Below, piece by piece: positions 1-64,000 of a stretch of 64,000 nt of DNA. Numbering within the stretch: position 1 is the stretch's first letter; each line of letters starts with the position of its first letter. Source of the stretch: Chryseosolibacter histidinae (GTDB taxonomy: Bacteria > Bacteroidota > Bacteroidia > Cytophagales > Cyclobacteriaceae); NCBI RefSeq assembly GCF_018598225.1, contig NZ_JAHESF010000032.1, positions 1 to 64,000 of the forward strand, in the 5' to 3' direction. The notes under the pieces are model-generated. The model was not told the DNA's origin, made no database searches, and worked only from the letters and a program-made list of their open reading frames with translations. The position numbers and the translations under genes were made by a program.

Positions 1-1360
1 TATGAGACTTATTAATAGGAACCAGCTTATTGTTGACCTTCGCGCCGATGCATTTAGAGCCCACCTGGGTGTGGATCTCGAAGGCAAAATCCAGCGCTGT
101 GGCGCCGTAGGGCAGCGTCTTCAATTCACCTTTGGGCGTGAACACAAAAACCTCATCGCTGAAAAGATTGCCCCGGAAGTCGTCTACAAAATCGAGGGCC
201 GAGTGATTGTTCTGTTCCAGCAGGTCTCTCACGCGGGCGAGCCATTTTTCAAGGTTCGATTCTGCCGTGGTATTGGTGTCTTTATACTTCCAGTGGGCGG
301 CGTAGCCTTTTTCGGCGATCTCATCCATTCTTTTGGTACGGATCTGCACCTCCACCCACTGCCCGTTCTTGGCCATCACCGTAGTGTGAAGCGACTCATA
401 ACCGTTGGCCTTGGGTGTACTGATCCAGTCGCGCAGGCGGTCAGGATTGGGTGTGTAATAGTCGGTAACGATGGAGTACACCTGCCAGCAAAGGGCTTTC
501 TCCTGCTCCAGCGGCGTATCCAGTATGATGCGGATGGCAAACAGGTCGAACACCTCCTCAAAAGGGATGTTCTGCTTGCGCATTTTATTCCAGATGGAGT
601 GAATGGATTTAGGGCGCCCTTTGATCTCGTACCGGATCTTGAGGGTATCGAGTTCATCCTTGATGGGCACCATGAACTGCTTGATGAACTTGTTGCGGAC
701 AGTTTTGGTAGCATCGATCTTCTGAACGATCGATTCGTAAATGGGCCGGTCTGTAAAACGCAGGTACAGATCTTCCAGCTCCGTTTTCATGGCATTCAGA
801 CCAAGCCTGTGCGCCAGAGGGGCATAGAGGTAGATGGTCTCGGAAGCCACCTTCAGCTGCTTGTTGCGCGGCATGCTGTCTAAGGTGCGCATGTTGTGAA
901 GCCTGTCGGCGAGCTTGATGAGGATCACCCGTACATCCTCAGACAGGGTGAAGAGCATCTTACGGAAATTTTCCGCCTGCTGGGAGGTTCCGTACTCGAA
1001 CACACCGCGGATCTTGGTGAGGCCGTCTATGATGCGTGCTATTTTTTTCCCGAACATCCGTTCGATATCCACCAGCTCGATGTCGGTGTCTTCGACCACA
1101 TCATGCATGAGGGCGGCGATAATGGATGTTGTCCCCAGCCCGATCTCTTCGGTACAGATCTCAGCAACAGCCAGGGGGTGGAATATAAAGGGCTCTCCTG
1201 ATTTTCTGCGCATGTCCTTATGCGCCTCAAGGGCCATGGTAAAAGCTTTCTTGATGAGTTTCGCATCGCCTTCCTTTAATATAGGCTTGGCTTTCCTGAG
1301 CAACCTCCTGTATCTGTTTATGATCTCTTTTTTCTCCTGCTCGGCATCTATTACCATCAT
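1..1360 (-). CDS. rel: Bifunctional (p)ppGpp synthetase/hydrolase, RelA/SpoT family (3' end outside window)
   Basis: Makes and degrades the alarmone (p)ppGpp in the stringent response. The minus-strand frame opens at ATG 1360 and runs off the left edge, leaving about 453 N-terminal residues; the C-terminal part after TGS is missing. Visible in order: HD hydrolase domain with RRKSGEP, H61, the MHDVVED motif (H86, D87) and ADRLHNMRT; synthetase domain with GRPK (about 248-251), RLRD (308-311), YESLHTT and EVQIRTKRMDEIAE followed by AAHWKYK; TGS domain from about residue 402. The HD motif is intact, so hydrolase activity is expected. RLRD stands where bifunctional enzymes usually have RxKD, a conservative change that keeps the positive charge typical of bifunctional rather than synthetase-only RelA. 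Divergent from the tRNA-Leu/tig unit. Confidence 0.95.
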   Translation of the reverse strand, partial: MMVIDAEQEKKEIINRYRRLLRKAKPILKEGDAKLIKKAFTMALEAHKDMRRKSGEPFIFHPLAVAEICTEEIGLGTTSIIAALMHDVVEDTDIELVDIERMFGKKIARIIDGLTKIRGVFEYGTSQQAENFRKMLFTLSEDVRVILIKLADRLHNMRTLDSMPRNKQLKVASETIYLYAPLAHRLGLNAMKTELEDLYLRFTDRPIYESIVQKIDATKTVRNKFIKQFMVPIKDELDTLKIRYEIKGRPKSIHSIWNKMRKQNIPFEEVFDLFAIRIILDTPLEQEKALCWQVYSIVTDYYTPNPDRLRDWISTPKANGYESLHTTVMAKNGQWVEVQIRTKRMDEIAEKGYAAHWKYKDTNTTAESNLEKWLARVRDLLEQNNHSALDFVDDFRGNLFSDEVFVFTPKGELKTLPYGATALDFAFEIHTQVGSKCIGAKVNNKLVPINKSH

Positions 1361-1510
1361 CTGACCACTGAATTTTTAGCCTTTTCCAGCCTCATTATCT
1401 TAAATAACAGACGCCGGGAAGGAATATTTAACCTTAAGTTAATGACTTAAAATTGTTTAAACTCCAATACTTAAACAATGGGAAACAATTCTTTAATTCC
1501 GAATTATCTC

Positions 1511-1518
1511 TAAATTTG
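1511..1518 (+). promoter_or_regulatory. Candidate -7 box TAAATTTG upstream of tRNA-Leu
   Basis: Matches the Bacteroidota -7 consensus TAnnTTTG exactly and points toward tRNA-Leu, which starts about 140 nt downstream. No good -33 TTG/TTTG is visible at 19-21 nt; TTTA lies near there. The roughly 300 nt between rel and the tRNA hold no gene. Between this box and the tRNA is a small CCGCC-TAT-GGCGG hairpin (1534-1546). Confidence 0.4.
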
Positions 1519-1660
1519 CGCTCCTTTTTTGCTCCGCCTATGGCGGGAAAGCCCCCACAGACGCCTGGGGTGCAAGCGTACATAAACAAAAGCCGCTCGA
1601 GGCTGCTGGCCTGGCAAACTATCTGCCGGGTCTTTGGCGCAGGCAGACAAGGTTTTACAG

Positions 1661-1742
1661 CCGGATGTGGCGTAATTGGTAGCCGCGCCAGACTTAGGAT
1701 CTGGTGCCGCAAGGCGTGGGGGTTCGAGTCCCTCCATCCGGA
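1661..1742 (+). tRNA. tRNA-Leu (anticodon UAG)
   Basis: Cloverleaf read by eye. The 7-bp acceptor stem is CCGGATG/CATCCGG; the D-arm contains TTGGTA; the anticodon stem is CCAGA/TCTGG with loop CTTAGGA, giving anticodon TAG. A long class II variable arm (TGCCGCAAGGCG) fits leucine. The T-arm is GGGGG-TTCGAGT-CCCTC. Length is 82 nt including the discriminator A. The 3' CCA is not encoded (the sequence reads ACAA). Trigger factor follows about 80 nt downstream on the same strand. Confidence 0.95.
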
Positions 1743-1821
1743 CAAAATGAACCCTCGGTACTGAATTTTTCAACGGTATTGAGGGTTCTCAATTTATTCT
1801 GCAACACAAACGTTTTAAGCT

Positions 1822-3168
1822 TTGGAAATAACACTCGACAAAAAAAGCACCACCGAAGGTCTTATTAAAATTAGACTAACTGAGGGGGATTATCAACCTC
1901 ACGTTGAAGAAAAAGTTAAGGATTATGCCCGAAAAGCTAATATCAAAGGTTTCCGGGCAGGCAAGGTGCCGTCAGGCGTCATTAAAAAAATGTTTGGCAA
2001 ATCCATTCTCGTAGATGAGATCAACCATCTGCTTTCTCACAAACTTTCAGACTATATCAAGGAGAACAACCTGAAGATCCTCGGTGAGCCGCTTCCCGAC
2101 CAGGAAAAGGCTATGGGCATCGACTGGGACAGCCAGAAGGACTTCGAGTTCGAATACCAGATCGGCATGGTTGAAGATTTCAGCTACGACCTCTCATCAA
2201 AAGTGAAAGTGAAAGCTTACCGCATCGAATCAGATAAGAAGGTTATTGACGAGACCCTGGCCGACCTGAAGAAACGTTTCGGTAAAGTGAGCTATCCTGA
2301 GACCAGCGCTGCAGAAGACAATCTCTTTGGCGAGCTGCGGGGTGAAGATGGCACCGTGAAACGCGAGCATGCTTTCATCGCCGTTGAAAAGGTTGATAAA
2401 AAAGAGCAGAAGAAATTTATCGGCATCAAGAAGGACGATGAAATAGAATTCGAGATCAACAAAGCATTCACTGACGCCGACCAGATCGCCCAGGTGCTTG
2501 GCATCTCCGAGGAAGAAGCGAAAAACGAAAAGGGAAAATACGTTCTCAAAGTAGCCACCATCAGCCGCACCGAGCCTGCGGAGATCAACCAGGAGCTGTT
2601 TGACAGGGTGTTCGGAAAAGACGTTGTGAAGACCGAAGAGGAATTCATGAACAAGATCCGTGAAACGATCGCCGAAAACTACAAACGTGAGACCGATCAT
2701 TTCCTCGAGCACTATATCGAAGATTATTTCCTCGACAACACCAAGATCAATCTGCCCGACGGGTTCCTCAAGACCTGGCTCAAGGCTACCAGCAAAGGTG
2801 AAGTGACCGACTCTGTCCTGGACAAGGAATTCTCAGGATACGTGCGCGGACTGAAGTGGGATCTGATCAAAACGAAGATCGCTGACGACAACAAGATCTC
2901 CGTTGAGGCCGAAGAAGTGAAGAACAAGGCTAAAGACCTGATCGTGGCACAGTTCGGAGGCCCTGCCATTGCGCAGCAGCTGGGTGATAAGCTCGATTCC
3001 ATTGCAGACAACTACCTGTCTAATGAGAACGGCCAGAACTTCATGCGCCTGTATAACCAGCTCAAGAACGAGAAGATCGTGCAATACATTAAGGAGCACA
3101 TCACCATCGACGAAAAGAAGGTGAGCGTGGATGAGTTCAAGAAGATCGTGGAAGAGCATAAGCACTGA
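1822..3168 (+). CDS. tig: Trigger factor, ribosome-associated chaperone and peptidyl-prolyl isomerase
   Basis: Binds the ribosomal exit tunnel and helps nascent chains fold. The 448-residue length is normal. The N-terminal ribosome-binding domain has the signature GFRAGKVP (about residues 43-50); the middle is a weak FKBP-like domain as in other Bacteroidota, and the C-terminal helical arm domain is rich in lysine and glutamate. Start choice is forced: the frame begins with TTG at 1822, an in-frame TAA lies at 1816-1818 just two codons upstream, and the next in-frame ATG falls inside the ribosome-binding domain. No Shine-Dalgarno sequence is visible. It precedes clpP and clpX, the usual tig-clpP-clpX order, but a terminator separates it from clpP. 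Confidence 0.93.
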   Translation: MEITLDKKSTTEGLIKIRLTEGDYQPHVEEKVKDYARKANIKGFRAGKVPSGVIKKMFGKSILVDEINHLLSHKLSDYIKENNLKILGEPLPDQEKAMGIDWDSQKDFEFEYQIGMVEDFSYDLSSKVKVKAYRIESDKKVIDETLADLKKRFGKVSYPETSAAEDNLFGELRGEDGTVKREHAFIAVEKVDKKEQKKFIGIKKDDEIEFEINKAFTDADQIAQVLGISEEEAKNEKGKYVLKVATISRTEPAEINQELFDRVFGKDVVKTEEEFMNKIRETIAENYKRETDHFLEHYIEDYFLDNTKINLPDGFLKTWLKATSKGEVTDSVLDKEFSGYVRGLKWDLIKTKIADDNKISVEAEEVKNKAKDLIVAQFGGPAIAQQLGDKLDSIADNYLSNENGQNFMRLYNQLKNEKIVQYIKEHITIDEKKVSVDEFKKIVEEHKH

Positions 3169-3249
3169 TCCGGCAGTGGCAAAAACCCGGTCAGTTTTGT
3201 GCCCTAAAAGGACCGTAGCCGGGAACAATAAAATTTATCAGAATGCGTC

Positions 3250-3283
3250 AATGGTTTTATCCGAGCAGGGTAAAACCATTTTT
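3250..3283 (+). terminator. Intrinsic terminator after tig
   Basis: Inverted repeat ATGGTTTTA (3251-3259) and TAAAACCAT (3271-3279) followed by a T run (3279-3283). It lies 80 nt after the tig stop and before clpP. The remainder of the 240-nt gap contains no recognisable -7 box. Confidence 0.7.
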
Positions 3284-3408
3284 GCTTCAAGCGGGTTTTA
3301 AGGTTGTATTTTAAGCTGAGTATAGCTAAGATTGTTCATCCGTGGAACTTAACCGCAATTAAACTTTCAACCCATATAATTAACCACACAAATCGTAAAT
3401 ATTGTACT

Positions 3409-4092
3409 ATGAACCATAACAACGAATTCAGGAAATATGCTGTCCACCACCTGGGCATGAGCGGCAATACCATTGACAGTTATGCCCACAAGATCGAGAA
3501 CATGACGCAATACGTTATTGAAGAGCGCCCGGGTAATTTCCGCGCCATTGACGTATTTACCCGCCTGATCTCCGACCGCATTATTTTCCTGGGAATGGGC
3601 ATCGATGACCAGATCGCCAACCTGATCACCGCCCAGCTTCTGTTCCTTGAATCGTCAGATCCTAAAAAAGACATCATCATGTATATCAACAGCCCTGGTG
3701 GCTCTGTTTATGCCGGCCTGGGTATTTATGATACCATGCATTATATCAACCCCGATGTGGCCACCATCTGTACCGGTTTAGCCGCTTCCATGGGTGCTGT
3801 GCTGCTGGCGGCCGGTGCCGACAAGAAAAGATCAGGCCTGGTGCACTCCCGCATCATGATCCACCAGCCGATGAGTGGTATGCAGGGCCAGGCTTCCGAC
3901 ATGGAGATCTCGTTAAAACAAACGTTGGAAGTGAAAAAGGATCTTTACAACATCCTGGCAAAACACAGCAACCAGAAATACGAGAAGATCGAAAAAGATG
4001 CCGACCGCGATTACTGGATGCGTGCAGCCGAGGCTAGGGATTATGGCCTGATAGACGAAGTGCTGGAAAGGAAAAAGAGCACAAAAGCCTGA
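3409..4092 (+). CDS. clpP: ATP-dependent Clp protease proteolytic subunit ClpP
   Basis: Serine peptidase that forms the tetradecameric barrel of the Clp protease. With ATG 3409 as start the protein has 227 residues. The frame stays open for another 35 codons upstream to a TTG, but that part (residues such as YFKLSIAKIVHP) does not resemble ClpP, so the ATG was chosen. Catalytic triad by family alignment: Ser127 in GLAASMGA, His152 in MIHQPMSG, Asp201 in DRDYWM. The PGGSV oxyanion-strand motif is at 96-100. clpX, the unfoldase partner, follows 88 nt downstream. Confidence 0.96.
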
Positions 4093-4106
4093 AAAAATTA
4101 AACACT

Positions 4107-4162
4107 ACCGATGTGCTAAATATTCAGTACCTTTGTGGTCTGACCGGCACATCGGTTTTTTT
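4107..4162 (+). terminator. Terminator between clpP and clpX with a promoter box in its loop
   Basis: Perfect 10-bp inverted repeat ACCGATGTGC (4107-4116) and GCACATCGGT (4147-4156), followed by T-rich sequence to 4162. The loop is 30 nt long and contains TACCTTTG. Readthrough from clpP could fold the hairpin; RNA started inside the loop would lack its left arm. Confidence 0.65.
4128..4135 (+). promoter_or_regulatory. Candidate -7 box TACCTTTG for clpX
   Basis: Exact match to TAnnTTTG, 46 nt before the clpX ATG and inside the loop of the clpP-clpX terminator. No convincing -33 element is visible upstream. Confidence 0.5.
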
Positions 4163-4180
4163 ATTAACTCCCGTCCAATT

Positions 4181-5416
<1,236 letters not shown>

Positions 5417-5422
5417 GAACAG

Positions 5423-5515
5423 AATTTTAGAATATAGAATTTAGCATGTAGGAGTGAATCTTAGCAGTAGCACCTACACATTCTAAATTCTAACTCCTAG
5501 ATTCTAAATTCTTTA
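5423..5515. repeat. Heptad inverted-repeat element A (word ATTCTAA / TAGAATT)
   Basis: Left arm holds AGAATTT, TAGAATA, TAGAATT, TAGCATG; right arm holds ATTCTAA twice, CTCCTAG, ATTCTAA, ATTCTTT. The core pair is TAGAATTTAG-CATG-TAGG against CCTACACATTCTAAATTCTA (5473-5492). It fills the gap between convergent clpX and lpxB, and its right edge includes the lpxB stop codon. Confidence 0.75.
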
Positions 5516-6625
5516 CTCCCGAAGGTATTTTACCATCAGCCTTCCCGTGTTTTCGGAAGCCGAGCCCGTATCGAGCGCCTTGTAAACCGCATCATAATCT
5601 TTGAGGATCGTTGACCGGTAGGTTCCATCCGCAACCAGTGAGCTGAGCTCATTGCCGATCTCTTCTGCGTTCGCTTTGCCTTGGATCAGCTCTTTGATCA
5701 CTTCCTTGTCTGCAATCAGGTTCACCAGCGATATGAAGGGCACCCGGATCAGGCGCTTGGCGATGCTATACGTAAAGGCACTGGTTTTATAAACAACGGC
5801 TTGGGGTACCTTGAACAGGGCTGTTTCCAGCGTGGCTGTGCCCGATGTGACAATGGCTGCCCGCGCATGGAGCAGCAGGTTGTACGTGTCTTCGTACACC
5901 AGCGTCACATTGGGCAAAGCCGAAAGGCTCCCGTAAAAATCCTGGTTAAAGTTATTGATGGCCGCTACCGCGAAATGATATTCAGGAAACCGCCGGGCTA
6001 CGGCTGCCAGAATAGGCACCATGGCCTGTACCTCCTGTCTGCGGCTTCCCGGAAGTAACGCCACCAACGGACCTGCTGACGGCAGGCGGTGCTTCTTCAT
6101 GAATTCAGGGTCGGGAATGTGTGCTTTCACAGCATCCAGCACGGGATTTCCCACATAGTCGACATTCCAATCGAATTTCTTAAAAAAGTCTTTTTCGAAA
6201 GGAAGGATCACGAACATACGGTCTACGTTGGCCTTCAGCTGAAGCGCGCGTTTCTGGCGCCAGGCCCATACCTTGGGCGTAATGTAATAGAACACCCTGA
6301 TGCCATTGTTCCTGGCAAAGGTGGCGATGCGCCTGTTAAAGCCCGCATAATCAATGAGGATGACCACATCCGGCTTGTAGCTGAGGATATCGGCCTTGCA
6401 CTTTTTGATATACCCGGTAATGGTCCCGATATTCTTCAGCACTTCCACAAAGCCCATAAAGGCCATATCGGAATAATGCACGGCGAGGTCCATGCCGGCT
6501 GCCTTCATGTTTTCCCCACCAAATCCCCTGAATATTGCCTCTGTATCGTGCTTTTTGATGGCATTGATAAGATTTCCTCCATGAAGATCGCCCGAACGCT
6601 CTCCGGCTACTAAATAATATCGCAT
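5513..6625 (-). CDS. lpxB: Lipid-A-disaccharide synthase LpxB
   Basis: GT19 glycosyltransferase that joins UDP-2,3-diacylglucosamine and lipid X to form the lipid A disaccharide at the inner face of the inner membrane. The 370-residue length is usual. Seen: N-terminal YYLVAGERSGDLHGG, FRGFGGENMKAAGMD, GFVEVLKNIG, YAGFNRRIA, the YYITPKVWAWRQKR motif, LPGSRRQEV, and the donor-site region VTSGTATLETAL with PQAVVYKTS. Follows queD on the same strand with a 15-nt gap, so the two are probably cotranscribed although functionally unrelated. Confidence 0.96.
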   Translation of the reverse strand: MRYYLVAGERSGDLHGGNLINAIKKHDTEAIFRGFGGENMKAAGMDLAVHYSDMAFMGFVEVLKNIGTITGYIKKCKADILSYKPDVVILIDYAGFNRRIATFARNNGIRVFYYITPKVWAWRQKRALQLKANVDRMFVILPFEKDFFKKFDWNVDYVGNPVLDAVKAHIPDPEFMKKHRLPSAGPLVALLPGSRRQEVQAMVPILAAVARRFPEYHFAVAAINNFNQDFYGSLSALPNVTLVYEDTYNLLLHARAAIVTSGTATLETALFKVPQAVVYKTSAFTYSIAKRLIRVPFISLVNLIADKEVIKELIQGKANAEEIGNELSSLVADGTYRSTILKDYDAVYKALDTGSASENTGRLMVKYLRE

Positions 6626-6640
6626 CAGCGTTTTTTAAGT

Positions 6641-7069
6641 CTATTGAAGCGGTTCACCAAAATATTCTACGTAGTTGCGGGGCGTCTCATAAAGGCGGAT
6701 GCAGTGGAGCTTTCCAAACGCGGTGATCGCCGGAAGGTTCCGGTCCAGGATCTTCCAGATCTCGATGGCGAGGTTCTCGCAGCTGGCAAGCTTGCCTTTC
6801 ATAAAGTCAACATCCATGTTCAGGTTCTTATGGTCAAGCTTGTCTGTCACCTCGTTCCTGATCAGTGTGCTAAGCTTTTTAAGATCCACCACAAATCCGG
6901 TGTCAGGGTCCGGCAATCCTTTAACGGTGACGATCAGATCGAAGTTGTGGCCGTGCCAGTTCTCGTTGGCGCAGGGCCCGAAAACTTCGGTATTCTTCTC
7001 TTTTGTCCAGGCCGGATTATAGAGCTTGTGGGCAGCGTTGAAGTGTTCTTTGCGGGAGACGTAGAGCAT
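6641..7069 (-). CDS. queD: 6-carboxy-5,6,7,8-tetrahydropterin synthase QueD
   Basis: Converts dihydroneopterin triphosphate to 6-carboxytetrahydropterin in queuosine (7-deazaguanine) biosynthesis; QueE for the next step is encoded at 21.0-21.6 kb. Start ATG 7069 gives 142 residues beginning MLYVSRKEHF. A second in-frame ATG at 7090 overlaps the likely -7 box and adds only seven residues, so it was not used. Zinc ligands His14 (FNAAH), His39 and His41 (WHGH) and the catalytic Cys33 (GPCANENWHG) are present. A 6-pyruvoyl-tetrahydropterin synthase role is less likely in a bacterium with QueE. Confidence 0.93.
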   Translation of the reverse strand: MLYVSRKEHFNAAHKLYNPAWTKEKNTEVFGPCANENWHGHNFDLIVTVKGLPDPDTGFVVDLKKLSTLIRNEVTDKLDHKNLNMDVDFMKGKLASCENLAIEIWKILDRNLPAITAFGKLHCIRLYETPRNYVEYFGEPLQ

Positions 7070-7087
7070 AATTTCTCTCAATATCCG

Positions 7088-7095
7088 CAAATATA
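7088..7095 (-). promoter_or_regulatory. Candidate -7 box TATATTTG for queD-lpxB
   Basis: Minus-strand TATATTTG matches TAnnTTTG and lies 19 nt before the preferred queD ATG, predicting a very short 5' leader. Confidence 0.45.
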
Positions 7096-7103
7096 TAAAA
7101 CAG

Positions 7104-7130
7104 AAAGGCTACCCGCGTTGGGTAGCCTTT
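7104..7130 (-). terminator. Terminator after first susD
   Basis: 11-bp perfect inverted repeat AAAGGCTACCC / GGGTAGCCTTT with a 5-nt loop, followed on the minus strand by CTGTTTTATA. It lies 25 nt past the stop of the SusD-like gene. The stem is almost the same as that at 12094-12119. Confidence 0.7.
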
Positions 7131-7154
7131 CAAGCTTATAAGCGATCTCTTTTA

Positions 7155-8588
7155 TTAGAATTTATCCCAGAAGAGCTTCACATCGGGTGAATCTGTACCA
7201 CCCAGTTTTGCTACGGCTGCTTCATAAGGAGCGGTGTTCACGGTTCCTTCGCTGGGAGGATAGATCATACGTACAGGGATCTTCAGCGAAGCGAGCGGAG
7301 GGGTCAACGCCGGAGCATCCAGCCTTCTCCATTCTACCCATGCCTCCCAGCCTCTGTTGTTGAGGGCAATCCACTTTTGTTTGCCGATCTTCTCTTTGTA
7401 AGTAGCACCAGAAGCGGCATTTGCATAATCTACGCCGGGCTGAGCCAGGTAAGTAGTGGCATCACCTGCTGTACCACCCCAATAGGTAATGGAGGCAGTA
7501 ACTGCAGCATTGTAATGTGCTTGCGCAGTTCCGCCTACAGCATAGCCTCTTTCAACGGCTTCTGCCAGGTTAAACTCCACTTCTGAATAATCCATCAGTA
7601 ACGCTTCAAATGTAGGGTCAGTGATTTTAGCACTGGGTTTAGAGAAGTTTGCAAAAGTATTGGGATAACCATACTGACCACCGACGTACACACCTCCTAC
7701 TGTTGTAAAGTAGAAAGGTCTTCTCGGATCGTTCAGTGTGTTCATTGCATCCACAATGGTGTTTGCAACCACAAAGTCTTCGCGTGAAGTGAAGATCGGG
7801 TTGGTGTTAGCCGATATCGGGTTGTTGTTCGGCGATGCAGCGATATAAGGGAAACGAGCGTTCTCTGTATTGGCAGAGAGTACCCCAGCTGTTGCAGCAG
7901 CTTCGGCCATAGTCTTGGCTTTGCTATTGTCAACATCTGCGATGGTCAGGGCCATCTTCAGCTTCAGTGAGTTACCGAATTTCTTCCACTTGGCTACGTC
8001 ACCGCCGTAAATAAGGTCGGCTGTTCCCAGGCTTGAGCCGCTGGTCAGCAGACCGAGAGATGTATCCAGGCGCGTGATCAGGTCAGTATAGATCGTTTGA
8101 GCGTCTTCGTACTCAGGAAGCAGGTTTTCAGGATCCAGCGCCTTTGAATACGGTACACCACCGAAAGTTTTCACAAGAACGTCCCATGAGTATACTTCCA
8201 TGATGCCGATCAATCCCAGCTGGTTGTTCTTTACAGCCGGATCAAGCGTTGCATCAAGGTCGATGAGGCGCCTTGCTTCTTTCAGGTCAGACAGCACGTC
8301 ACGATAGACGGCGTTCCACAGGTTTTGTGAATATAGGCGGCTGGTCATGCTGTAACGAGGCTCATCCAGATAGGTGGTTGTAGCCCATTGCTGAACGAAC
8401 ATGCGATAGTTGTTGCTGTTCACGTTCGGCGTGGTCAGAATATCGGTAAGACCTTTCAGCGCATTGGTAAACAATGTGCGCGGAGGTATTGACGATGCTT
8501 TTTTCTGATCGACATTGTAGTCATCGAGGCTGTCGACGCAGGCGGTCAGCAGCACGATGGGGAGAAGTAACATTAATATTTTTTTCAT
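7155..8588 (-). CDS. SusD/RagB-like outer-membrane nutrient-binding lipoprotein
   Basis: Surface lipoprotein expected to cap the neighbouring SusC-type transporter and capture its ligand. 477 residues; signal peptide with lipobox LTAC, lipidated at Cys17, followed by VDSLDDYN. The helical TPR-like SusD fold region includes the WNAVYRDVLSDLKEARRL and KFGNSLKLKMALTIAD stretches typical of the family (SusD-like_2 type). It starts 10 nt after the SusC gene stop, so the two form one operon. No glycoside hydrolase or peptidase is next to the pair, so the substrate cannot be named. Confidence 0.92.
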   Translation of the reverse strand: MKKILMLLLPIVLLTACVDSLDDYNVDQKKASSIPPRTLFTNALKGLTDILTTPNVNSNNYRMFVQQWATTTYLDEPRYSMTSRLYSQNLWNAVYRDVLSDLKEARRLIDLDATLDPAVKNNQLGLIGIMEVYSWDVLVKTFGGVPYSKALDPENLLPEYEDAQTIYTDLITRLDTSLGLLTSGSSLGTADLIYGGDVAKWKKFGNSLKLKMALTIADVDNSKAKTMAEAAATAGVLSANTENARFPYIAASPNNNPISANTNPIFTSREDFVVANTIVDAMNTLNDPRRPFYFTTVGGVYVGGQYGYPNTFANFSKPSAKITDPTFEALLMDYSEVEFNLAEAVERGYAVGGTAQAHYNAAVTASITYWGGTAGDATTYLAQPGVDYANAASGATYKEKIGKQKWIALNNRGWEAWVEWRRLDAPALTPPLASLKIPVRMIYPPSEGTVNTAPYEAAVAKLGGTDSPDVKLFWDKF

Positions 8589-8598
8589 AGCTGTAATT

Positions 8599-11500
8599 CT
8601 AGAATGTCAGTTTAACATTAAACCCATAGGTCCTTGTCATAGGATAGGCACCGCTCTGATAGCCTCCGTTGGTATTTCCAGACGTAAGGGCTTCTTCAGG
8701 ATCGGCATACTCCATGTTTTTGTGGATGATCCACAGGTTGCGTCCTATCAATGAAATGTCTACACCTTTCAATACTTTGAATGACTCGATCACGCTGTGC
8801 GGCAGGGAGTAAGAAAGGGCCAATTCCCTTAACTTCACATAGCTTCCGTCATACACATACCATGCGCGGGGAGCACCAGCGTAGTCGTTTGCTGCATATC
8901 CGAAAGGTGTAAGACCTGAACCGTTCTGGTTCTCAGCATATACGGTATTAGGAGATCCGTCTGCCTGTACACCTGACAACAATACGCCACCACCTTCAGC
9001 AACAGGCAACCTTGAAGCAACACCTCTTGCATTCAGGCCTGCAGTGTTAGGATACATACCAGTACCTTCTCCGTAGAACTGATCCAGTGAGAAGATATCG
9101 CCACCATGCCTCATGTCAACCAGGAAGCTCAGGGTAACGTCTTTGAATTTCAGCCTGTTGTTGATACCCATCAACCAATCAGGGTTCGGGTTACCGATGA
9201 TCTCAGAAGAGCTTGCTGAAGGAGTATAGGTTCCGTTAGCACCCACCAGTCGCTGGCCGTTTACATAGCGGAAGTTGGTTCCCCTGATCACACCGTAAGG
9301 GTTTCCTTTCGCAGCGTTAACACTCACTGCACCCTGGAAGGTAGAAATAGGGTAGTTTTTCACTTCGCCAGCGCCTTCGCCATACAGGTAGATCACTTCG
9401 TTCCTGTTTCTGGTAAAGTTACCATTGATGGTCCATGAGAAATTCTCTGTTTGCACGGGCACAACAAAAACTGATGCCTCGATACCTTTGTTCTGGATCT
9501 CTCCTGAGTTCACCCATTTTCCGGTGTAACCAGTAGCGCCGGTAACTGTAACGGAAAGGATCTGGTCAAATGAGTTAGCCTGATACCAGGTGAAGTCAAA
9601 TCCTACACGGCCGTCGAAGAACTCGGCTTCCACACCAACTTCATAGCTGTTGGTATACTCAGGCCTGAGGTCTTTGTTATTTTTAGTATTCGGCAGTGAG
9701 AAGTAAGGGATTGATCCGATAGCAGTCGGCTTGTCATAAACGTCATAAACACTCAGTGCAGGGGCGTTGTTACCTACGCGGGCATAGTTAGCTCTCAGTT
9801 TTCCAAGAGACAACCAGGGCGTTTTAACAACTTCTGAGAACACAAAAGTACCGGCAGCTGAGTAGTAATTATAAGCGTTGTTGCCTTTTGGGAGGGTTGT
9901 TGCCTTATCGCGACGTCCTGACAATTCAACAAACACCATTTGTTTGAAACCAAGGTTAACGTTGGCAAGCAGACCGTCAACACCTTCGCGCTCATACTCT
10001 TCTGTAGGAGGGTTGATAGGGCTCACGGAGTTAGACAGGGAGTACAGTTTAGGAACAACCAATCCGCCGTTTGTGAGGGCCCTGATCGAGGTCATACGGT
10101 TCCTTCTCATGTTGGTTCCGATCAAACCTTTAAAGCTGATGTCGTCGGAAATGTTCTTATCGAAGTTCAGCATGAGGTCATAGTTTGTCTCGCTATAAGA
10201 CCTGTTGAACCTTGAGTACTGAGCCTGTCCGGCGCTTCCTACTGCAAGGCGTTCTTCCTGCATGTCTGTAGTAGCGTCATGTCCGATACGGCCGAGTACG
10301 CTCAACCAATCGGTAATTTTATAGTTCAATGTGGTGTAACCGAAGATGTGGTCCCTGGTGTCGTTAGAGTAGTTCTCATAACGTGACCAGTACGGGTTAT
10401 CGCTATAGAGCGGTCCTGTAGCGGCACCGTTCCAGTTCCAGGTTACGTTCTTACGGTTCCTGAAGTAAGCTTCTTCCTGTTCTTTGATGTCTACGTTCAT
10501 CTGCCACCACTGGCGGAAGGTCTGGTTAGGGTTACGTCCGTTGTAACCTGTGCCATAACGGCCAACGCCCTGGATCTTAGAATAGTTGGCAGCGGCTGTT
10601 ACGGTCAGCTTTTTGGTAAGCTCAGAGGATGCCGAGAAGTTGAACATGTCTTTGTCCAGGGTACTGTTGGGCAGTACACCTTTTTCATCACTTCTGGTAT
10701 AGGCAAACTTATAAGTGGTTTTATCACCACCCGCGGTCAGCGACACGCTCTGATTTGAGGCTACTGAAGTTTCATAGAACGTGCTCGGATCGTTGGCAGC
10801 AGCTACCCAAGGTCTTGCCTTGTGGTAGTTAGGCGAGAACGGATCAAGGGCATCCCACTGATAAACGGGCTGGCCATCGAATTTCGGACCGAATGAAGCG
10901 TCATCGCCGAAAACTACGGCAGGCAATGAGCCATCGTCATACGTGCGGTTTGCAGCGAATACGCCGTCATATCCACCGCCATATTCTTTCTGATACCTTG
11001 CGAAGGTGCTCTTGTCGATCTTACCCCAGGTAACACCGCTGTTCACGGTCAGTTCGAAGGAGTTCTTCCGTCCTTTTTTGGTAGTGATCATGATCACACC
11101 GTTGGCGGCGCGTGAACCGTACAGGGCGGTTGCAGCAGCACCTTTCAGAACGTTAACTGAAGCAATGTTGTCAGGGTTGATATCGGCAGCAGCGTTACCG
11201 TAATCAACACCTACACCACCTGAACGCTGGGTTGCAGTGTTGGTGTTGGCATTTGATACGGGGATACCGTCGATAACGAAGAGTGCCTGGTTGTTGCCAG
11301 AAATGGATTTATAACCACGGATCACCACGTTGGTAGAACCACCCATGGTGTTGTTGGTTTTGATATCCACGCCAGAAACTTTACCGGAAAGGGCGTTGAC
11401 GAAGTTCACAGACCTGTTTTGGGTGAGCTGGTCACCGTTCACCTGCTGAGCTGAGTAAGCAAGCTCGTTCCTGTTCCTTTCGATACCCAACGCAGTTACC

Positions 11501-11823
11501 ACAACTTCGCTGAGCTGTGTAACATCGGTTGACATGGAAACATCGATGGTCGACCTGGCGCCGATCTCGATTTCCTGCGACTGCAGGCCAATGAATGAAA
11601 TAACCAGTGTACCGCCTGTTGAGGGTACGGTCAATGAATAACGGCCATCAACGTCGGAAGCCGTTCCGTTAGTGGTGCCTTTCAGGACAACATTCACCCC
11701 GGGGAGTGGCGTACCATCATCAACTGAGGTAATCCTGCCGGAGATCGTCCTATCCTGTGCCCACAACTCGCTACTTACGAGTGCAAACACCGCTGTAAAG
11801 CAGAATAGTAGAATTCTCTTCAT
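8599..11823 (-). CDS. SusC/RagA-type TonB-linked outer-membrane transporter
   Basis: TonB-dependent importer that works with the SusD lipoprotein encoded just downstream. 1074 residues; signal peptide ending ELWAQ (about residue 22); CarboxypepD_reg-like domain (about 24-110, SGRITSVDDGTPLPGV); plug domain (about 115-230) with IRGYKSISGNNQALFVIDG and the SusC signature TALYGSRAANGVIMITTKKG; then a 22-strand barrel ending in VKLTF. The first 100 residues are nearly identical to those of the second SusC here (13688-16843) while the barrels differ, consistent with duplication and divergence of ligand specificity. No DUF4974/FecR-type signalling extension is visible. Confidence 0.94.
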   Translation of the reverse strand: MKRILLFCFTAVFALVSSELWAQDRTISGRITSVDDGTPLPGVNVVLKGTTNGTASDVDGRYSLTVPSTGGTLVISFIGLQSQEIEIGARSTIDVSMSTDVTQLSEVVVTALGIERNRNELAYSAQQVNGDQLTQNRSVNFVNALSGKVSGVDIKTNNTMGGSTNVVIRGYKSISGNNQALFVIDGIPVSNANTNTATQRSGGVGVDYGNAAADINPDNIASVNVLKGAAATALYGSRAANGVIMITTKKGRKNSFELTVNSGVTWGKIDKSTFARYQKEYGGGYDGVFAANRTYDDGSLPAVVFGDDASFGPKFDGQPVYQWDALDPFSPNYHKARPWVAAANDPSTFYETSVASNQSVSLTAGGDKTTYKFAYTRSDEKGVLPNSTLDKDMFNFSASSELTKKLTVTAAANYSKIQGVGRYGTGYNGRNPNQTFRQWWQMNVDIKEQEEAYFRNRKNVTWNWNGAATGPLYSDNPYWSRYENYSNDTRDHIFGYTTLNYKITDWLSVLGRIGHDATTDMQEERLAVGSAGQAQYSRFNRSYSETNYDLMLNFDKNISDDISFKGLIGTNMRRNRMTSIRALTNGGLVVPKLYSLSNSVSPINPPTEEYEREGVDGLLANVNLGFKQMVFVELSGRRDKATTLPKGNNAYNYYSAAGTFVFSEVVKTPWLSLGKLRANYARVGNNAPALSVYDVYDKPTAIGSIPYFSLPNTKNNKDLRPEYTNSYEVGVEAEFFDGRVGFDFTWYQANSFDQILSVTVTGATGYTGKWVNSGEIQNKGIEASVFVVPVQTENFSWTINGNFTRNRNEVIYLYGEGAGEVKNYPISTFQGAVSVNAAKGNPYGVIRGTNFRYVNGQRLVGANGTYTPSASSSEIIGNPNPDWLMGINNRLKFKDVTLSFLVDMRHGGDIFSLDQFYGEGTGMYPNTAGLNARGVASRLPVAEGGGVLLSGVQADGSPNTVYAENQNGSGLTPFGYAANDYAGAPRAWYVYDGSYVKLRELALSYSLPHSVIESFKVLKGVDISLIGRNLWIIHKNMEYADPEEALTSGNTNGGYQSGAYPMTRTYGFNVKLTF

Positions 11824-11863
11824 AAGTAAAATTTAGGTTAATGAAAAATTAAGTTTAAGTGTT

Positions 11864-11871
11864 CGAATTTA
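11864..11871 (-). promoter_or_regulatory. Degenerate -7 box TAAATTCG upstream of first susC
   Basis: Aligns in position (about 40 nt before the ATG) with the TAAGTTTG box of the second susC, and both genes have the same AGGTTAATGA-type (plus strand) leader next to the start. One mismatch to TAnnTTTG. The rest of the 318-nt gap 11824-12141 contains an alternative TATTTTTG (11927-11934, minus) and the terminator of the next operon, and no gene. Confidence 0.3.
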
Positions 11872-12093
11872 GGACAAAATTCTTAATTGGCAGAGACAGG
11901 TAGCGCAAAATATTGTATTAAATGTCCAAAAATATCCTCCATAAAGGGTTAGAAACTGGGAGAAATGGCAACAAACTACAAAAAGGGCCTTTTTTGAAAA
12001 TGTAAGATTTACCCGGAATTCCGCCAGGACAGACTCCATATTAATAAGGCGGACTCCTTAATATTACGGGAAGTAGAACTGTATATTAAAAAG

Positions 12094-12119
12094 AAAAGGC
12101 TACCGTTGGGTAGCCTTTT
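12094..12119 (-). terminator. Terminator after second susD
   Basis: 11-bp inverted repeat AAAAGGCTACC / GGTAGCCTTTT with loop GTTG, followed on the minus strand by CTTTTTAATATA. The GGCTACC/GGTAGCC core is shared with the terminator at 7104-7130. Confidence 0.75.
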
Positions 12120-12141
12120 CTTTTAAACGAAGGGCAAAATC

Positions 12142-13674
12142 TTAATTCGCATCCCAGAATACGGGAAGATCAAATACCGTGGATGCCGGAGGCACGTTAT
12201 CGCCATTATTAGCGAATTCATCCTGGGCATAAGGTATTCTGATCGGATATTTAGGGGTCAGGGCAGTAACAGAGATCGGCATTCCGGTAGGGAAACCTGT
12301 TCTTCTGTACTCATTCCATGCTTCGATACCATTGATACCATTCAAGGCAACCCATTTTTGGGTGATGATGGCTTCAATTTTATCGGTTGAAGCATTCCAG
12401 CCCACATTGTTAATAGCCTGTCCATAATAAGTGGCTGCTGCAGCTGCTGATGCTGCTTCCGTGGCTCCTACGCCCAGCAGTTTAAAGTTCTCTGTGATAG
12501 CTGACTCATACAACGCTTTTGCATCACCAGACAGCCAGCCTCTTTGCACTGCTTCAGCCTGAAGAAACAAGCTCTCGGCAGAGCTGAACACAACAATAGA
12601 TTTTGCAAAGCCGAAATCATCGGCATTCTCATTGTCATCATCGTTGCCCGGATCATCGATAATACCGGGGCCGATACCTGACAATGCCAGGAAGGTCTTG
12701 TTAGGTTGTGTTTCCCTGGTACCGGTAGGAATGCTACGGAATTCATTTTTGTAGTCGTCACCGGTGGGCTTGTTATACAACCTGGCAAGCCTGGGGTCGT
12801 TGTTGTTCTTCAGGAAGTTCATGCCAAAGTCAGCGGCACGGGTTGCTTTGTTGTTGCTCACAATCGCATCCGCAACGCTATAGCCATACGTGGCATAGAA
12901 CGGGTTCATTTTGTTTGTGCTTTTCAAAAAGCCAGGGTTAGCAAACACGGTCTCATCAGCACCAATAAAACCTCCGGTGATAGACTCAACGCCTTGCTTG
13001 GCCTTTGTAGCATTCACTGCTGACATTCTCAGATAAGCCCTGAGCTTCAGTGTATTGGCGAATTTATGCCAGGCTTCCATGTCACCATGGAAATAGATGT
13101 CATCGTCTCCAGGGGTCTCGCCATCTGCATCGATCGCTGCGATACCAGCATCGATTGATGCCAGCGCTTTGTCATAAACAATTGCGTCGTCTTCATATTT
13201 CGGGGTCAGGATGTTTGTGCCCTGCAGTGCATCATCAAACGGCACATCACCCCACAGATCAACGAGCAACAGGTAGTTGTAACCTTTCATGATCTTCGCG
13301 ATTGCCACGTAGTTAGCGTCACCGCTCTTGGTAGCTTCAGTCTCGATGTATTTCAGGTCATTCAGCGACTGGTTGAAGATCTCATTGTAGATACCGTTGT
13401 AGGTGGAAGGGTTCACACCGTAAGACAATTGCGTTCCATAGAACAGGAAGTCGGTTGCCTGAGTCCAGTTTCCGGCCCACAAGTTACCCAACACGTTCAG
13501 CTCTACGTTTACACGTTTCACCGATGTATACAGGGCACTCGGTAACACCAGGTCAGGGGTAGACACCGTAGGCCTGTTGGGGTTGGTGTTTACGTCCAGA
13601 AAGTCATCTTCACAGCCCGTCACCGTAAACATTACAGTGGCGATGGCGATTAAAAAGTGATTTATTCTTTTCAT
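12142..13674 (-). CDS. SusD/RagB-like outer-membrane nutrient-binding lipoprotein
   Basis: 510 residues from ATG 13674, which begins MKRINHFLIAIATV and leads into a lipobox with Cys21 (VTGC). The frame stays open for 54 more codons upstream, but these overlap the end of the susC gene and do not look like a signal peptide. Family features: DVNTNPNRPTVSTPDLVLPSALY, AWHKFANTLKLRAYLRMS, EAWNEYRRTGFP near the C-terminus. There is an acidic insertion around DDPGNDDDNENADDFG that the other two SusDs here lack; it may bind calcium, which is an inference. It lies 13 nt after the SusC stop; the pair has no adjacent degradative enzyme. Confidence 0.92.
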   Translation of the reverse strand: MKRINHFLIAIATVMFTVTGCEDDFLDVNTNPNRPTVSTPDLVLPSALYTSVKRVNVELNVLGNLWAGNWTQATDFLFYGTQLSYGVNPSTYNGIYNEIFNQSLNDLKYIETEATKSGDANYVAIAKIMKGYNYLLLVDLWGDVPFDDALQGTNILTPKYEDDAIVYDKALASIDAGIAAIDADGETPGDDDIYFHGDMEAWHKFANTLKLRAYLRMSAVNATKAKQGVESITGGFIGADETVFANPGFLKSTNKMNPFYATYGYSVADAIVSNNKATRAADFGMNFLKNNNDPRLARLYNKPTGDDYKNEFRSIPTGTRETQPNKTFLALSGIGPGIIDDPGNDDDNENADDFGFAKSIVVFSSAESLFLQAEAVQRGWLSGDAKALYESAITENFKLLGVGATEAASAAAAATYYGQAINNVGWNASTDKIEAIITQKWVALNGINGIEAWNEYRRTGFPTGMPISVTALTPKYPIRIPYAQDEFANNGDNVPPASTVFDLPVFWDAN

Positions 13675-13687
13675 GATATTAATGCTT

Positions 13688-16600
13688 TTAGAATACGAGG
13701 TTAAGAGTCGCACCGTAGTTTCTAGTAGGAGGAAGTGCTTCAATTTCCCTTCCGATCTGGCTTGTTCCGAACACGTTAGCTTCAGGATCGGCAAACGGGT
13801 TGTCAGACGGCAGGAACATGAAGAGGTTACGTCCAACCAGGGAAAGTGATGCCCTGTTGATGAACCCGATCTTAGAGATCAAAGCTTTGGGGAAATCATA
13901 GGCAAGGGAGATCTCACGTACTTTTACAAAAGATGCGTCTCTGACAAAGTTCTCAGCATACGATCTGTAGTTATAGTAGTAGTAGTCAAAAGCTCCACCT
14001 GGCTCATCGATCTTGGTTGTGTTAGCTTCAAACACACCGTCAGATACTTCCTGAACTGAGTTAGGATATACGAACGGCTGTCTGTTGTTATAAGCAGTCA
14101 GCGCAGCACCACCGGTGAAGGTGAGTGTAGAACCTGTTCCTGAATAGAATACGTTTCCGCCCCTGGCTTCCACCACAGCGGCAAGCGTTACACCTTTGAA
14201 TGAAAGGCTGGTGTTGAAGCCAACGATGTACTTAGGCGCAACCTGACCCAGGTTCTTGTTTTGCTGGCTTGCGATGGGTAAGCCATCCTCATTAACAATA
14301 ACTCTTCCCTGAGGATCTCTTTCGTAACCAGTTCCGTACAATACAGGGAACGGCTGGCCAACAATTACACGGGGTACAGGGTTACCGCTGCCCAGTGAAA
14401 GTTCTTTGGAATCTTTATACAGGGAAACCACTTTACTTTTGTTGTAGGAGTAGTTAACACCCAGATTCCATTGCAGTCCATTGGAGAGGTTAAGGATCTG
14501 TGTGTTCAATGCCAACTCGATACCGTTGTTGTCCATCTCACCAGCGTTAATGGTAGCTGAAGAGAATCCGGTTGTTGAAGTGATCGGTACGGCAAAGATC
14601 TGGTCTGTACTTACTGTCTTGTAGATAGTAGCGTCCAGGTTGATCCTGTCATTGAAGAAAGCAAGCTCGGTTCCTACTTCATAAGAAGTTGTGAACTCAG
14701 GACTCAGTGTAGCAGACTGCACAGTGTTGCCCAGGGTGTACCCGGCCAGACCACCGTACGGGAATCCGTAAGATGTTTCAGTGCTTGTAGTGCTCTCAAC
14801 CTGGAATACGGTTGCCAGTTGGTAAGGATTGGTGTCTTTACCTACTTTAGCAACACCACCCCTGATCTTACCAGAGCTGAGGATGTTATTGCCGCGCAGT
14901 GTGGGTATTGCCTCGGTGAACACCAAGCTCAGGTTAGCGCTGGGATAGAAGTAAGAATTCTTGTTGGTCGGAAGCGTAGAAGAATGATCATTGCGTCCGG
15001 TAAGGTTCAAAGTAACAAAGTTTTTGTAACCCACGGTGATGTCAGCGACATAACCATAAACCCTTTGTTTCTCCAGTCTCTCATCGACAGTGGCTTCGCC
15101 GAGTCTGTTTGAGATGTTATAAAGACCTGGGATAACGAGGGCATTGGCGCTTTGACTGATGTACCTGTAATCACGCTGACGGATGCTGTTGATCAGGATC
15201 GCCTGCGTGGTGAAGTCGCCGAAGTTCTTTTTAAAAGTGAACAACAGATCGGAAGTAAATTCCCTTACAGTGTGCGAGGCATCTGTTACAGAACCCGGAT
15301 CATCTGATGGACGATCGTAGGCAGTGGTATAAGATACCTTTGCCCTGGTTGTTTTACGCTGATCGGTGTAAACATCGGTACCGAGCCTGTAGGTTACATC
15401 GAGCCATTTGGCCGGTGAGTAAACAGCCTCAATGTTTCCCTGGATCCTATCCAGCACACTCTTGTACCGGTTGTTATCAATGGTCCAGTAAGGGTTCTCG
15501 TAATAACCATTGAAGTATCCGTTGGGTGTGGCGAATTTATTATTCCTCCAGTCTTTATAATCCGTAAGACGGATGCTGGAAGGTGTATTCATAACAAGGT
15601 CAACGATATCCGTTGTAGGCGTAACGTCCTGGATGTTCCTGTTATAAGAAACGTTTGCCCTGGCAGTTAATTTGTCGCTTAGCTTGGTAGTACCATTGAA
15701 ACGAACGTTGTTGCGTTTAAACTCATCTTTAGGAACAATACCTTTTACGTTAACATTGGCAGCTGAGATAAAGAAAGAGCTTTTCTGATCGCCACCTGAA
15801 AAAGACACGTTGTTCTGAAAAGTAGTACCTGTTTCGTAGAAATCACGGATGTGATTCTTCTTATCGCTATAAATGATCTCCTGGCGGGACCCATCACTTA
15901 ACGTAGATCCTACGGGACGTGTAGAGCCATCATAGGCAGGGCCCCAGCTGGTATTCTCGTAAGGAACGTATGTATTGAGGTCATATCCCTGACCAAACTG
16001 GTGCTGAAATTTGGGCATGAACATCACATCCTGCATGGTGTAAGAGGTTGTGTAGCTCACTTCTGATTTCCTTCCCTGCTTTACAACATCCTTACCACTT
16101 TTTGTAGTGATAATAATAGCACCGTTAGAAGCTCTCGATCCGTAGAGCGCAGCAGCCGAGGGGCCTTTCAGAATTGTCACTGACTGAATATCGTCAGGGT
16201 TGATATCACCGACGCGGTTACCAACGTCTACCTGTGAAGCAGATGTAGATGAAGGCTGGAACTGTGTGTTATCAACGGGAATACCATCAATTACATATAA
16301 AGGCTGGGCATCACCGGTGAAAGAACGGCTTCCGCGCATGGTAACACGGCTGGCTGAGTTAACACCGCTGGAGGTCTGAACGATCTGCAGACCTGCTACT
16401 TTACCTGCCATACCATTGATGAAGTTGTTGCTTCTGCCCCTGGTCAGCTCTTCTGAACCAACGCTCTCGTACGAATAACCGATCTCATCCGGTTTCCTTA
16501 CAACACCCATCGCAGTAACAACCACCTCCGTCAATTGCTTGACGTCGGCAGACATTGTCAGGTCAACTGTAGTTCTTGTTCCGATCTCAACTTCCTGGCT

Positions 16601-16843
16601 TTCAAGACCAATAAAGGAGAAGATCAACGTGCCGCCTGATGCAGGCACTAACAAAGAATAACGGCCATCGACATCGGTAGCCGTACCATTACTTGTTCCT
16701 TTCAGAACAATGTTCACTCCAGGAAGTGGTGATCCATCCTCAACGGAAGTCACCCTACCCGAGACCGTCCTATCCTGAGCCCATGACTCGCTGCTAGCGA
16801 GCGCGAACACCGCTGTTAAGCAGAATAGTAGAATTCTCTTCAT
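13688..16843 (-). CDS. SusC/RagA-type TonB-linked outer-membrane transporter
   Basis: 1051 residues. Signal peptide MKRILLFCLTAVFALASSES then WAQ; carboxypeptidase-regulatory-like domain (about 24-110); plug with MRGSRSFTGDAQPLYVIDG and the SusC signature AALYGSRASNGAIIITTKSG; outer-membrane beta-barrel to the end (YGATLNLVF). It forms an operon with the downstream SusD. Its N-terminal 110 residues are far closer to the SusC at 8599-11823 than the barrel is, so the two operons look like an old tandem duplication with the leader and signal region kept alike. Substrate unknown. Confidence 0.94.
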   Translation of the reverse strand: MKRILLFCLTAVFALASSESWAQDRTVSGRVTSVEDGSPLPGVNIVLKGTSNGTATDVDGRYSLLVPASGGTLIFSFIGLESQEVEIGTRTTVDLTMSADVKQLTEVVVTAMGVVRKPDEIGYSYESVGSEELTRGRSNNFINGMAGKVAGLQIVQTSSGVNSASRVTMRGSRSFTGDAQPLYVIDGIPVDNTQFQPSSTSASQVDVGNRVGDINPDDIQSVTILKGPSAAALYGSRASNGAIIITTKSGKDVVKQGRKSEVSYTTSYTMQDVMFMPKFQHQFGQGYDLNTYVPYENTSWGPAYDGSTRPVGSTLSDGSRQEIIYSDKKNHIRDFYETGTTFQNNVSFSGGDQKSSFFISAANVNVKGIVPKDEFKRNNVRFNGTTKLSDKLTARANVSYNRNIQDVTPTTDIVDLVMNTPSSIRLTDYKDWRNNKFATPNGYFNGYYENPYWTIDNNRYKSVLDRIQGNIEAVYSPAKWLDVTYRLGTDVYTDQRKTTRAKVSYTTAYDRPSDDPGSVTDASHTVREFTSDLLFTFKKNFGDFTTQAILINSIRQRDYRYISQSANALVIPGLYNISNRLGEATVDERLEKQRVYGYVADITVGYKNFVTLNLTGRNDHSSTLPTNKNSYFYPSANLSLVFTEAIPTLRGNNILSSGKIRGGVAKVGKDTNPYQLATVFQVESTTSTETSYGFPYGGLAGYTLGNTVQSATLSPEFTTSYEVGTELAFFNDRINLDATIYKTVSTDQIFAVPITSTTGFSSATINAGEMDNNGIELALNTQILNLSNGLQWNLGVNYSYNKSKVVSLYKDSKELSLGSGNPVPRVIVGQPFPVLYGTGYERDPQGRVIVNEDGLPIASQQNKNLGQVAPKYIVGFNTSLSFKGVTLAAVVEARGGNVFYSGTGSTLTFTGGAALTAYNNRQPFVYPNSVQEVSDGVFEANTTKIDEPGGAFDYYYYNYRSYAENFVRDASFVKVREISLAYDFPKALISKIGFINRASLSLVGRNLFMFLPSDNPFADPEANVFGTSQIGREIEALPPTRNYGATLNLVF

Positions 16844-16881
16844 ACGTAATTTTAGGTTAATGAATGTTTAAACTTAGGGCT

Positions 16882-16889
16882 CAAACTTA
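16882..16889 (-). promoter_or_regulatory. Candidate -7 box TAAGTTTG for second susC-susD operon
   Basis: Exact TAnnTTTG match on the minus strand, 39 nt before the susC ATG. No -33 TTTG at the usual spacing. Confidence 0.5.
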
Positions 16890-17301
16890 TAATAAAATTT
16901 TAATGTGCAGAACGTCTCTAACACAAAAGATTATATTTATTACATGAGAAATATCACCCAAACAACGGTATGGATAACATCTAATGTCACTTGAAATTTT
17001 TTTTTGATTTTCGGGAACTAAAACATTTTTACCGTTCATCACTTGATAACTTTCTTAAGAGGCATCGGATTTGCGTTGGTTATCAGGGTGTTTAGAGCTG
17101 TTGCTCATGAAAGCGGCACAACGTCAACAACAGCTCGTGTAAGGCCAAATTTTATTTGTTTAAATTTTTCCCATTAAAAAAATGACGCGATAAAATTTTG
17201 CAAAAACGTGATAGCGCAGACGTTAATGGAAGTCGGTGAGACTGAAACGATAAAAAAATGTTACAAACGCGGTGATAAACGGTCAGATCATCTGAATGAG
17301 A
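16890..17301. other. Intergenic region with a 9-bp inverted repeat, no gene seen
   Basis: The gap between susC (start 16843) and the PorE-like gene (stop 17302) has no convincing reading frame. It is AT-rich at first and then holds GAGCTGTTG (17095-17103) and CAACAGCTC (17128-17136), a perfect 9-bp inverted repeat with a 24-nt loop. TAACTTTC at 17047-17054 resembles a plus-strand -7 box. A small RNA or the susC control region are possible; neither can be shown. Confidence 0.3.
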
Positions 17302-19224
17302 TCAGCGTACTATTTTAAATTCTATCCGACGGTTTTGCTGACGTCCGTCTTCTGTAGCATTGTCTGCAATTGGTTGATCAGGACCGTAACCTTTGGTGGT
17401 GAGCCTTTTTTGATCCAGGCCATTTTCCACCAGGTACTGATATACAGATTTCGCGCGTTTTTCAGAAAGCTGTTTGTTATAGGTGGCCGAACCTGAGTTA
17501 TCGGTATGCCCACTGATCTCCACTTTCAGGTTTGGATTATCGAGCAGGAACTTCGAGATCTTCTGCAATTCGGTTTTCGATTTGTCTTTCAGCTCATATT
17601 TATCCACGTCGAAAAAGATATTTTTCAGCACGGCAATGGTACCCTCCTTCGCTTTTTCAAGGTCAATGTTCAGCGTAATGGGCTCGAAGTTGCTCACCTC
17701 CGAATAATTGAAGTTCAGGCTCTGGAACAGGTAATTCTTCTTATTCACATACAACGCGTATTCTGCGCCCTGGGTGAGCACGATGAGGTACTGCCCCGTC
17801 ACAGAATCAGACTCCACCAGCGACTCCATCTCATTCTTTTCAAGATTGAAGAGCTCGATCTTCGCCAGCAGGGGCTCGCGGGTGGCCTTATCGCGCACAA
17901 CGCCCTTCACATAATTGCTTTTGAATTTGATCTGGTGCTCTTCGGGGATCTCCACTTCGTAGATGTAGCTCACCGAATAACCCGAAGGCCGCGTCTCTTC
18001 GTGCGAGTAATAACCTTTCTTTCCATCAGCGGTGATAAACAGCGAGAACTGGTCTTCATGATTGTTGATGGGGCTGCCGATGTTCACCGGCGCATTCCAC
18101 CCCCGTGCTGTGTCGCGCTCCGTAAAGAACAGATCGTAACCACCAAAACCTGTAAGCCCGTTGGAGGCAAAATACAACGTGCGGTTGTTCACATGGATAA
18201 AGGGCGAGATCTCGTCATACACAGTATTGATCGGTTTGCCTGCATTCTTCGCCCGGGTCCACTCTCCTTTATCGTTTTGTGTCGATACCCAAATATCCCT
18301 TCTGCCCAGTCCTCCGCGGCGGTCCGAAACAAAGTACAGTGTTCTTCCGTCGGCCGACAGTGAGGGTTGCGACTCCCATTCGGCGCTGTTCACGGCAGGC
18401 CCCAGGTTGCGTGGCGCTGTCCATTGGTTTCCGATCTTACGGCTTTCAAAAAGATCGCAGCTTCCATAACCTTCGCGCCCCACGCAGGATGTGAAGATCA
18501 GCTTGCGGCCATCCGCGGAAATAGTACAGGTGCCTTCGTTGAGCCTGGTGTTGATATTGTCAGAAATGGATTGAGGTGCCATCCACCGGCCCTTTGCATT
18601 CTTTTGTGTGATCACGAGGTCTTCATCATCGTTGGCTCCGCCCCCCAGCCTGCGCGTGAAGATCAGTGCCTGCTGGTCGGCAGTGAGCACGGGAAAATAT
18701 TGAAGCACAAAACTGTTAACGGTATCGCTGAGCTTCTTCTGCTTGTAGGCGGACGCAGCTTCTCTGTTTTCTTTGGCAAACCTGATGTTGCGCAGCAGGA
18801 GGTTGGCCCTTTCTATCTTCTGCCTGTTGGCTACCTCCTCTTTCAGGAACGAAGAAATGAATTGTTCCGCTTTGTCATAATCCCCCAGGGTAAAATAACT
18901 TTCACCGAGGTCGTACCAGAATACCTTTTGTTTTTTCGGATCGTTTGTGAGACTGAGGCCTTTCTCCAGGTATTTATTCGCCTGTTGAAAATCTTTCAAC
19001 GAGAGGTACACGATACCTAACCGGTACCATGCCTCCACGAACTCCTTGTCTTTGTCAAGGGCTTGTGTGAGCAGGTTAATGGCCTGAGAGAACTGTCCCC
19101 GCACCCTGAAGTTGTCTGCCTCCGTATAGAGCTCGATGGCCTTTTTTGATTTTGTGCTCAGGTTGGTCTGCGCAACGGCCTGGAACGCCACAAAGGCGAG
19201 GAGAATAAATAGGATCCGGATCAT
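17302..19224 (-). CDS. TPR / beta-propeller / OmpA-domain protein, PorE-like
   Basis: 640 residues, exported (signal peptide ending AVAQ at about 19). Domains in order: three to four TPRs (about 25-135, EAWYRLGIVYLSLKDFQQA and similar), PD40-type propeller repeats (about 190-420, with SADGRKLIFTSC and SADGRTLYFVSDRRGGLGRRD), a carboxypeptidase-regulatory-like segment (about 435-510, VKGVVRDKATREPLLA), and a C-terminal OmpA peptidoglycan-binding domain (about 525-640) with NIFFDVDKYELK and ISGHTDNSG. The same order of TPR, propeller, regulatory-like domain and OmpA is known from PorE of the type IX secretion system, which anchors the machine to peptidoglycan. Other OmpA/PD40 proteins share parts of this order, so the PorE assignment is tentative. 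Nine nt after pabC, same strand. Confidence 0.85.
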   Translation of the reverse strand: MIRILFILLAFVAFQAVAQTNLSTKSKKAIELYTEADNFRVRGQFSQAINLLTQALDKDKEFVEAWYRLGIVYLSLKDFQQANKYLEKGLSLTNDPKKQKVFWYDLGESYFTLGDYDKAEQFISSFLKEEVANRQKIERANLLLRNIRFAKENREAASAYKQKKLSDTVNSFVLQYFPVLTADQQALIFTRRLGGGANDDEDLVITQKNAKGRWMAPQSISDNINTRLNEGTCTISADGRKLIFTSCVGREGYGSCDLFESRKIGNQWTAPRNLGPAVNSAEWESQPSLSADGRTLYFVSDRRGGLGRRDIWVSTQNDKGEWTRAKNAGKPINTVYDEISPFIHVNNRTLYFASNGLTGFGGYDLFFTERDTARGWNAPVNIGSPINNHEDQFSLFITADGKKGYYSHEETRPSGYSVSYIYEVEIPEEHQIKFKSNYVKGVVRDKATREPLLAKIELFNLEKNEMESLVESDSVTGQYLIVLTQGAEYALYVNKKNYLFQSLNFNYSEVSNFEPITLNIDLEKAKEGTIAVLKNIFFDVDKYELKDKSKTELQKISKFLLDNPNLKVEISGHTDNSGSATYNKQLSEKRAKSVYQYLVENGLDQKRLTTKGYGPDQPIADNATEDGRQQNRRIEFKIVR

Positions 19225-19233
19225 GTTCGAAAG

Positions 19234-19830
19234 CTATAAAACAATCTGCGATACATCAATTTCGGGACCATCAAATTCAAGCATGGCGTTGATGAGCTTG
19301 AAGGTCTGGAACGAGGGCAGGTCGGCCACCGTGATCTCTTCCTCCGCGATGGTTCCATTATCGATGAGCTTCTGCCGCATGGTGCCCTTGAGCAGCGCCG
19401 ACCACGGTGTATACCATTCGCCGTCCCGCTTCAATACGATGTTCGCGAAAGACGAATCGGTGACGTGGCGTTTCTTCACGATCAGGATATCGTCACAATC
19501 TTCCCGCAAGGCAAATAATTTTTCTATGTTTTTGCGGTCTTTGTATTTAAACTCGTAATTGATGCGGTCATGCTCCACCACACGCAACGACCTGATCGGC
19601 TTCGGCTCATAGGGAACGAACTCTACTTCCTTGGTCATCTCGTCATACACGATCCTGCATTTAAAAACGCCTTGTGACGGGACCTGAAGCTCCTGCAAAA
19701 AATGCTCGAGATTGAGATCTTCGTCCACACCACATAACGCATTGAGCGACCTGATCATGCGCTGCTCATGATAAAATAAATTGCAAAACCGGCCGTCGAC
19801 CACTTTGATGGATTCAATCAAGAGGGACAT
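19234..19830 (-). CDS. pabC: Class IV aminotransferase, probable aminodeoxychorismate lyase
   Basis: 198 residues, PLP-dependent fold type IV. Expected to convert 4-amino-4-deoxychorismate to p-aminobenzoate and pyruvate for folate. Visible: LFYHEQRMIRSL (N-terminal family motif), the likely PLP-lysine region YKDRKN, DDILIVKKRHVTDSSFANIV (equivalent to the E...SN motif with serine-rich form) and the GTMRQKLI segment typical of PabC. Shorter than branched-chain aminotransferases (about 300). Its ATG overlaps the 3' end of pabB by 17 nt, so translation is probably coupled, which supports the pathway assignment. Chain-length and motif deviations make catalytic activity likely but not certain. 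Confidence 0.85.
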   Translation of the reverse strand: MSLLIESIKVVDGRFCNLFYHEQRMIRSLNALCGVDEDLNLEHFLQELQVPSQGVFKCRIVYDEMTKEVEFVPYEPKPIRSLRVVEHDRINYEFKYKDRKNIEKLFALREDCDDILIVKKRHVTDSSFANIVLKRDGEWYTPWSALLKGTMRQKLIDNGTIAEEEITVADLPSFQTFKLINAMLEFDGPEIDVSQIVL

Positions 19831-20785
19831 AGATCTTATCGATTACTTCCTGGTATTCTTTTTCAAGTTCACTTTGTGTTGTAATGCCTCCGCCGCTTCG
19901 GTAGTACATATTGTTGCCCTGCTGCTCAATAAAACGGATCATCACACCGCTATCAAAATTCTGCCCATCAAAGATGCCGGCCACACCGGTATAATATCCG
20001 CGGTCTTCGCCTTCGGCATGCCGAATTATCTCCACAGTCCTGGCCTTGGGAGCGCCGCTCACGGAGCCGGCAGGCAGCAGGTTTACGATGAGGGTTCCCA
20101 ACTGATCCAGGTAACTGTGTTCCATCTCGCCCGTGATCTCCGAGCTCACCTGCAGCAGCACTTTGCCGTTGGTCCTGAGCTCATCAATATACCGGAAACG
20201 GGTTACTCGCACGTTGCCTGCCACACGGCTCAGGTCATTCCTGATCAGGTCTACGATCGTAACGTGCTCCGCCAGCTCTTTAACATCGTGCAGGATCTTT
20301 TCCCGCGCCTGCGGAATGGCCGCGTCGATGGTGCCTTTCATGGGATAGGAAAAGATGCTGCCATTACGAATCTGAACAAAGATCTCCGGCGAGAATACCA
20401 GAAAGCTGTTATCCATCAGCAATTTGTACCTGGCCTGGCTGATGTGGAAGAGCTCGCGCAGGGGCAGGTTGATATCGAGGGCGGTACGAACGGTAAGGTT
20501 GGTGAGATACGAATCACCGTATTCGAGATGCCGGACCACCTCGCTGAACTTGTTCCTGAACTCATCCAGCGAGAGGGGAAATTTTTGAAACGCGAGATCC
20601 CGTTTGTTTACCTCCTTCGCGGGAACATTAGTCACACCGTTGAAATTGTACATCAGCTTTGCAGGGTCGATCTCAGACAACCTGAACGCCAGTGGCTTCT
20701 TCATCTCAAAATCCACCAGAAACAAAAAAGGGATGCGCTGGCTTCCCCATTCATTCAACGTGCTGGTAAATTCATCTATGGACAT
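19814..20785 (-). CDS. pabB: Aminodeoxychorismate synthase component I
   Basis: 323 residues, the chorismate-binding domain only; the long N-terminal domain of anthranilate synthase is reduced. Adds an amino group to chorismate for p-aminobenzoate synthesis. Key motifs: FSPEIFV, PMKGT with Lys150 (lysine is typical of PabB, whereas TrpE has alanine here), VDLIRNDLSRVAG, PAGSVSGAPK (family GSxTGxPK), RGYYTGVAG and SGGGITTQS. No glutaminase subunit (PabA) is encoded nearby. pabB and pabC overlap. Confidence 0.92.
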   Translation of the reverse strand: MSIDEFTSTLNEWGSQRIPFLFLVDFEMKKPLAFRLSEIDPAKLMYNFNGVTNVPAKEVNKRDLAFQKFPLSLDEFRNKFSEVVRHLEYGDSYLTNLTVRTALDINLPLRELFHISQARYKLLMDNSFLVFSPEIFVQIRNGSIFSYPMKGTIDAAIPQAREKILHDVKELAEHVTIVDLIRNDLSRVAGNVRVTRFRYIDELRTNGKVLLQVSSEITGEMEHSYLDQLGTLIVNLLPAGSVSGAPKARTVEIIRHAEGEDRGYYTGVAGIFDGQNFDSGVMIRFIEQQGNNMYYRSGGGITTQSELEKEYQEVIDKIYVPLD

Positions 20786-20816
20786 TAATTGAAATTTAAG
20801 ATTTGAAGTTCAGTCT

Positions 20817-20956
20817 GGTTGCCAGTTGCCGGTTACCAGATAGCCGGTTGGTGCAGACACGCTTCAATGGTTCAGACCTCTGATTCACTTTTCAGGAAGA
20901 ACATCAACCTTGATGCATAGTACTACCCTGAACCGGTAACCGGCAACCGGCAACTG
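20817..20956. repeat. Heptad inverted-repeat element B (word GGTTGCC / CCGGCAA)
   Basis: Left arm has GGTTGCC, AGTTGCC, GGTTACC and related words; right arm has CCGGTAA, CCGGCAA, CCGGCAA. The arms are reverse complements separated by about 80 nt. It lies 12 nt from the queE stop and upstream of pabB. Confidence 0.75.
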
Positions 20957-20968
20957 TACAAACGCGGT

Positions 20969-21601
20969 CTATGGAATGTTCATATACTTATGAATCTGCA
21001 GCGAAACCTCCCACTTCGGATTGGCTTTCACATACTCGATGATAAGCGGAAGCATCTCCTTTTCTTTAGACCACTCCGGCTGAAGGTACAGCCTGCACTG
21101 CTTCGAAACTTTTGCTGCAAAATCTTCCGCCCAACCGAGATCGCTTTTATTGAAGACGATGACCTTGAGCTCGTTTGCTTTTTCAAAGATGGAGGGATGC
21201 GGCGCTTTGAATTTCTTCGGCGAGAAGCACACCCAGTCCCACGTGCCTGTGAGCGGATACACACCCGACGTCTCGATATGGGTTCTCATACCGGCATCTC
21301 TCAGCGCCCGGGTGAGCAGCGTGAGGTCATACATCACCGGCTCACCTCCTGTGATCACGGCAATGGGCGACCCGCTAGCGGCAGCCTTCTCTGCGATGTC
21401 TGAAATTTGAACCTGTGGGTGAGCAGCGGCGTCCCACGATTCTTTCACATCACACCACACGCAGCCTACATCACAACCTCCAAGCCGTATAAAATAGGCT
21501 GCCGAGCCCTGGTAGAATCCTTCACCCTGAATGGTGTAGAAATCTTCCATTACGGGAAGGGTATTGATCGAAATGGTATCTGTTGCTTTCACGGTTTTCA
21601 A
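20969..21601 (-). CDS. queE: 7-carboxy-7-deazaguanine synthase QueE
   Basis: Radical-SAM enzyme that makes 7-carboxy-7-deazaguanine from the QueD product. 210 residues. The cluster motif is C43-x3-C47-x2-C50 in GGCDVGCVWCD, the standard CxxxCxxC spacing for binding the 4Fe-4S cluster. Also seen: FYTIQGEGFYQG substrate-binding segment, ITGGEPVMYDL, HIETSGVYP, CFSPKKFKAPH and the C-terminal LQIHKYMNIP found in QueE. An alternative start at Met18 (MEDFYTIQGEG) is possible. It lies in a minus-strand run with folD and lepA. Confidence 0.94.
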   Translation of the reverse strand: MKTVKATDTISINTLPVMEDFYTIQGEGFYQGSAAYFIRLGGCDVGCVWCDVKESWDAAAHPQVQISDIAEKAAASGSPIAVITGGEPVMYDLTLLTRALRDAGMRTHIETSGVYPLTGTWDWVCFSPKKFKAPHPSIFEKANELKVIVFNKSDLGWAEDFAAKVSKQCRLYLQPEWSKEKEMLPLIIEYVKANPKWEVSLQIHKYMNIP

Positions 21602-21610
21602 TTCTAATCG

Positions 21611-21673
21611 CAGATTTCAAATTTCCCGAAGGCCGCTCTAAAATTGTCAATCTGAGATCGTAAATCTGAAATC
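21611..21673. repeat. Heptad inverted-repeat element C (word CAGATTT / AAATCTG)
   Basis: Left CAGATTT-CAAATTT (21611-21624), right AAATCTG-AAATC (21662-21673), with further CAATCTGAGATC words inside. The right end is one base from the folD stop codon; the left end is just upstream of queE. Confidence 0.6.
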
Positions 21674-21674
21674 A

Positions 21675-22571
21675 TCAGGGGTTACGCAGCTCCGTGGCGC
21701 GCAGTGTGTTCAGCAATAAAGAAGCGATGGTCATGGGCCCCACACCTCCGGGAACAGGCGTGATGTATGATGCTTTACGCGATACATTCTTGAAATCTAC
21801 ATCCCCTTTGATGGCCCAGCCTTTGGGATACTCAGGACCTTCTACACGTGTGGTGCCGATATCGATCACAACAGCGCCTTCTTTTACCATGTCGGCCGTG
21901 ACGAGGCCGGGTTTGCCAACAGCCACCAGCAGAATATCTGCCGCGCGGGTAAAGCTCGAAAGGTCTTTGGTGTATTTGTGGCAGATGGTGACGGTGGCAT
22001 GGGCTTGCTCCGTGAGCATCATACTCAGGGGAGCGCCGGCAATACGGCTTGCGCCAACCACCACAGCGTGTTTGCCTTCAGTCTCGATATTGTAACGCCG
22101 CAGCAGCTCCATCACACCAAAAGGGGTGGCGGGCATCAGCAGCGGGTTCTTCGAAATAATGCTGCCGAAATTGTGATTGGTAAAACCATCAACATCTTTG
22201 TCGGAGCGGATCTTCTCGGTGATCCTTTCAACCGAAATGTGTGGCGGCAACGGAAGCTGTACGATGAATCCGTCCACATCGTCGTCGTTGTTCACGTGGT
22301 CGATGTGTTTCATGAGCTTCTCTTCGCTGATGGTATCGGCAAAGCGCATCATGGTATAATGGAATCCCACCGACTTGCAGGCCTTCACCTTGTTGTCGAC
22401 ATATGTCTGGCTGGCGCCATCGTCGCCTACAAGAATAATGGCCAGGTGCGGGATCTTCTTGTTCTGCTGTTTACGCAGCGCAACTTTCTGGGAGATCTCG
22501 TTCTTGATATCGGTGGATACCTTGCGGCCATCGATGAGGGTGTATGCAGCGGTTTGAGTCAGCTCTGACAT
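21675..22571 (-). CDS. folD: Methylenetetrahydrofolate dehydrogenase / methenyltetrahydrofolate cyclohydrolase
   Basis: Bifunctional enzyme of one-carbon metabolism that interconverts 5,10-methylene- and 10-formyl-tetrahydrofolate with NADP. 298 residues. Motifs: SQTYVDNKVKACKSVG (catalytic tyrosine and lysine region), VQLPLPPHI, the DKDVDGFT segment, PATPFGVMELL, VVVGASRIAGAPLSMML (Rossmann motif) and the C-terminal YITPVPGGVGPMTIASLL. The only unusual point is the ASRIAG version of the usual GRSxIVG. Minus-strand neighbour of queE and lepA. Confidence 0.96.
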   Translation of the reverse strand: MSELTQTAAYTLIDGRKVSTDIKNEISQKVALRKQQNKKIPHLAIILVGDDGASQTYVDNKVKACKSVGFHYTMMRFADTISEEKLMKHIDHVNNDDDVDGFIVQLPLPPHISVERITEKIRSDKDVDGFTNHNFGSIISKNPLLMPATPFGVMELLRRYNIETEGKHAVVVGASRIAGAPLSMMLTEQAHATVTICHKYTKDLSSFTRAADILLVAVGKPGLVTADMVKEGAVVIDIGTTRVEGPEYPKGWAIKGDVDFKNVSRKASYITPVPGGVGPMTIASLLLNTLRATELRNP

Positions 22572-22602
22572 TCTTCAGTTGGTGTTTATTCAAAATACAG
22601 TT

Positions 22603-22687
22603 CCCGCAGTCCCGATAATTATCGGGATCGCTGATAAACGCAGATCATTTGCAAACATATCTGCTTACATCTGCGGAATCAGCGGGA
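22603..22687. repeat. Inverted-repeat element D (words CGCAGAT, CGCTGAT) with a nested CCCGAT hairpin
   Basis: Left part has CCCGCAG, TCGCTGATAAACGCAGAT; right part has ATCTGCTTACATCTGCG and AATCAGCGGGA. The 16-nt perfect palindrome CCCGATAATTATCGGG sits at 22611-22626. It lies between folD and lepA, eight nt from the lepA stop. It shares words with element G. Confidence 0.65.
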
Positions 22688-22695
22688 GATGGCAT

Positions 22696-24480
22696 TTAGT
22701 CAATTTTAAGCACGGCCATGAAGGCTTCCTGAGGAACTTCCACGGTTCCGATCTGGCGCATGCGTTTCTTACCTTTCTTCTGTTTTTCCAGGAGCTTGCG
22801 CTTACGGGAGATATCACCGCCGTAACATTTCGCGAGCACGTTCTTGCGAATGGCGCTGATGGTCTCGCGGGCTACGATCTTCTGCCCGATGGCGGCCTGA
22901 ATGGCTACCTCGAACATGTGACGAGGAATGAGCTCCTTCAGTTTTTCACAAAGCTTACGTCCCCACTCCTGCGCTTTGCCCCTGTGCACGATGGCGCTCA
23001 ACGCATCCACCCTGTCGCCGTTCAGCATTACATCAAGCTTCACCATGTCTGATTCACGGAAGCCGATGAGGTGATAATCGAGCGAAGCATAACCGCGCGA
23101 AATGCTTTTCAGCTTATCGAAGAAGTCGAACACGATCTCCGCCAAAGGCATCTCGAACGTGAGCTCCACGCGGTCGGTAGTAAGATAATTCTGGTTCTTG
23201 ATCACGCCGCGTTTGTCCATACACAGGCTGATGATAGGGCCGATGTATTCTGCTTTGGAGATGATCTGTGCTTTGATATAAGGTTCTTCGATGCGCTCTG
23301 TTTTGGTAACGTCCGGCATCTCCGAGGGGGCGTTGATATCCTGTACGGTGCCATCGGTGAGGTATGCCTTGAACTGAACCGAGGGAACAGTGGTGATCAC
23401 CGTCATGTTGAACTCACGTTCGAGGCGCTCCTGGATGATCTCCATGTGCAGCATGCCAAGGAAACCGCAGCGGAATCCGAAGCCAAGCGCGGCGGAAGTT
23501 TCAGGCTCCCATACCAGCGAGGCATCATTGAGCTGAAGCTTCTCCATGGAAGCACGGAGCTCTTCAAATTCCGAGGTCTCCACGGGATAGATACCCGCAA
23601 ACACCATCGGCTTCACGTTTTCGAAACCTTTGATGGCCTCACCTTCCTGGCCGGGATGGGTGATGGTATCCCCTACTTTTACTTCTTTGGCAACCTTGAT
23701 ACCGGAGATCAGATAACCCACGTTACCAACACCGATCTCGTTGCGCGGTTGTTTCTCCAGCTTGAGCACTCCGATCTCATCGGCGTTGTATTCCTGGCCG
23801 GTGCTCACAAACTTCACCTTCTCACCTTTGCGGATGGTGCCATTGATCACACGGAAATATACTTCGATGCCCCTGAACGAGTTGAAAACAGAGTCGAAGA
23901 TCATGGCCTGAAGCGGGGCTTTTGGATCACCCTTCGGAGGTTTGATCCTGTTTACAACAGCTTTCAGGATATCTTCGATGCCGATGCCTTCCTTGGCGCT
24001 GGCGCGGATCACATCTTCGCGTTTGCAGCCGATCAGGTCTACGATCTCGTCAGTCACTTCCTCAGGCATGGCATGCGGAAGGTCTATTTTATTCATCACA
24101 GGGATGATCTCGAGGTCGTGCTCCAGGGCCAGGTAAAGGTTGGAAATGGTCTGGGCTTCAATCCCCTGGCTGGCATCCACGATCAGCAGGGCGCCTTCGC
24201 AGGCGGCGATGGACCGCGATACTTCGTAAGAAAAGTCCACGTGGCCGGGGGTATCGATCAGGTTCAGAATATATTCCTTGCCATCCAGCTTATAGTTCAT
24301 CTGGATCGCATGGGCCTTGATGGTGATGCCTTTTTCGCGCTCCAGGTCCATATTATCAAGCACCTGCGCCTGCATCTGGCGGTTGGTCAAGGTGCCGGTA
24401 AACTCCAGCAGCCTGTCTGCCAGGGTACTTTTACCGTGGTCGATATGAGCGATTATGCAAAAATTGCGGATGTTTTCCAT
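22696..24480 (-). CDS. lepA: Elongation factor 4 (LepA), translational GTPase
   Basis: Ribosome-dependent GTPase involved in translation initiation or back-translocation. 594 residues, full length. G1 AHIDHGKST (about 12-20), G2 with [11 protein letters not shown]3 DTPGHVDF, G4 NKIDLP, G5 SAKEG, then EF-G-like domains with [10 protein letters not shown]-type segment ([16 protein letters not shown]) and the LepA C-terminal domain with [20 protein letters not shown]. The start at 24480 gives the conserved N-terminus [16 protein letters not shown]. Confidence 0.97.
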
Positions 24481-24511
24481 ACCCCGTCTGTAGTCCTCTA
24501 AATGTGGACTG

Positions 24512-24519
24512 CAAAAGTA
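24512..24519 (-). promoter_or_regulatory. Candidate -7 box TACTTTTG for lepA
   Basis: Exact TAnnTTTG on the minus strand, 31 nt before the lepA ATG; the same octamer is found upstream of thiL. Confidence 0.5.
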
Positions 24520-24572
24520 TGAATTTTTGACCGTTGGAAGGGGGAAATGTTAAGAATTCGGAGGGAGGAATT

Positions 24573-24645
24573 GGAATCTGGAGGCCAGGAGCCCAGAAGT
24601 CAGGAGCCAGGAGAAGGAGTAAGAATTAAGAAGTAAGGAGTAAGG
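24573..24645. repeat. Heptad direct-repeat element E (words AGGAGCC and AGGAGTA/AGAATTA)
   Basis: Two successive word sets without an obvious partner arm: GGAGGCC, AGGAGCC, CAGAAGT, AGGAGCC, then AAGGAGT, AAGAATT, AAGAAGT, AAGGAGT. It lies between lepA and the amidohydrolase gene, about 115 nt from the nearer stop. The second word set recurs in reverse complement at 59966-59999. Confidence 0.55.
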
Positions 24646-24702
24646 GGTGGTTGGCTTCGGAAGCGGTGGTAAACCAGTTTGATCGCTGCGCCCTGCATAA
24701 AC

Positions 24703-24731
24703 AAAAAGGGTCCGTAAGGAACCCTTTTTTA
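24703..24731 (-). terminator. Terminator after the amidohydrolase gene
   Basis: AAAAAGGGTCC and GGAACCCTTTTTT form a stem with a 4-nt loop; on both strands it ends in a T run. It lies 30 nt past the stop of the minus-strand amidohydrolase. Confidence 0.7.
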
Positions 24732-24761
24732 ATCTGTAACCGATTGCAATATTTAAATACC

Positions 24762-26039
24762 TCAGTTTTTATACACAACCCCTTCTTTCATCACGAAGGA
24801 TACCTTTTCGAGGGTTTTGATGTTGGTGAGCGGGTTCTCGTCTGAAGCGACAATATCGGCAAGCTTGCCGGCCTCCAGTGTGCCGACTTTATCGGTGATG
24901 CCAAGGATGCCGGCGTTGACTACCGTTGCCGACTTGATCGCTTCCATCGGGGGCATGCCAGCCTCTACCATAAAAGTAAACTCTTTGGCATTGTCGCCGT
25001 GAGGAAACACACCTGCATCGGTTCCGAACGCGATCTTCACGCCACGTTTGTAAGCCTTTCTGAAGGTTTCCTGGATCTGGGGGCCGATCTCCAGGGCTTT
25101 GGGTACTACGAGCGGATGATAGTAGCCGGGCACTTTCGCCTGGTCGGCCACAAACCTTCCTGCGGTGATGGTGGGCACATAGAAGGTGCCTTTCTGCTTC
25201 ATGAGGTCCATCACTTCTTCAGTCATCTTGGTGCCATGCTCAATGGTGGTAATACCTGCCAGCACGGCCCGTTTCATACCTTCTGTGCCGTGAGCATGCG
25301 CGGCGGTGTGCATGCCATAGTCTTTGGCGGTCTCGATCACCGCTTTCAGCTCTTCATCGGTGAACTGCGGGCCCGATCCGTCTTTCGCCAGGCTGAGCAC
25401 GCCTCCCGTAGCCGTGATCTTGATCAGGTCTGAACCGTCTTTGTAACGCTGGCGAACGGCCTGCCTTGCTTCTTCGGGCGAGTTGATCACACCTTCACGC
25501 GGTCCGGGGTCACCCATCAGGTCTTTCCGGTAGCTGTTGGTAGGGTCAGCGTGCCCACCCGTAGTGGCGATGGACTTGCCTGCCGTAAAGATGCGCGGCC
25601 CGACTACGATACCCTGGTTCACGGCATTGCGCAGGGCAATGTTCACACCGGAGCCACCGAGGTCGCGCACCGTGGTAAAACCGGCCATCAATGTTTTTTT
25701 GGCGAACAACGTTGAACGGAACGCAACGTCAGCATCGTTCAGGGTGAAGCGCTGCAGATTCTGATCCTTGTTGGTCTCGTTCTCCAGGTGCACGTGCATA
25801 TCGATGAACCCGGGCATCACCGTCTTCTGGCTCAGGTCTATCAGCTTGTCATCAGCGCCGGGTTTTGCAAAACCTTTCTGAATGGCGGTGATCTTGTTGC
25901 CTTCAATAATGATGCTCATTTGTGGCTGCGCTTCGTTCGATTTGCCATCGATCAGGTTGCCGCAATGCACCAGTGTTCTTTGCCCGTGGGCGTAAGAGAT
26001 CATGGCCAGCGCCGCCAGCAGCAGGTAAATTTTTTTCAT
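24762..26039 (-). CDS. Exported metal-dependent amidohydrolase (imidazolonepropionase-like)
   Basis: 425 residues with a signal peptide ending YAHGQ (about residue 20), so periplasmic or exported. TIM-barrel amidohydrolase: first metal motif DMHVHLE (HxH), the lysine region [14 protein letters not shown] and TIEHGTKM histidines, and the late aspartate in [16 protein letters not shown]. The family includes Xaa-Pro dipeptidases and carnosinase-like enzymes, so a peptidase role is plausible; the true substrate cannot be read from sequence. Six nt upstream lies the TerB-like gene, so the two are probably cotranscribed. Confidence 0.9.
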
Positions 26040-26045
26040 AAGAGG

Positions 26046-26444
26046 TTATTCTTTTAAATATTTTGCCGTAACTGATTTTAACAATTCGATCTCCACACCA
26101 CTCATGGCCGCCGCTCTCACGTGCAGCATCAGCTCAAACATCACCTGCTGGTCATACCCAAGCTTGGTGGCGATCTGCGAACAGAAGATGATCTCTTCGC
26201 GGTACATGCGCTCGTCGATCTTCATGAGCTGAACGAGACTGAAGATATAATCGAATTTTTTGTCGCGTGAAAGGTTGGCGGGTATGATCAGGTCATGCTT
26301 CTGCTCCAGCAGCGGCATCACCTCATCCGGATAGATGCCATTGGCCCGCCCGATGTTGACAATGTAATTCTTCTCGCGATCACCCACCCGTCCATCGATC
26401 TGGGCAAGGTTCACCAGCAACTTCATTTGAGCAATGGCAGACAT
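26046..26444 (-). CDS. TerB-like (DjlA N-terminal fold) protein
   Basis: 132 residues, all helical, no signal peptide or membrane segment. The N-terminus (QMKLLVNLAQIDGRVGDREKNYIVNIG) matches the TerB helical-bundle pattern in which paired acidic residues (here the D of IDGRV and E of REKN) form a metal site. The precise function of stand-alone TerB proteins is not established; links to metal stress or membrane-associated processes are known for some. First gene of a two-gene unit with the amidohydrolase; divergent from the ACP phosphodiesterase. Confidence 0.75.
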   Translation of the reverse strand: MSAIAQMKLLVNLAQIDGRVGDREKNYIVNIGRANGIYPDEVMPLLEQKHDLIIPANLSRDKKFDYIFSLVQLMKIDERMYREEIIFCSQIATKLGYDQQVMFELMLHVRAAAMSGVEIELLKSVTAKYLKE

Positions 26445-26567
26445 AAACTTGGGCTTTAGCGATCAAAACGACTTCCAACCTACCAACTAAATGACAAATA
26501 GTCAATGCAAGTCATTGAAATAGGATCTTTTTCGTGATCAAAACCCGTCCTCAGTACTTGGTTAGAT

Positions 26568-26687
26568 AGTCCACGGTCTACGGTCGACAGTCCACGGCCG
26601 TGCCGGTGAAGTAAAGTCGTCGGACCACTATCACGCTCGTGGCTTGCGCGCAATGGTCTGACTACTATCTGCTGTGGTCTGTGGACT
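26568..26687. repeat. Heptad inverted-repeat element F (word AGTCCAC / GTGGACT)
   Basis: Left arm words AGTCCAC, GGTCTAC, GGTCGAC, AGTCCAC (26568 on); right arm CTGTGGT, CTGTGGA, CT (26671-26687). The only element here lying between divergent genes: 18 nt before the ATG of the ACP phosphodiesterase. Same word family as elements I and O. Confidence 0.7.
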
Positions 26688-26704
26688 TTGATTACCTTAG
26701 GAGC

Positions 26705-27292
26705 ATGAATTTTCTGGCGCATTTATATTTATCGGGAGAGAACCCAAAGCTGATGGTGGGGAATTTTATTGGCGATTTTGTGAAAGGCAGGAATGCGCTT
26801 GAAAAATTCGAGCCGGAGATCGTCAGGGGCATTCAGCTGCACCGGTCCATCGATGCGTTCACCGATACACACCCGGTGGTGGCCGCGAGCAAAAACCGGC
26901 TCCGTCCCAAATACCGGCACTATGCGGGTGTGATCGTGGATGTTTTTTACGATCACTTTTTAGCAAGCAACTGGAACCTCTATCACACTGAACCTCTGCC
27001 CTCCTACGCCAACCGCGCGTATCACCTCGTGGAAAGCTTCGAGTCTATCCTGCCAGAAGAAGTAAAATACATGCTACCGTATATGGTGAGTGGCAACTGG
27101 CTGGTGAACTACGCAAAGCTGGAAGGCATCCACCGCGCCCTCTCAGGCATGGCCAGACGCACATCGTTCAATTCAAAAATGGAAGAAGCCGTGCACGACC
27201 TGAAAGCGAATTTCGATGACTTTAAAAAAGAGTTCGATACGTTCTTTCCCGAGCTCAGTGCTTTTTGCAAATCCAAGATCGGAGAGCAATAA
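26705..27292 (+). CDS. acpH: Acyl-carrier-protein phosphodiesterase family protein
   Basis: 195 residues from ATG 26705 (MNFLAHLYLSGENPKLMVGNFIGDFVKG), the standard beginning of this family; a longer frame to 26639 runs through the repeat element and was rejected. HD-like metallohydrolase that removes the phosphopantetheine arm from holo-ACP. Motifs: GNFIGDFVKG, HRSIDAFTDTHPVV, YAGVIVDVFYDHFLA and NWLVNYA, which contain the expected Asp/His metal ligands. No fatty-acid gene is adjacent. It converges with the DUF5916 gene over element G. Confidence 0.88.
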   Translation: MNFLAHLYLSGENPKLMVGNFIGDFVKGRNALEKFEPEIVRGIQLHRSIDAFTDTHPVVAASKNRLRPKYRHYAGVIVDVFYDHFLASNWNLYHTEPLPSYANRAYHLVESFESILPEEVKYMLPYMVSGNWLVNYAKLEGIHRALSGMARRTSFNSKMEEAVHDLKANFDDFKKEFDTFFPELSAFCKSKIGEQ

Positions 27293-27309
27293 TCGGTGTG
27301 TTTTTTGTT

Positions 27310-27380
27310 GCCGCAGATGAACGCAGATGAACGCAGATAAAGCAGTATCAGATCAGCGTGAATCAGCGTAGTCTGCGGGA
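27310..27380. repeat. Inverted-repeat element G (words CGCAGAT, CGCTGAT)
   Basis: Left arm repeats CGCAGATGAA twice plus CGCAGAT (10-bp period here rather than 7); right arm has ATCAGCG twice and GTCTGCGGGA. It lies between convergent acpH and the DUF5916 gene, six nt from the latter's stop. Shares words with element D. Confidence 0.65.
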
Positions 27381-27386
27381 AATGCA

Positions 27387-29576
27387 CTACAAATTCCACC
27401 AATAGGTAAGCTTCACCACCAGTGCCCGGTTCTTGACTCCGAAAGTCTCCGGCACGTAATTGTCCGTATAGACAATATACAGATCGGAAGCAGGTCTGTA
27501 TCGCCACTGAAGGCGGGTGTTCAGGTTCACATTTTTCTGCTGCTCGTTGTACTGCGCAAAGGCGGTGAAGAATAATTTATTGGTCATGGTAACATCCAGG
27601 CGCGGGCCGATAAGCCAGAACGTTTTGTTAAGCCACGGCTCCGGCAACGAGATATAGTTGTAGGTACTGCTCACAATAAAGCTCACGTATGGCTGAATGC
27701 GGTAGCCGGCCTCGCCCACCAGGTTCAGTCGCGAGCCTTGTGCATAGTATCCACCCTGGCGCAACGAGAACAACCACGTGAACACACTTTGTGGTTTCGA
27801 AATGTAATCGAGTCCCCAGGCCCTCCACTTGTGTCGTGTACCGGTTGCCAGTGAGTCGAGTCCTGAGTTGGTGGGATCGAAAGGTTGCAGCAGCTTGATG
27901 TAGCTGTTACCACCCCAGAGGGCGAGCGTACTTTGCTTGCGGAAAGTGACCTGATACGTCAGGATGTTCTCCTGGTCGGTCTGCCCGAATGCTTCGTTGA
28001 AAAAAGCGGTAACTGCGAGCTTCGGGCCGTGGCTTAAAATGCGCGTGCCCTTTGGAAAGAACAACCTACTGACCACGGGACTCATTTTCACATATCCCCT
28101 GCGCGGAACGTATCCTACTTCGGGATTGTAATTTCTTCCCACGTACTCATGCTGCCATAACACGTTCCACTCGCGGCTGGCATATTGCAGGTGGGCCGCA
28201 TGAGACATATCGCGGTTTTTTCTGTCGGGACTGAACGACTTCAGGAACAGCGCTTTGCCCGTCCACAAATTGTTCGAGGAGGCAAGGTTGTATTCGAGGC
28301 CCGCATTCCTGTTGTATTGCGAATACTGGATCGCTTCGGGCAACGGATGATAGTTGAGCGATTCTTTATTGATGAAGATCGCGCCGATGTTCGACCGTGC
28401 AAAGACCCGTCGCTGCAGGGCCACCACTGAAAAGTTCTGCGATGGAAGCGCTGTCGCCTGTACCTTTTCTGTCTGCATGTTCATTACCCCTACACGCCAG
28501 TCTTTGTTGATCTTTCCACTGAGGCGTGCCCCGAATTGAATGGGCACACCCAGGCCGATGCGCCGCGAAAAAAACGGACGGATGGTGGCATAGCCGAAGT
28601 TTGCAAACAGATCTCCGTTCTCCAGGAAGAACTGCCTCCTCTCGGGAAAGAAAAGCTCGAAACGATCGAGGTTCGTTACCTGCCGGTCTACCTCCACCTG
28701 CGAGAAGTCCGGGTTCACGGTAAGATCAAGGTTCAGCGAAGAGGTCACCGCGATCTTGGCATCGGCGCCGGCATCCTTGCGATAGACGGTTTCGCCATTG
28801 TTCAGGTGATCGCGTGAAGCGCCGCCCAGCACGTAAGGGATGATGGAGATATTGGACCCGACGGCAGGCGGAGGCGCATCCCACACCAGGGTGCCGGTGT
28901 ATGCCAGTGAAGCCGTGGGAAACTGCCGCGGCACGGGAGCCCAGCTTGACTTTTCAGTGGTCTTCAGGTCGAGCCTGCTGAAATTGATGCCCCACCGGGT
29001 GATACCTTTTTTGTAACGGATGGTCTTGAAAGGGATGGCCATCTCGAGCACCCACTTATCATTCTCATTGCTGACGGCCGAGGTCCATTTGTTGTCCCAG
29101 CTGAGATCGACTTTTCCACCTTCATACATGATGCCGTCCCACTGCGCACCCGCAGCATTGGCGCCGAAAGAAAAACCGTTCGTCTGATCGTCGAACGTAT
29201 CCATGAACAGCAGGAAGTTGTCGTTCTTGCCGAACACAAAATCGCGGCGTAGCGATTCCACCATATAAGGGCCGGCCACCAAGTGATGGCAAACCGTAAT
29301 GAGGTACAGGTTGTTGTCGTCGTAGGTCATGCGCACTTCGGTGCGTACCCTGGCAGCGCTGGTATCCATGGGAAGCACCATAAAAAAATCGGTGGCCATG
29401 TCTGCTTCAGACCATGCGGTTTCATTCATCACGCCGTCAATGATGACCGCAGACGATGCCCTGCGGATGGAGAGCTGGTAGGCGTCATTCTTCTTTTGAG
29501 CAGCCAGCGGCAGGCACAGGTGAAGAAAGAGCGCGAGCGCGGCGGGGTAAACGATAAAATTCTTCAGGACTCGTAT
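27387..29576 (-). CDS. DUF5916 protein with CBM9-like N-terminus, non-standard start codon
   Basis: Exported protein with an N-terminal carbohydrate-binding-module-9-like domain (IDGVMNETAW, VRMTYDDNNLYLITVC, NDNFLLFMDTFDD) and the DUF5916 region predicted to form an outer-membrane barrel (SSLNLDLTVNPDFSQVEVD, FPERRQFFLENGDLF, PFFSRRIG). The first in-frame ATG (29432) or GTG (29435) would start inside the CBM9 domain. The same frame continues upstream to a TAG at 29601-29603 and encodes a good signal peptide (KNFIVYPAALALFLHLCLP then LAAQ) but has no ATG, GTG or TTG. ATA at 29576 or 29591 is the likely start, or CTG at 29567; the end coordinate assumes 29576 (729 residues). Function unknown. 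Confidence 0.8.
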   Translation of the reverse strand: MRVLKNFIVYPAALALFLHLCLPLAAQKKNDAYQLSIRRASSAVIIDGVMNETAWSEADMATDFFMVLPMDTSAARVRTEVRMTYDDNNLYLITVCHHLVAGPYMVESLRRDFVFGKNDNFLLFMDTFDDQTNGFSFGANAAGAQWDGIMYEGGKVDLSWDNKWTSAVSNENDKWVLEMAIPFKTIRYKKGITRWGINFSRLDLKTTEKSSWAPVPRQFPTASLAYTGTLVWDAPPPAVGSNISIIPYVLGGASRDHLNNGETVYRKDAGADAKIAVTSSLNLDLTVNPDFSQVEVDRQVTNLDRFELFFPERRQFFLENGDLFANFGYATIRPFFSRRIGLGVPIQFGARLSGKINKDWRVGVMNMQTEKVQATALPSQNFSVVALQRRVFARSNIGAIFINKESLNYHPLPEAIQYSQYNRNAGLEYNLASSNNLWTGKALFLKSFSPDRKNRDMSHAAHLQYASREWNVLWQHEYVGRNYNPEVGYVPRRGYVKMSPVVSRLFFPKGTRILSHGPKLAVTAFFNEAFGQTDQENILTYQVTFRKQSTLALWGGNSYIKLLQPFDPTNSGLDSLATGTRHKWRAWGLDYISKPQSVFTWLFSLRQGGYYAQGSRLNLVGEAGYRIQPYVSFIVSSTYNYISLPEPWLNKTFWLIGPRLDVTMTNKLFFTAFAQYNEQQKNVNLNTRLQWRYRPASDLYIVYTDNYVPETFGVKNRALVVKLTYWWNL

Positions 29577-29666
29577 TTTGAATAAATTTATAAAATGAAG
29601 CTAATTTGTAACAGGCACTGAATCAAGTGCGGGTTCTTATTATTTTAGCGGTTATTTGATCAAAGC

Positions 29667-30029
29667 ATGCAAAACGATCCGGAGTTAAATGGAAAATACC
29701 TGGGAACTATCTCCCGCGATTTTGTGAAGGTTTCAGATACCCTCAAGGAAGCATCGTATCAGATCCGCAAAAGAGGTTTTTCAAACTTTCCCGTTTTTCC
29801 CGTGTGCAAGGAAGAGCAGCCCATCGGACAGATTCTCTTAGACCGGTCAACCGCCAGTTTGGAGTGGAACTATTATGTGACCTACCTCGATGAGTTTGTG
29901 CAGCGCGGGCTGGTAGAAGACCAGGAAAGCTTTCAGGCCGCGTATAAAGACCCGGATGAATTTTGCTGCCTGTTTGTTGTAGACAAAGATTTTACCAACT
30001 TCGTGTTCATTCCATACCCTGAAGACTGA
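29667..30029 (+). CDS. Conserved small cytosolic protein of unknown function
   Basis: 120 residues, no signal peptide or membrane helix, no motif recognised. Aromatic-rich C-terminal half with PDEFCCLFVVDKDFTNFVF and PYPED at the end; middle contains QIRKRGFSNFPVFPVCKEE. The stop is 3 nt before the start of the sensor kinase gene, so the two are an operon and a role connected to that kinase is possible. It looks like a real gene from codon use and tight spacing. Confidence 0.7.
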   Translation: MQNDPELNGKYLGTISRDFVKVSDTLKEASYQIRKRGFSNFPVFPVCKEEQPIGQILLDRSTASLEWNYYVTYLDEFVQRGLVEDQESFQAAYKDPDEFCCLFVVDKDFTNFVFIPYPED

Positions 30030-30032
30030 TCC

Positions 30033-33000
30033 ATGATCGAACAGGCAAACATGCGGTTGTTTTTATGTCTGATCATTCTTTCCGCCTGTTTTTTAATCAG
30101 TCTGCCGGTAAGCAGTCAGTCGCTTCCCAAAGATATCGCCTTTGAACGCGTCAGCATTCCGGGCACCATCCGCTCATCACAGGTCACCAACATCATCCAG
30201 GACGACCTGGGGCTGATCTGGCTGGCAGGCGACGGCCTTTACCGTTACGATGGATTCAAATTCCGTCAATACAAGGAGATCGGTAACAACGGCGCCATAC
30301 TCGATCCGCAGGATATTCTGTATCTCTTCTACGATAAAATTTCCTGCAGGCTTCTGCTGGGAACACGGCGGTACGGCATTGTAACTTATGATTACCAGTC
30401 CGATCAGCTTGCTCTCCTTCCCTCGCAGACAGAACCTCCCATCATCAACCACATCGCGCAGACTTCCGATGGAAAGATCTGGGCAGCTTCGTTTACTTCA
30501 GGACTATTCCACATCGAACGCGACACGCTGAAGAAGGTGCCGGGTCCGCAAAGCCAGTATCCGCATCCCATCTCCATCGTCGCTCATGGGCCCACACTGT
30601 ATGTTGGCGTCCAGAAAAAAGTGATGGCGTTAGAGCAAGGTGTGGTGAACGATGTGATCGACCTCGACTGGCCTGGAAAGGACCTGCCCCAGCACACGTT
30701 CCCTACCAGCGTGTTCATCGATCGCCAAAAGCAGTTGTGGGTCGGCACTGAAAAACAGGGTGTGCTGGTGTATGACCTTGCGGGAAGAAAATTCGTCAAA
30801 CACTTTCCCTCATCTGAGTCACCTTTCTTCAGCAAGATCTCGGGCATCACGCAAGACCGCGACGGACTCATCTGGATCCTCACCAAGGCAAGTGGCCTCG
30901 TGGTTTACAGCATGGAGCAGGACCGTACGCTGTTGCTCCGAAAAAATCCTTTTTCGGTGAAATCCATCTCCAGCGACAATTGTTTCAGCATCCTCGAAGA
31001 CCGCGATGGCATCATCTGGATCGGCGCTACCGGCGATGTGAACAAGTATGACCGCAAGCAGGTGAAGTTCAGGCACATCTACCACAATCCGCTGAACAGG
31101 ATCTCGCTCACTGACAATATGGTGAGGGGTGTATACGAAGACAATGACGGCAAGATCTGGACGGGCACCGACGGCGGTTATATCAACGTGATCGACCTCG
31201 AAAACGAAACGACAACACCCATCAAGGTAAGCCCCGGTGGCGATTCCAGTCTGCACGTTCCCCTGTACATCACCTCCTTCAATGACCGCATCATGCTGGT
31301 GGGCACACCGCGGGGGCTGCTGCAGTACGATCGCAAGACAAAAAAATTCTCACCTTTCGAACCGCTGTGGTCTGAAACCAAAGGCAAAAACGTACGGCAG
31401 ATCATACGGCATCAGAACAATTTGTATTTCATTCACAGCGGAAGTGTTTTCATCCATGATCTCGCCACCGGTAAAACGGAAAGCTTCGGCAATGCCGGCG
31501 ACCCACAGGCTGTGAACCTCACCACCCTGTATCTGGATGACGAGCAACGGCTCTGGGCAGGATCGGGCAAAGGCATTTCGGTATATAACAGCGCTGCGCG
31601 AAAATTCCGTTTTATGCCTTTCCGGGATCTTCCCTCTATTGCCAACGGATCGCTGCTGCTGGTGCTTTCCATTCAGCAGGTGGGCAACAAATTGTACGTA
31701 GGCACTTTCAACGCCGGCTTCTGGGAAGTGGACATCTCGAACATCGACGCCATCCCGCCTCCGAAAAAATTCTATAACCGGACCGGCCTGCCCAGCAATA
31801 CGGTATACGCCACGTTGCCTGACGACCAGGGCAACCTCTGGCTCAGTACCAACAATGGGCTGGTGAGGTTCGACCCGCGCACAGAACGATTCGTTTCGTT
31901 TTCCATCAGCGAAGGCCTGCAGGAAGAAGAATTCAACCGCCTTGCCTATGCGAAGACCCGTACCGGCCAGCTCATCTTTGGCGGCATCAATGGCATCAAC
32001 ATTTTTAATCCCGGCGAGATCGAAATAGAGCAGGAGAATGTGGTTCCGGAGATCCTCAGTGTATCGGTACAAAACCCTTTGGCAAAAGACCCGGTAGTGT
32101 CAAGGATCACCGAGATCCCCGACAAGCTCATCCTTGACTTCGAGCAGAACTTCGTCAGCATCCATTTTTTTATTCCGCATTATAAACAACCCAAGAGGTA
32201 TACGTTGTTCTACAAGCTCGAAAGTTTCGAAAAGGAGTGGAAGGAAGTGTCGAATGAAAATAACGTCACGTATGCCAACCTCCAGCCCGGTGTTTACAAC
32301 TTTAAGCTGAAAACCGCCGGCATCAACGGACGGGAGCATATCGTGAGCCTGCCTATCATCATCGCCGCTCCTTACTGGCGGGCGTGGTGGTTCATCCTGC
32401 TTTCAGTATGCGTGGTGGCTTTCCTGGTGATGACCATTATCAGAAGTTATGTAAGAAAAGCACAATACGACCGGCAACGCCTCGAAGAGCTGCTGAAGAT
32501 GAGAACGTCCGAGATCGAGAAGTCGCGGGAGGAGCTGCAGATCCTGAACCAGAAGAAGGACCTCATCTTCTCCATTCTGTCACACGACCTGCGTTCGCCG
32601 CTCACCACGCTGAAAGGTTTTTTAGGATACCTCATCGACCATGCGCACGAGATCCCGGTGGAAGATCTGAAAAAACACGCCGTCAGCATCCGGTACTCCG
32701 TCACCAACTCCCTCGACCTGATCGATAACACCTTGTTCTGGTCGTTGTCGCAGATGGGCACCATTCAATATACGCCCAGCACTTTTGCCCTGCACCACCT
32801 GTTTGAAAAACTGCGCGGACTGTACCAGCTCACTGCCGACAAGAAACGAATACCGCTCAGCATCTCGTGCCATGAAGACATTATGCTGCACGGCGATGAG
32901 AACATGATCTATGTATCGTTGCGAAACCTGGTGTCTAACGCGCTCAAGTTCACCTCTGAAGGTAACCCGGTAACCATCACCTGTAAACGCAGGGATGACT

Positions 33001-33257
33001 TTGTAGAGATCAACGTGGTGGACAAGGGCATCGGCATGAGCCCTGAGTATTTGAAAAAAATATTATCGGCCGATCAGCCCATGTTGAAAAAAGGAACCTC
33101 CAATGAAAAAGGAACAGGGCTTGGACTGCTGCTGTGCAAACAATTTATCGAGCTGAATAAAGGAGAGCTTCACATCACCAGCATCGAGCATGTAGGCACT
33201 ACGTTCACGGTACTGCTGCCACTCAGTGTCCACCAGCCGGTTTCTTCTCACGCCTAA
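30033..33257 (+). CDS. Y_Y_Y-type two-component sensor histidine kinase
   Basis: 1074 residues. Signal sequence (the second Met, at 30051, gives a cleaner start MRLFLCLIILSACFL). Periplasmic Reg_prop beta-propeller repeats (about 40-680; repeated patterns such as DRDGLIWILTKASGLVVY, EDRDGIIWIGATGDVNKYD), Y_Y_Y domain (about 700-770), one membrane helix (about 785-806), coiled coil, HisKA with His851 in SILSHDLRSP, and HATPase with NALKFTSEG, DKGIGM and GTGLGLLLCKQF. It stops after the ATPase: unlike hybrid two-component systems of polysaccharide loci there is no receiver or AraC domain. No response regulator is adjacent. Ligand unknown; the architecture is typical of glycan sensing. Confidence 0.93.
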   Translation: MIEQANMRLFLCLIILSACFLISLPVSSQSLPKDIAFERVSIPGTIRSSQVTNIIQDDLGLIWLAGDGLYRYDGFKFRQYKEIGNNGAILDPQDILYLFYDKISCRLLLGTRRYGIVTYDYQSDQLALLPSQTEPPIINHIAQTSDGKIWAASFTSGLFHIERDTLKKVPGPQSQYPHPISIVAHGPTLYVGVQKKVMALEQGVVNDVIDLDWPGKDLPQHTFPTSVFIDRQKQLWVGTEKQGVLVYDLAGRKFVKHFPSSESPFFSKISGITQDRDGLIWILTKASGLVVYSMEQDRTLLLRKNPFSVKSISSDNCFSILEDRDGIIWIGATGDVNKYDRKQVKFRHIYHNPLNRISLTDNMVRGVYEDNDGKIWTGTDGGYINVIDLENETTTPIKVSPGGDSSLHVPLYITSFNDRIMLVGTPRGLLQYDRKTKKFSPFEPLWSETKGKNVRQIIRHQNNLYFIHSGSVFIHDLATGKTESFGNAGDPQAVNLTTLYLDDEQRLWAGSGKGISVYNSAARKFRFMPFRDLPSIANGSLLLVLSIQQVGNKLYVGTFNAGFWEVDISNIDAIPPPKKFYNRTGLPSNTVYATLPDDQGNLWLSTNNGLVRFDPRTERFVSFSISEGLQEEEFNRLAYAKTRTGQLIFGGINGINIFNPGEIEIEQENVVPEILSVSVQNPLAKDPVVSRITEIPDKLILDFEQNFVSIHFFIPHYKQPKRYTLFYKLESFEKEWKEVSNENNVTYANLQPGVYNFKLKTAGINGREHIVSLPIIIAAPYWRAWWFILLSVCVVAFLVMTIIRSYVRKAQYDRQRLEELLKMRTSEIEKSREELQILNQKKDLIFSILSHDLRSPLTTLKGFLGYLIDHAHEIPVEDLKKHAVSIRYSVTNSLDLIDNTLFWSLSQMGTIQYTPSTFALHHLFEKLRGLYQLTADKKRIPLSISCHEDIMLHGDENMIYVSLRNLVSNALKFTSEGNPVTITCKRRDDFVEINVVDKGIGMSPEYLKKILSADQPMLKKGTSNEKGTGLGLLLCKQFIELNKGELHITSIEHVGTTFTVLLPLSVHQPVSSHA

Positions 33258-33264
33258 CTTGCAT

Positions 33265-33346
33265 AGGTACGAAGTACGAGATACGAAGTACGAGACGCTC
33301 GATCGGAGGTTTTCCGTACCTCGTCCTTCGTACCTCGTACCTTCTC
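33265..33346. repeat. Heptad inverted-repeat element H (word AAGTACG / CGTACCT)
   Basis: Left arm AGGTACG, AAGTACG, AGATACG, AAGTACG; right arm CCGTACC, TCGTCCT, CGTACC, TCGTACC. Between convergent sensor kinase and thiL, seven nt after the kinase stop. Same word family as J and N. Confidence 0.75.
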
Positions 33347-33394
33347 ACCTACTTCCTTGCACGTCGCGGCCTTAACGAAGGCTGTCCAACTAAA

Positions 33395-34432
33395 CTACTC
33401 CGTGAAGTGGTCCCATCCTTGCGCACGAAGCGGAACTGTATTGCCCTGCTTGGTGATCATCACCCGCTCATTCTTGCGGTCATGCACATAGCCGATCATG
33501 TGTATGTCAGGATGTTTCTTGATCTTTTCCTGGTCTTCCTGGCGTATGGTGAACAACAGCTCATAGTCTTCGCCTCCGTTGAGGGCACAGGTGATGGGGT
33601 CGAGCTTGAACTCAACGGCGGTCTCAAATGTCATGTGATCGATCGGCACCTTGTCTTCATAGATGCGGATGCCTACTTCCGAATGGCGCGAGAGGTGAAA
33701 AAGCTCGGAGACCAGCCCGTCTGAAACATCGATCATGGAAGTAGGTTTTACACCTGCTTCTTCAAGGTCGAAAACAATGTCGGTGCGTGCCTCGGGTTTC
33801 AGCTGGCGGCCGACCATGTACTCATATTTTTCGAGGCTTGGCTGCATGCCAGGATCGGCCATAAACACCTGCTTCTCACGTTCCAGCACCTGCAGTCCCA
33901 TAAAGGCTGCCCCCAGATCACCGGTAACGCAAATAATGTCATTCACCTGGGCTCCTTTCCGGTACACGATCTTCGATTTTGGAGCGCGGCCGAGAACGGT
34001 AATGGAGATCACCAGCCCTGCTGCGGAGGATGTGGTGTCACCTCCCACCAGGTCCACGTTATAATTCTCACAGGCAGTTTTGATTCCCTGGTACAACGCA
34101 TCCACCGCCTCCACTGAAAATCTGTTGCTTAACGCGATGCTTACCGTGATCTGTTCGGCTTTCCCGTTCATGGCGGCGATATCTGAAACATTCACAGCCA
34201 CCGCTTTGTAACCGAGGTGCTGAATGGGCACATAAGAGAGATCGAAATGGATGCCTTCAACCAGCATATCTGTCGAAACGAGCATACACTCATCCCCGGA
34301 GGCCTGGATCACGGCCGCGTCGTCGCCAATACCTTTTAGCGACGATTCATTTTTTAACGTAAATTGGCGGTTGATGCGGTCAATCAGGCCAAATTCGCCT
34401 AATTGGCTTATTTCGATGCGTTTTTCACTCAT
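33395..34432 (-). CDS. thiL: Thiamine-monophosphate kinase
   Basis: Phosphorylates thiamine monophosphate to thiamine pyrophosphate. 345 residues, normal. ATP-grasp-like PurM fold motifs: EFGLIDRI, KGIGDDAAVI, STDMLVEGIHFDL, GYKAVAVNVSDIAAM, LVGGDTTSS, VTGDLGAAFMGLQ, MIDVSDGLVSELFHL and NGGEDYELLFT. It is the only thiamine gene in the window. Its start is divergent from the small lipoprotein gene. Confidence 0.96.
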   Translation of the reverse strand: MSEKRIEISQLGEFGLIDRINRQFTLKNESSLKGIGDDAAVIQASGDECMLVSTDMLVEGIHFDLSYVPIQHLGYKAVAVNVSDIAAMNGKAEQITVSIALSNRFSVEAVDALYQGIKTACENYNVDLVGGDTTSSAAGLVISITVLGRAPKSKIVYRKGAQVNDIICVTGDLGAAFMGLQVLEREKQVFMADPGMQPSLEKYEYMVGRQLKPEARTDIVFDLEEAGVKPTSMIDVSDGLVSELFHLSRHSEVGIRIYEDKVPIDHMTFETAVEFKLDPITCALNGGEDYELLFTIRQEDQEKIKKHPDIHMIGYVHDRKNERVMITKQGNTVPLRAQGWDHFTE

Positions 34433-34439
34433 ATTTTTG
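34432..34439 (+). promoter_or_regulatory. Candidate -7 box TATTTTTG for the small lipoprotein
   Basis: Plus-strand match to TAnnTTTG overlapping the thiL start codon; predicted leader of about 125 nt before the lipoprotein ATG at 34570. AT-rich, so chance occurrence is possible. Confidence 0.3.
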
Positions 34440-34483
34440 AATAGTAACCGGCTTTTGAGCGCTTTAAGCGGCTATTTATCCTG

Positions 34484-34491
34484 CAAAAGTA
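34484..34491 (-). promoter_or_regulatory. Candidate -7 box TACTTTTG for thiL
   Basis: Exact TAnnTTTG on the minus strand, 52 nt upstream of the thiL ATG; identical octamer to the one before lepA. Confidence 0.45.
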
Positions 34492-34569
34492 AGATTCCGG
34501 CCCAATTGACCATACACCTCTAATGATATACCCGTATCTATGTTACTTAATAACCAACCTAACAACAAT

Positions 34570-34731
34570 ATGAAAAAGGCCATTGGTCTTCTGCTCGCAG
34601 TCTCGGTTCTTGTCGGTGCTTGTGGACCAAAATCCTACTACAAGACCAAAGAAGGGAAGAGAAAACAGAAATATTATAACGAGATCCAGTTTGGTGGAAA
34701 AAGTGCCGCTACAATGAAGAAGAAGTTCTGA
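34570..34731 (+). CDS. Small lipoprotein of unknown function
   Basis: 53 residues from ATG 34570. Signal peptide MKKAIGLLLAVSVLVG with lipobox and Cys18 (VGAC), then a short, very basic tail (KSYYKTKEGKRKQKYYNEIQ) ending MKKKF. A frame extension to a TTG/ATG at 34540 adds a polar stretch that does not fit a signal peptide. The mature peptide is only about 36 residues and mostly Lys/Tyr. Its 3' end overlaps the methylmalonyl-CoA epimerase gene on the other strand by 23 nt. Confidence 0.7.
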   Translation: MKKAIGLLLAVSVLVGACGPKSYYKTKEGKRKQKYYNEIQFGGKSAATMKKKF

Positions 34732-35125
34732 TCTCTTCGCAAAGCTCTATTAAAACTCCTCGTGTCGATTTTGGGTGCAGGAAACAAATCATTTTGTTGT
34801 CTGCACCTTTTTTTGGCTCTGTACTCAGTGGTGTAAATCCTTTCGCTTCATATTCTGGCAAACGTTTACGGATGTCTGACACCTCAAAAGCCAGGTGGTG
34901 AATTCCCTCCCCTTTTTTCTCGATGAATTTGGCAATGGGTGAATCTTCACGGGTGGCTTCCAGCAGCTCGATCTTGACACCTCCAACTTCAAAAAATGCG
35001 GTTCTTACGCCTTCAGAGGCCACTTCCTCGATCTTATAGTGATCGCGCCCCAGCAATGAAGCGAACAATTTGTTGGCTGTTTCTATATTTTTGACCGCAA
35101 TGCCGATATGTTCCAATTTTTCCAT
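34709..35125 (-). CDS. mce: Methylmalonyl-CoA epimerase
   Basis: VOC-fold metalloenzyme interconverting the 2R and 2S forms of methylmalonyl-CoA, linking propionate metabolism to succinyl-CoA. 138 residues. Metal ligands and motifs: His6 in LEHIGIAV, the EGVRTAFFEVGGVKIELLE strand pair, GEGIHHLAFEV and FLHPKSTRGVLIELCE with the last glutamate. Methylmalonyl-CoA mutase is not in the window. Tail-to-tail overlap with the small lipoprotein. Confidence 0.94.
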   Translation of the reverse strand: MEKLEHIGIAVKNIETANKLFASLLGRDHYKIEEVASEGVRTAFFEVGGVKIELLEATREDSPIAKFIEKKGEGIHHLAFEVSDIRKRLPEYEAKGFTPLSTEPKKGADNKMICFLHPKSTRGVLIELCEEIRTSSSL

Positions 35126-35132
35126 AATTGCT

Positions 35133-35140
35133 TAACTTTG
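35133..35140 (+). promoter_or_regulatory. Candidate -7 box TAACTTTG upstream of the 35204 gene
   Basis: Exact TAnnTTTG, 64 nt before the ATG at 35204, in the gap between divergent genes. Confidence 0.45.
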
Positions 35141-35203
35141 TAAGCCAAAGAAGAAACTTTTTGCCGAAATCAAAAGTTTTTAGGCAGTGAAACTTTCCCG
35201 ATC

Positions 35204-35614
35204 ATGATCGAAACCCTAAGTGAAATGCACGTTGAAGCAGCCCGTATTCAGCAGGAGATCAAAGATTACCTGGGGTTGCGCACATCCGACATGGTGTTTG
35301 AATACACATCTTCGGAGGGTAAGACCAGGCTCGACCTGATCACCATCAACCCGCGGCACAACCAGGCATTTCTTTTTCACAGCGAAGTAGGTTTTGACAA
35401 GATCGACGTTCTGAAAAAAATGCTGAATTACGTTCAGAACTACAAAGAGAAGGAAAGCTCTTACACGATACAGTGGGTGGCCAAAGGTGGAAAGGAGCTG
35501 CACACCTCCTATTTCAAGGCCAGCAACATCATGGATGCGCTGCAGAAATTATACTATGGCCGCGACATGAATACCATCACTGTATTCAGCGTTGTGCTCA
35601 ACCCGATATCATAG
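35204..35614 (+). CDS. Conserved protein of unknown function
   Basis: 136 residues, cytosolic, no recognised motif. Predicted alpha/beta: an N-terminal helix (EMHVEAARIQQEIKDYLG) then beta strands (MVFEYTSSEGKTRLDLITINP, AFLFHSEVGFDKIDVLKKML, SYTIQWVAK). It is followed after 19 nt by an IscA-like gene on the same strand, so a two-gene operon is likely. No function can be assigned. Confidence 0.7.
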   Translation: MIETLSEMHVEAARIQQEIKDYLGLRTSDMVFEYTSSEGKTRLDLITINPRHNQAFLFHSEVGFDKIDVLKKMLNYVQNYKEKESSYTIQWVAKGGKELHTSYFKASNIMDALQKLYYGRDMNTITVFSVVLNPIS

Positions 35615-35633
35615 ATTTTAACCGTTTGAAAAA

Positions 35634-35960
35634 ATGATCAACGTAACCGATAAAGCCAAAGACAGAATCATGTCCCTGAGACAGGAAGAAGGACATTCAC
35701 CCGCTCACAATATTCGTGTTTCTGTAAAAGGTGGTGGCTGCTCAGGCCTGATGTACGATCTCGGTTTCGACGATAAAGTGAACGCTGCAGACCAGGTGTT
35801 CGAAGACAAGGGCATCAAGATCCTCGTCGATAAAAAGAGCCTGCTCTACCTGCTCGGTACCACACTCGACTTCACCGATGGCCTGAACGGAAAAGGTTTC
35901 CAGTTCATCAACCCCAATGCTTCCCGCACTTGTGGCTGCGGCGAAAGCTTTTCAGTGTAG
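35634..35960 (+). CDS. A-type iron-sulfur carrier protein (IscA/ErpA/HesB family)
   Basis: 108 residues. Carries or delivers Fe-S clusters to client enzymes (for example the radical-SAM QueE encoded in this window). The three ligand cysteines are present: Cys36 in GGGCSGLMYDL, and Cys100 and Cys102 in the C-terminal TCGCGESF. Which of IscA, SufA or ErpA it represents cannot be decided from sequence alone, and no suf/isc genes are adjacent. Converges with the RidA gene after only seven nt; no terminator is visible. Confidence 0.92.
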   Translation: MINVTDKAKDRIMSLRQEEGHSPAHNIRVSVKGGGCSGLMYDLGFDDKVNAADQVFEDKGIKILVDKKSLLYLLGTTLDFTDGLNGKGFQFINPNASRTCGCGESFSV

Positions 35961-35967
35961 CATAAGC

Positions 35968-36381
35968 CTACACCGTAGCAATACACTTCAACTCTATCGC
36001 TATAGGCGTGGGTAGCGCCGTGATCTCTACCGTTGTACGGCACGGCTGGTTATCCTTGAAATATTCTGCGTAGACTTTGTTATAAATCGCAAAGTCTTTT
36101 TTCATGTTGGTGAGAAATACCGTTACATCCACCAGGTTCTCCCAACGTGAGCCTGATGCTTCCAGCACATACCGCACATTCTGAAACACGCTATGGCACT
36201 GCAGCTCGATGTCGTAGCTGACAATGTTTCCCGCAGCATCCAACGTGACGCCTGGAATCTCTTTCGAGCCTCTTTTGCGCGGCCCCACACCGGAAAGAAA
36301 AAGCAGGTTGCCCACCTTCCGGGCATGGGGATAGAGGCCTACGGGTTCCGGAGCCTGATTAGAATGGATTTTATCGTTCAT
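35968..36381 (-). CDS. RidA-family deaminase (2-aminomuconate deaminase-like)
   Basis: 137 residues from ATG 36381 (MNDKIHSNQAPEPVG). The frame is open to 36444 but that part lies in repeat element I. YjgF/YER057c/UK114 fold. Conserved arginine in CRTTVEI and glutamate in IELKCIATV indicate imine/enamine deaminase capacity. The segment GPRKRGSKEIPGVTLDAAGN and VDVTVFLTNMKKDF resembles the 2-aminomuconate deaminase branch more than RidA itself; that is a family-level impression. No kynurenine-pathway gene is adjacent. Confidence 0.87.
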   Translation of the reverse strand: MNDKIHSNQAPEPVGLYPHARKVGNLLFLSGVGPRKRGSKEIPGVTLDAAGNIVSYDIELQCHSVFQNVRYVLEASGSRWENLVDVTVFLTNMKKDFAIYNKVYAEYFKDNQPCRTTVEITALPTPIAIELKCIATV

Positions 36382-36423
36382 GTATTTGATGTTGTTGTCA
36401 ATTTTACTTTTTCGCTCCGGTAG

Positions 36424-36526
36424 AATCCACGGTCGACGGTCCACAGACCACGGCCGTACGTGAATGATACAAAGACTGTCATCTAGGGGTTAACTGCTGT
36501 GGACTGTCGTCTGTGGACCGTGGACT
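36424..36526. repeat. Heptad inverted-repeat element I (word GGTCCAC / GTGGACC)
   Basis: Left arm AATCCAC, GGTCGAC, GGTCCAC, AGACCAC; right arm GCTGTGG, ACTGTCG, TCTGTGG, ACCGTGG, ACT. The last ACTA provides the TAG stop of the DUF4198 gene (minus strand). Same word family as F and O. Confidence 0.75.
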
Positions 36527-37331
36527 ATTTTATCCCAAACACCAGGGTCGCCCAGTAGCTCTGCCAGTCTGCTTTCGGATCTTTTGATGGTACCATTTTC
36601 ACAAAACTTACCATCCACCTCCCGGGATTGCTGATGTGCGTTTCGATGGTGCCGTCTTGCTGGCTGAAGATGTTCTGTGCGGTGGTGCGGTTGTTGTTAA
36701 AATTCAGGACTTTTACTTTCGCCCCGAACACCGGCTTGCCCATATACAGGATCCTGAACTTCACCGGGTCGCCTACCTTCAGCGTATAAGGGTTTTGCTC
36801 CGGAACGATCTCCACCGGAAATCCCACCTCCTTCCTGAAGGTGGCGTCTGTTTTTTCCCCTGCCTGCACCAGGAGCTTGCTATACCTGGCATACAGCTCC
36901 GTTCCGTTCTTAGCCATCGTGTTTGTCTTGCGGCGCTGACCATAGGCTTCGTCCAGTCCGTTGTCTTTCAGGTAGGCGTTGAATTTTTCGGCTTCCATTT
37001 CAGAAGAAGCGTTAGTGCTCTGCATCGCCAGCAGGTAAGTGCCTTCTGCTGTCAGCGGCGTTTTAAGGTTGTCTTTATCTCCTTCCACAACCTGACCTTT
37101 CAGGTCTTTCAGGGTATTCTTCTGATGCAGCTCGAGGCGTTCAAGTCTATCTTTCTTCACGGTCCACGGTTCACCCACAAAGCCCTCGCCTACTTTGAAG
37201 TTCACCACCAGATCTTCTCCCGGCCTGTGAACGAATTTCAGTGGCTGAAGCCAGAACTCACTCGCCTGTGCCAAAAAGCTGCAGGCCAGCAGCGTTGCAA
37301 AGCTCACCAGTTTTTTATTCATCAGTTTCAT
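36525..37331 (-). CDS. DUF4198 family exported protein
   Basis: 268 residues with a signal peptide (LVSFATLLACSFLAQAS). DUF4198 proteins are periplasmic, beta-rich and often linked to metal (nickel/cobalt) uptake or carry a CbiK-like fold; here EFWLQPLKFVHRPGEDLVVNFKVGEGFVGEPW opens the domain and YTLKVGDPVKFRILYMGKPVFGAKVKV is a transthyretin-like strand pair. No metal transporter is nearby, so the role is open. The start codon overlaps the aminopeptidase P stop by ATGA (37328-37331), indicating translational coupling. Confidence 0.82.
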   Translation of the reverse strand: MKLMNKKLVSFATLLACSFLAQASEFWLQPLKFVHRPGEDLVVNFKVGEGFVGEPWTVKKDRLERLELHQKNTLKDLKGQVVEGDKDNLKTPLTAEGTYLLAMQSTNASSEMEAEKFNAYLKDNGLDEAYGQRRKTNTMAKNGTELYARYSKLLVQAGEKTDATFRKEVGFPVEIVPEQNPYTLKVGDPVKFRILYMGKPVFGAKVKVLNFNNNRTTAQNIFSQQDGTIETHISNPGRWMVSFVKMVPSKDPKADWQSYWATLVFGIK

Positions 37332-38629
37332 GATCTTTCATTCATCAGGTCTTCTATCTCTTCGGCCTCTACCGGTATATTTTTCATCAGGTCGAGCACA
37401 CCGTTCTTGCGGATGACCACGTTGTTCTCGATCCTCACACCCAGGCCTTCTTCTTTGATGTAGATGCCGGGCTCCACGGTCCATACCTGCCCCACCTGCA
37501 TCTTGTGATACATGTTACCGACATCATGAACATCGAGCCCGAGCTGGTGCCCTGTGCCATGCATGAAGTATTTTGTGAAAAGCGGTTTCTCTTTGGGCTG
37601 GTTCTTGATGTCTTTGCGATCGATCAGCTTCAGGCCCACGAGCTCGCTCTCCATGATCTTCTGCACTTCCTTGTGATATTCAAAGTAAACAACACCGGGC
37701 TTCAGCATCTTTGTGGCCGCACGTTTCACCCTGAGCACCGCCTCATAAACTTCTTTCTGGCGTTTGGTGAACTTGCCGTTTACCGGGATGGTGCGCGTGA
37801 GGTCTGCGTTGTAGTTGGCATATTCGGCGCCTACATCCAGCAGCAATACGTCACCATCTTTACAGGGTTTGTTATTCTCGATATAATGCAGCACGCAGGA
37901 GTTGGCCCCCGAAGCAATGATGGGTTCGTAGGCAAATCCGCGGGAACCGTTGCGCAAAAACTCGTGAATGTATTCCGCTTCGATCTCGTACTCCATCACA
38001 CCGGGTTTCACAAATTTCAGCACACGCCTGAAAGCCTGTTCCGTGATGTTGCACGCTTGCTGCATCAGCTTGATCTCCTCGTCAGACTTGACGGAGCGCA
38101 GCGCATGCATGATGGGCGCCAGCCGCTCATACTTATGCAGCGGATACTTTTGCTGACACCATTTGATGAAACGGTTATCGCGGCTGTCTACGGCGATCTC
38201 TGCCCGGTAGTGATCGTTTGTATTCAGGTAAACGCGCTCCACATCGCCCATCACCATCATGGTGTTGAACAGCTTCGGAAATTCGGTGGTCCACAACACG
38301 GTCTCGATGCCCGTCAGCTCGCGCGCTTCTTCTTTGGTGAGCTTGTGGCCTTCCCAGGTGGCGATGAGCTCGCTGGTCTCTCGGAGGAAAAGAACCTCGC
38401 GGTATTTTTCATCGGGAAAATCGGGACAAAGCACCAGCACGGTCTCTTCCTGGTCTACACCCGTGAGATAAAAGAGGTCGCTGTTCTGGCGGAAACGCAT
38501 GGTGCCGTCCGAGTTGGTGGGCATGATATCGTTGGCATTGACCACCACCACGGCATTGCCTTTCAGTTTTTTAACAAGGTTCTTACGGTTATTGGTGAAA
38601 AGCCGCTGGTTGATCTTCTGGTAGCGCAT
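37328..38629 (-). CDS. pepP: Xaa-Pro aminopeptidase (aminopeptidase P)
   Basis: M24B metallopeptidase that removes an N-terminal residue before proline. 433 residues, no signal peptide, cytosolic. N-terminal creatinase-like domain (to about 170) then the pita-bread catalytic domain. Metal ligands: Asp in LLLDVGAEYANYNADLTRTIPV (two aspartates), His in HGTGHQLGLDVHDVG, Glu in VEPGIYI and Glu in VRIENNVVI. Cotranscribed with the DUF4198 gene. Confidence 0.95.
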   Translation of the reverse strand: MRYQKINQRLFTNNRKNLVKKLKGNAVVVVNANDIMPTNSDGTMRFRQNSDLFYLTGVDQEETVLVLCPDFPDEKYREVLFLRETSELIATWEGHKLTKEEARELTGIETVLWTTEFPKLFNTMMVMGDVERVYLNTNDHYRAEIAVDSRDNRFIKWCQQKYPLHKYERLAPIMHALRSVKSDEEIKLMQQACNITEQAFRRVLKFVKPGVMEYEIEAEYIHEFLRNGSRGFAYEPIIASGANSCVLHYIENNKPCKDGDVLLLDVGAEYANYNADLTRTIPVNGKFTKRQKEVYEAVLRVKRAATKMLKPGVVYFEYHKEVQKIMESELVGLKLIDRKDIKNQPKEKPLFTKYFMHGTGHQLGLDVHDVGNMYHKMQVGQVWTVEPGIYIKEEGLGVRIENNVVIRKNGVLDLMKNIPVEAEEIEDLMNERS

Positions 38630-38891
38630 AAGGTGTTTAAAGTCCCTAAATTAAGTGATTTCGCCTGTAATCAAACAAACCCGGCCGATCGTTGAAATCA
38701 AGAATCCCGCCACGAAGAAGTGCTTACAGTGTGTCCTGCTTCATTTGCATTCTTTCTGCTACTGTGTGCTTTGTGCGCGCCCGCCGCAGCGATAGCGAAG
38801 GAGGGCCTTTGTGACAAAATTTCGGAGCCCAAGCCACGTTTTCGAAAATACAACGCGCTGGTTATCTTTAACTCTTCTAATCGATCAAACC

Positions 38892-40193
38892 ATGAGAAAA
38901 CTCTTACTTGTTACACTGCTTCTTTTTTTGCTTCACGGAGCTTACGCACAGTGGAAGTACGAACCATCACCTGAAAACCTGAAGAACCGCGAATGGTTTC
39001 AGCAGGCTAAATTCGGACTGTTCATCCACTGGGGCGTGTACAGCGTGCTGGGCGATGGCGAGTGGGTGATGCACCAGCAGCAGATCCCCATCAAAACTTA
39101 CGAGAAGCTCCCCGCTTTTTTCAACCCTACCGAGTTCGACGCGAAGGCCTGGGTAAAGATGGCCAAGGACGCCGGCATGAAATACATTACCATCACCAGC
39201 AAACACCACGATGGTTTCGCCATGTGGGACAGCAAAGTGTCTGACTATAACATCGTGAAACGCACACCTTACGGGAAAGACGTTCTGAAAATGCTAGCCG
39301 ACGAATGCCGCAAAGAAGACATCAAGCTGTTCTTCTATCATTCACAGCTCGATTGGCGTCATCCCGATTATTTTCCCCGTGGCAACACCGGTGGCAATTA
39401 TACGGGCCGTCCTGACCGCGGCGATATGAACAAATACCTCGATTACATGGACGCCCAGCTAACGGAGCTCCTGACCGGCTACGGCGATGTGGCAGGCATC
39501 TGGTTCGATGGCATGTGGGATAAAAAGGATGCTGACTGGCGGCTCGAAAAGACCTACAAGCTTATTCACCAACTTCAACCGGGAGCGTTGGTGGGCAGCA
39601 ATCATCACCGCGCGCCCTACGAAGGAGAAGATTTTCAGATGTTTGAAAAAGACCTGCCGGGCCACAACACCACCGGTTTCTCACCCGAGCAGAAGATCGG
39701 CATGCTGCCCCGCGAAACCTGCGAGACCATCAATCAGTCCTGGGGATTCAACCTGAAGGACGACCGGCACAAAAGCCGCAAGGAGCTCATCCAGTACCTG
39801 GTGAAGGCTGCTGGCTATGACGCCAATTTTCTATTGAATGTAGGCCCCATGCCCAATGGCAAGATCCAGCCTGAGCACATCGAGCTGCTCAAACAAATGG
39901 GCGACTGGCTGAAACAATACGGCGAGACCCTCTATGGCACCCGTGGTGGCCCGCTCACAGCGCGCGACTGGGGTGTTACCACACAGAAGGAAAACAAGGT
40001 GTATGTTCATATCCTGAAATGGTATGATGCCTCGTTGCTTATTCCGTCATGGGGTAAGAAGATCAAGTCGGCAACACTTTTCGCAGACAAAACACCGGTG
40101 AAGTTTTTGGAGAACCAGTATGGCATCACGCTGAGCATACCGAAAGAGAAGCTTGATGAGGTGGATACTGTGATTGAGTTGGAATTGAAATAA
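38892..40193 (+). CDS. Secreted GH29 alpha-L-fucosidase
   Basis: 433 residues from ATG 38892, which opens a signal peptide MRKLLLVTLLLFLLHG ending AYAQ; the frame extends to GTG 38811, but that part lacks signal character. Hydrolyses terminal alpha-L-fucose with retention. Catalytic nucleophile Asp206 in GIWFDGMWD; family motifs FGLFIHWGVYSVLG, TITSKHHDGFAMWDSKVSDYN, FYHSQLDWRHPDYFP and GYDANFLLNVGPMPNG. The C-terminal beta domain is short. It stands alone, not in a SusCD locus; the 262 nt upstream hold no other gene. Confidence 0.94.
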   Translation: MRKLLLVTLLLFLLHGAYAQWKYEPSPENLKNREWFQQAKFGLFIHWGVYSVLGDGEWVMHQQQIPIKTYEKLPAFFNPTEFDAKAWVKMAKDAGMKYITITSKHHDGFAMWDSKVSDYNIVKRTPYGKDVLKMLADECRKEDIKLFFYHSQLDWRHPDYFPRGNTGGNYTGRPDRGDMNKYLDYMDAQLTELLTGYGDVAGIWFDGMWDKKDADWRLEKTYKLIHQLQPGALVGSNHHRAPYEGEDFQMFEKDLPGHNTTGFSPEQKIGMLPRETCETINQSWGFNLKDDRHKSRKELIQYLVKAAGYDANFLLNVGPMPNGKIQPEHIELLKQMGDWLKQYGETLYGTRGGPLTARDWGVTTQKENKVYVHILKWYDASLLIPSWGKKIKSATLFADKTPVKFLENQYGITLSIPKEKLDEVDTVIELELK

Positions 40194-40208
40194 TCAGTTG
40201 TAGTGTAA

Positions 40209-40303
40209 AAGTACGAGATACGAGGTACGAAGTACGATAGCCCAGTCTGCATTCATCGTACTTCGTATTTCGTACTTCGTATTTCGTACCTCGTACTTCT
40301 CCC
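40209..40303. repeat. Heptad inverted-repeat element J (word AAGTACG / TTCGTAC)
   Basis: Left arm AAGTACG, AGATACG, AGGTACG, AAGTACG; right arm ATCGTAC, TTCGTAT, TTCGTAC, TTCGTAT, TTCGTAC, CTCGTAC. The clearest seven-base periodicity in the window. Between two plus-strand genes, 15 nt after the fucosidase stop. Confidence 0.8.
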
Positions 40304-40323
40304 ATCGGCTTAAACTCACATTG

Positions 40324-41283
40324 ATGAACCCAATCAAAATAGCCACCGCCCAGTTCGAGAACCGCAGTGGCGACAAAACGTATAACCTGGGCGTGATCGA
40401 GGCGATGGCCCAAGCCGCAGCCCGGCAGGGATCGCATGCCATTGCTTTCCACGAATGTTCCATTACGGGTTATACTTTTGCCCGGCATCTTTCAAAAGAA
40501 CAAATGCTTGACCTTGCCGAAGTGATCCCGGGCGGCGAAAGCATCCGGAGGCTTCAGCAGATCGCCGCAGCGCATAACATCGTTGTGCTGGCAGGTTTGT
40601 TCGAAAAAGACGCGGCGGACAATCTTTTCAAAGCGTACGTCTGTGTAGACCGTAACGGGTTGGTGGCCAAACACCGCAAGCTTCATCCTTTCATCAATCC
40701 TCACCTCATACCGGGCGATCGGTATACCGTATTCGAGATCATGGGATGGAAATGTGGCATCCTGATCTGCTACGACAACAATGTGATTGAGAACGTGCGT
40801 GCCACGGCATTGCTGGGCGCAGAGATCATCTTCATGCCGCACGTCACCATGTGCACGCCTTCAACACGGCCGGGGGCCGGATTTGTAGATCCGCAGCTGT
40901 GGCATAACCGCGAAGCAGACCCCACATCGCTCCGGGCCGAATTCGATGGACTGAAAGGCCGCGCGTGGCTCATGAAATGGCTGCCGGCCCGCGCCTACGA
41001 CAACGGGGTGTATGTAGTTTTTTCAAACCCTATCGGGATGGACGACGACCAGCTCAAGAACGGCTGCGCCATGATCCTGGACCCGTTCGGTGATATCGTG
41101 GCAGAATGCAGAAAGCTGGGTGATGAGTTTGCCGTGGCAACACTCACGTACGAGAAACTTCAGCTGAGCGGAGGTTATCGTTATAAAAAAGCAAGAAGGC
41201 CTGACTTGTACGGAACGATCCTAAGTCAGGCCCACCATCCGGAACAAAAGGTTGTTTGGATGAAAGAAACCGGTGATCAGTAA
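40324..41283 (+). CDS. Nitrilase-superfamily carbon-nitrogen hydrolase
   Basis: 319 residues from ATG 40324 (a TTG just before it is also in frame). Cytosolic. Catalytic triad: Glu44 (AFHECSITGY), Lys119 (KHRKLHPF), Cys149 (ILICYDNN). Hydrolyses an amide, nitrile or N-carbamoyl bond; the member resembles N-carbamoylputrescine or beta-ureidopropionase-like amidases but the substrate is not fixed by these motifs. The substrate region GAEIIFMPHVTMCTPSTRPG is unusual in having an insertion. No adjacent gene suggests a pathway. Confidence 0.88.
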   Translation: MNPIKIATAQFENRSGDKTYNLGVIEAMAQAAARQGSHAIAFHECSITGYTFARHLSKEQMLDLAEVIPGGESIRRLQQIAAAHNIVVLAGLFEKDAADNLFKAYVCVDRNGLVAKHRKLHPFINPHLIPGDRYTVFEIMGWKCGILICYDNNVIENVRATALLGAEIIFMPHVTMCTPSTRPGAGFVDPQLWHNREADPTSLRAEFDGLKGRAWLMKWLPARAYDNGVYVVFSNPIGMDDDQLKNGCAMILDPFGDIVAECRKLGDEFAVATLTYEKLQLSGGYRYKKARRPDLYGTILSQAHHPEQKVVWMKETGDQ

Positions 41284-41285
41284 TC

Positions 41286-41340
41286 AGTGTTTGGTATTCA
41301 GCAGTTCCGTAAAGACCGGTTACCGAATACCGATAACCAC
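41286..41340. repeat. Heptad inverted-repeat element K (word GGTATTC / GAATACC)
   Basis: Left arm contains GTTTGGTATTCAG; right arm GGTTACC, GAATACC, GATAACC. Short element filling the gap between convergent nitrilase and DUF4199 genes and touching the DUF4199 stop. Related to element B through GGTTACC. Confidence 0.55.
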
Positions 41341-41801
41341 TACATGGTTGCTTTGTCGGTCTCGACGTAATTGAGCAACAGGTACGTGATCGTCATGCCC
41401 GAGAATGTTCCTTCCAGTGTTACTGCGGCGGCGGCAATGTATTCATTGAGGAAACGCCCCATGGGTTCTCTTTCAATGATAGAGGCCATCAGGTTCTGAT
41501 CCGCCTTGAGATACAGCAGCAGGAAAGCAGCAAATGTTGAAGCCCCGATCACAGACGTGGCCACACCAATGCTCAGGCCGCGGAAATAATTCAGGTGCCC
41601 GGCATGCGTGCGTTTGTATTGCTTCATGGCAGAATAAATGCCGCCCAGCATAATGAACAAATTCAGCAGCCTCAGCTCAATGATGTGCACTAAACCGAGC
41701 GCATACATGACAAAGAAATATACGATCAGTCCCAATGCGATCAGCGTCCCATAAATTTCAGGTATGCGATCAGGTCTGTTCCAAAGATTCAGATTTTTCA
41801 T
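41340..41801 (-). CDS. DUF4199 membrane protein (copy a)
   Basis: 153 residues from ATG 41801 (MKNLNLWNRPDRIPEIYG); a longer open frame to 41873 runs into repeat element L. Four predicted membrane helices: about 17-38, 42-62, 75-98 and 125-147. About half identical to the next gene (copy b), sharing NRIPE-YG, ELRLLNL, NYFR and EPMGR-LN. Bacteroidota-specific family of unknown function. The two copies lie in tandem on the minus strand. Confidence 0.85.
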   Translation of the reverse strand: MKNLNLWNRPDRIPEIYGTLIALGLIVYFFVMYALGLVHIIELRLLNLFIMLGGIYSAMKQYKRTHAGHLNYFRGLSIGVATSVIGASTFAAFLLLYLKADQNLMASIIEREPMGRFLNEYIAAAAVTLEGTFSGMTITYLLLNYVETDKATM

Positions 41802-41850
41802 AACCACTCCTTTTGAGAATGATTCAAAAAAACTGTGCCGCAGGGAAATA

Positions 41851-41993
41851 ATTGACAGTTGACAAATACACAATTGACAACGTGTACGGTTGCTTCAACT
41901 TACGTGCTCCGATTCGAAGCAGCCGCCTGGATGCCCAGGCCCAATCCGTTGTCAATTGCGCCCGATGACTATCGGGTTTGTCAATTGTCAACT
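41851..41993. repeat. Heptad inverted-repeat element L (word TTGACAA / TTGTCAA) with nested CCCGAT hairpin
   Basis: Left arm TTGACAG, TTGACAA, ATACACAA, TTGACAA (to 41880); right arm GTTGTCAATTG (41949-), CCCGATGACTATCGGG (41961-41976), then TTTGTCAATTGTCAACTT. The right arm enters the 3' end of DUF4199 copy b and its TCA (minus TGA) is the stop codon. Same word as P. Confidence 0.75.
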
Positions 41994-42458
41994 TTTCTGA
42001 TCGATCGGTACATTCACTTCATCCGTGTGAACGTAGTTGATCAGGATGAACGTAACGAGCAGGCCGGAGAACAGTCCTTCGAGTGCTACGATGAAGGAAG
42101 CGATGTAAGGATTCAGGTAACGACCCATGGGCTCATTTTTAACGATGGAGTCCATCAGGGCCGGATCCAGCTTCATGTACATGAAAAGAAATACGGCAAA
42201 GATCACGGAGCCGATCGCGCCTGTTGCGACGCCGGTGATCAGCGCTCTGAAATAATTGAGATTGGAGCCGTGGGTTTCCTTGAATTTCTTCAGGGCGAAG
42301 TACACACCAGCCACAAGGATCAGCAGGTTCAGCAAGCGCAACTCAACGTGGTGTGACAGTCCCGTAAAGTGCATGACCAGAAAATACACCGTGAGACCTA
42401 CTCCAATACGCAGGCCATAACTTTCAGGAATACGATTAGGATTGTTAAAGAAACTCAT
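41988..42458 (-). CDS. DUF4199 membrane protein (copy b)
   Basis: 156 residues, four membrane helices, tandem paralogue of copy a. Conserved NRIPESYGLRIGVGLTVYFLV opening, HVELRLLNLLILVAGVYFAL, NYFRALITGVATGAIGSVIF and NEPMGRYLNPYIASF. The last residues before the stop (DQKS) and the stop codon lie in repeat element L. Function unknown. Divergent from the SRPBCC gene. Confidence 0.85.
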   Translation of the reverse strand: MSFFNNPNRIPESYGLRIGVGLTVYFLVMHFTGLSHHVELRLLNLLILVAGVYFALKKFKETHGSNLNYFRALITGVATGAIGSVIFAVFLFMYMKLDPALMDSIVKNEPMGRYLNPYIASFIVALEGLFSGLLVTFILINYVHTDEVNVPIDQKS

Positions 42459-42470
42459 AGGATTTAAAGG

Positions 42471-42486
42471 TTAGGGTACACCCTAA
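42471..42486. promoter_or_regulatory. Inverted repeat TTAGGGT-AC-ACCCTAA between divergent genes, possible operator
   Basis: Seven-bp arms with a 2-bp centre, followed by TTTTTT on the plus strand. It is 12 nt upstream of DUF4199 copy b and about 90 nt upstream of the SRPBCC gene. Read as RNA on the plus strand it resembles a short terminator, but no plus-strand gene precedes it, so an operator or a leader hairpin of the minus gene is more likely. Confidence 0.4.
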
Positions 42487-42576
42487 TTTTTTGATTTTTT
42501 AATAGATTTACAACGTTTTCGAAGCGCTATATTTTCATTATATTAACTCTTTACACCTCCCCTAACCTTATTTTCT

Positions 42577-43575
42577 ATGATCAAAAAAATTTTACTGGGA
42601 CTACTGGGACTGATCGTTCTGTTAGTCATTGTTGGTTTCCTTCTTCCCGGAAAGATGGAGATCTCGCGCAGCATTACGGTGAACGCGCCGGCCGAGTATT
42701 CATTTGAAGAAGTGAACGGCCTGGAGAACTGGAACCGCTGGTCGTACTGGAACACGCTTGACACTACCATGACGATCAACTATGGAGAGAAAACAGCAGG
42801 CGCAGGCGCATTTTATACCTGGGCCAGCCAGGATATGGGAAATGGCAAACTCACCATCACCGAAAGCACTCCTTTCAAGGCGATCAAGGCCGACCTCGAC
42901 TTTATGGAACAGGGTACCGCCAAAGCGTGGTATGACTTTGAGCCCGAAGGCGAAGCCACAAAAGTGACCATGAGCTTCTCTTCCGATTTTGGCATGAATC
43001 CGCTGGTGCGCTGGATGGGTGTGTTCATGCGCCCCGAGATGAACAAAGCCTTTGAGCATAACCTCAACAAGATCAAAGAACTGGCCGAAGGCAAACCGAG
43101 GTTCTCTGTTGCCATCACACAAGAGAAGGTTGCTCCCGTTACCTACGTGGGCCTGAAGCACACCATGAACCCACAGGATATGCAGGCCATCAGCAAAGAG
43201 ATGTCGAGAATGTACGGCGAACTGTTCACAGCGCTCAAGAAATCAAAAGTGGAGCTGGCCGGCGCACCGTTCGCCCTGTATCCCAGCTACAGCGAAACAT
43301 CGATGGATATGGTTTGCGCGCTGCCGGTAGCGGCCAATGCCAAGCTGCCTTCCAAATACGCGGTGATGACAAACGAAGGTGGCAACGCTGTGAAGGCCAT
43401 CCACAAAGGCGCTTACGAGAAGCTCGAAGCCACGCACAACGAAATCGCCAAGTTCATGGAATTCAAAAAGCTTCAATCCAACGGCGCGCCCTGGGAAGTT
43501 TATGTAACCGATCCCGGCGTTGAAAAAGATACCGCCAAATGGATCACGGAAGTTTATTATCCTGTGAAGAATTAA
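42577..43575 (+). CDS. SRPBCC domain plus GyrI-like effector-binding domain protein
   Basis: 332 residues. N-terminal membrane anchor (about 4-24, LLGLLGLIVLLVIVGFLLP), an SRPBCC (START-like ligand-binding) domain (about 30-170; ISRSITVNAPAEYSFEEV) and a C-terminal GyrI-like/AraC effector-binding domain (about 180-332; VTYVGLKHTMNPQDM, KAIHKGAYEKLEATHNEI, WEVYVTDPGVEKDTAKW). The combination is common in Bacteroidota; both domains bind small hydrophobic ligands, but no reaction is known. It has no DNA-binding region. Confidence 0.88.
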   Translation: MIKKILLGLLGLIVLLVIVGFLLPGKMEISRSITVNAPAEYSFEEVNGLENWNRWSYWNTLDTTMTINYGEKTAGAGAFYTWASQDMGNGKLTITESTPFKAIKADLDFMEQGTAKAWYDFEPEGEATKVTMSFSSDFGMNPLVRWMGVFMRPEMNKAFEHNLNKIKELAEGKPRFSVAITQEKVAPVTYVGLKHTMNPQDMQAISKEMSRMYGELFTALKKSKVELAGAPFALYPSYSETSMDMVCALPVAANAKLPSKYAVMTNEGGNAVKAIHKGAYEKLEATHNEIAKFMEFKKLQSNGAPWEVYVTDPGVEKDTAKWITEVYYPVKN

Positions 43576-43579
43576 AAAA

Positions 43580-43714
43580 TTGTCCATGGTCCATGGTCGA
43601 TAGTCCATGGTTAGTGTTGTGAATCGGCAAAGTTCCGCCTCAATGATCACTTTGTCTCAGAACACAAACGGTTAAAGGTCCACTATGATGCTATGGACCA
43701 TGGACTATCGACTT
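43580..43714. repeat. Heptad inverted-repeat element M (word TGGTCCA / TGGACCA)
   Basis: Left arm TTGTCCA, TGGTCCA, TGGTCGA, TAGTCCA (43580 on); right arm GCTATGG, ACCATGG, ACTATCG (43690-43714). Starts four nt after the SRPBCC stop and ends eight nt before the next ATG. Variant of the GTCCAC family. Confidence 0.7.
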
Positions 43715-43722
43715 TCATTCTA

Positions 43723-44019
43723 ATGACTCTAGAAGAATTCAAATCCTCCCTCTCCGCTCCGCAGCCTCCGTCTGGCATCAGCGCCTTGCTGAAAGCGCTC
43801 TGGTATGATGGCAAGGGCGACTGGGAAACATCCCACAACATTGCACAGGATATCCATTCCCCTGAAGGTTCCTGGATCCACGCTTACCTTCATCGCAAAG
43901 AAGGCGATACAGGAAATGCCTCGTACTGGTATCACCGCGCCGGAAGATCGATGCCCGGCAGCACCCTGGAAAAAGAGTGGGAAGATATCTCCCGCGATCT
44001 GCTGAAGCGAAGGGAATAA
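43723..44019 (+). CDS. Small cytosolic protein of unknown function
   Basis: 98 residues from ATG 43723 (MTLEEFKSSL); a longer frame to 43693 lies in repeat element M. Rich in Trp, His and Ser: ALWYDGKGDWETSHNIAQDI, SWIHAYLHRKEGDTGNASYWYHRAGR. The spacing of these suggests a helical-repeat (TPR-like) fold. Similar short proteins occur as hypothetical proteins in many bacteria; no reaction is known. It converges with the GH3 gene. Confidence 0.75.
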   Translation: MTLEEFKSSLSAPQPPSGISALLKALWYDGKGDWETSHNIAQDIHSPEGSWIHAYLHRKEGDTGNASYWYHRAGRSMPGSTLEKEWEDISRDLLKRRE

Positions 44020-44023
44020 CAAC

Positions 44024-44057
44024 CCTTTGAGGGGTTTAAAACCCTCAAAGGGTTAGG
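44024..44057. terminator. Hairpin between convergent genes, probable bidirectional terminator
   Basis: AACCCTTTGAGGG (44024-44036) and CCCTCAAAGGGTT (44045-44057) pair perfectly. No T run follows on either strand, so it may work with other factors. It ends the glucan locus on the minus strand. Confidence 0.55.
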
Positions 44058-44072
44058 GTTGGGGTTGATCGA

Positions 44073-46376
44073 CTACTTCAGCTCAAACGAGGCGCGCTGC
44101 CCGTCTTTTGAATTTCCGCCGATGAACACATTGAATTTACCAGGCTCTGTTCCAAACGTCATGTCGCGCCTGTAGAACGAAAGATCCTGTTGCGTCAATG
44201 TGAAAGTCACCTCTTTCGATTCTCCGGGTTGAAGCATGATCTTCTGAAATCCCTTCAGCTCTTTTACTGGGCGTGTCACACTGCCTACCACATCCTGCAC
44301 GTACAGCTGCACTACTTCTTCTCCTGCGCGCGTGCCTGTGTTTTTCACCTGGCACGTTACCGTAAGCTTATCTTGTGTGGTGATCTCATTTTTGCTGAGT
44401 TTCACGTCTCCGTAGCTGAAGGTGGTGTAGCTCAACCCATGGCCGAAGGGGTACAACGGATCGTTGCTCACATCCAGGTACCGCGACTTGTACTTATCGA
44501 GCATCTCTCCGCCATAGGGACGGCCCGTGGTCTTGTGATTATAAAATAACGGCACCTGACCCACATGCTGCGGGAAAGTAGCCGTGAGCTTACCTGAGGG
44601 ATTGTAGGTACCCAATAACACATCGGCTATGGCGTTGCCCGCTTCGGTTCCTAAAAACCATGTTTCAACAATAGCGTCTGCGTTGGCCTGCTCCCACGGA
44701 AGGGTCAATGGCCTGCCGTTCATCAGCACGATCACCAGCGGCTTGCCGGTATTCTTCAATGCCTTGAGAAGGTCGAGCTGTTTTCCGGGCAGCGAAATAT
44801 CGGCGCGGCTGGAGGCTTCACCTGTCATGCCCTGCGACTCTCCCACCACCGCGATCACCACATCAGATTTTTTGGCCGCTTCAACCGCTTCGCTGATCAT
44901 GGCTTCGGAAGACCGCTGATCGATCTCCAGATTGCCGCCATGGGTGTTCAATCTTTGAATGAGCACGGGGTCGTCTGTAATGTTGGCACCCTTGGCATAG
45001 TTGATCTGCAGGTGGCCTTGGCTATTTTTCAGTCCCTGGTCAACACTCACGGCCTGTTGCCAGTCGCCGGCACCGCTCCAGTTGCCGATCATATCACGCT
45101 GACTTCTGGCCAGTGGTCCTACCAGCGCAACGGAGGCGCCAGGCTTCAGGGGCAGCGCGTTATTGTTATTCTTCAGCAGCACAATACTTTTGCGGGCAAC
45201 GTCGCGCGCCGCCTCCCGGTATTCGTTCTTCATCAGCGTTTGTTTGGCGCGCTGCTCATCGGCATAACGGTAGGGGTCGTCAAAGAGGCCCAGCTTGTAT
45301 TTGGCCTCCAGGATACGCCGGCACGCCGCATCGATCTGCGTCACCACAATTTTTTTATCCTGTGTGAGCTTGCCCAGGTTATTGAGGTACACTTCACCCA
45401 CCATGTCCATATCGTTGCCGGCTTTTAAGGCATCGGCGGCAGCTTCATATTCATTGGCGCTCACGCCATGGGCCACCAGCTCGGTCAGGGATGTGTAATC
45501 CGACACCACCATACCCCTGAAGCCCCATTGCTTGCGCAGCAGGTCATTGATCAGCCATGAGTTGGCGGCAGCAGGGATACCGTTGATATCGTTGAACGAC
45601 GTCATCACGGTGGCCACACCGGCATCCACGGCAGCCCTGTACGGAGGCAGGTAATCCTGCAACATGGATCTTTCGCTCATGTCTACAGGATTGTAATCCC
45701 TGCCTGCCAGGGCTCCCCCATATAAGGCAAAATGTTTTACACACGCCATCACGGTGTTGTTCAGGGCAAGGTCGCCACCCTGGTAGCCCCGCACCATCGC
45801 TTCGGCTACACGCGATCCGTACCAGGTATCTTCACCGGCACCTTCTGCAATGCGGCCCCAGCGTGGATCACGGGCAATGTCTACCATGGGTGAAAATACC
45901 CAGTTGAGTCCATCGGCACTGGCCTCGTCTGCTGCAATGCGCGCGCTTTTTTCAATGGTGGCAAGATCCCAGCTGGCAGATAACCCCAGGGGTATGGGAA
46001 AAATGGTGCGGTGACCGTGAATAACATCGTACCCGAAAAGAAGGGGGATCTTCAGCCTTGTGTTCTGCACAGCCATCTCCTGAAGCTTGCGCACGGCCAC
46101 GGGTGTAAACGTATTGAACACACCGCCTACCAATCCTTTCTTGATCTTCTCCTCCACGTTCTCACTTACAATGGGTCCGGTTACATCAAAACCTACGGAG
46201 ACAAGATTGAGCTGGCCGATCTTTTCTTCCAGGGTCATTTTGCTCATCAGGTTGGTGATGAACTTGTCCATGTCTGGCGTGTTCATCGTCGATGTGATCT
46301 TCCTTTCCTGGGCCTCGACCGCAAAAGAGAAAACCACCATCAGGCAGATCGTTACATATCTTATTGTTTTAAGCAT
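44073..46376 (-). CDS. bglX: Periplasmic/exported GH3 beta-glucosidase
   Basis: 767 residues, signal peptide ending AVEAQ (about 23). GH3 N-terminal barrel, (alpha/beta)6 sandwich and fibronectin-III-like C-terminal domain. Nucleophile Asp293 in GMVVSDYTSL; other motifs: KMTLEEKIGQLNLVS, SPMVDIARDPRWGRIAEGAGED, CVKHFALYG, and AVVGESQGMTGEASSR. The FnIII part has DVKLSKNEITTQDKLTVTCQVKNTG. It is the last gene of the polysaccharide locus and would release glucose from oligosaccharides cut by the GH144-type enzymes; BglX-type GH3s are known to act on beta-1,2 and other linkages. Confidence 0.93.
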   Translation of the reverse strand: MLKTIRYVTICLMVVFSFAVEAQERKITSTMNTPDMDKFITNLMSKMTLEEKIGQLNLVSVGFDVTGPIVSENVEEKIKKGLVGGVFNTFTPVAVRKLQEMAVQNTRLKIPLLFGYDVIHGHRTIFPIPLGLSASWDLATIEKSARIAADEASADGLNWVFSPMVDIARDPRWGRIAEGAGEDTWYGSRVAEAMVRGYQGGDLALNNTVMACVKHFALYGGALAGRDYNPVDMSERSMLQDYLPPYRAAVDAGVATVMTSFNDINGIPAAANSWLINDLLRKQWGFRGMVVSDYTSLTELVAHGVSANEYEAAADALKAGNDMDMVGEVYLNNLGKLTQDKKIVVTQIDAACRRILEAKYKLGLFDDPYRYADEQRAKQTLMKNEYREAARDVARKSIVLLKNNNNALPLKPGASVALVGPLARSQRDMIGNWSGAGDWQQAVSVDQGLKNSQGHLQINYAKGANITDDPVLIQRLNTHGGNLEIDQRSSEAMISEAVEAAKKSDVVIAVVGESQGMTGEASSRADISLPGKQLDLLKALKNTGKPLVIVLMNGRPLTLPWEQANADAIVETWFLGTEAGNAIADVLLGTYNPSGKLTATFPQHVGQVPLFYNHKTTGRPYGGEMLDKYKSRYLDVSNDPLYPFGHGLSYTTFSYGDVKLSKNEITTQDKLTVTCQVKNTGTRAGEEVVQLYVQDVVGSVTRPVKELKGFQKIMLQPGESKEVTFTLTQQDLSFYRRDMTFGTEPGKFNVFIGGNSKDGQRASFELK

Positions 46377-46403
46377 ATTCTGATTCTTGAATGTTTGTTA
46401 CAA

Positions 46404-48404
46404 TCAATTTTGAAATCCCAGCTTATCCATCGCCACCTGCACTTCAGGTGCCGACATAAACAGGTTCCACAGCAGACCGGTGCGGTGATTCTCCATCATT
46501 ACAACGATAGGTCCCTGGTCAATCGCGAGGTATGAATTGGCTGTCCAGCCCTGGGTAATATTATAGGCGTCGTAAAAACCGTACGGTCCCCAGAGACGGT
46601 CGCCCAGCTTGTAGTAAAAGAATTTGAGCGCTTTCATAGACTGCTCCGGTGAATAGGGAAACGACGATAGCGCGGCCGTTGGCGTGATCACGCCCAGGTC
46701 GTTGGTGGGCGAATGCGCGTCGTACCCTGATGGGTTGTCACTGGCCGTGAGTCCCCAGCTCTCGTCACTGTACCCCGCGAACTTCTTCGGGTTGGCCACA
46801 CAATACGTATAATTGATCAGTGTGTGATTGACATTCTGCGTCCAGTAATTGGCGTAGGTGTCGCTGAGGTTGCGCGGATCGAGCCCCAGAAAAGAGTAGT
46901 GTGTAAAGAACAAGGGGCCGCCATAATCACTGCCCAGCGGCAACGTGATGTCATAAAATTTCTTTCCGTTTTTGATCAAACCATTGTTCGCCCAGCCTTT
47001 GTGGTATACGGAAGCATTGATAGTATGTGTAGGAGAAGCTGCAGCCAGGAAATACGTGATGAGGCATTCGTTGTATCCCCTGATCTGGTGATTCATGATC
47101 CACTGCTTGTCCGGCGACCAGTGCCAGTACAATACATCCTGTCCTCCGCGGGTATACCAGTCCCATTCAACGGTCTGCCACAGCGCGTTGATCCTGTCGA
47201 TCAATGCCTGCTCAGCGGCGTCTGCTCCATTCAGGTATTGGCGAAATGTGATAAGCCCTTCCATCAGGAAAGAAGTTTCCACCAGGTCTCCGCCGTTGTC
47301 ATTGGTGCCGAAGGGAATGACGTCACCGGTGTTGCCGTTGATCCAGTGCGACCATGCGCCATGAAACCTGTCGGCCGTCTCCAGGAAATCGAGTATCTTA
47401 TCAAGGCGCTCAAGGCCTTGCTGGCGTGTGATGAAATTTCTTTCGATGCCCACGATAATGGCCAGGATGCCAAAGCCCGAGCCGCCACTGGTAACGAGAT
47501 CGCCGGATGTATTCCGCTCACGAGCCATACCACTGGCGGGATGGGCAAAATCCCAGAAATATTTAAAGGTTTGTTGCTGAACCAACGTCAGCAGCGCTTC
47601 GTCTGATATCACAGGAAAATCAGGCGTTGGGTCCTGCGCTGTGTAGAACTTCCGGGTATAGTGTGTAAGCGCTTCACTGTTTGCGCCTTTCACTTCGCCA
47701 GACATCACCAGCAGGTATTGCGAAAGATCCCTGAGCTTCTGCGTCAGTGTGATGGTGAGCTTCGAATTTTGTTCTGATAACACCAGCGAAGACGGTACTA
47801 CACCATTCGCTCCGTTCACATACACGTTCTGCGAAATGATGGTTGCCGGCGCAACAGGTTCTGAAAAGGTTATCTCAATTTTGGTGTTTTCCAGCGAAAC
47901 GTCAGCGATGAGCGCTGAATTCAGCGCCGGAGTGCCTGCTATCGTCAGCGACTTGATCTCAAGAACACCTGGCACGGTGTAGAATTCGGTGGTGAAGTCT
48001 GGAAATGTTTCTTTGCCTGCGCCTTTGAGCTCTTTTGAAATGGACAGCACGTACGTTTCATTGGCCTTCAGTTCTGCGCCAGGCTGCGCCACAATGGTTT
48101 TATCGCTATCCTGAAAAGAAAAGGTCAGCGCAACAACTTCGCCTGTGCTTTTAACTTTCAACTGAACCGCCTGAGCAGCTTTGGTAACATCAAGCACATC
48201 GCTGAAAAGAATAAAGATAGGTTTGTCTGTGGGCGCTGCTGTATTCTTCGATGGATCGGTCAGATCGAGGGCGTAAGTTCCTACGCGAATGGTGGTAAGC
48301 TGAAGCTTTCCGGCTGCAGGCTCATCCGGTTCATTATCGCATGCGCCGAGGGCCAGGCAGGCGAGCAGAAAAGCAACTGCATAATTTTTTAATTGTGTTA
48401 TCAT
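46404..48404 (-). CDS. Glucoamylase-family (GH144-type) surface lipoprotein with Big_5 domains
   Basis: 666 residues from ATG 48404 (MITQLKNYAVAF); the frame extends to 48467 but a signal peptide begins only here. Lipobox LGAC with Cys22. Two bacterial Ig-like (Big_5) domains (about 35-250; LTDPSKNTAAPTDKPIFILF and ENTKIEITFSEPVAP) and a glycoamylase-like catalytic domain (about 270-666; FKYFWDFAHPASGMARER, GFGILAIIVGIERNFITR, QTVEWDWYTRGGQDVLYWHW, DQGPIVVMMENHRTGLLW). The family's studied member (Chitinophaga, GH144) is an endo-beta-1,2-glucanase. A paralogue is encoded at 56.7-58.1 kb. Gap to GH3 27 nt. Confidence 0.88.
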   Translation of the reverse strand: MITQLKNYAVAFLLACLALGACDNEPDEPAAGKLQLTTIRVGTYALDLTDPSKNTAAPTDKPIFILFSDVLDVTKAAQAVQLKVKSTGEVVALTFSFQDSDKTIVAQPGAELKANETYVLSISKELKGAGKETFPDFTTEFYTVPGVLEIKSLTIAGTPALNSALIADVSLENTKIEITFSEPVAPATIISQNVYVNGANGVVPSSLVLSEQNSKLTITLTQKLRDLSQYLLVMSGEVKGANSEALTHYTRKFYTAQDPTPDFPVISDEALLTLVQQQTFKYFWDFAHPASGMARERNTSGDLVTSGGSGFGILAIIVGIERNFITRQQGLERLDKILDFLETADRFHGAWSHWINGNTGDVIPFGTNDNGGDLVETSFLMEGLITFRQYLNGADAAEQALIDRINALWQTVEWDWYTRGGQDVLYWHWSPDKQWIMNHQIRGYNECLITYFLAAASPTHTINASVYHKGWANNGLIKNGKKFYDITLPLGSDYGGPLFFTHYSFLGLDPRNLSDTYANYWTQNVNHTLINYTYCVANPKKFAGYSDESWGLTASDNPSGYDAHSPTNDLGVITPTAALSSFPYSPEQSMKALKFFYYKLGDRLWGPYGFYDAYNITQGWTANSYLAIDQGPIVVMMENHRTGLLWNLFMSAPEVQVAMDKLGFQN

Positions 48405-48428
48405 GGGTATCCGCAGCCAATAGAAAGA

Positions 48429-48458
48429 GAAGGTTTCCAGGTTCTCCCGGAAACCTTC
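48429..48458 (-). promoter_or_regulatory. Intercistronic hairpin between lamG-type gene and GH144
   Basis: GAAGGTTTCC and GGAAACCTTC form a perfect 10-bp stem with a 10-nt loop, 25 nt before the GH144 ATG on the minus strand. No T run follows, so it may be an RNA-processing or stability element setting the ratio of upstream (SusCD-LamG) to downstream enzymes. Confidence 0.5.
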
Positions 48459-48497
48459 CAAAAACAAAATTAACTAACTAAGATCCTTTTGACCGGC

Positions 48498-49793
48498 TTA
48501 AGGTTTTCCTGAGTTGTACATCAGGGTGATCTCGGCGGCAGTCAGCGGTCTGTGCCACACGATAACATCATCAAGAGAACCTTTGAAATGGTTCGCGCTG
48601 GCCAGGTCATAACCACCCCATGGCTCTGCATCCCACATGGTGCCCGCGCGCGATTGTACAAAACCAAAGGCAAGCTCGTTCACTACATCGGGTGCTACAC
48701 CATTGTACTTCAATCCGGTAACATAAGCTTTGTTATCTTTTACGCCCTGGTCGTTGGTCCACAGGTTGAAATCGAACTCGCGCATCAACTCACCATTGGC
48801 GTAATAGTAGCCGTGCTTGGTTGTGCCGTTGTACACGAAAACAATGTTGACCCATTTATCCTTCAGCATGGTGGCCGGTCCGCCGGTGGCTGTGAGGTCT
48901 TTGGTGAAAAGGAAACCTTTCCATCCGCCGTTGTCCTTGTTCTTGCCATCACCTTTGAATTCGTTGTCTTCTGCTGCCCATCCCACTGTTCCGTTGTTAT
49001 TATACGTATAACCTACAGGCATCTTCCAGCCAGCGTATCCGCCCAGGATCTCGAATTGGAAACCATAGAACGCTCCCAATCCCATCACGAAATGTCCTTT
49101 GTCAGGGTTATCGGTATGCGGTGTCGGTTTTGCCCAGAAGCTCATTGTGAAGTCGCTGGTCTTCATCAGGTTGTCGCCATTGGAGACCTCGATGATACTG
49201 GTGGTTCCGTTAAATACAGCGGCTTTGCCCGAAGCAGCATTGTGCGACGCACCGTATGTAATGGCTACGATCTGATTGGCTGTGGGGTCATAATTGCCAA
49301 CCACGTCGTTGGCGTTGTCTTCAAAGGTCCACTGCGCTATGGCACCAGGAGGTGCAAAGGTACCTTCTGATGTGAAGTTCCTTTCAATTGCTTCCTTGAG
49401 TGTTTTACCGCCTGTGCTCTTCAGACCCGCATCGAACTTCAGAATGTAGAGTGTTCCGGTGCCGAAGTTGTCATTGGGATCTATGGTAACAGTTGCGCCA
49501 TCTACAGTAATGGTAGTAGGAACAACGGCATTGTCGTATTGACGGGTTAACGTAATAGAACCTGTGCTGGAAGCATCAACGCCTGTTGAGAACGTCGCGG
49601 TGATCGGCGAAGCTACCGGTACTCCTGTTGCGCTTGTGGCGCCGTTCAGATCAGTAGTGCCTGCTGTCAGTGAAGTAAGGGTCAAAGCAGGGGGCTCGTC
49701 ATCATCGCAACTCACCGTCATCAGCGAAACAGTAGCGAGTAATGCCACTGCCAGCAACGTGTTAAGGATAAAATTCAATTTTTTCATGTTCAT
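48498..49793 (-). CDS. LamG-type surface lipoprotein with Big_5 domain
   Basis: 431 residues; lipobox with Cys29 (VSC) after a signal peptide. A Big_5 domain (about 35-140) and a concanavalin A-like/laminin-G_3 domain (about 150-431; GAIAQWTFEDNANDVVGNYDP, FTMSFWAKPTPHTDNPDKG, LKDKWVNIVFVYNGT, GSLDDVIVWHRPLTAAEI). It stands just after susD, the place where surface glycan-binding proteins are encoded in these loci, so a glycan-capture role is likely (inference). No catalytic residue is evident, so it is not called an enzyme. An alternative start is Met3. Confidence 0.85.
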   Translation of the reverse strand: MNMKKLNFILNTLLAVALLATVSLMTVSCDDDEPPALTLTSLTAGTTDLNGATSATGVPVASPITATFSTGVDASSTGSITLTRQYDNAVVPTTITVDGATVTIDPNDNFGTGTLYILKFDAGLKSTGGKTLKEAIERNFTSEGTFAPPGAIAQWTFEDNANDVVGNYDPTANQIVAITYGASHNAASGKAAVFNGTTSIIEVSNGDNLMKTSDFTMSFWAKPTPHTDNPDKGHFVMGLGAFYGFQFEILGGYAGWKMPVGYTYNNNGTVGWAAEDNEFKGDGKNKDNGGWKGFLFTKDLTATGGPATMLKDKWVNIVFVYNGTTKHGYYYANGELMREFDFNLWTNDQGVKDNKAYVTGLKYNGVAPDVVNELAFGFVQSRAGTMWDAEPWGGYDLASANHFKGSLDDVIVWHRPLTAAEITLMYNSGKP

Positions 49794-49838
49794 ACTTAAA
49801 TTAAGGGTTAAACGATTCTGTCTATTTTATTGCTACTA

Positions 49839-51344
49839 TTATTGATCCCAGTTGGGGTTTTGTGCAATCCGTTTTTGTGTGAGGTCAACCTCGATCTGAG
49901 GTATGGGAAGCAGCTCGTGTTTTCCGGCGATGAATCCAAGCGGTCCGAGCACCGTTGCTGCACGGTTGGTGCGAACAAGATCCCAGAAACGATGTCCTTC
50001 CATGGCCAGCTCATGCCTGCGTTCGTTGAAAATTATTTCGTCAAGCGCGGTCTTGTCTGTTGTAACGATATCAGGCAGTGCCGCGGGATTTCCTGCCCGC
50101 GCGCGCTCACGCACATCGTTCAGGTATTCCAATGCCTGTACCGGTTTATTATTCTTATTGAGAACCTCCGCAGCCATCAACAGCACATCGGCATACCGGA
50201 TGAGGCGCCGGTTATGGGCAAACTGTGTCGGAACATTGGTCCCTTTTGTCCACACTTTCTGGTTATAGCATTCTATCTCGATAAGGTTTCCCTGCGCATC
50301 TTTTGTTTCATCGGGCGTCTGACCGTCGCCGACAATGGCGATGTCGTCTATGACTTCTCCCAGGAAAATAACGGTTGCTTCGAGGCGGGGGTCGCCGGGT
50401 TCAAAGGAACGTTGCAGGTCGAGCGACGGCCTGTTGAAGCCCCAGCCCCTGTTGGGCGTTCCGCGTACACCCTGCACGTTGGCATACTGGTTTCCTCCGT
50501 TCTCTATTTGTTCGTACGGAAGAGCGCCTATTTCGAAGATCGATTCGGCGCCGTGTACACCTGCTTCACTGTTGGCGTCGGCAAAATTGGGCATCAGCGA
50601 GTACTGTGTCGAGCTGATCACCTCCATCAGATACTTTTCAGCATTTTGTGTGTCACCCTGAAACAAGTAGACCTTTCCCAAAAGGCTTTTGGCCGCACCT
50701 TTGGAAGCCCGGCCAAGGTCACCGGGGGCATATTCGGATTTTTCAGGCAACGATTCGATCGCCGAAAGCAGGTCTGCCCTGATCAGCTCGTAAACTTCCT
50801 GCACCGACGCCCGTGTCAGTGTAGTGGAAGGTGTTGTTGTAGTGACGAGCGGAACACCTCCCCACGCTCTCACCATATCGAAATAAAACAACGCCCGCAG
50901 GAACTTCGCTTCTCCGATATACCTGGCTTTAAGCGTTGCATCCATGGAGATCAGAGGTACTTTTTCAATCACCACATTGGCGCGTTTCACACCTTCATAG
51001 AGCGTGCTCCACCAGCGGCTCACATTTCCTTCTGTAGGGATATGCCGGAACCTGTCGTAAGGCCCCACATCGGCGGCTCCGTCGTCAGGATTGCTTCCCT
51101 TCCGTGCGTCGTCTGACATGATATCCAGAATAGGAAAGAGACCCTGGTGAAAGGCATTGGTGCGCATGATATTGTACACGCCATTGGTTGCCAGCAAAGC
51201 ATCACTGGCCGTCACGGGAAAGCTCTCCTGCGTGAGCTTGCCTTGCAGGGGTTTTTCGAGAAAATCGCTACACCCTGCAACAATGATCCATAAAAAAGCA
51301 AGCGTAAAAGCTGTTATCGATTTCATTGTGTTATACTTTTTCAT
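49839..51344 (-). CDS. SusD/RagB-like lipoprotein of the glucan locus
   Basis: 501 residues, lipobox VAGC with Cys25; Met7 is an alternative start. Typical SusD motifs: SDFLEKPLQGKLTQESF, SRWWSTLYEGVKRANVVIEKVP, AKFLRALFYFDMVRAWGGVPLVT, DLGRASKGAAKSLLGKVYL, NRRLIRYADVLLMAAEVLN, DVRERARAG, and EIIFNERRHELAMEGHRFWDLVR near the C-terminus. Canonical SusD type, unlike the two SusD-like_2 proteins at 7-14 kb. Follows SusC by 12 nt. Confidence 0.94.
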   Translation of the reverse strand: MKKYNTMKSITAFTLAFLWIIVAGCSDFLEKPLQGKLTQESFPVTASDALLATNGVYNIMRTNAFHQGLFPILDIMSDDARKGSNPDDGAADVGPYDRFRHIPTEGNVSRWWSTLYEGVKRANVVIEKVPLISMDATLKARYIGEAKFLRALFYFDMVRAWGGVPLVTTTTPSTTLTRASVQEVYELIRADLLSAIESLPEKSEYAPGDLGRASKGAAKSLLGKVYLFQGDTQNAEKYLMEVISSTQYSLMPNFADANSEAGVHGAESIFEIGALPYEQIENGGNQYANVQGVRGTPNRGWGFNRPSLDLQRSFEPGDPRLEATVIFLGEVIDDIAIVGDGQTPDETKDAQGNLIEIECYNQKVWTKGTNVPTQFAHNRRLIRYADVLLMAAEVLNKNNKPVQALEYLNDVRERARAGNPAALPDIVTTDKTALDEIIFNERRHELAMEGHRFWDLVRTNRAATVLGPLGFIAGKHELLPIPQIEVDLTQKRIAQNPNWDQ

Positions 51345-51356
51345 TTCCGGCTTTGA

Positions 51357-54344
51357 CTAGAATGTGAGATTAAGGCCTAAAGAATAAATGGCAGAAACGG
51401 GATATGTACCCGCATCAATTCCGGTGTTCAAAGAGCTGACGCCTGACTGATTTCTGTCGAGGGGGAAACCGACCTCAGGAGAATAGCCCGTAAAATCGGT
51501 GATGGTGAACAGGTTGGTGCCACGCACATACACGCTGGCCGCATTCATTTTCATTTTTGTCAGCAGGCCCGCCGGCAGTTTGTAAGAGAGCGTTACGTTT
51601 CTCAGGCGGAAATAAGAGCCATCCTGCACAAAACGTGTAGAAGGTAAAAAGTTATAACCTCCGATGCTCGCTTTCGGCTCGGTCTGGCTTGTACCTTCTC
51701 CCCTCCAGCGGTTGGCCACGTGTTGTTCGAAATTATACATCTCCACACGCACGGTCTCCTTTTCGTTGTAGATCTTGTTTCCGCTCTGACCCTGGAAATC
51801 GAATGACAGGTTAAAGGATTTAAAACCCGCCTCGAGGTTCAACCCATAGAGGAATGTGGGAATGGGCGAGCCGATGTAAGTACGGTCGTCGCTGGTGAGC
51901 GCATTATCAGGATTAACATCTTTAAACCGGAGATCACCCACACCGGCGTCCGACCTGTGCGGATAGGCATCGAGCTCCGCCTGGTTCTGAAAAATGCCAT
52001 CCACCACATAACCATAGAACGATCCTATGGGCCGGCCTACCGATGTGGCCGTGGTGCTGTTGGCATTGAATAACTTATCATTCGGATCTTTTGATCCAAA
52101 TACATTGAGCACTTCGTTGTGTATCGTGGTGCCTACGGTACCGATCCTGTAGCGGAAACCATTCCACTCGCTTTCCCATGATACGTTGTATTCAAATCCT
52201 CTGTTCAGGACTTCCGCAGCATTGTAGGTAATTGTTTTCCCCACACCGTTACCGAGATATCCGGGCACCGGCAGGTCGATCAGGATATCTTCCGTGGTTT
52301 TGTGAAAATAGTCCAGCTCAATGTTCAGGCGGTCATCGAAGAATCCCAGCTCAACGCCGGCATCGATCTGTTGGGTCTGCTCCCAGCGCAGGTTCTGATT
52401 GCCCGACTCGCCATAGGTAGATCCCGGATACAACGTTTCATTCTGACCAAACACGGCACCCACGCCGTTCAGCACGCCGGAATATTGCCTGTCATACTTC
52501 GTCTTCTCATTTCCTACGATACCCCAGCTGGCCCTCACTTTGAAATTGGAAAGCTTGCCCACATCCTGCATAAAGCCTTCGTTGATCACATTCCATCCAA
52601 TGGCAAGCGAAGGGAAATTGGCATAACGGTTCTTGCTGATGAATTTCGACGATCCATCTCTCCTGAAAGTGGCTGTGAAAAGATACCGGTCATCAAAGGT
52701 GTAGTTCGCCCTGAACAGGTACGACATCATCGAAAAGTAGTTATCGAGAAGCACCTCATTCTTCACACGGCCTCCATTGATGTTATCCGGATTGATGTAC
52801 CACAGGTCTTCATCGTCACGAAGGATGTTCTCACCCACCACTTCCATTTTTTCAGTGGTCGACTCCTGCATGGTGTAACCGGCCACGGCGCTGATCCTGC
52901 TCTTGCCTAATTGTTTGTTGTAGCTGATCGTATTCTCCCACAGCCAGTTCGCACGGTCTTCGAACAACTTGGTAAGATCGCTCGTTGAATTCTCCTGCTG
53001 TGCGTTCACGAAGAACTGAGGCGTGTAGCTCCTGTTCTTCTTGTATTCCACATCCACACCGAAGCTCGTGCGCAGTGTAAGACCTTTCAGGATGTCCACC
53101 TCTCCGAACACATTGCTCACAGAGCGGATCACATTGTCGAAGTTGTTGGTGTACTCGATATCAGCCAGCGGATTGCCAACGCCCGGCACCGGTGAATAGC
53201 TGCCATCAGGCTGCCGCGGCGCAATGGTAGGTTGCGCACGGTATGCGTTGAATGCCGCATTGATGTGTGTGTTCTGCTGCTTGAAAGGTGTAAAGCTCAG
53301 GTTGCTTCCCACACGAACGGCGTCGCCCAGCCGGTAAGTGTTATTGAACCGCAAAGTTACACGTTCGTAGTTCGATTTGGGGATGATGCCCTCCTGGTTG
53401 AAATAACCCAGGCCCAGGTAGTACTCCATTTTTTGGGTCGATCCGGTTACGGAAACCTGGTAGTTCTGGATGGGCGCTGATTGAAACACCTGATCCTGCC
53501 AGTCGGTATTGGGCACCGCGTCAACGTTGTTATAAGAACCAGGCCTCAGCTCGTTGGCGATGATGGCAAATTCACGGCCGTTTAACAGGTCGATCTTTTT
53601 CTGCAGCTGCTGAATGCTGTATTCGGCAGAGACGTTGACCGACATGCCTTCTTTGCCGGGGGTGCCTCTTTTGGTGGTGATGAGCACCACGCCGTTGGCC
53701 CCGCGCGATCCGTAGATGGCCGTGGCAGAAGCATCTTTCAACACTTCAACGGATTGGATATCGGCGGCATTCAGGTAATTGATGTCACTGAGGATCACGC
53801 CATCAACCACAAAAATAGGGTCGGCATTGTTGAAGGTACCAACACCTCGCACACGTACAATGGGCCCCGCACCGGGAGCGCCTGTATTGGTGGTGATCTG
53901 AACACCGGACACTTTGCCCTGCAACGCCTGCATTGGCGAAGCAGCCGGGATCTTTGTAAGGTCTTCTCCCCTGACAGAAGAAACCGCACCGGTCAGATCC
54001 GACTTCCTTACTGTTCCATATCCGATGACCACCACTTCTTCCAGCATTTGCGAGTCGGTTTCCAGCACAAGATCGATAGTGGTACGCTCGCCAACCGCAA
54101 CTTCCTGTGTTTTGTATCCTACAAACGAAAAGATCAATGTGGTTTCAGACGGCGCCAGCTCAAGGCTGTATTGCCCCTCAGCATCCGTTGCGGTTCCTTT
54201 ATTGGTGCCTTGTACCACCACGCTAACGCCAGGCAAGGGCAGACCATCCTCAGAGGAAGTGACCTTCCCGGTAACGGTACGGACCTGCGCCATCACCATC
54301 GCTGGTAACAGCGTGAACATCAGATAAGTAAAAACTCTCCTCAT
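51357..54344 (-). CDS. SusC/RagA-type TonB-linked transporter of the glucan locus
   Basis: 995 residues. Signal peptide ends VMAQ (about 19); carboxypeptidase-regulatory-like domain (SSEDGLPLPGVSVVVQGT); plug with the SusC region VRVRGVGTFNNADPIFVVDG and ATAIYGSRGANGVVLITTKRG; beta-barrel ending IYSLGLNLTF. It imports the oligosaccharides made at the cell surface. Start of an operon running susC-susD-lamG-GH144-GH3; a 244-nt leader region upstream separates it from the regulator gene and holds two direct repeats. Confidence 0.95.
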   Translation of the reverse strand: MRRVFTYLMFTLLPAMVMAQVRTVTGKVTSSEDGLPLPGVSVVVQGTNKGTATDAEGQYSLELAPSETTLIFSFVGYKTQEVAVGERTTIDLVLETDSQMLEEVVVIGYGTVRKSDLTGAVSSVRGEDLTKIPAASPMQALQGKVSGVQITTNTGAPGAGPIVRVRGVGTFNNADPIFVVDGVILSDINYLNAADIQSVEVLKDASATAIYGSRGANGVVLITTKRGTPGKEGMSVNVSAEYSIQQLQKKIDLLNGREFAIIANELRPGSYNNVDAVPNTDWQDQVFQSAPIQNYQVSVTGSTQKMEYYLGLGYFNQEGIIPKSNYERVTLRFNNTYRLGDAVRVGSNLSFTPFKQQNTHINAAFNAYRAQPTIAPRQPDGSYSPVPGVGNPLADIEYTNNFDNVIRSVSNVFGEVDILKGLTLRTSFGVDVEYKKNRSYTPQFFVNAQQENSTSDLTKLFEDRANWLWENTISYNKQLGKSRISAVAGYTMQESTTEKMEVVGENILRDDEDLWYINPDNINGGRVKNEVLLDNYFSMMSYLFRANYTFDDRYLFTATFRRDGSSKFISKNRYANFPSLAIGWNVINEGFMQDVGKLSNFKVRASWGIVGNEKTKYDRQYSGVLNGVGAVFGQNETLYPGSTYGESGNQNLRWEQTQQIDAGVELGFFDDRLNIELDYFHKTTEDILIDLPVPGYLGNGVGKTITYNAAEVLNRGFEYNVSWESEWNGFRYRIGTVGTTIHNEVLNVFGSKDPNDKLFNANSTTATSVGRPIGSFYGYVVDGIFQNQAELDAYPHRSDAGVGDLRFKDVNPDNALTSDDRTYIGSPIPTFLYGLNLEAGFKSFNLSFDFQGQSGNKIYNEKETVRVEMYNFEQHVANRWRGEGTSQTEPKASIGGYNFLPSTRFVQDGSYFRLRNVTLSYKLPAGLLTKMKMNAASVYVRGTNLFTITDFTGYSPEVGFPLDRNQSGVSSLNTGIDAGTYPVSAIYSLGLNLTF

Positions 54345-54480
54345 GATAGATTTTCTGAATTGGCTGTGATCCTTCCAGATTCAGTTCATCAAATTAGAGA
54401 GAAGGCTGATTTTTGGGGAGATATTTTGTTTAAAACTGGCCTTTTACGGGGTCGATTTGCCGAATTCTCCCGCGAAGTTT

Positions 54481-54497
54481 TTGCGGAAGAAAAACAT
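54481..54497 (-). promoter_or_regulatory. Direct repeat 1 (TTGCGGAAGAAAAACAT) upstream of susC
   Basis: First of two 17-bp copies that differ at one base, spaced 66 bp apart. About 140 nt upstream of the susC ATG. Candidate operator for the adjacent regulator or another activator; no other copy was noticed by eye in the window. Confidence 0.4.
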
Positions 54498-54546
54498 TAT
54501 TTTCAAACGATTGCTGCGGGAATTCAGGGTATTGGTGCCTTCACTT

Positions 54547-54563
54547 TTGTGGAAGAAAAACAT
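54547..54563 (-). promoter_or_regulatory. Direct repeat 2 (TTGTGGAAGAAAAACAT) upstream of susC
   Basis: Second copy. Each copy also has GAATTC 13 or 21 nt before it (54462 and 54520), so the similarity extends beyond the 17-mer with a spacing shift. The 54345-54588 gap contains no gene; a plus-strand open frame across the repeats (54360-54599) is judged fortuitous. Confidence 0.4.
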
Positions 54564-54588
54564 GGCGTTCCAGACCTTCCATTTTACC

Positions 54589-56511
54589 CTAGCCGATGAG
54601 GCCGTCTTCGAGCACTTTATGCCGGGTGTCGTGCCCTTTTTGATGGGGTTCATAAAAGAGGATGATCTCTTCCCAGCGTGATGCCGTGGGCCGGTTCCCC
54701 TTCTTTTCAAGCTCCTGGATACGCTCCGTCACCTTGTGCTTGAAGCCCCAGACGGTATTTACGCGCAGGTTCAGCTGGTTGGCCAGCGCCTCCAGGGTGT
54801 AATCCTTTTTTCCGGTCACAGCCAGATAGGCGATATAAAAAGCCTTTTCAATGGGGAATTTAATGCTGTGGAAGATCGTAAAAGCAGTGATCGACTCATT
54901 ATAGCCGCATCGGGTACACCGGCGGGCAAATTTCTGGGCGCCATCGAAGTATTTCTCGTTCTCACATTTGCGGCAATGGAATGCCTTCTCCCATTTCAGG
55001 TTCTCTAAAAACCGGTAACACGACAGCGCATCGGGGTACAACGTCTGGAACTGTTTGTAGTCCATCGTTTTCTCCATCAGCCGCTCGTTCAGCACCTCCT
55101 TCAGGCTGTTCTTCAGTTTCCAGTTGTCCAGGTCGAGCATGGAATTGATCTGGTTGATCTCCACTGACTGCCGGGCAAGTTTCTGATTGCTTTCCTCCAG
55201 CTGGCTGTTTTTGAGGTTGAGCTCGTTGGTGCGCTCGTTCACCTTGTCTTCGAGCTCGCGGGTGACCTTGTCTTTCAGCTGCATGTTCACCTCATGCTGG
55301 TGGATGATACGTTTCAGGGCCCTGTCACGCATATCTTTCAGGATCCTGATCCTGTCGCCCAGCGCGAACGTGAGGAACAGCATCTCCAAGGCAAAGCTGA
55401 AGTGAAGGCTGTAATGCAATGGCGTGGTAAAGGGCAGCACGTTGAAGTATACCAGTGTGCGAATGAAAAATCCGGCGAAGAGAATACCGTAAGCGATCAC
55501 AAAAAAGCGGGCAGGCCGGTAGCCGCGACTCCACACAGCGATGGCGGTGTAAAAGATCAGCGACAGGGGGATGATCTCGATGGTGCGCAGCGTGAGCAGC
55601 TGCGGGAACAGGAACAGCTCCATCACAAAAAATGCAGAACGGGCAATGATCATTCCTTTCAGCGCCCGGTCAAGCCCTGGTGCGTTGGCACGGGTGCTCA
55701 AAAATCTTCTGGTGAATATGAGGCCCCAGAGGATGACGGAATACAGCGTGATGCCTACCGCATAATTGTTCCATTCGGGATGGTTGGGCCACAGGTATTG
55801 GAAGCCGATGCCGTCGTAGCTCATGGCATATGCCGCAACGCTGAGAATGTACATGATGTAAAAGATGTTCTTGATCTCCCGGATGGCCAGGTACATCAGG
55901 AAATTATAGAGCGCAATGATCACGATCATTCCGTAAAATGTGCCGAACAGAAAATATTCGTTCAGGGCGTAATACACGAAGCGGTTCACCGACCTGAAAG
56001 CGATCCTGATATCGGCAAACTCGTGCGACCGCACGCGGAAATAATAACAGAGGGTAGTGTCTGAGCTCATATGCAGCACCACCTCAAAATTCTTGTGCAT
56101 GAAGGTGCGCTGTGTGAAGGGTTGCTGGTCACCCATGCTGATCTTTTTATACGAACCGGTTTCATCCGGGATGTAGGCATCGAGGTGATCGATGGTCTGG
56201 TCATAGAATTCGAGTAGCCAGACTTTGTCCGTAGATGTGGTATGCCTTAACGGGAACCGGATCCAGTACGAAGCATTGTTCCTGAAATCGGTGTTCTGGT
56301 ATCCCGAATGGCGCACAAAGTGATCGGCGAATTTCTGCGAAGTGATGTCTGCGAAGGTGAGCGTATTGGTGGTATCCGTGAGGATGGTGAGCTCATACGG
56401 CATAAAGTCGCGCTCGTTGATGGCATCGCTGACCTCCACAGGTTCCTGCGCGCATACCTGCCCCCCTGTGGAAAATCCCAGAATCAGAAAAATGGCCAAC
56501 CATCGCCTCAT
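54589..56511 (-). CDS. Membrane regulator: 7TMR-DISM sensor fused to an IS1595-type transposase zinc ribbon
   Basis: 640 residues. Signal peptide (to about 22); periplasmic 7TMR-DISMED2 domain (about 40-175; WIRFPLRH, LLEFYDQTIDHLDAYIPD); seven membrane helices (about 185-385, ending LTFALGDRIRILKD, the DISM hallmark); coiled coil (about 398-480); then a zinc ribbon with Cys513, Cys516, Cys532 and Cys535 (HCRKC and RRCTRCG) followed by ITAFTIFHSIKFPIEKAFYIAYL and a helix-turn-helix (571-594). The last block matches the N-terminal DNA-binding half of IS1595-family transposases; the DDE catalytic half is absent. Likely a ToxR-like membrane-bound one-component regulator of the surrounding glucan genes (inference). 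DISM proteins usually end in kinase, cyclase or HTH domains, so this fusion is unusual. Confidence 0.85.
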   Translation of the reverse strand: MRRWLAIFLILGFSTGGQVCAQEPVEVSDAINERDFMPYELTILTDTTNTLTFADITSQKFADHFVRHSGYQNTDFRNNASYWIRFPLRHTTSTDKVWLLEFYDQTIDHLDAYIPDETGSYKKISMGDQQPFTQRTFMHKNFEVVLHMSSDTTLCYYFRVRSHEFADIRIAFRSVNRFVYYALNEYFLFGTFYGMIVIIALYNFLMYLAIREIKNIFYIMYILSVAAYAMSYDGIGFQYLWPNHPEWNNYAVGITLYSVILWGLIFTRRFLSTRANAPGLDRALKGMIIARSAFFVMELFLFPQLLTLRTIEIIPLSLIFYTAIAVWSRGYRPARFFVIAYGILFAGFFIRTLVYFNVLPFTTPLHYSLHFSFALEMLFLTFALGDRIRILKDMRDRALKRIIHQHEVNMQLKDKVTRELEDKVNERTNELNLKNSQLEESNQKLARQSVEINQINSMLDLDNWKLKNSLKEVLNERLMEKTMDYKQFQTLYPDALSCYRFLENLKWEKAFHCRKCENEKYFDGAQKFARRCTRCGYNESITAFTIFHSIKFPIEKAFYIAYLAVTGKKDYTLEALANQLNLRVNTVWGFKHKVTERIQELEKKGNRPTASRWEEIILFYEPHQKGHDTRHKVLEDGLIG

Positions 56512-56671
56512 CTCACTTCAAATTTTTAGCTTTTTCCTAATATCTTCAATTTCTCCCACATTCAAAAATGGGGAGTCGACACTTAATAATTTCAGAATTA
56601 AGATTTTAGAGGTACAATTTTAGATGCAAGCTTTAAGTATTGCCCCAAAAATCATCAATCGAAAATCTGAT

Positions 56672-56686
56672 CCCGATACTATCGGG
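56672..56686. repeat. CCCGAT-ACT-ATCGGG hairpin
   Basis: 15-nt inverted repeat, eight nt from the stop of the second GH144 gene. One of four CCCGAT(n)ATCGGG hairpins; the others are nested in repeat elements D, L and P. The gap 56512-56693 also holds CTCCCACATT/AATGGGGAG (imperfect hairpin) and no gene. Confidence 0.6.
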
Positions 56687-56693
56687 ACGTAAA

Positions 56694-58076
56694 TTATTGG
56701 AGCCATCCTCCTGTAAAACCCGCCTTCTTCAGGCCCGCAACAATGTAGGGATTCTTCTTCATCAGGTTCCATACAAAACCGTTCCTGTGGTTCTCGATCT
56801 GGATCACGATCGGTCCCTGGTCTATGCCAAGATAATCTTTGTCTACCCAGCCTTTGGTGCCGTCCTTGTATTCGATCGTCATGTTGAAGGCATCTTTAAA
56901 ACCATACTGTCCATAAAGTTTTTCACCATGGCGGTTGTACATTTCTTCCAGCGCGGGAATGCAGATCTCCGGCGCAAAAGGGATCGATCCGCCCGCGGCC
57001 GTGGGGGCTATGGTGCCATCGTCCTGCAAGTAGAATTGTGACGCACCCCGAGCGTTGTATCCCTGGAAGGCGATGTTGGGGTTTCGTTTGTTGTCGTTGC
57101 CGGGTCCATCGCAGGCCGTCAGCCCCCAGACGTTCTCGCCGTAGCCAACAAATCCGGCGGCGTTGGTAATACAATATTGCCGGTTGGCGTAGGTAGCCCT
57201 GCGCGAATTCTCGAAATAGTCGATGCCCTTCTCCCGCATATATGCATCCTGAATGCCTTTGAAGTCGATGTACAGGTGTGAATACTGATGACCGAACAGG
57301 GGACCGAAGTTCACGTGCTCCTGGCCCTGGTAGGTTGCCCACTGGTATGTAGCAGTCCAGGCGTCCCAACTTCCCGCGGGAATGGTATGCGTAGGCGATC
57401 CGAATGCGAGCACATAAAGAATGTTTGCTTCATTATATCCCTGCCAGCGCGCGTTAATAAATCCCCGCCCCGGATGCCAGCCCATGCTCATGGTAGACTC
57501 GCCGTTCATGGCCCAGTCCCACTCCACAGCACGGTAAAGTGCATCGGCCAGGTCACGGATCTGCTTTTCATCGGCGGTATCCTGGTCGAAATAGGTTTGA
57601 CACGAGAGGATGCCCGCCATCAGCAGGCCGGTGTCTATTGTCGAGAGCTCAACTTCCTGAAACCTGAGGCCGGTCTTCTGATCGAGGAAATGATAAAAGA
57701 AACCTTTATAACCTGCCACACCTGACGTTGCATCGCCCTTGGGAAGGTCGTTGAGGAACTTCAGGGTCTTCAGCACCCTTTCTGTTGCCTGGGTGCGCGT
57801 GATGTATCCGCGTTCAACACCGATCAGGTACGTGGTGAGTCCGAATCCTGTGGCAGCGATGCTGGAGAAATTCTCGGTGGGCCAGCGATCGGGGATCTGT
57901 CCATTGTCAGAGTTACCCAGGTCCCAGAACCAGTTGAAAGTGTGACGCGAGAGTGAATCGAGTGAAAAAGCTTTCGCACCTGGTGGCGTGACGGAGGGTG
58001 GTGTTGTATAATTCTTTTTATCAGAGCACGAGAAGATGATGGTCAACAACAACGGGAGGAACAGGCAACGGCGCAT
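56694..58076 (-). CDS. Glucoamylase-family (GH144-type) lipoprotein, second copy
   Basis: 460 residues; signal peptide with Cys17 (FSC). Only the catalytic domain is present, without Big_5 domains: FNWFWDLGNSDNGQIPDRWP, GFGLTTYLIGVERGYITR, ELSTIDTGLLMAGILSCQTYF, AVEWDWAMNGESTMSMGWHP, GYNEANILYVLAFGSPTHTI, LGIDQGPIVIQIENHRNGFVW. Close to the studied GH144 endo-beta-1,2-glucanase in length and layout. It opens the locus upstream of the regulator; whether it shares a transcript with the regulator (182-nt gap) is uncertain. Confidence 0.9.
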   Translation of the reverse strand: MRRCLFLPLLLTIIFSCSDKKNYTTPPSVTPPGAKAFSLDSLSRHTFNWFWDLGNSDNGQIPDRWPTENFSSIAATGFGLTTYLIGVERGYITRTQATERVLKTLKFLNDLPKGDATSGVAGYKGFFYHFLDQKTGLRFQEVELSTIDTGLLMAGILSCQTYFDQDTADEKQIRDLADALYRAVEWDWAMNGESTMSMGWHPGRGFINARWQGYNEANILYVLAFGSPTHTIPAGSWDAWTATYQWATYQGQEHVNFGPLFGHQYSHLYIDFKGIQDAYMREKGIDYFENSRRATYANRQYCITNAAGFVGYGENVWGLTACDGPGNDNKRNPNIAFQGYNARGASQFYLQDDGTIAPTAAGGSIPFAPEICIPALEEMYNRHGEKLYGQYGFKDAFNMTIEYKDGTKGWVDKDYLGIDQGPIVIQIENHRNGFVWNLMKKNPYIVAGLKKAGFTGGWLQ

Positions 58077-58169
58077 AGGAAACTTATTTAATGAAATAAA
58101 GGAACGTAAATTGTAAAGTAAAAGTGTTTTTAGTAGAAATGAAAGGAAGTTCAGGGTTGTGCGGTCGGA

Positions 58170-59156
58170 CTAGTCCCCGCTTTCATGCTCCCTCACTTTA
58201 GGCCGATCCTCTTTTCGCTGCAACTCTTTCCATTCTTTTACTTCTTTCCTGTTCTGCTGAAGCTCTGCCTCGGTTGGCGTATAGTTGATCAGCGCCTGCA
58301 GGTCAGGTTGCCCCGCATCTATCCAGGCTGTATACCAGAAGCTGCCGATGCGCCGGATGCATACACGCATCTGCCGCGCTACCATGCCCGATAGTTTTTC
58401 GTGATAGGCCCTGGCATATTCCTTCGAATAAACTTTCATGGTCTGTTGTCCCTTGACCTCGAATGAATATTTCCTTTCGCCGAATTTCAGGGCGAGTGCG
58501 CGTTCATACTGCAACACGGAATCCACTGCATGATGTGACGATTCGATGGCCTTCCAGGCTTCAAGCTGGGTGTTATCAAGATACGTGGCACCACCGGTGA
58601 AAAGATCGTAATCCTGCGAGAAGAGCTCCGGCAGGCGCGATTCCCAGAAAGCGTGGATGCCATCCTGGTCCGTAAGCTGACCGTTATAGTTCTCGGTGGT
58701 ATGCAAGGGCACGTGGGCGTCTGCAAGGTAGTGCCCGATCTCGGCCGACATCTTCAGGATACGCTGCGGGTCTCTGACGAGGAAAGCATCGCGCAACTGC
58801 AGGTACATGCGCTGGATGTGCCAGGGCAGGATGCCGTAAGCTTTCAGTGTGTCTTCGCTGTAGCGCTCAACCGCGGTATTCCAGAATCTGGGCATTTTAT
58901 ACAGGGCGCTGTCGCCATAATGATCAAGATCGAGGTAGTGCCGTGGTGCTTCCTCCGGAACAGCAAACCGTCGCCGGTCGGGATTCACCGCAGCTTCCGT
59001 AATATAGGTCAGGTGTTTTTTATAAAAGCCGATCATCTCGGGAGGAAGTGTGAACACTGCCAGCCGGTTGATGTGCTGATGCGCAAAGAAACCCCAGGTA
59101 AACGCGGAGATCACCAGCACTCCGGCAAGTGATAACAAGAGAGAGAGTCGTGTCAT
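58170..59156 (-). CDS. Zinc-dependent phospholipase C / S1-P1 nuclease-family exported protein
   Basis: 328 residues with a signal sequence whose end (SAFTWGFFAHQHINR) supplies Trp21 and the histidines of a tri-zinc site. Further ligands: HYLDLDHYG and the signature IGHYLADAHVPLHTTENYNG, then GIHAFWESRLPE. These are the motifs of the zinc phospholipase C/P1 nuclease fold. Which activity it has (phospholipid head group, nucleic acid) cannot be decided. The C-terminus is a charged tail (NRKEVKEWKELQRKEDRPK). Phosphate acquisition is a plausible role. Transcribed separately from the glucan locus. Confidence 0.87.
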   Translation of the reverse strand: MTRLSLLLSLAGVLVISAFTWGFFAHQHINRLAVFTLPPEMIGFYKKHLTYITEAAVNPDRRRFAVPEEAPRHYLDLDHYGDSALYKMPRFWNTAVERYSEDTLKAYGILPWHIQRMYLQLRDAFLVRDPQRILKMSAEIGHYLADAHVPLHTTENYNGQLTDQDGIHAFWESRLPELFSQDYDLFTGGATYLDNTQLEAWKAIESSHHAVDSVLQYERALALKFGERKYSFEVKGQQTMKVYSKEYARAYHEKLSGMVARQMRVCIRRIGSFWYTAWIDAGQPDLQALINYTPTEAELQQNRKEVKEWKELQRKEDRPKVREHESGD

Positions 59157-59245
59157 GTACTGAAGTTACGCCAAATTGCAGCGTGCGCATCAGAAGGAGA
59201 TGGATTATTTTAAAATGTTCGGGGTCGGAGAACAAGAGGACGTTA

Positions 59246-59350
59246 GAAGGTACGAGGTACGAGGTGCGCTGGCCCGTGCGCTGGAGCTTCAGCGCAGGAG
59301 GGAGATACGAGGTACGGTCGTACTTCGTATCTCGTACTTCGTACCTTCTC
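59246..59350. repeat. Heptad inverted-repeat element N (word AGGTACG / TCGTACT)
   Basis: Left AAGGTACG, AGGTACG, AGGTGCG; right TCGTACT, TCGTATC, TCGTACT, TCGTACC. A smaller hairpin GCGCTG-GAGCTT-CAGCGC lies between. The right end overlaps the DinB stop codon. Same family as H and J. Confidence 0.7.
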
Positions 59351-59843
59351 AACCCCTGTCATCCGCGGAAGGTCCGTAGATGGAGGGCACCGGGATATCG
59401 TTCAGGCGCATGTAGACCGTCAGTTGTCCGCGGTGGTGCACCCAGTGATTGATCGATGACCAAATGATATCTTTTTTCGAAGACGTTAAAACTATTTGTC
59501 CCTGGGCCTTCAGGTTGAAGGTTTTGGCCAGCTCCTCGTTTGAAACTTTCTGCAGTGCATTTTTCGCTCCCCGTACGTTGTCATCGAAATGGGCCACCAG
59601 CCCGGCCGTAGTGCTCAGCTTGAAATGTTCGAAGTTGCCGAGGTCTATATCGCCCTTCTCCACGATGTGGCTGATCCATTTCGGGATCTCCGCTACCAGC
59701 AATGAGAGATAGCCCAACGCCATCGATTTTTCATGCGGCTTCCAGCCATAAAGGTTTTCGGGGATCCGCTCCAGGCATTTGCGCGTGGCAGCAACTTCCG
59801 CTTCGAGCTCGTTCAAGTACTCCTTACCGAATGTTATTTCCAT
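59349..59843 (-). CDS. DinB-family protein with an atypical metal site
   Basis: 164 residues, four-helix bundle of the DinB/YfiT superfamily (thiol-dependent transferases in several characterised members). The last motif NHWVHHRGQLTVYMRL with two of the three metal histidines is present. The first histidine is usually found in the helix that reads SLGxLxxHIAxxPxW; here this reads LGYLSLLVAEIPKW, so the ligand is replaced by an aliphatic residue. The protein may have lost the metal site or use another residue. Function unknown. The stop overlaps repeat element N. Confidence 0.82.
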   Translation of the reverse strand: MEITFGKEYLNELEAEVAATRKCLERIPENLYGWKPHEKSMALGYLSLLVAEIPKWISHIVEKGDIDLGNFEHFKLSTTAGLVAHFDDNVRGAKNALQKVSNEELAKTFNLKAQGQIVLTSSKKDIIWSSINHWVHHRGQLTVYMRLNDIPVPSIYGPSADDRG

Positions 59844-59965
59844 ATGTTCAGCAATATTTGGTGATGAATCGTACCACGCCGGGGGTTATGGAAGGTACGT
59901 ATAAAATAACATACCTGTAGAGAAGCGTCGACGATCAGCAGCTTTTTACAAATGACACGCTATAA

Positions 59966-59999
59966 CCTCCTTAATTCTTAATTCTTGCTACTACTCCTT
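59966..59999. repeat. Single-armed heptad repeat (CTCCTTA / ATTCTTA)
   Basis: CTCCTTA, ATTCTTA, ATTCTTG, then CTACTACTCCTT: the reverse complement of the second word set of element E. It lies between divergent DinB and response-regulator genes and has no visible second arm. Confidence 0.5.
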
Positions 60000-60061
60000 T
60001 TTGGGTTCCATCAGCCCTGAGGTTGCAGCATAACCGCTTTTTCCCTATCTTGAAATTGGAG

Positions 60062-60102
60062 CCCATGACCCTTCTTATCCGGGAAGGTATCATGGGTTTT
60101 TT
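60062..60102 (+). terminator. Leader terminator upstream of the response regulator (attenuator-like)
   Basis: CCCATGA (60062-60068) pairs with TCATGGG (60090-60096) and CCTTC (60070-60074) with GAAGG (60083-60087); TTTTTT follows (60097-60102). This is a strong intrinsic terminator 30 nt upstream of the gene and has no plus-strand gene before it. TATCTTG preceded by TTG 20 nt earlier (about 60022-60051) could be the promoter. Confidence 0.6.
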
Positions 60103-60132
60103 GTTTAATCCCGAGTCCAAACCCAAAAACCC

Positions 60133-60135
<3 letters not shown>
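60091..60135 (+). promoter_or_regulatory. Alternative hairpin enclosing the start codon of the response regulator
   Basis: CATGGGTTTTTTG (60091-60103) is complementary, with one bulge, to CAAAAACCCATG (60124-60135), whose last three bases are the ATG of the gene. It shares CATGGG with the upstream terminator stem, so the two structures exclude each other. Confidence 0.5.
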
Positions 60136-60512
<377 letters not shown>

Positions 60513-60513
<1 letters not shown>

Positions 60514-60637
60514 ATAGTCCACAGTCGACGGTCCACAGTCCACGGCAAGTTAGTGTGATACAAATCGACCGATAGCTATCAACGGAACAGGTGGCATAGC
60601 GTCGCGGCCGTGGTCTGTCGACTGTGGACCGTGGACT
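60513..60637. repeat. Heptad inverted-repeat element O (word ACAGTCC / GGACTGT)
   Basis: Left ATAGTCC, ACAGTCG, ACGGTCC, ACAGTCC, ACGG; right GGCCGTG, GTCTGTC, GACTGTG, GACCGTG, GACT. It begins at the last base of the response-regulator stop and ends four nt from the ABC permease stop. Same family as F and I. Confidence 0.8.
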
Positions 60638-60641
60638 CCTC

Positions 60642-63020
60642 TCACTCTTCTCGCAAGGCATGAATCGGATTCTCCGACGCGGCCTGGTAAACTTTGGAGC
60701 CGATCATGATGCAGGCCAGCCAGAGCACCGTAATAACAGAGACTGAAAAAGTAACGATGTTTCCGGCCTGGTAATAGGTCCAGATCTGTTTCATCATCAC
60801 ACCCACCAGCATGCTGCCGAGCCAGCATCCCGCCAGCATTGACAACGTGAGGATGGCAACAAACTGTACGTTGGTGGCCCAGATGATCTGCGCGATGGAT
60901 GCGCCGAACACTTTGCGGATGCCCACCTCTTTCAGGCGCCGGGCGATGTTCAGCGACACGGAAGAATATAATCCGGCGATCGACAGCAGCAGCGCAACGA
61001 TGGCCAGGAACGTGAAGATGCTGGTAACATTCCTGTTAACGTCCTCTGCAACGTTGATGATCTCATCCATGCGATACCCCATGTAGGGTCTGCCGGGAAA
61101 AAGCTCGCTCCATTGTTTCTTCATGTACGCGGCCACGCCGGCTGCTTTTTCGCCTGACGTGTGCACGATCAGGTTCCGGTAATTTTCTTTGCCTGTGTAA
61201 CGCAGCACCATGGGTACCTTTTCTTTCCACATGCCGCGGCTGTAAACATCTTTGATCACACCGATCACGTACAGCTTCACCGAGTCGTTGATGGTGATGG
61301 TTTTATCGAGCGCACTCGCCGGTGCAAAACCTTCGGCGAGGTCTTGTGTGATGATCACCGATTCTTTGCGGTCGTTCTCGGAAGCGGGGTTGAAGTCACG
61401 TCCTTCCAGCAGCTCAAAACCCAGGGTGCTGCGGTAACCCTCTCCTACGCGAAGCAGGTCCGCTTCGATATCGATACCGTTGCACGTTACCGGCAGCGTG
61501 GTGCGCGTGCTGAAAACGTGGTCGGCAGATCCGCCCATGGCAGCAACACCGGGTTGATGGATCAAAGTATTCCGCATCTTATCGAACTCCGTTTCTGACT
61601 TCACCGGTACCACCAGCACTTCACTGTGCGCAAAGCCCAGGGGAAAATTTTTCTGGAACAGTGAATTCTGATAGAAGGCGATGGAAAAGAAAAGCGCCGT
61701 TACCGAGAAGGCGAACTGCAGCACCAGCAACGTCCTTGTAAAATAATTGGTACCACCGATCTCGATCTTGCCTTTCAGGATCTGGGCCGGCTGAAACCTG
61801 CTTACGTAAAAGGCCGGGTAAACACCGGAGAGCGTTCCGGTGACCAGCACCACCGCTCCGAGGAACAGCAGCACGTCGATATTCTCGATCAGCTTCAGCT
61901 CCAGCTTGAGAAAAGGCCACATTTCGTTCCACGCCAGCACCAGCAGATCGCTCATGCCCAGGCCGATGAGGAACGACACAAAACAGATGAGCACCGCTTC
62001 GCCGATGAACTGGATGACCAGGTGGATCCTTTCACTGCCCATCACCTTGCGCAAGCCGATCTCTTTTAAACGTTTGGTGGAAATAGCCACCAGCGTATTC
62101 GTTAAATTAAAGCAGGCAATGGCCAGCATCAGCAACGCCATCAACGCCAGGGCTATCACAATGGGAAAAGGTGTCGACGCCGTTGTCAGGGCACCCGCAA
62201 AACCGGAGCGTGAATCGCGCTGCGCCATGCCGGCAAACGGCTCGAGGTAAAAACGTTTCACCTGATAATTCTTCGCAACCGGATTCACATTGTCGCGGTA
62301 TGTCTGCAGCTGCTTTTCCAATGCCGCGATGCGTTCCGGATGCTCGATCTGCACAAAGAGGTTATTGACCTGCGACCAGTCATCGCGGTCGCGGGAGCCA
62401 GTGCCGAAGTAATTGTCATAAGCAACAAACGCGTCGCCCTGGAAGCTCGAGGTGATGGGCTGATCTTCGAACACCGCAGCGATCTCATACTCTTTCACTT
62501 CTCCTGCGGGCGTTACCTGCCGCACCGTCTTTCCCAACACATCGGTAGTGCCATAAAGTCTTTTGCTCGCGCTCGCGGAAAGAAAGATAGCAGACTGATG
62601 TTCCAGCGCTGTCGGTTTGCCCGACAGGAACCGGAACGTAAACACTTTAAAAAATTCAGGATCCACATAGCTGAGCAATACAGGCGCGAGGTCGTCTTTC
62701 ACACTCACCTGTATGCGCGACGGGTAATACCGCATCACCGTCTTCACATCGCCCGCGTTCGCCCTGATGGCGGCACCCAGGGGCACTGGCACCGAAGCGT
62801 TCGACTTCTCCTCTGATGCCACCTCGCGTATGGCGCTCACGCGATAGACACCACCCGCATGCTCATGATGCGCATCGAAATACAGGTTTGACCTGAAATT
62901 CAGGTAGGCGATCACGCTGCAGGCAATGGCAATACCCATCCCGAAAACATTGATGCCGATAAAAACCCTGTTCTTGATTAAGTTCCGTAAGGAGATGAGG
63001 AGATAGTTCTGAATGATCAT
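60642..63020 (-). CDS. FtsX/MacB-type ABC transporter permease
   Basis: 792 residues. A membrane helix near the N-terminus (about 20-42), MacB periplasmic core domain (about 45-250), three helices (about 285-405), second periplasmic core (about 430-665) and three more helices (about 675-785). The FtsX signatures are KEIGLRKVMGSERIHLVIQF and RLKEVGIRKVFGASIAQIIW. This duplicated layout is typical of Bacteroidota lineage permeases of the MacB type. No ATPase subunit is encoded next to it, so the partner must be elsewhere. Substrate unknown; export of peptides or lipids or a mechanotransmission role is known for the family. Confidence 0.92.
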   Translation of the reverse strand: MIIQNYLLISLRNLIKNRVFIGINVFGMGIAIACSVIAYLNFRSNLYFDAHHEHAGGVYRVSAIREVASEEKSNASVPVPLGAAIRANAGDVKTVMRYYPSRIQVSVKDDLAPVLLSYVDPEFFKVFTFRFLSGKPTALEHQSAIFLSASASKRLYGTTDVLGKTVRQVTPAGEVKEYEIAAVFEDQPITSSFQGDAFVAYDNYFGTGSRDRDDWSQVNNLFVQIEHPERIAALEKQLQTYRDNVNPVAKNYQVKRFYLEPFAGMAQRDSRSGFAGALTTASTPFPIVIALALMALLMLAIACFNLTNTLVAISTKRLKEIGLRKVMGSERIHLVIQFIGEAVLICFVSFLIGLGMSDLLVLAWNEMWPFLKLELKLIENIDVLLFLGAVVLVTGTLSGVYPAFYVSRFQPAQILKGKIEIGGTNYFTRTLLVLQFAFSVTALFFSIAFYQNSLFQKNFPLGFAHSEVLVVPVKSETEFDKMRNTLIHQPGVAAMGGSADHVFSTRTTLPVTCNGIDIEADLLRVGEGYRSTLGFELLEGRDFNPASENDRKESVIITQDLAEGFAPASALDKTITINDSVKLYVIGVIKDVYSRGMWKEKVPMVLRYTGKENYRNLIVHTSGEKAAGVAAYMKKQWSELFPGRPYMGYRMDEIINVAEDVNRNVTSIFTFLAIVALLLSIAGLYSSVSLNIARRLKEVGIRKVFGASIAQIIWATNVQFVAILTLSMLAGCWLGSMLVGVMMKQIWTYYQAGNIVTFSVSVITVLWLACIMIGSKVYQAASENPIHALREE

Positions 63021-63155
63021 GCCGTACTGAAATGCGAAAGATATAATAAAGTATGCTGTGCCTTGGCCAATACTATGCCAGCCGTGGTTTGGGGGAGAAA
63101 TGGGGGAAATCTCTGTTCGAGGCGTTCGTTTTCATAGCAACATGACCGGATGCGA

Positions 63156-63303
63156 ACAGTTGACAGTTGACAATGCCCGATGGTCATCGGGCGCAGTTGA
63201 CAACGAGCAGGGCACTGACCAGGTATTTTTCGCTTCGAATTGAAAGACAGCCGGGTAGGTATTCACCGAACGCTGTCAACTGTTCTTTGTCAACTGTCAA
63301 TTG
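63156..63303. repeat. Heptad inverted-repeat element P (word ACAGTTG / CAACTGT) with nested CCCGAT hairpin
   Basis: Left arm ACAGTTG, ACAGTTG, ACAATG, then CCCGATGGTCATCGGG (63176-63191) and CAGTTGACAAC; right arm CTGTCAACTGTTCTTTGTCAACTGTCAATTG. One nt from the stop of the oxygenase gene. Same word and same nested hairpin as element L. Confidence 0.75.
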
Positions 63304-63304
63304 C

Positions 63305-64000
63305 CTAATAGTTTCCTTCCGCAAAAGGATGTTGGGTGCCCATGAAAAAGAACGATGTCAGGATATAACGTTTGCCCTGGGTGATGGGTCTTGCGCCGTG
63401 CAGGTATCCCAGCAGGCCGGGGTGAATGGATGCATAGCCGGGCTGATCGGGTTTGACCAGTTTTTTGAATTTCGGGAAAAACGTTCCTCCGCCTTCGAAG
63501 TCTGTATTCAACGTAACGATCATGGAGAGATAACTTCCGTCGTTGTGCAACCCCAGGTGCGCGCGTTCACCGGCGATATACCTGACGATAAAATGCTGAG
63601 CGTTGAGCCGCTTCCACGCCTCGCCCTTCAGCTGGTATTTGTGATAGAGCAGTGGAAAGAAAAATTCTTTCAGTACGCTGCTGTAGATGTCGTGAAACCC
63701 GAGCGAGTCGAGCTTGATATCCGTGGGCGGATTGTCTTTGCCGCGATAGCTTGTCCACTCACCAAAGTGCTCGGCTTCTTCGATGATCTCTTTGCAGAAC
63801 AGCTCCGTGAACAGCGGAAAAGTATAAACGTTGTCGATGGGCTCATCACAGATCAGGTCGAACTCCCGCTGCACCAGCTGGGGGTTCACATATTTTTTCA
63901 CCCAGGTTTCCCTGGCCTCCCCTTCAAACTCGAAAAGTCCGGGATGCAATGGTTTGTACCCGTCAGCAGCTGTTTCGTCTGTGCCATTGACGGAAACTTC
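63305..64000 (-). CDS. 2-oxoglutarate/Fe(II)-dependent oxygenase (5' end outside window)
   Basis: At least 231 residues; the frame is open to the right edge, so the true start lies beyond it (a TTG at 63949 is internal). C-terminal double-stranded beta-helix of the prolyl/lysyl 4-hydroxylase (P4Hc) type: iron ligands HND in HLGLHNDGSYLSMIVTL and the distal His in YLHGARPITQGKRYILTSFF with the 2OG-binding Arg. PLOD-like layout (FEGGGTFFP before it). It hydroxylates a peptide or small-molecule substrate; the target is not known. Minus-strand neighbour of the ABC permease across repeat element P. Confidence 0.88.
   Translation of the reverse strand, partial: EVSVNGTDETAADGYKPLHPGLFEFEGEARETWVKKYVNPQLVQREFDLICDEPIDNVYTFPLFTELFCKEIIEEAEHFGEWTSYRGKDNPPTDIKLDSLGFHDIYSSVLKEFFFPLLYHKYQLKGEAWKRLNAQHFIVRYIAGERAHLGLHNDGSYLSMIVTLNTDFEGGGTFFPKFKKLVKPDQPGYASIHPGLLGYLHGARPITQGKRYILTSFFFMGTQHPFAEGNY

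Follow-up and report, generated by a model that had tools for sequence, protein, structure and literature searches.

The 64,000-nucleotide stretch of Chryseosolibacter histidinae DNA analyzed here (the window) raises the question of what a membrane sensor joined to a transposase-type DNA-binding domain does in a glycan locus, and which DNA it might recognize. The gene lies directly upstream of susC and is codirectional with susC and susD, in agreement with the regulator position originally predicted for it. Its coding region had been placed correctly at 54589-56511, and the strand is corrected here to minus; the plus-strand translation of this interval contains several stops. The regulator gene and its neighbors are arranged as follows.

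54589..56511, minus strand: fusion regulator gene (640 amino acids; signal peptide, DISMED2, 7TM, coiled coil, IS1595 zinc ribbon-HTH)
51357..54344, minus strand: susC, TonB-dependent transporter (Plug, CarbopepD_reg_2), with the predicted target promoter
49839..51344, minus strand: susD (SusD_RagB, 113.9 bits)
48498..49793, minus strand: protein with Big_5 and Laminin_G_3 domains (Pfam)
46404..48467, minus strand: homologue of GH144 endo-beta-1,2-glucanases (Glycoamylase PF10091; 5gzh, E 1.8e-161)
44073..46376, minus strand: GH3 homologue (Glyco_hydro_3, 239 bits)
56694..58076, minus strand: second GH144-type gene, upstream of the regulator (PF10091; 8xul XCC2207, E 1e-155)

The presence of this susCD-GH144-GH3 locus beside the regulator suggests that the locus probably targets beta-1,2-glucan. 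In the available text of a paper on these enzymes, Chitinophaga pinensis CpSGL is the founding GH144 member and XcSGL is another (PMC12102758).

Pfam, NCBIfam, and AlphaFold2 bore out the predicted protein anatomy of signal peptide, DISMED2 domain, seven helices, coiled coil, and zinc ribbon-HTH, with the parts encoded as listed here.

56002..56391, minus strand: 7TMR-DISMED2 periplasmic sensor domain, residues 41-170 (Pfam PF07696, 102 bits)
55351..55959, minus strand: 7TMR-DISM_7TM seven-helix membrane unit, residues 185-387 (Pfam PF07695, 154 bits)
55072..55350, minus strand: cytoplasmic coiled-coil linker, residues 388-480 (AlphaFold2 model)
54901..55023, minus strand: IS1595-type zinc ribbon with four invariant cysteines, residues 497-537 (Pfam PF12760)
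54712..54861, minus strand: IS1595-type helix-turn-helix, residues 551-600 (NCBIfam NF033547; three helices in the model)

Cys513, Cys516, Cys532, and Cys535, as well as ITAFTIFHSIKFP, occupy the positions originally given for them, and the four-cysteine ribbon presumably binds zinc. The Zn_ribbon_IS1595 match of the window protein scored 25.4 bits, exactly the Pfam curated cut-off, and residues 551-600 aligned to positions 3-53 of the 215 in NF033547, the first quarter of the model alone, with a score of 26.6 bits versus a family cut-off of 75. AlphaFold2 modeled the whole protein (47 sequences) with a mean pLDDT of 86: a signal helix leads into a beta-sandwich and seven helices, after which a long coiled coil is followed by a compact domain at the C-terminus. 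In this model, one continuous helix (residues 368-480) runs from the last membrane helix into the coiled coil; pLDDT fell below 50 at residues 459-480, within this helix, and at residues 622-640. Modeled alone, the DNA-binding domain reached a mean pLDDT of 89.6. Based upon domain anatomy, DISMED2 is predicted to be periplasmic and the zinc ribbon-HTH cytoplasmic. The DISMED2 model resembles the RetS periplasmic domain 3jyb (Foldseek, E 9.5e-5), and a whole-protein Foldseek search returned human WLS and the RetS domain; the WLS similarity is read as shared fold only. For the whole protein, a sequence search found no relative of solved structure, and for the DNA-binding domain a profile search found none at E < 0.03; this domain also gave no significant Foldseek match, with a best E of 0.63 and mostly HTH proteins among the hits.

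The predicted IS1595 homology of the C-terminus was upheld by HMM matches to PF12760 and, in part, NF033547, and by comparison with stand-alone transposases and fragments from the same bacterial family. The latter gave E-values down to 3e-31 and, for the near transposases or fragments, 37-42% identity over ~130 residues (six matches), values that argue against chance similarity. All 47 members of one protein alignment (A1) matched the 7TM and DISMED2 models and 43 matched the zinc ribbon, and 28 of the 32 members of another (A2, which includes two transposases) matched the IS1595 transposase model. Judged by domain content, the window protein is not an IS1595 transposase, because the catalytic domain is absent; as predicted, there is no DDE part, the protein terminating ~40 residues past the HTH and matching NF033547 at positions 3-53 alone. 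IS1595-family transposases (PF12760, NF033547) have the same zinc ribbon and HTH, whereas the fusion lacks their DDE nuclease domain, is joined to a receptor, and occurs as one full copy in the window's genome at a conserved locus, the last two properties speaking against a mobile insertion sequence. We also built a FastTree phylogeny of the DNA-binding domain, in which 81 fused domains were compared with 46 other sequences from transposases, fragments, and a single stand-alone domain. The fused domains formed one group, with support that was moderate at best (SH-like 0.75 for the split, 0.31 for the re-rooted label), and its nearest neighbor was L259, a zinc ribbon-HTH of 137 residues that stands alone, followed by transposases. 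A single group fits one capture event, and the tree suggests that the DNA-binding domain was probably captured once from an IS1595-type element.

How widely the fusion occurs in Bacteroidota had been raised with the original prediction. Of 148 genomes sampled from the bacterial family of the window, at least 71, the window's own among them, contained full-length relatives, defined as matches reaching residue 590 or beyond; at least 59 of the 148 contained the window's clade (E <= 1e-100), and at least 12 more contained a distant clade alone. In a sample of 395 genomes across the phylum, with three candidates scored per genome, 11 genomes from four families had a full-length match at E <= 1e-40. 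When the C-terminal domain served as query against these 395 genomes, open frames of more than 400 residues were all fusions among the matches listed, and the remaining listed matches lay in frames of 343 residues or fewer. Genomic surroundings were taken for 80 of the 96 listed full-length matches besides the window's own (60 of 63 from the window's clade, 16 of 27 from the distant clade, and 4 of 6 from the phylum sample), retained from 572 confirmed stretches; addition of the window gave 81 aligned fusions. Genera represented by name in the 80 loci include Chryseolinea, Ohtaekwangia, Roseivirga, Fulvivirga, Echinicola, and Marivirga, all of them Cytophagales. Cys513, Cys516, Cys532, and Cys535 were invariant in all 81 fusions, and Lys556 and Thr586 (K556, T586) of the HTH likewise count as invariant positions. 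These sequence comparisons indicate that the fusion is old and widespread.

The link of these homologues to SusCD and glycan loci was strong. Overall, 51 of 81 loci had a susC gene on the same strand no more than 1200 bp downstream, as did 49 of 61 in the window's clade. GH144 genes were found within the fetched stretch in 49 of the 61 window-clade loci, and three of the 12 without one (L050, L090, L097) sit on contigs of 4-7 kb. Among the matches listed for the 148 genomes, GH144 (E <= 1e-60) was present in 57 of 59 genomes with the window's clade versus 27 of 89 without it (Fisher p 1.4e-17, in a test that ignores relatedness). In the distant clade (13 loci, L099-L111), both loci with scanned neighbors had xylan enzymes (GH10, GH43, GH115, and an esterase at L104; GH10, GH43, and GH67 at L106), and single loci of other subclades had GH30 (L094), GH2/GH5/GH3 (L113), or a chondroitinase-B-like protein (L116). 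We propose that paralogues took over other glycan loci, including those for xylan and those with GH30 or GH2/GH5/GH3.

A motif search of 51 gaps between the fusion gene and susC returned ATGTTTTTaaaGCGtnAAA, which occurs as direct repeats; from its sequence and placement, this repeat is likely to be an operator before susC. The region between the two genes (54345-54588), to which the original prediction had pointed for binding, contains the conserved predicted twin site.

54545..54563, minus strand: predicted operator, distal copy ATGTTTTTCTTCCACAAAA, with twin spacing kept in relatives
54479..54497, minus strand: predicted operator, proximal copy ATGTTTTTCTTCCGCAAAA, 66 bp from the distal copy and ending 134 bp upstream of the susC ATG

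Of the 49 gaps in which a site scored at least 10 bits, 39 had the second-best site 64-66 bp from the best and on the same strand; shuffles, which ignore kinship, gave a mean of 1.1 and a maximum of 5 such partners in 500 rounds. We also scored up to 20 kb per locus on both strands, using matrix counts that omitted relatives of >=60% identity. In 38 of 81 loci, the best match of the whole locus fell within 700 bp past the fusion gene, versus ~2% expected for 20 kb, in a test that is only partly blind because all sequences had contributed to the initial choice of motif positions. Among the 38, L107 has a weak and doubtful minus-strand match. In the other 43 loci the site was not the best match under the left-out matrix, and in the window itself a stretch inside susC outscored the operator site (17.9 vs 13.2). 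A further 46 loci of 3-22 kb (80 named loci minus 33 sharing sequence with training loci and one that was too short) included 26 in which the site was best in the locus, 20 in which it was not, and 30 with a partner 64-66 bp away; several of these loci are close relatives of each other, and the counts are uncorrected for kinship. The twin site with this spacing is present in Chryseolinea serpens DSM 24574 (L192) and Fulvivirga imtechensis AK7 (L197), and a twin site also accompanies the fusion-susC-susD-GH144 locus of Marivirga sericea DSM 4125 (L071). In the 8-Mb genome, the window's form of the site occurred with fewer than three mismatches at two places alone, both before this susC and 66 bp apart, and 14 further places had three mismatches versus 5 for a reversed control. 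At three loci where regulator and susC are divergent, we noted post hoc weak matches (2-6 bits) that are oriented toward susC and spaced by 66 bp. Sites in the xylan clade were weak or related; the close xylan-clade loci L102 and L104 have related sites 68 bp apart that score 10-11 bits. A motif search of 13 upstream stretches from this clade gave a GC-rich, coding-like pattern, which we rejected as an operator.

Does the site accompany the regulator when the two are unlinked, or persist when the regulator is missing? Three GH144 stretches came from genomes with a fusion gene that is not adjacent, and both of those containing susC had the top site of the locus before susC. In one (G036), the fusion lies ~0.52 Mb away on the same contig, and the susC site scored 21.6 bits with a second match 65 bp from it; in the other (G102), the fusion is on another contig and the site scored 14.1 bits. 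By contrast, 17 GH144 loci were sampled from the 27 genomes with GH144 but without the window's clade, and the operator site was never the best in the locus in the 16 with a recognizable susC. The highest scores among these 16 were 9.0 and 10.9 bits, the latter for a site at rank 2 in a locus (L285) with no trace of the fusion gene. Some clade-less GH144 genomes do carry the distant clade (G105, G108, G114, G143). At L063 and L065, where the fusion is unlinked to susC, no site ranked near susC.

Other regulators occupy some of the clade-less loci. In nine of the 16, a pair of genes encoding ~190-210 and 320-380 residues precedes a susC of 1119-1178 residues, compared with SusC proteins of ~1000 residues at fusion loci. 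Of five clade-less loci scanned, L269 and L282 contained an ECF sigma factor (accompanied by FecR at L269), L281 contained a propeller/Y_Y_Y/GerE regulator, and L271 and L274 had no recognized regulator among the scanned neighbors. ECF sigma/FecR anti-sigma control of PULs is found at GH144-susCD loci of related genomes, although it relies on separate proteins and accompanies the longer SusC.

The closest functional parallel appears to be SusR. In the available text of PMC3878776, SusR sits in the membrane, with its sensor in the periplasm and its DNA-binding domain in the cytoplasm. The direct repeats predicted there for SusR-like regulators are spaced by 67 or 77 bp and are read as binding dimers whose monomers occupy one face of the DNA at a distance of six or seven turns; for hybrid two-component regulators, the spacing averages 21 bp. 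The fusion and the SusR-like PUL regulators of Bacteroides, as described there, would share a periplasmic sensor, a cytoplasmic C-terminal DNA-binding domain, a link to susCD, and a predicted direct-repeat operator (64-66 bp for the fusion); they differ in that the fusion has DISMED2 plus 7TM as sensor and an IS1595 zinc ribbon-HTH as DNA-binding domain. A Pfam search detected no Reg_prop, Y_Y_Y, or GerE domain in the window protein, and we liken it to SusR by predicted topology and operator geometry rather than homology. The original description as ToxR-like holds for a membrane-bound one-component regulator and fails for topology and operator geometry, which resemble those of SusR. ToxR has a topology different from the periplasmic N-terminal, cytoplasmic C-terminal layout of the fusion.

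We propose that the fusion is a membrane-anchored, SusR-like one-component regulator of the beta-1,2-glucan locus, probably an activator, that acts as a tethered dimer on the twin site, and we assign this reading a probability of roughly 0.78. Short beta-1,2-gluco-oligosaccharides would enter through SusCD and bind DISMED2, and the signal would pass through the 7TM bundle and then the coiled coil. The zinc ribbon-HTHs of the coiled-coil dimer would bind the two ATGTTTTTaaaGCGtnAAA direct repeats before susC; a spacing of 64-66 bp corresponds to about six helix turns and would place both repeats on about the same DNA face. With its sensor occupied, the tethered dimer would activate the susCD-GH144-GH3 genes. 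A glycan ligand is plausible because DISMED2 matches the fold of RetS, which reportedly answers to mucin glycans; beta-1,2-gluco-oligosaccharides as the specific ligand are our guess from the neighboring enzymes. We infer activation rather than repression, and the position of the proximal site 134 bp before the susC start agrees with an activator. An operator geometry close to that of SusR suggests a tethered dimer reaching two sites six turns apart.

Several other readings of these data deserve consideration. The zinc ribbon-HTH is plainly transposase-related, and the fusion could conceivably reflect a recent IS1595 insertion at the end of a 7TMR-DISM gene, leaving a broken gene or an assembly artifact. 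We regard the chance of this as negligible, as the fusion recurs at 25-76% identity in many genera with its locus conserved, the full protein is single-copy in the genome, and the fused domains group apart from transposases. It is also conceivable, but quite improbable in our estimation, that the twin site belongs to another factor, for example one of SusR type encoded elsewhere, with the fusion being a linked signaling protein whose HTH no longer binds DNA. The predicted SusR-like repeats 67 or 77 bp apart have a similar geometry (PMC3878776, available text) and would suit such a factor. Against it, the 8-Mb genome has no further copy of the site at fewer than three mismatches outside the locus, the top site stands before susC in both unlinked cases and in none of the 16 clade-less GH144 loci, and the invariance of the zinc cysteines, Lys556, and Thr586 would be unexpected for a dead domain.

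A further alternative accepts that the fusion binds the twin site and changes its mode of action: it could be a repressor freed by glycan, or its DNA-binding part could be cut from the membrane upon signaling. The sequence leaves the sign of regulation free, and residues 459-480, with their low pLDDT, could be flexible or cut. We nonetheless consider this version unlikely, since the proximal site, which ends 134 bp ahead of the susC ATG, appears to occupy a position that suits an activator, and the coiled coil and six-turn repeat fit a tethered dimer of the kind proposed for SusR (PMC3878776, in the text available).

How much of this design is new? The original prediction named no described class of PUL regulator to which the fusion would belong. 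As a plan, a DNA-binding domain carried by a 7TMR-DISM receptor itself is already known; the available text of PMC8092284 describes proteobacterial 7TMR-DISM proteins with a ChiS-family DNA-binding domain. These receptors, like the fusion, carry their own DNA-binding domain, but in the account given there it is a cryptic HTH and the hosts are proteobacteria. RetS-type 7TMR-DISM histidine kinases share the DISMED2 sensor fold (3jyb) and differ in output, which is a kinase rather than the DNA-binding domain of the fusion. We know of no SusCD link for the ChiS-family proteins. As far as our searches extend, the transposase-derived DNA-binding domain, the SusCD tie, the predicted operator, and the exchange against sigma-factor control are new. 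Literature searches, in which subscription journals were mostly uncovered, returned nothing joining 7TMR-DISM with zinc ribbon and transposase or with polysaccharide utilization; nothing relevant, by title or start of abstract, on IS1595 or zinc-ribbon transposases domesticated for transcription; and nothing on sophoro- compounds with Bacteroides thetaiotaomicron, SusD, and glucosidase.

The operator might have come from the same mobile element as the regulator, with the captured domain still recognizing a site akin to the ancestral element end. If so, capture of a transposase fragment would have brought a regulator class and its binding site together, and both would then have spread with the paralogues over xylan, beta-1,2-glucan, and other Bacteroidota glycan loci. 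Three element copies from one genome (L250, L253, L254) carry a core, TTTAGGCGtAA, at their ends, and scored with the operator matrix, these six ends ranked in the top 0.01-0.6% of locus positions, although the copies are not independent and the register was chosen post hoc. Four element ends in L123 and L125 reached the top 2-8% alone, and the left end shared by three copies from another genome starts (G)AATTAGGCATTTTGAAAATGG, which does not clearly match the operator. Further elements of this kind turned up in 2 of 295 genomes searched, at 33-34% identity. Given the 2-8% ranks and the post hoc register, we set aside identification of the operator with an IS end as a lead and consider a joint origin doubtful.

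To our knowledge, DNA-binding domains of bacterial transposases have seldom been documented as parts of dedicated regulators. Here, a transposase domain sits on a seven-helix receptor, is kept across many genera, and is accompanied by a predicted operator, and the exchange of regulators is visible between related genomes. Three classes of SusCD regulators are named in the available text of PMC3878776 (SusR-like, hybrid two-component, and ECF sigma/anti-sigma), and the fusion would add a fourth membrane-linked class. The spacing of about six turns is near that predicted for SusR although the sensor and DNA-binding parts differ, which suggests that membrane-held regulators may follow a shared rule of geometry when they bind DNA. 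The locus also offers a way to learn which sugar is sensed by a DISMED2 domain, and we propose the fusion as the regulator for the beta-1,2-glucan loci of these bacteria.

GH144-susCD loci that lack a gene of the fusion clade, the clade of the membrane-sensor/IS1595 zinc ribbon-HTH protein encoded in the window, carry regulators other than the fusion (fetched loci L269–L285). The following regulators were found at three of these loci:

L269: ECF sigma factor and FecR
L282: ECF sigma factor
L281: Reg_prop/Y_Y_Y/GerE protein

A gene pair of sigma/FecR sizes precedes susC in 9 of 16 such loci, an assignment by size with a Pfam check in two. In the GH144 locus L285 (genome G105), one neighbor has the same size (about 1390 aa) as in L080; neither a fusion gene nor any remnant of one was found in this locus, and a single predicted operator scored 10.9 bits. 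It is possible that the regulator was lost there. As a separate observation, the window also encodes a 1074-residue protein (30033–33257) whose translation, on reading, resembles that of a propeller-type sensor ending in a histidine kinase.

Among the fusions themselves, those of L094–L097, L116, and L117 differ in the recognition helix, and a variant predicted site with the end [GC]CGTATnA was found with them. The best partner of this variant site in L095–L097 is weak and lies 52–53 bp, or about five turns, away. In several close relatives (fusion-susC gaps among L040–L054), AATCGTTTGAAAT or AAACGATTGCA adjoins the proximal repeat, as at 54498–54513 in the window. These sequences resemble LacI-type half sites, and a second regulator may act through them. 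A distant fusion clade (L099–L111; 27–29% identity) is surrounded by xylan enzymes in both loci scanned (L104 and L106).

The closest neighbor of the fused DNA-binding domains in the tree is not part of a fusion:

L259, 1197–1607: stand-alone IS1595 zinc ribbon-HTH of 137 residues, without a DDE domain

A methyltransferase gene lies nearby, and this stand-alone domain could be a free regulator or a remnant. Many frames of ~145 residues in G133, G071, G097, and other sampled genomes match the IS1595 zinc-ribbon model at positions 17–46 only, and probably represent an unrelated conserved small protein. Genomes G047 and G114 contain 13 and 12 equal-scoring copies, respectively, of IS1595-type zinc ribbons, and most of these copies lie in ~310-residue frames; IS1595-type elements have therefore multiplied within the same bacterial family.
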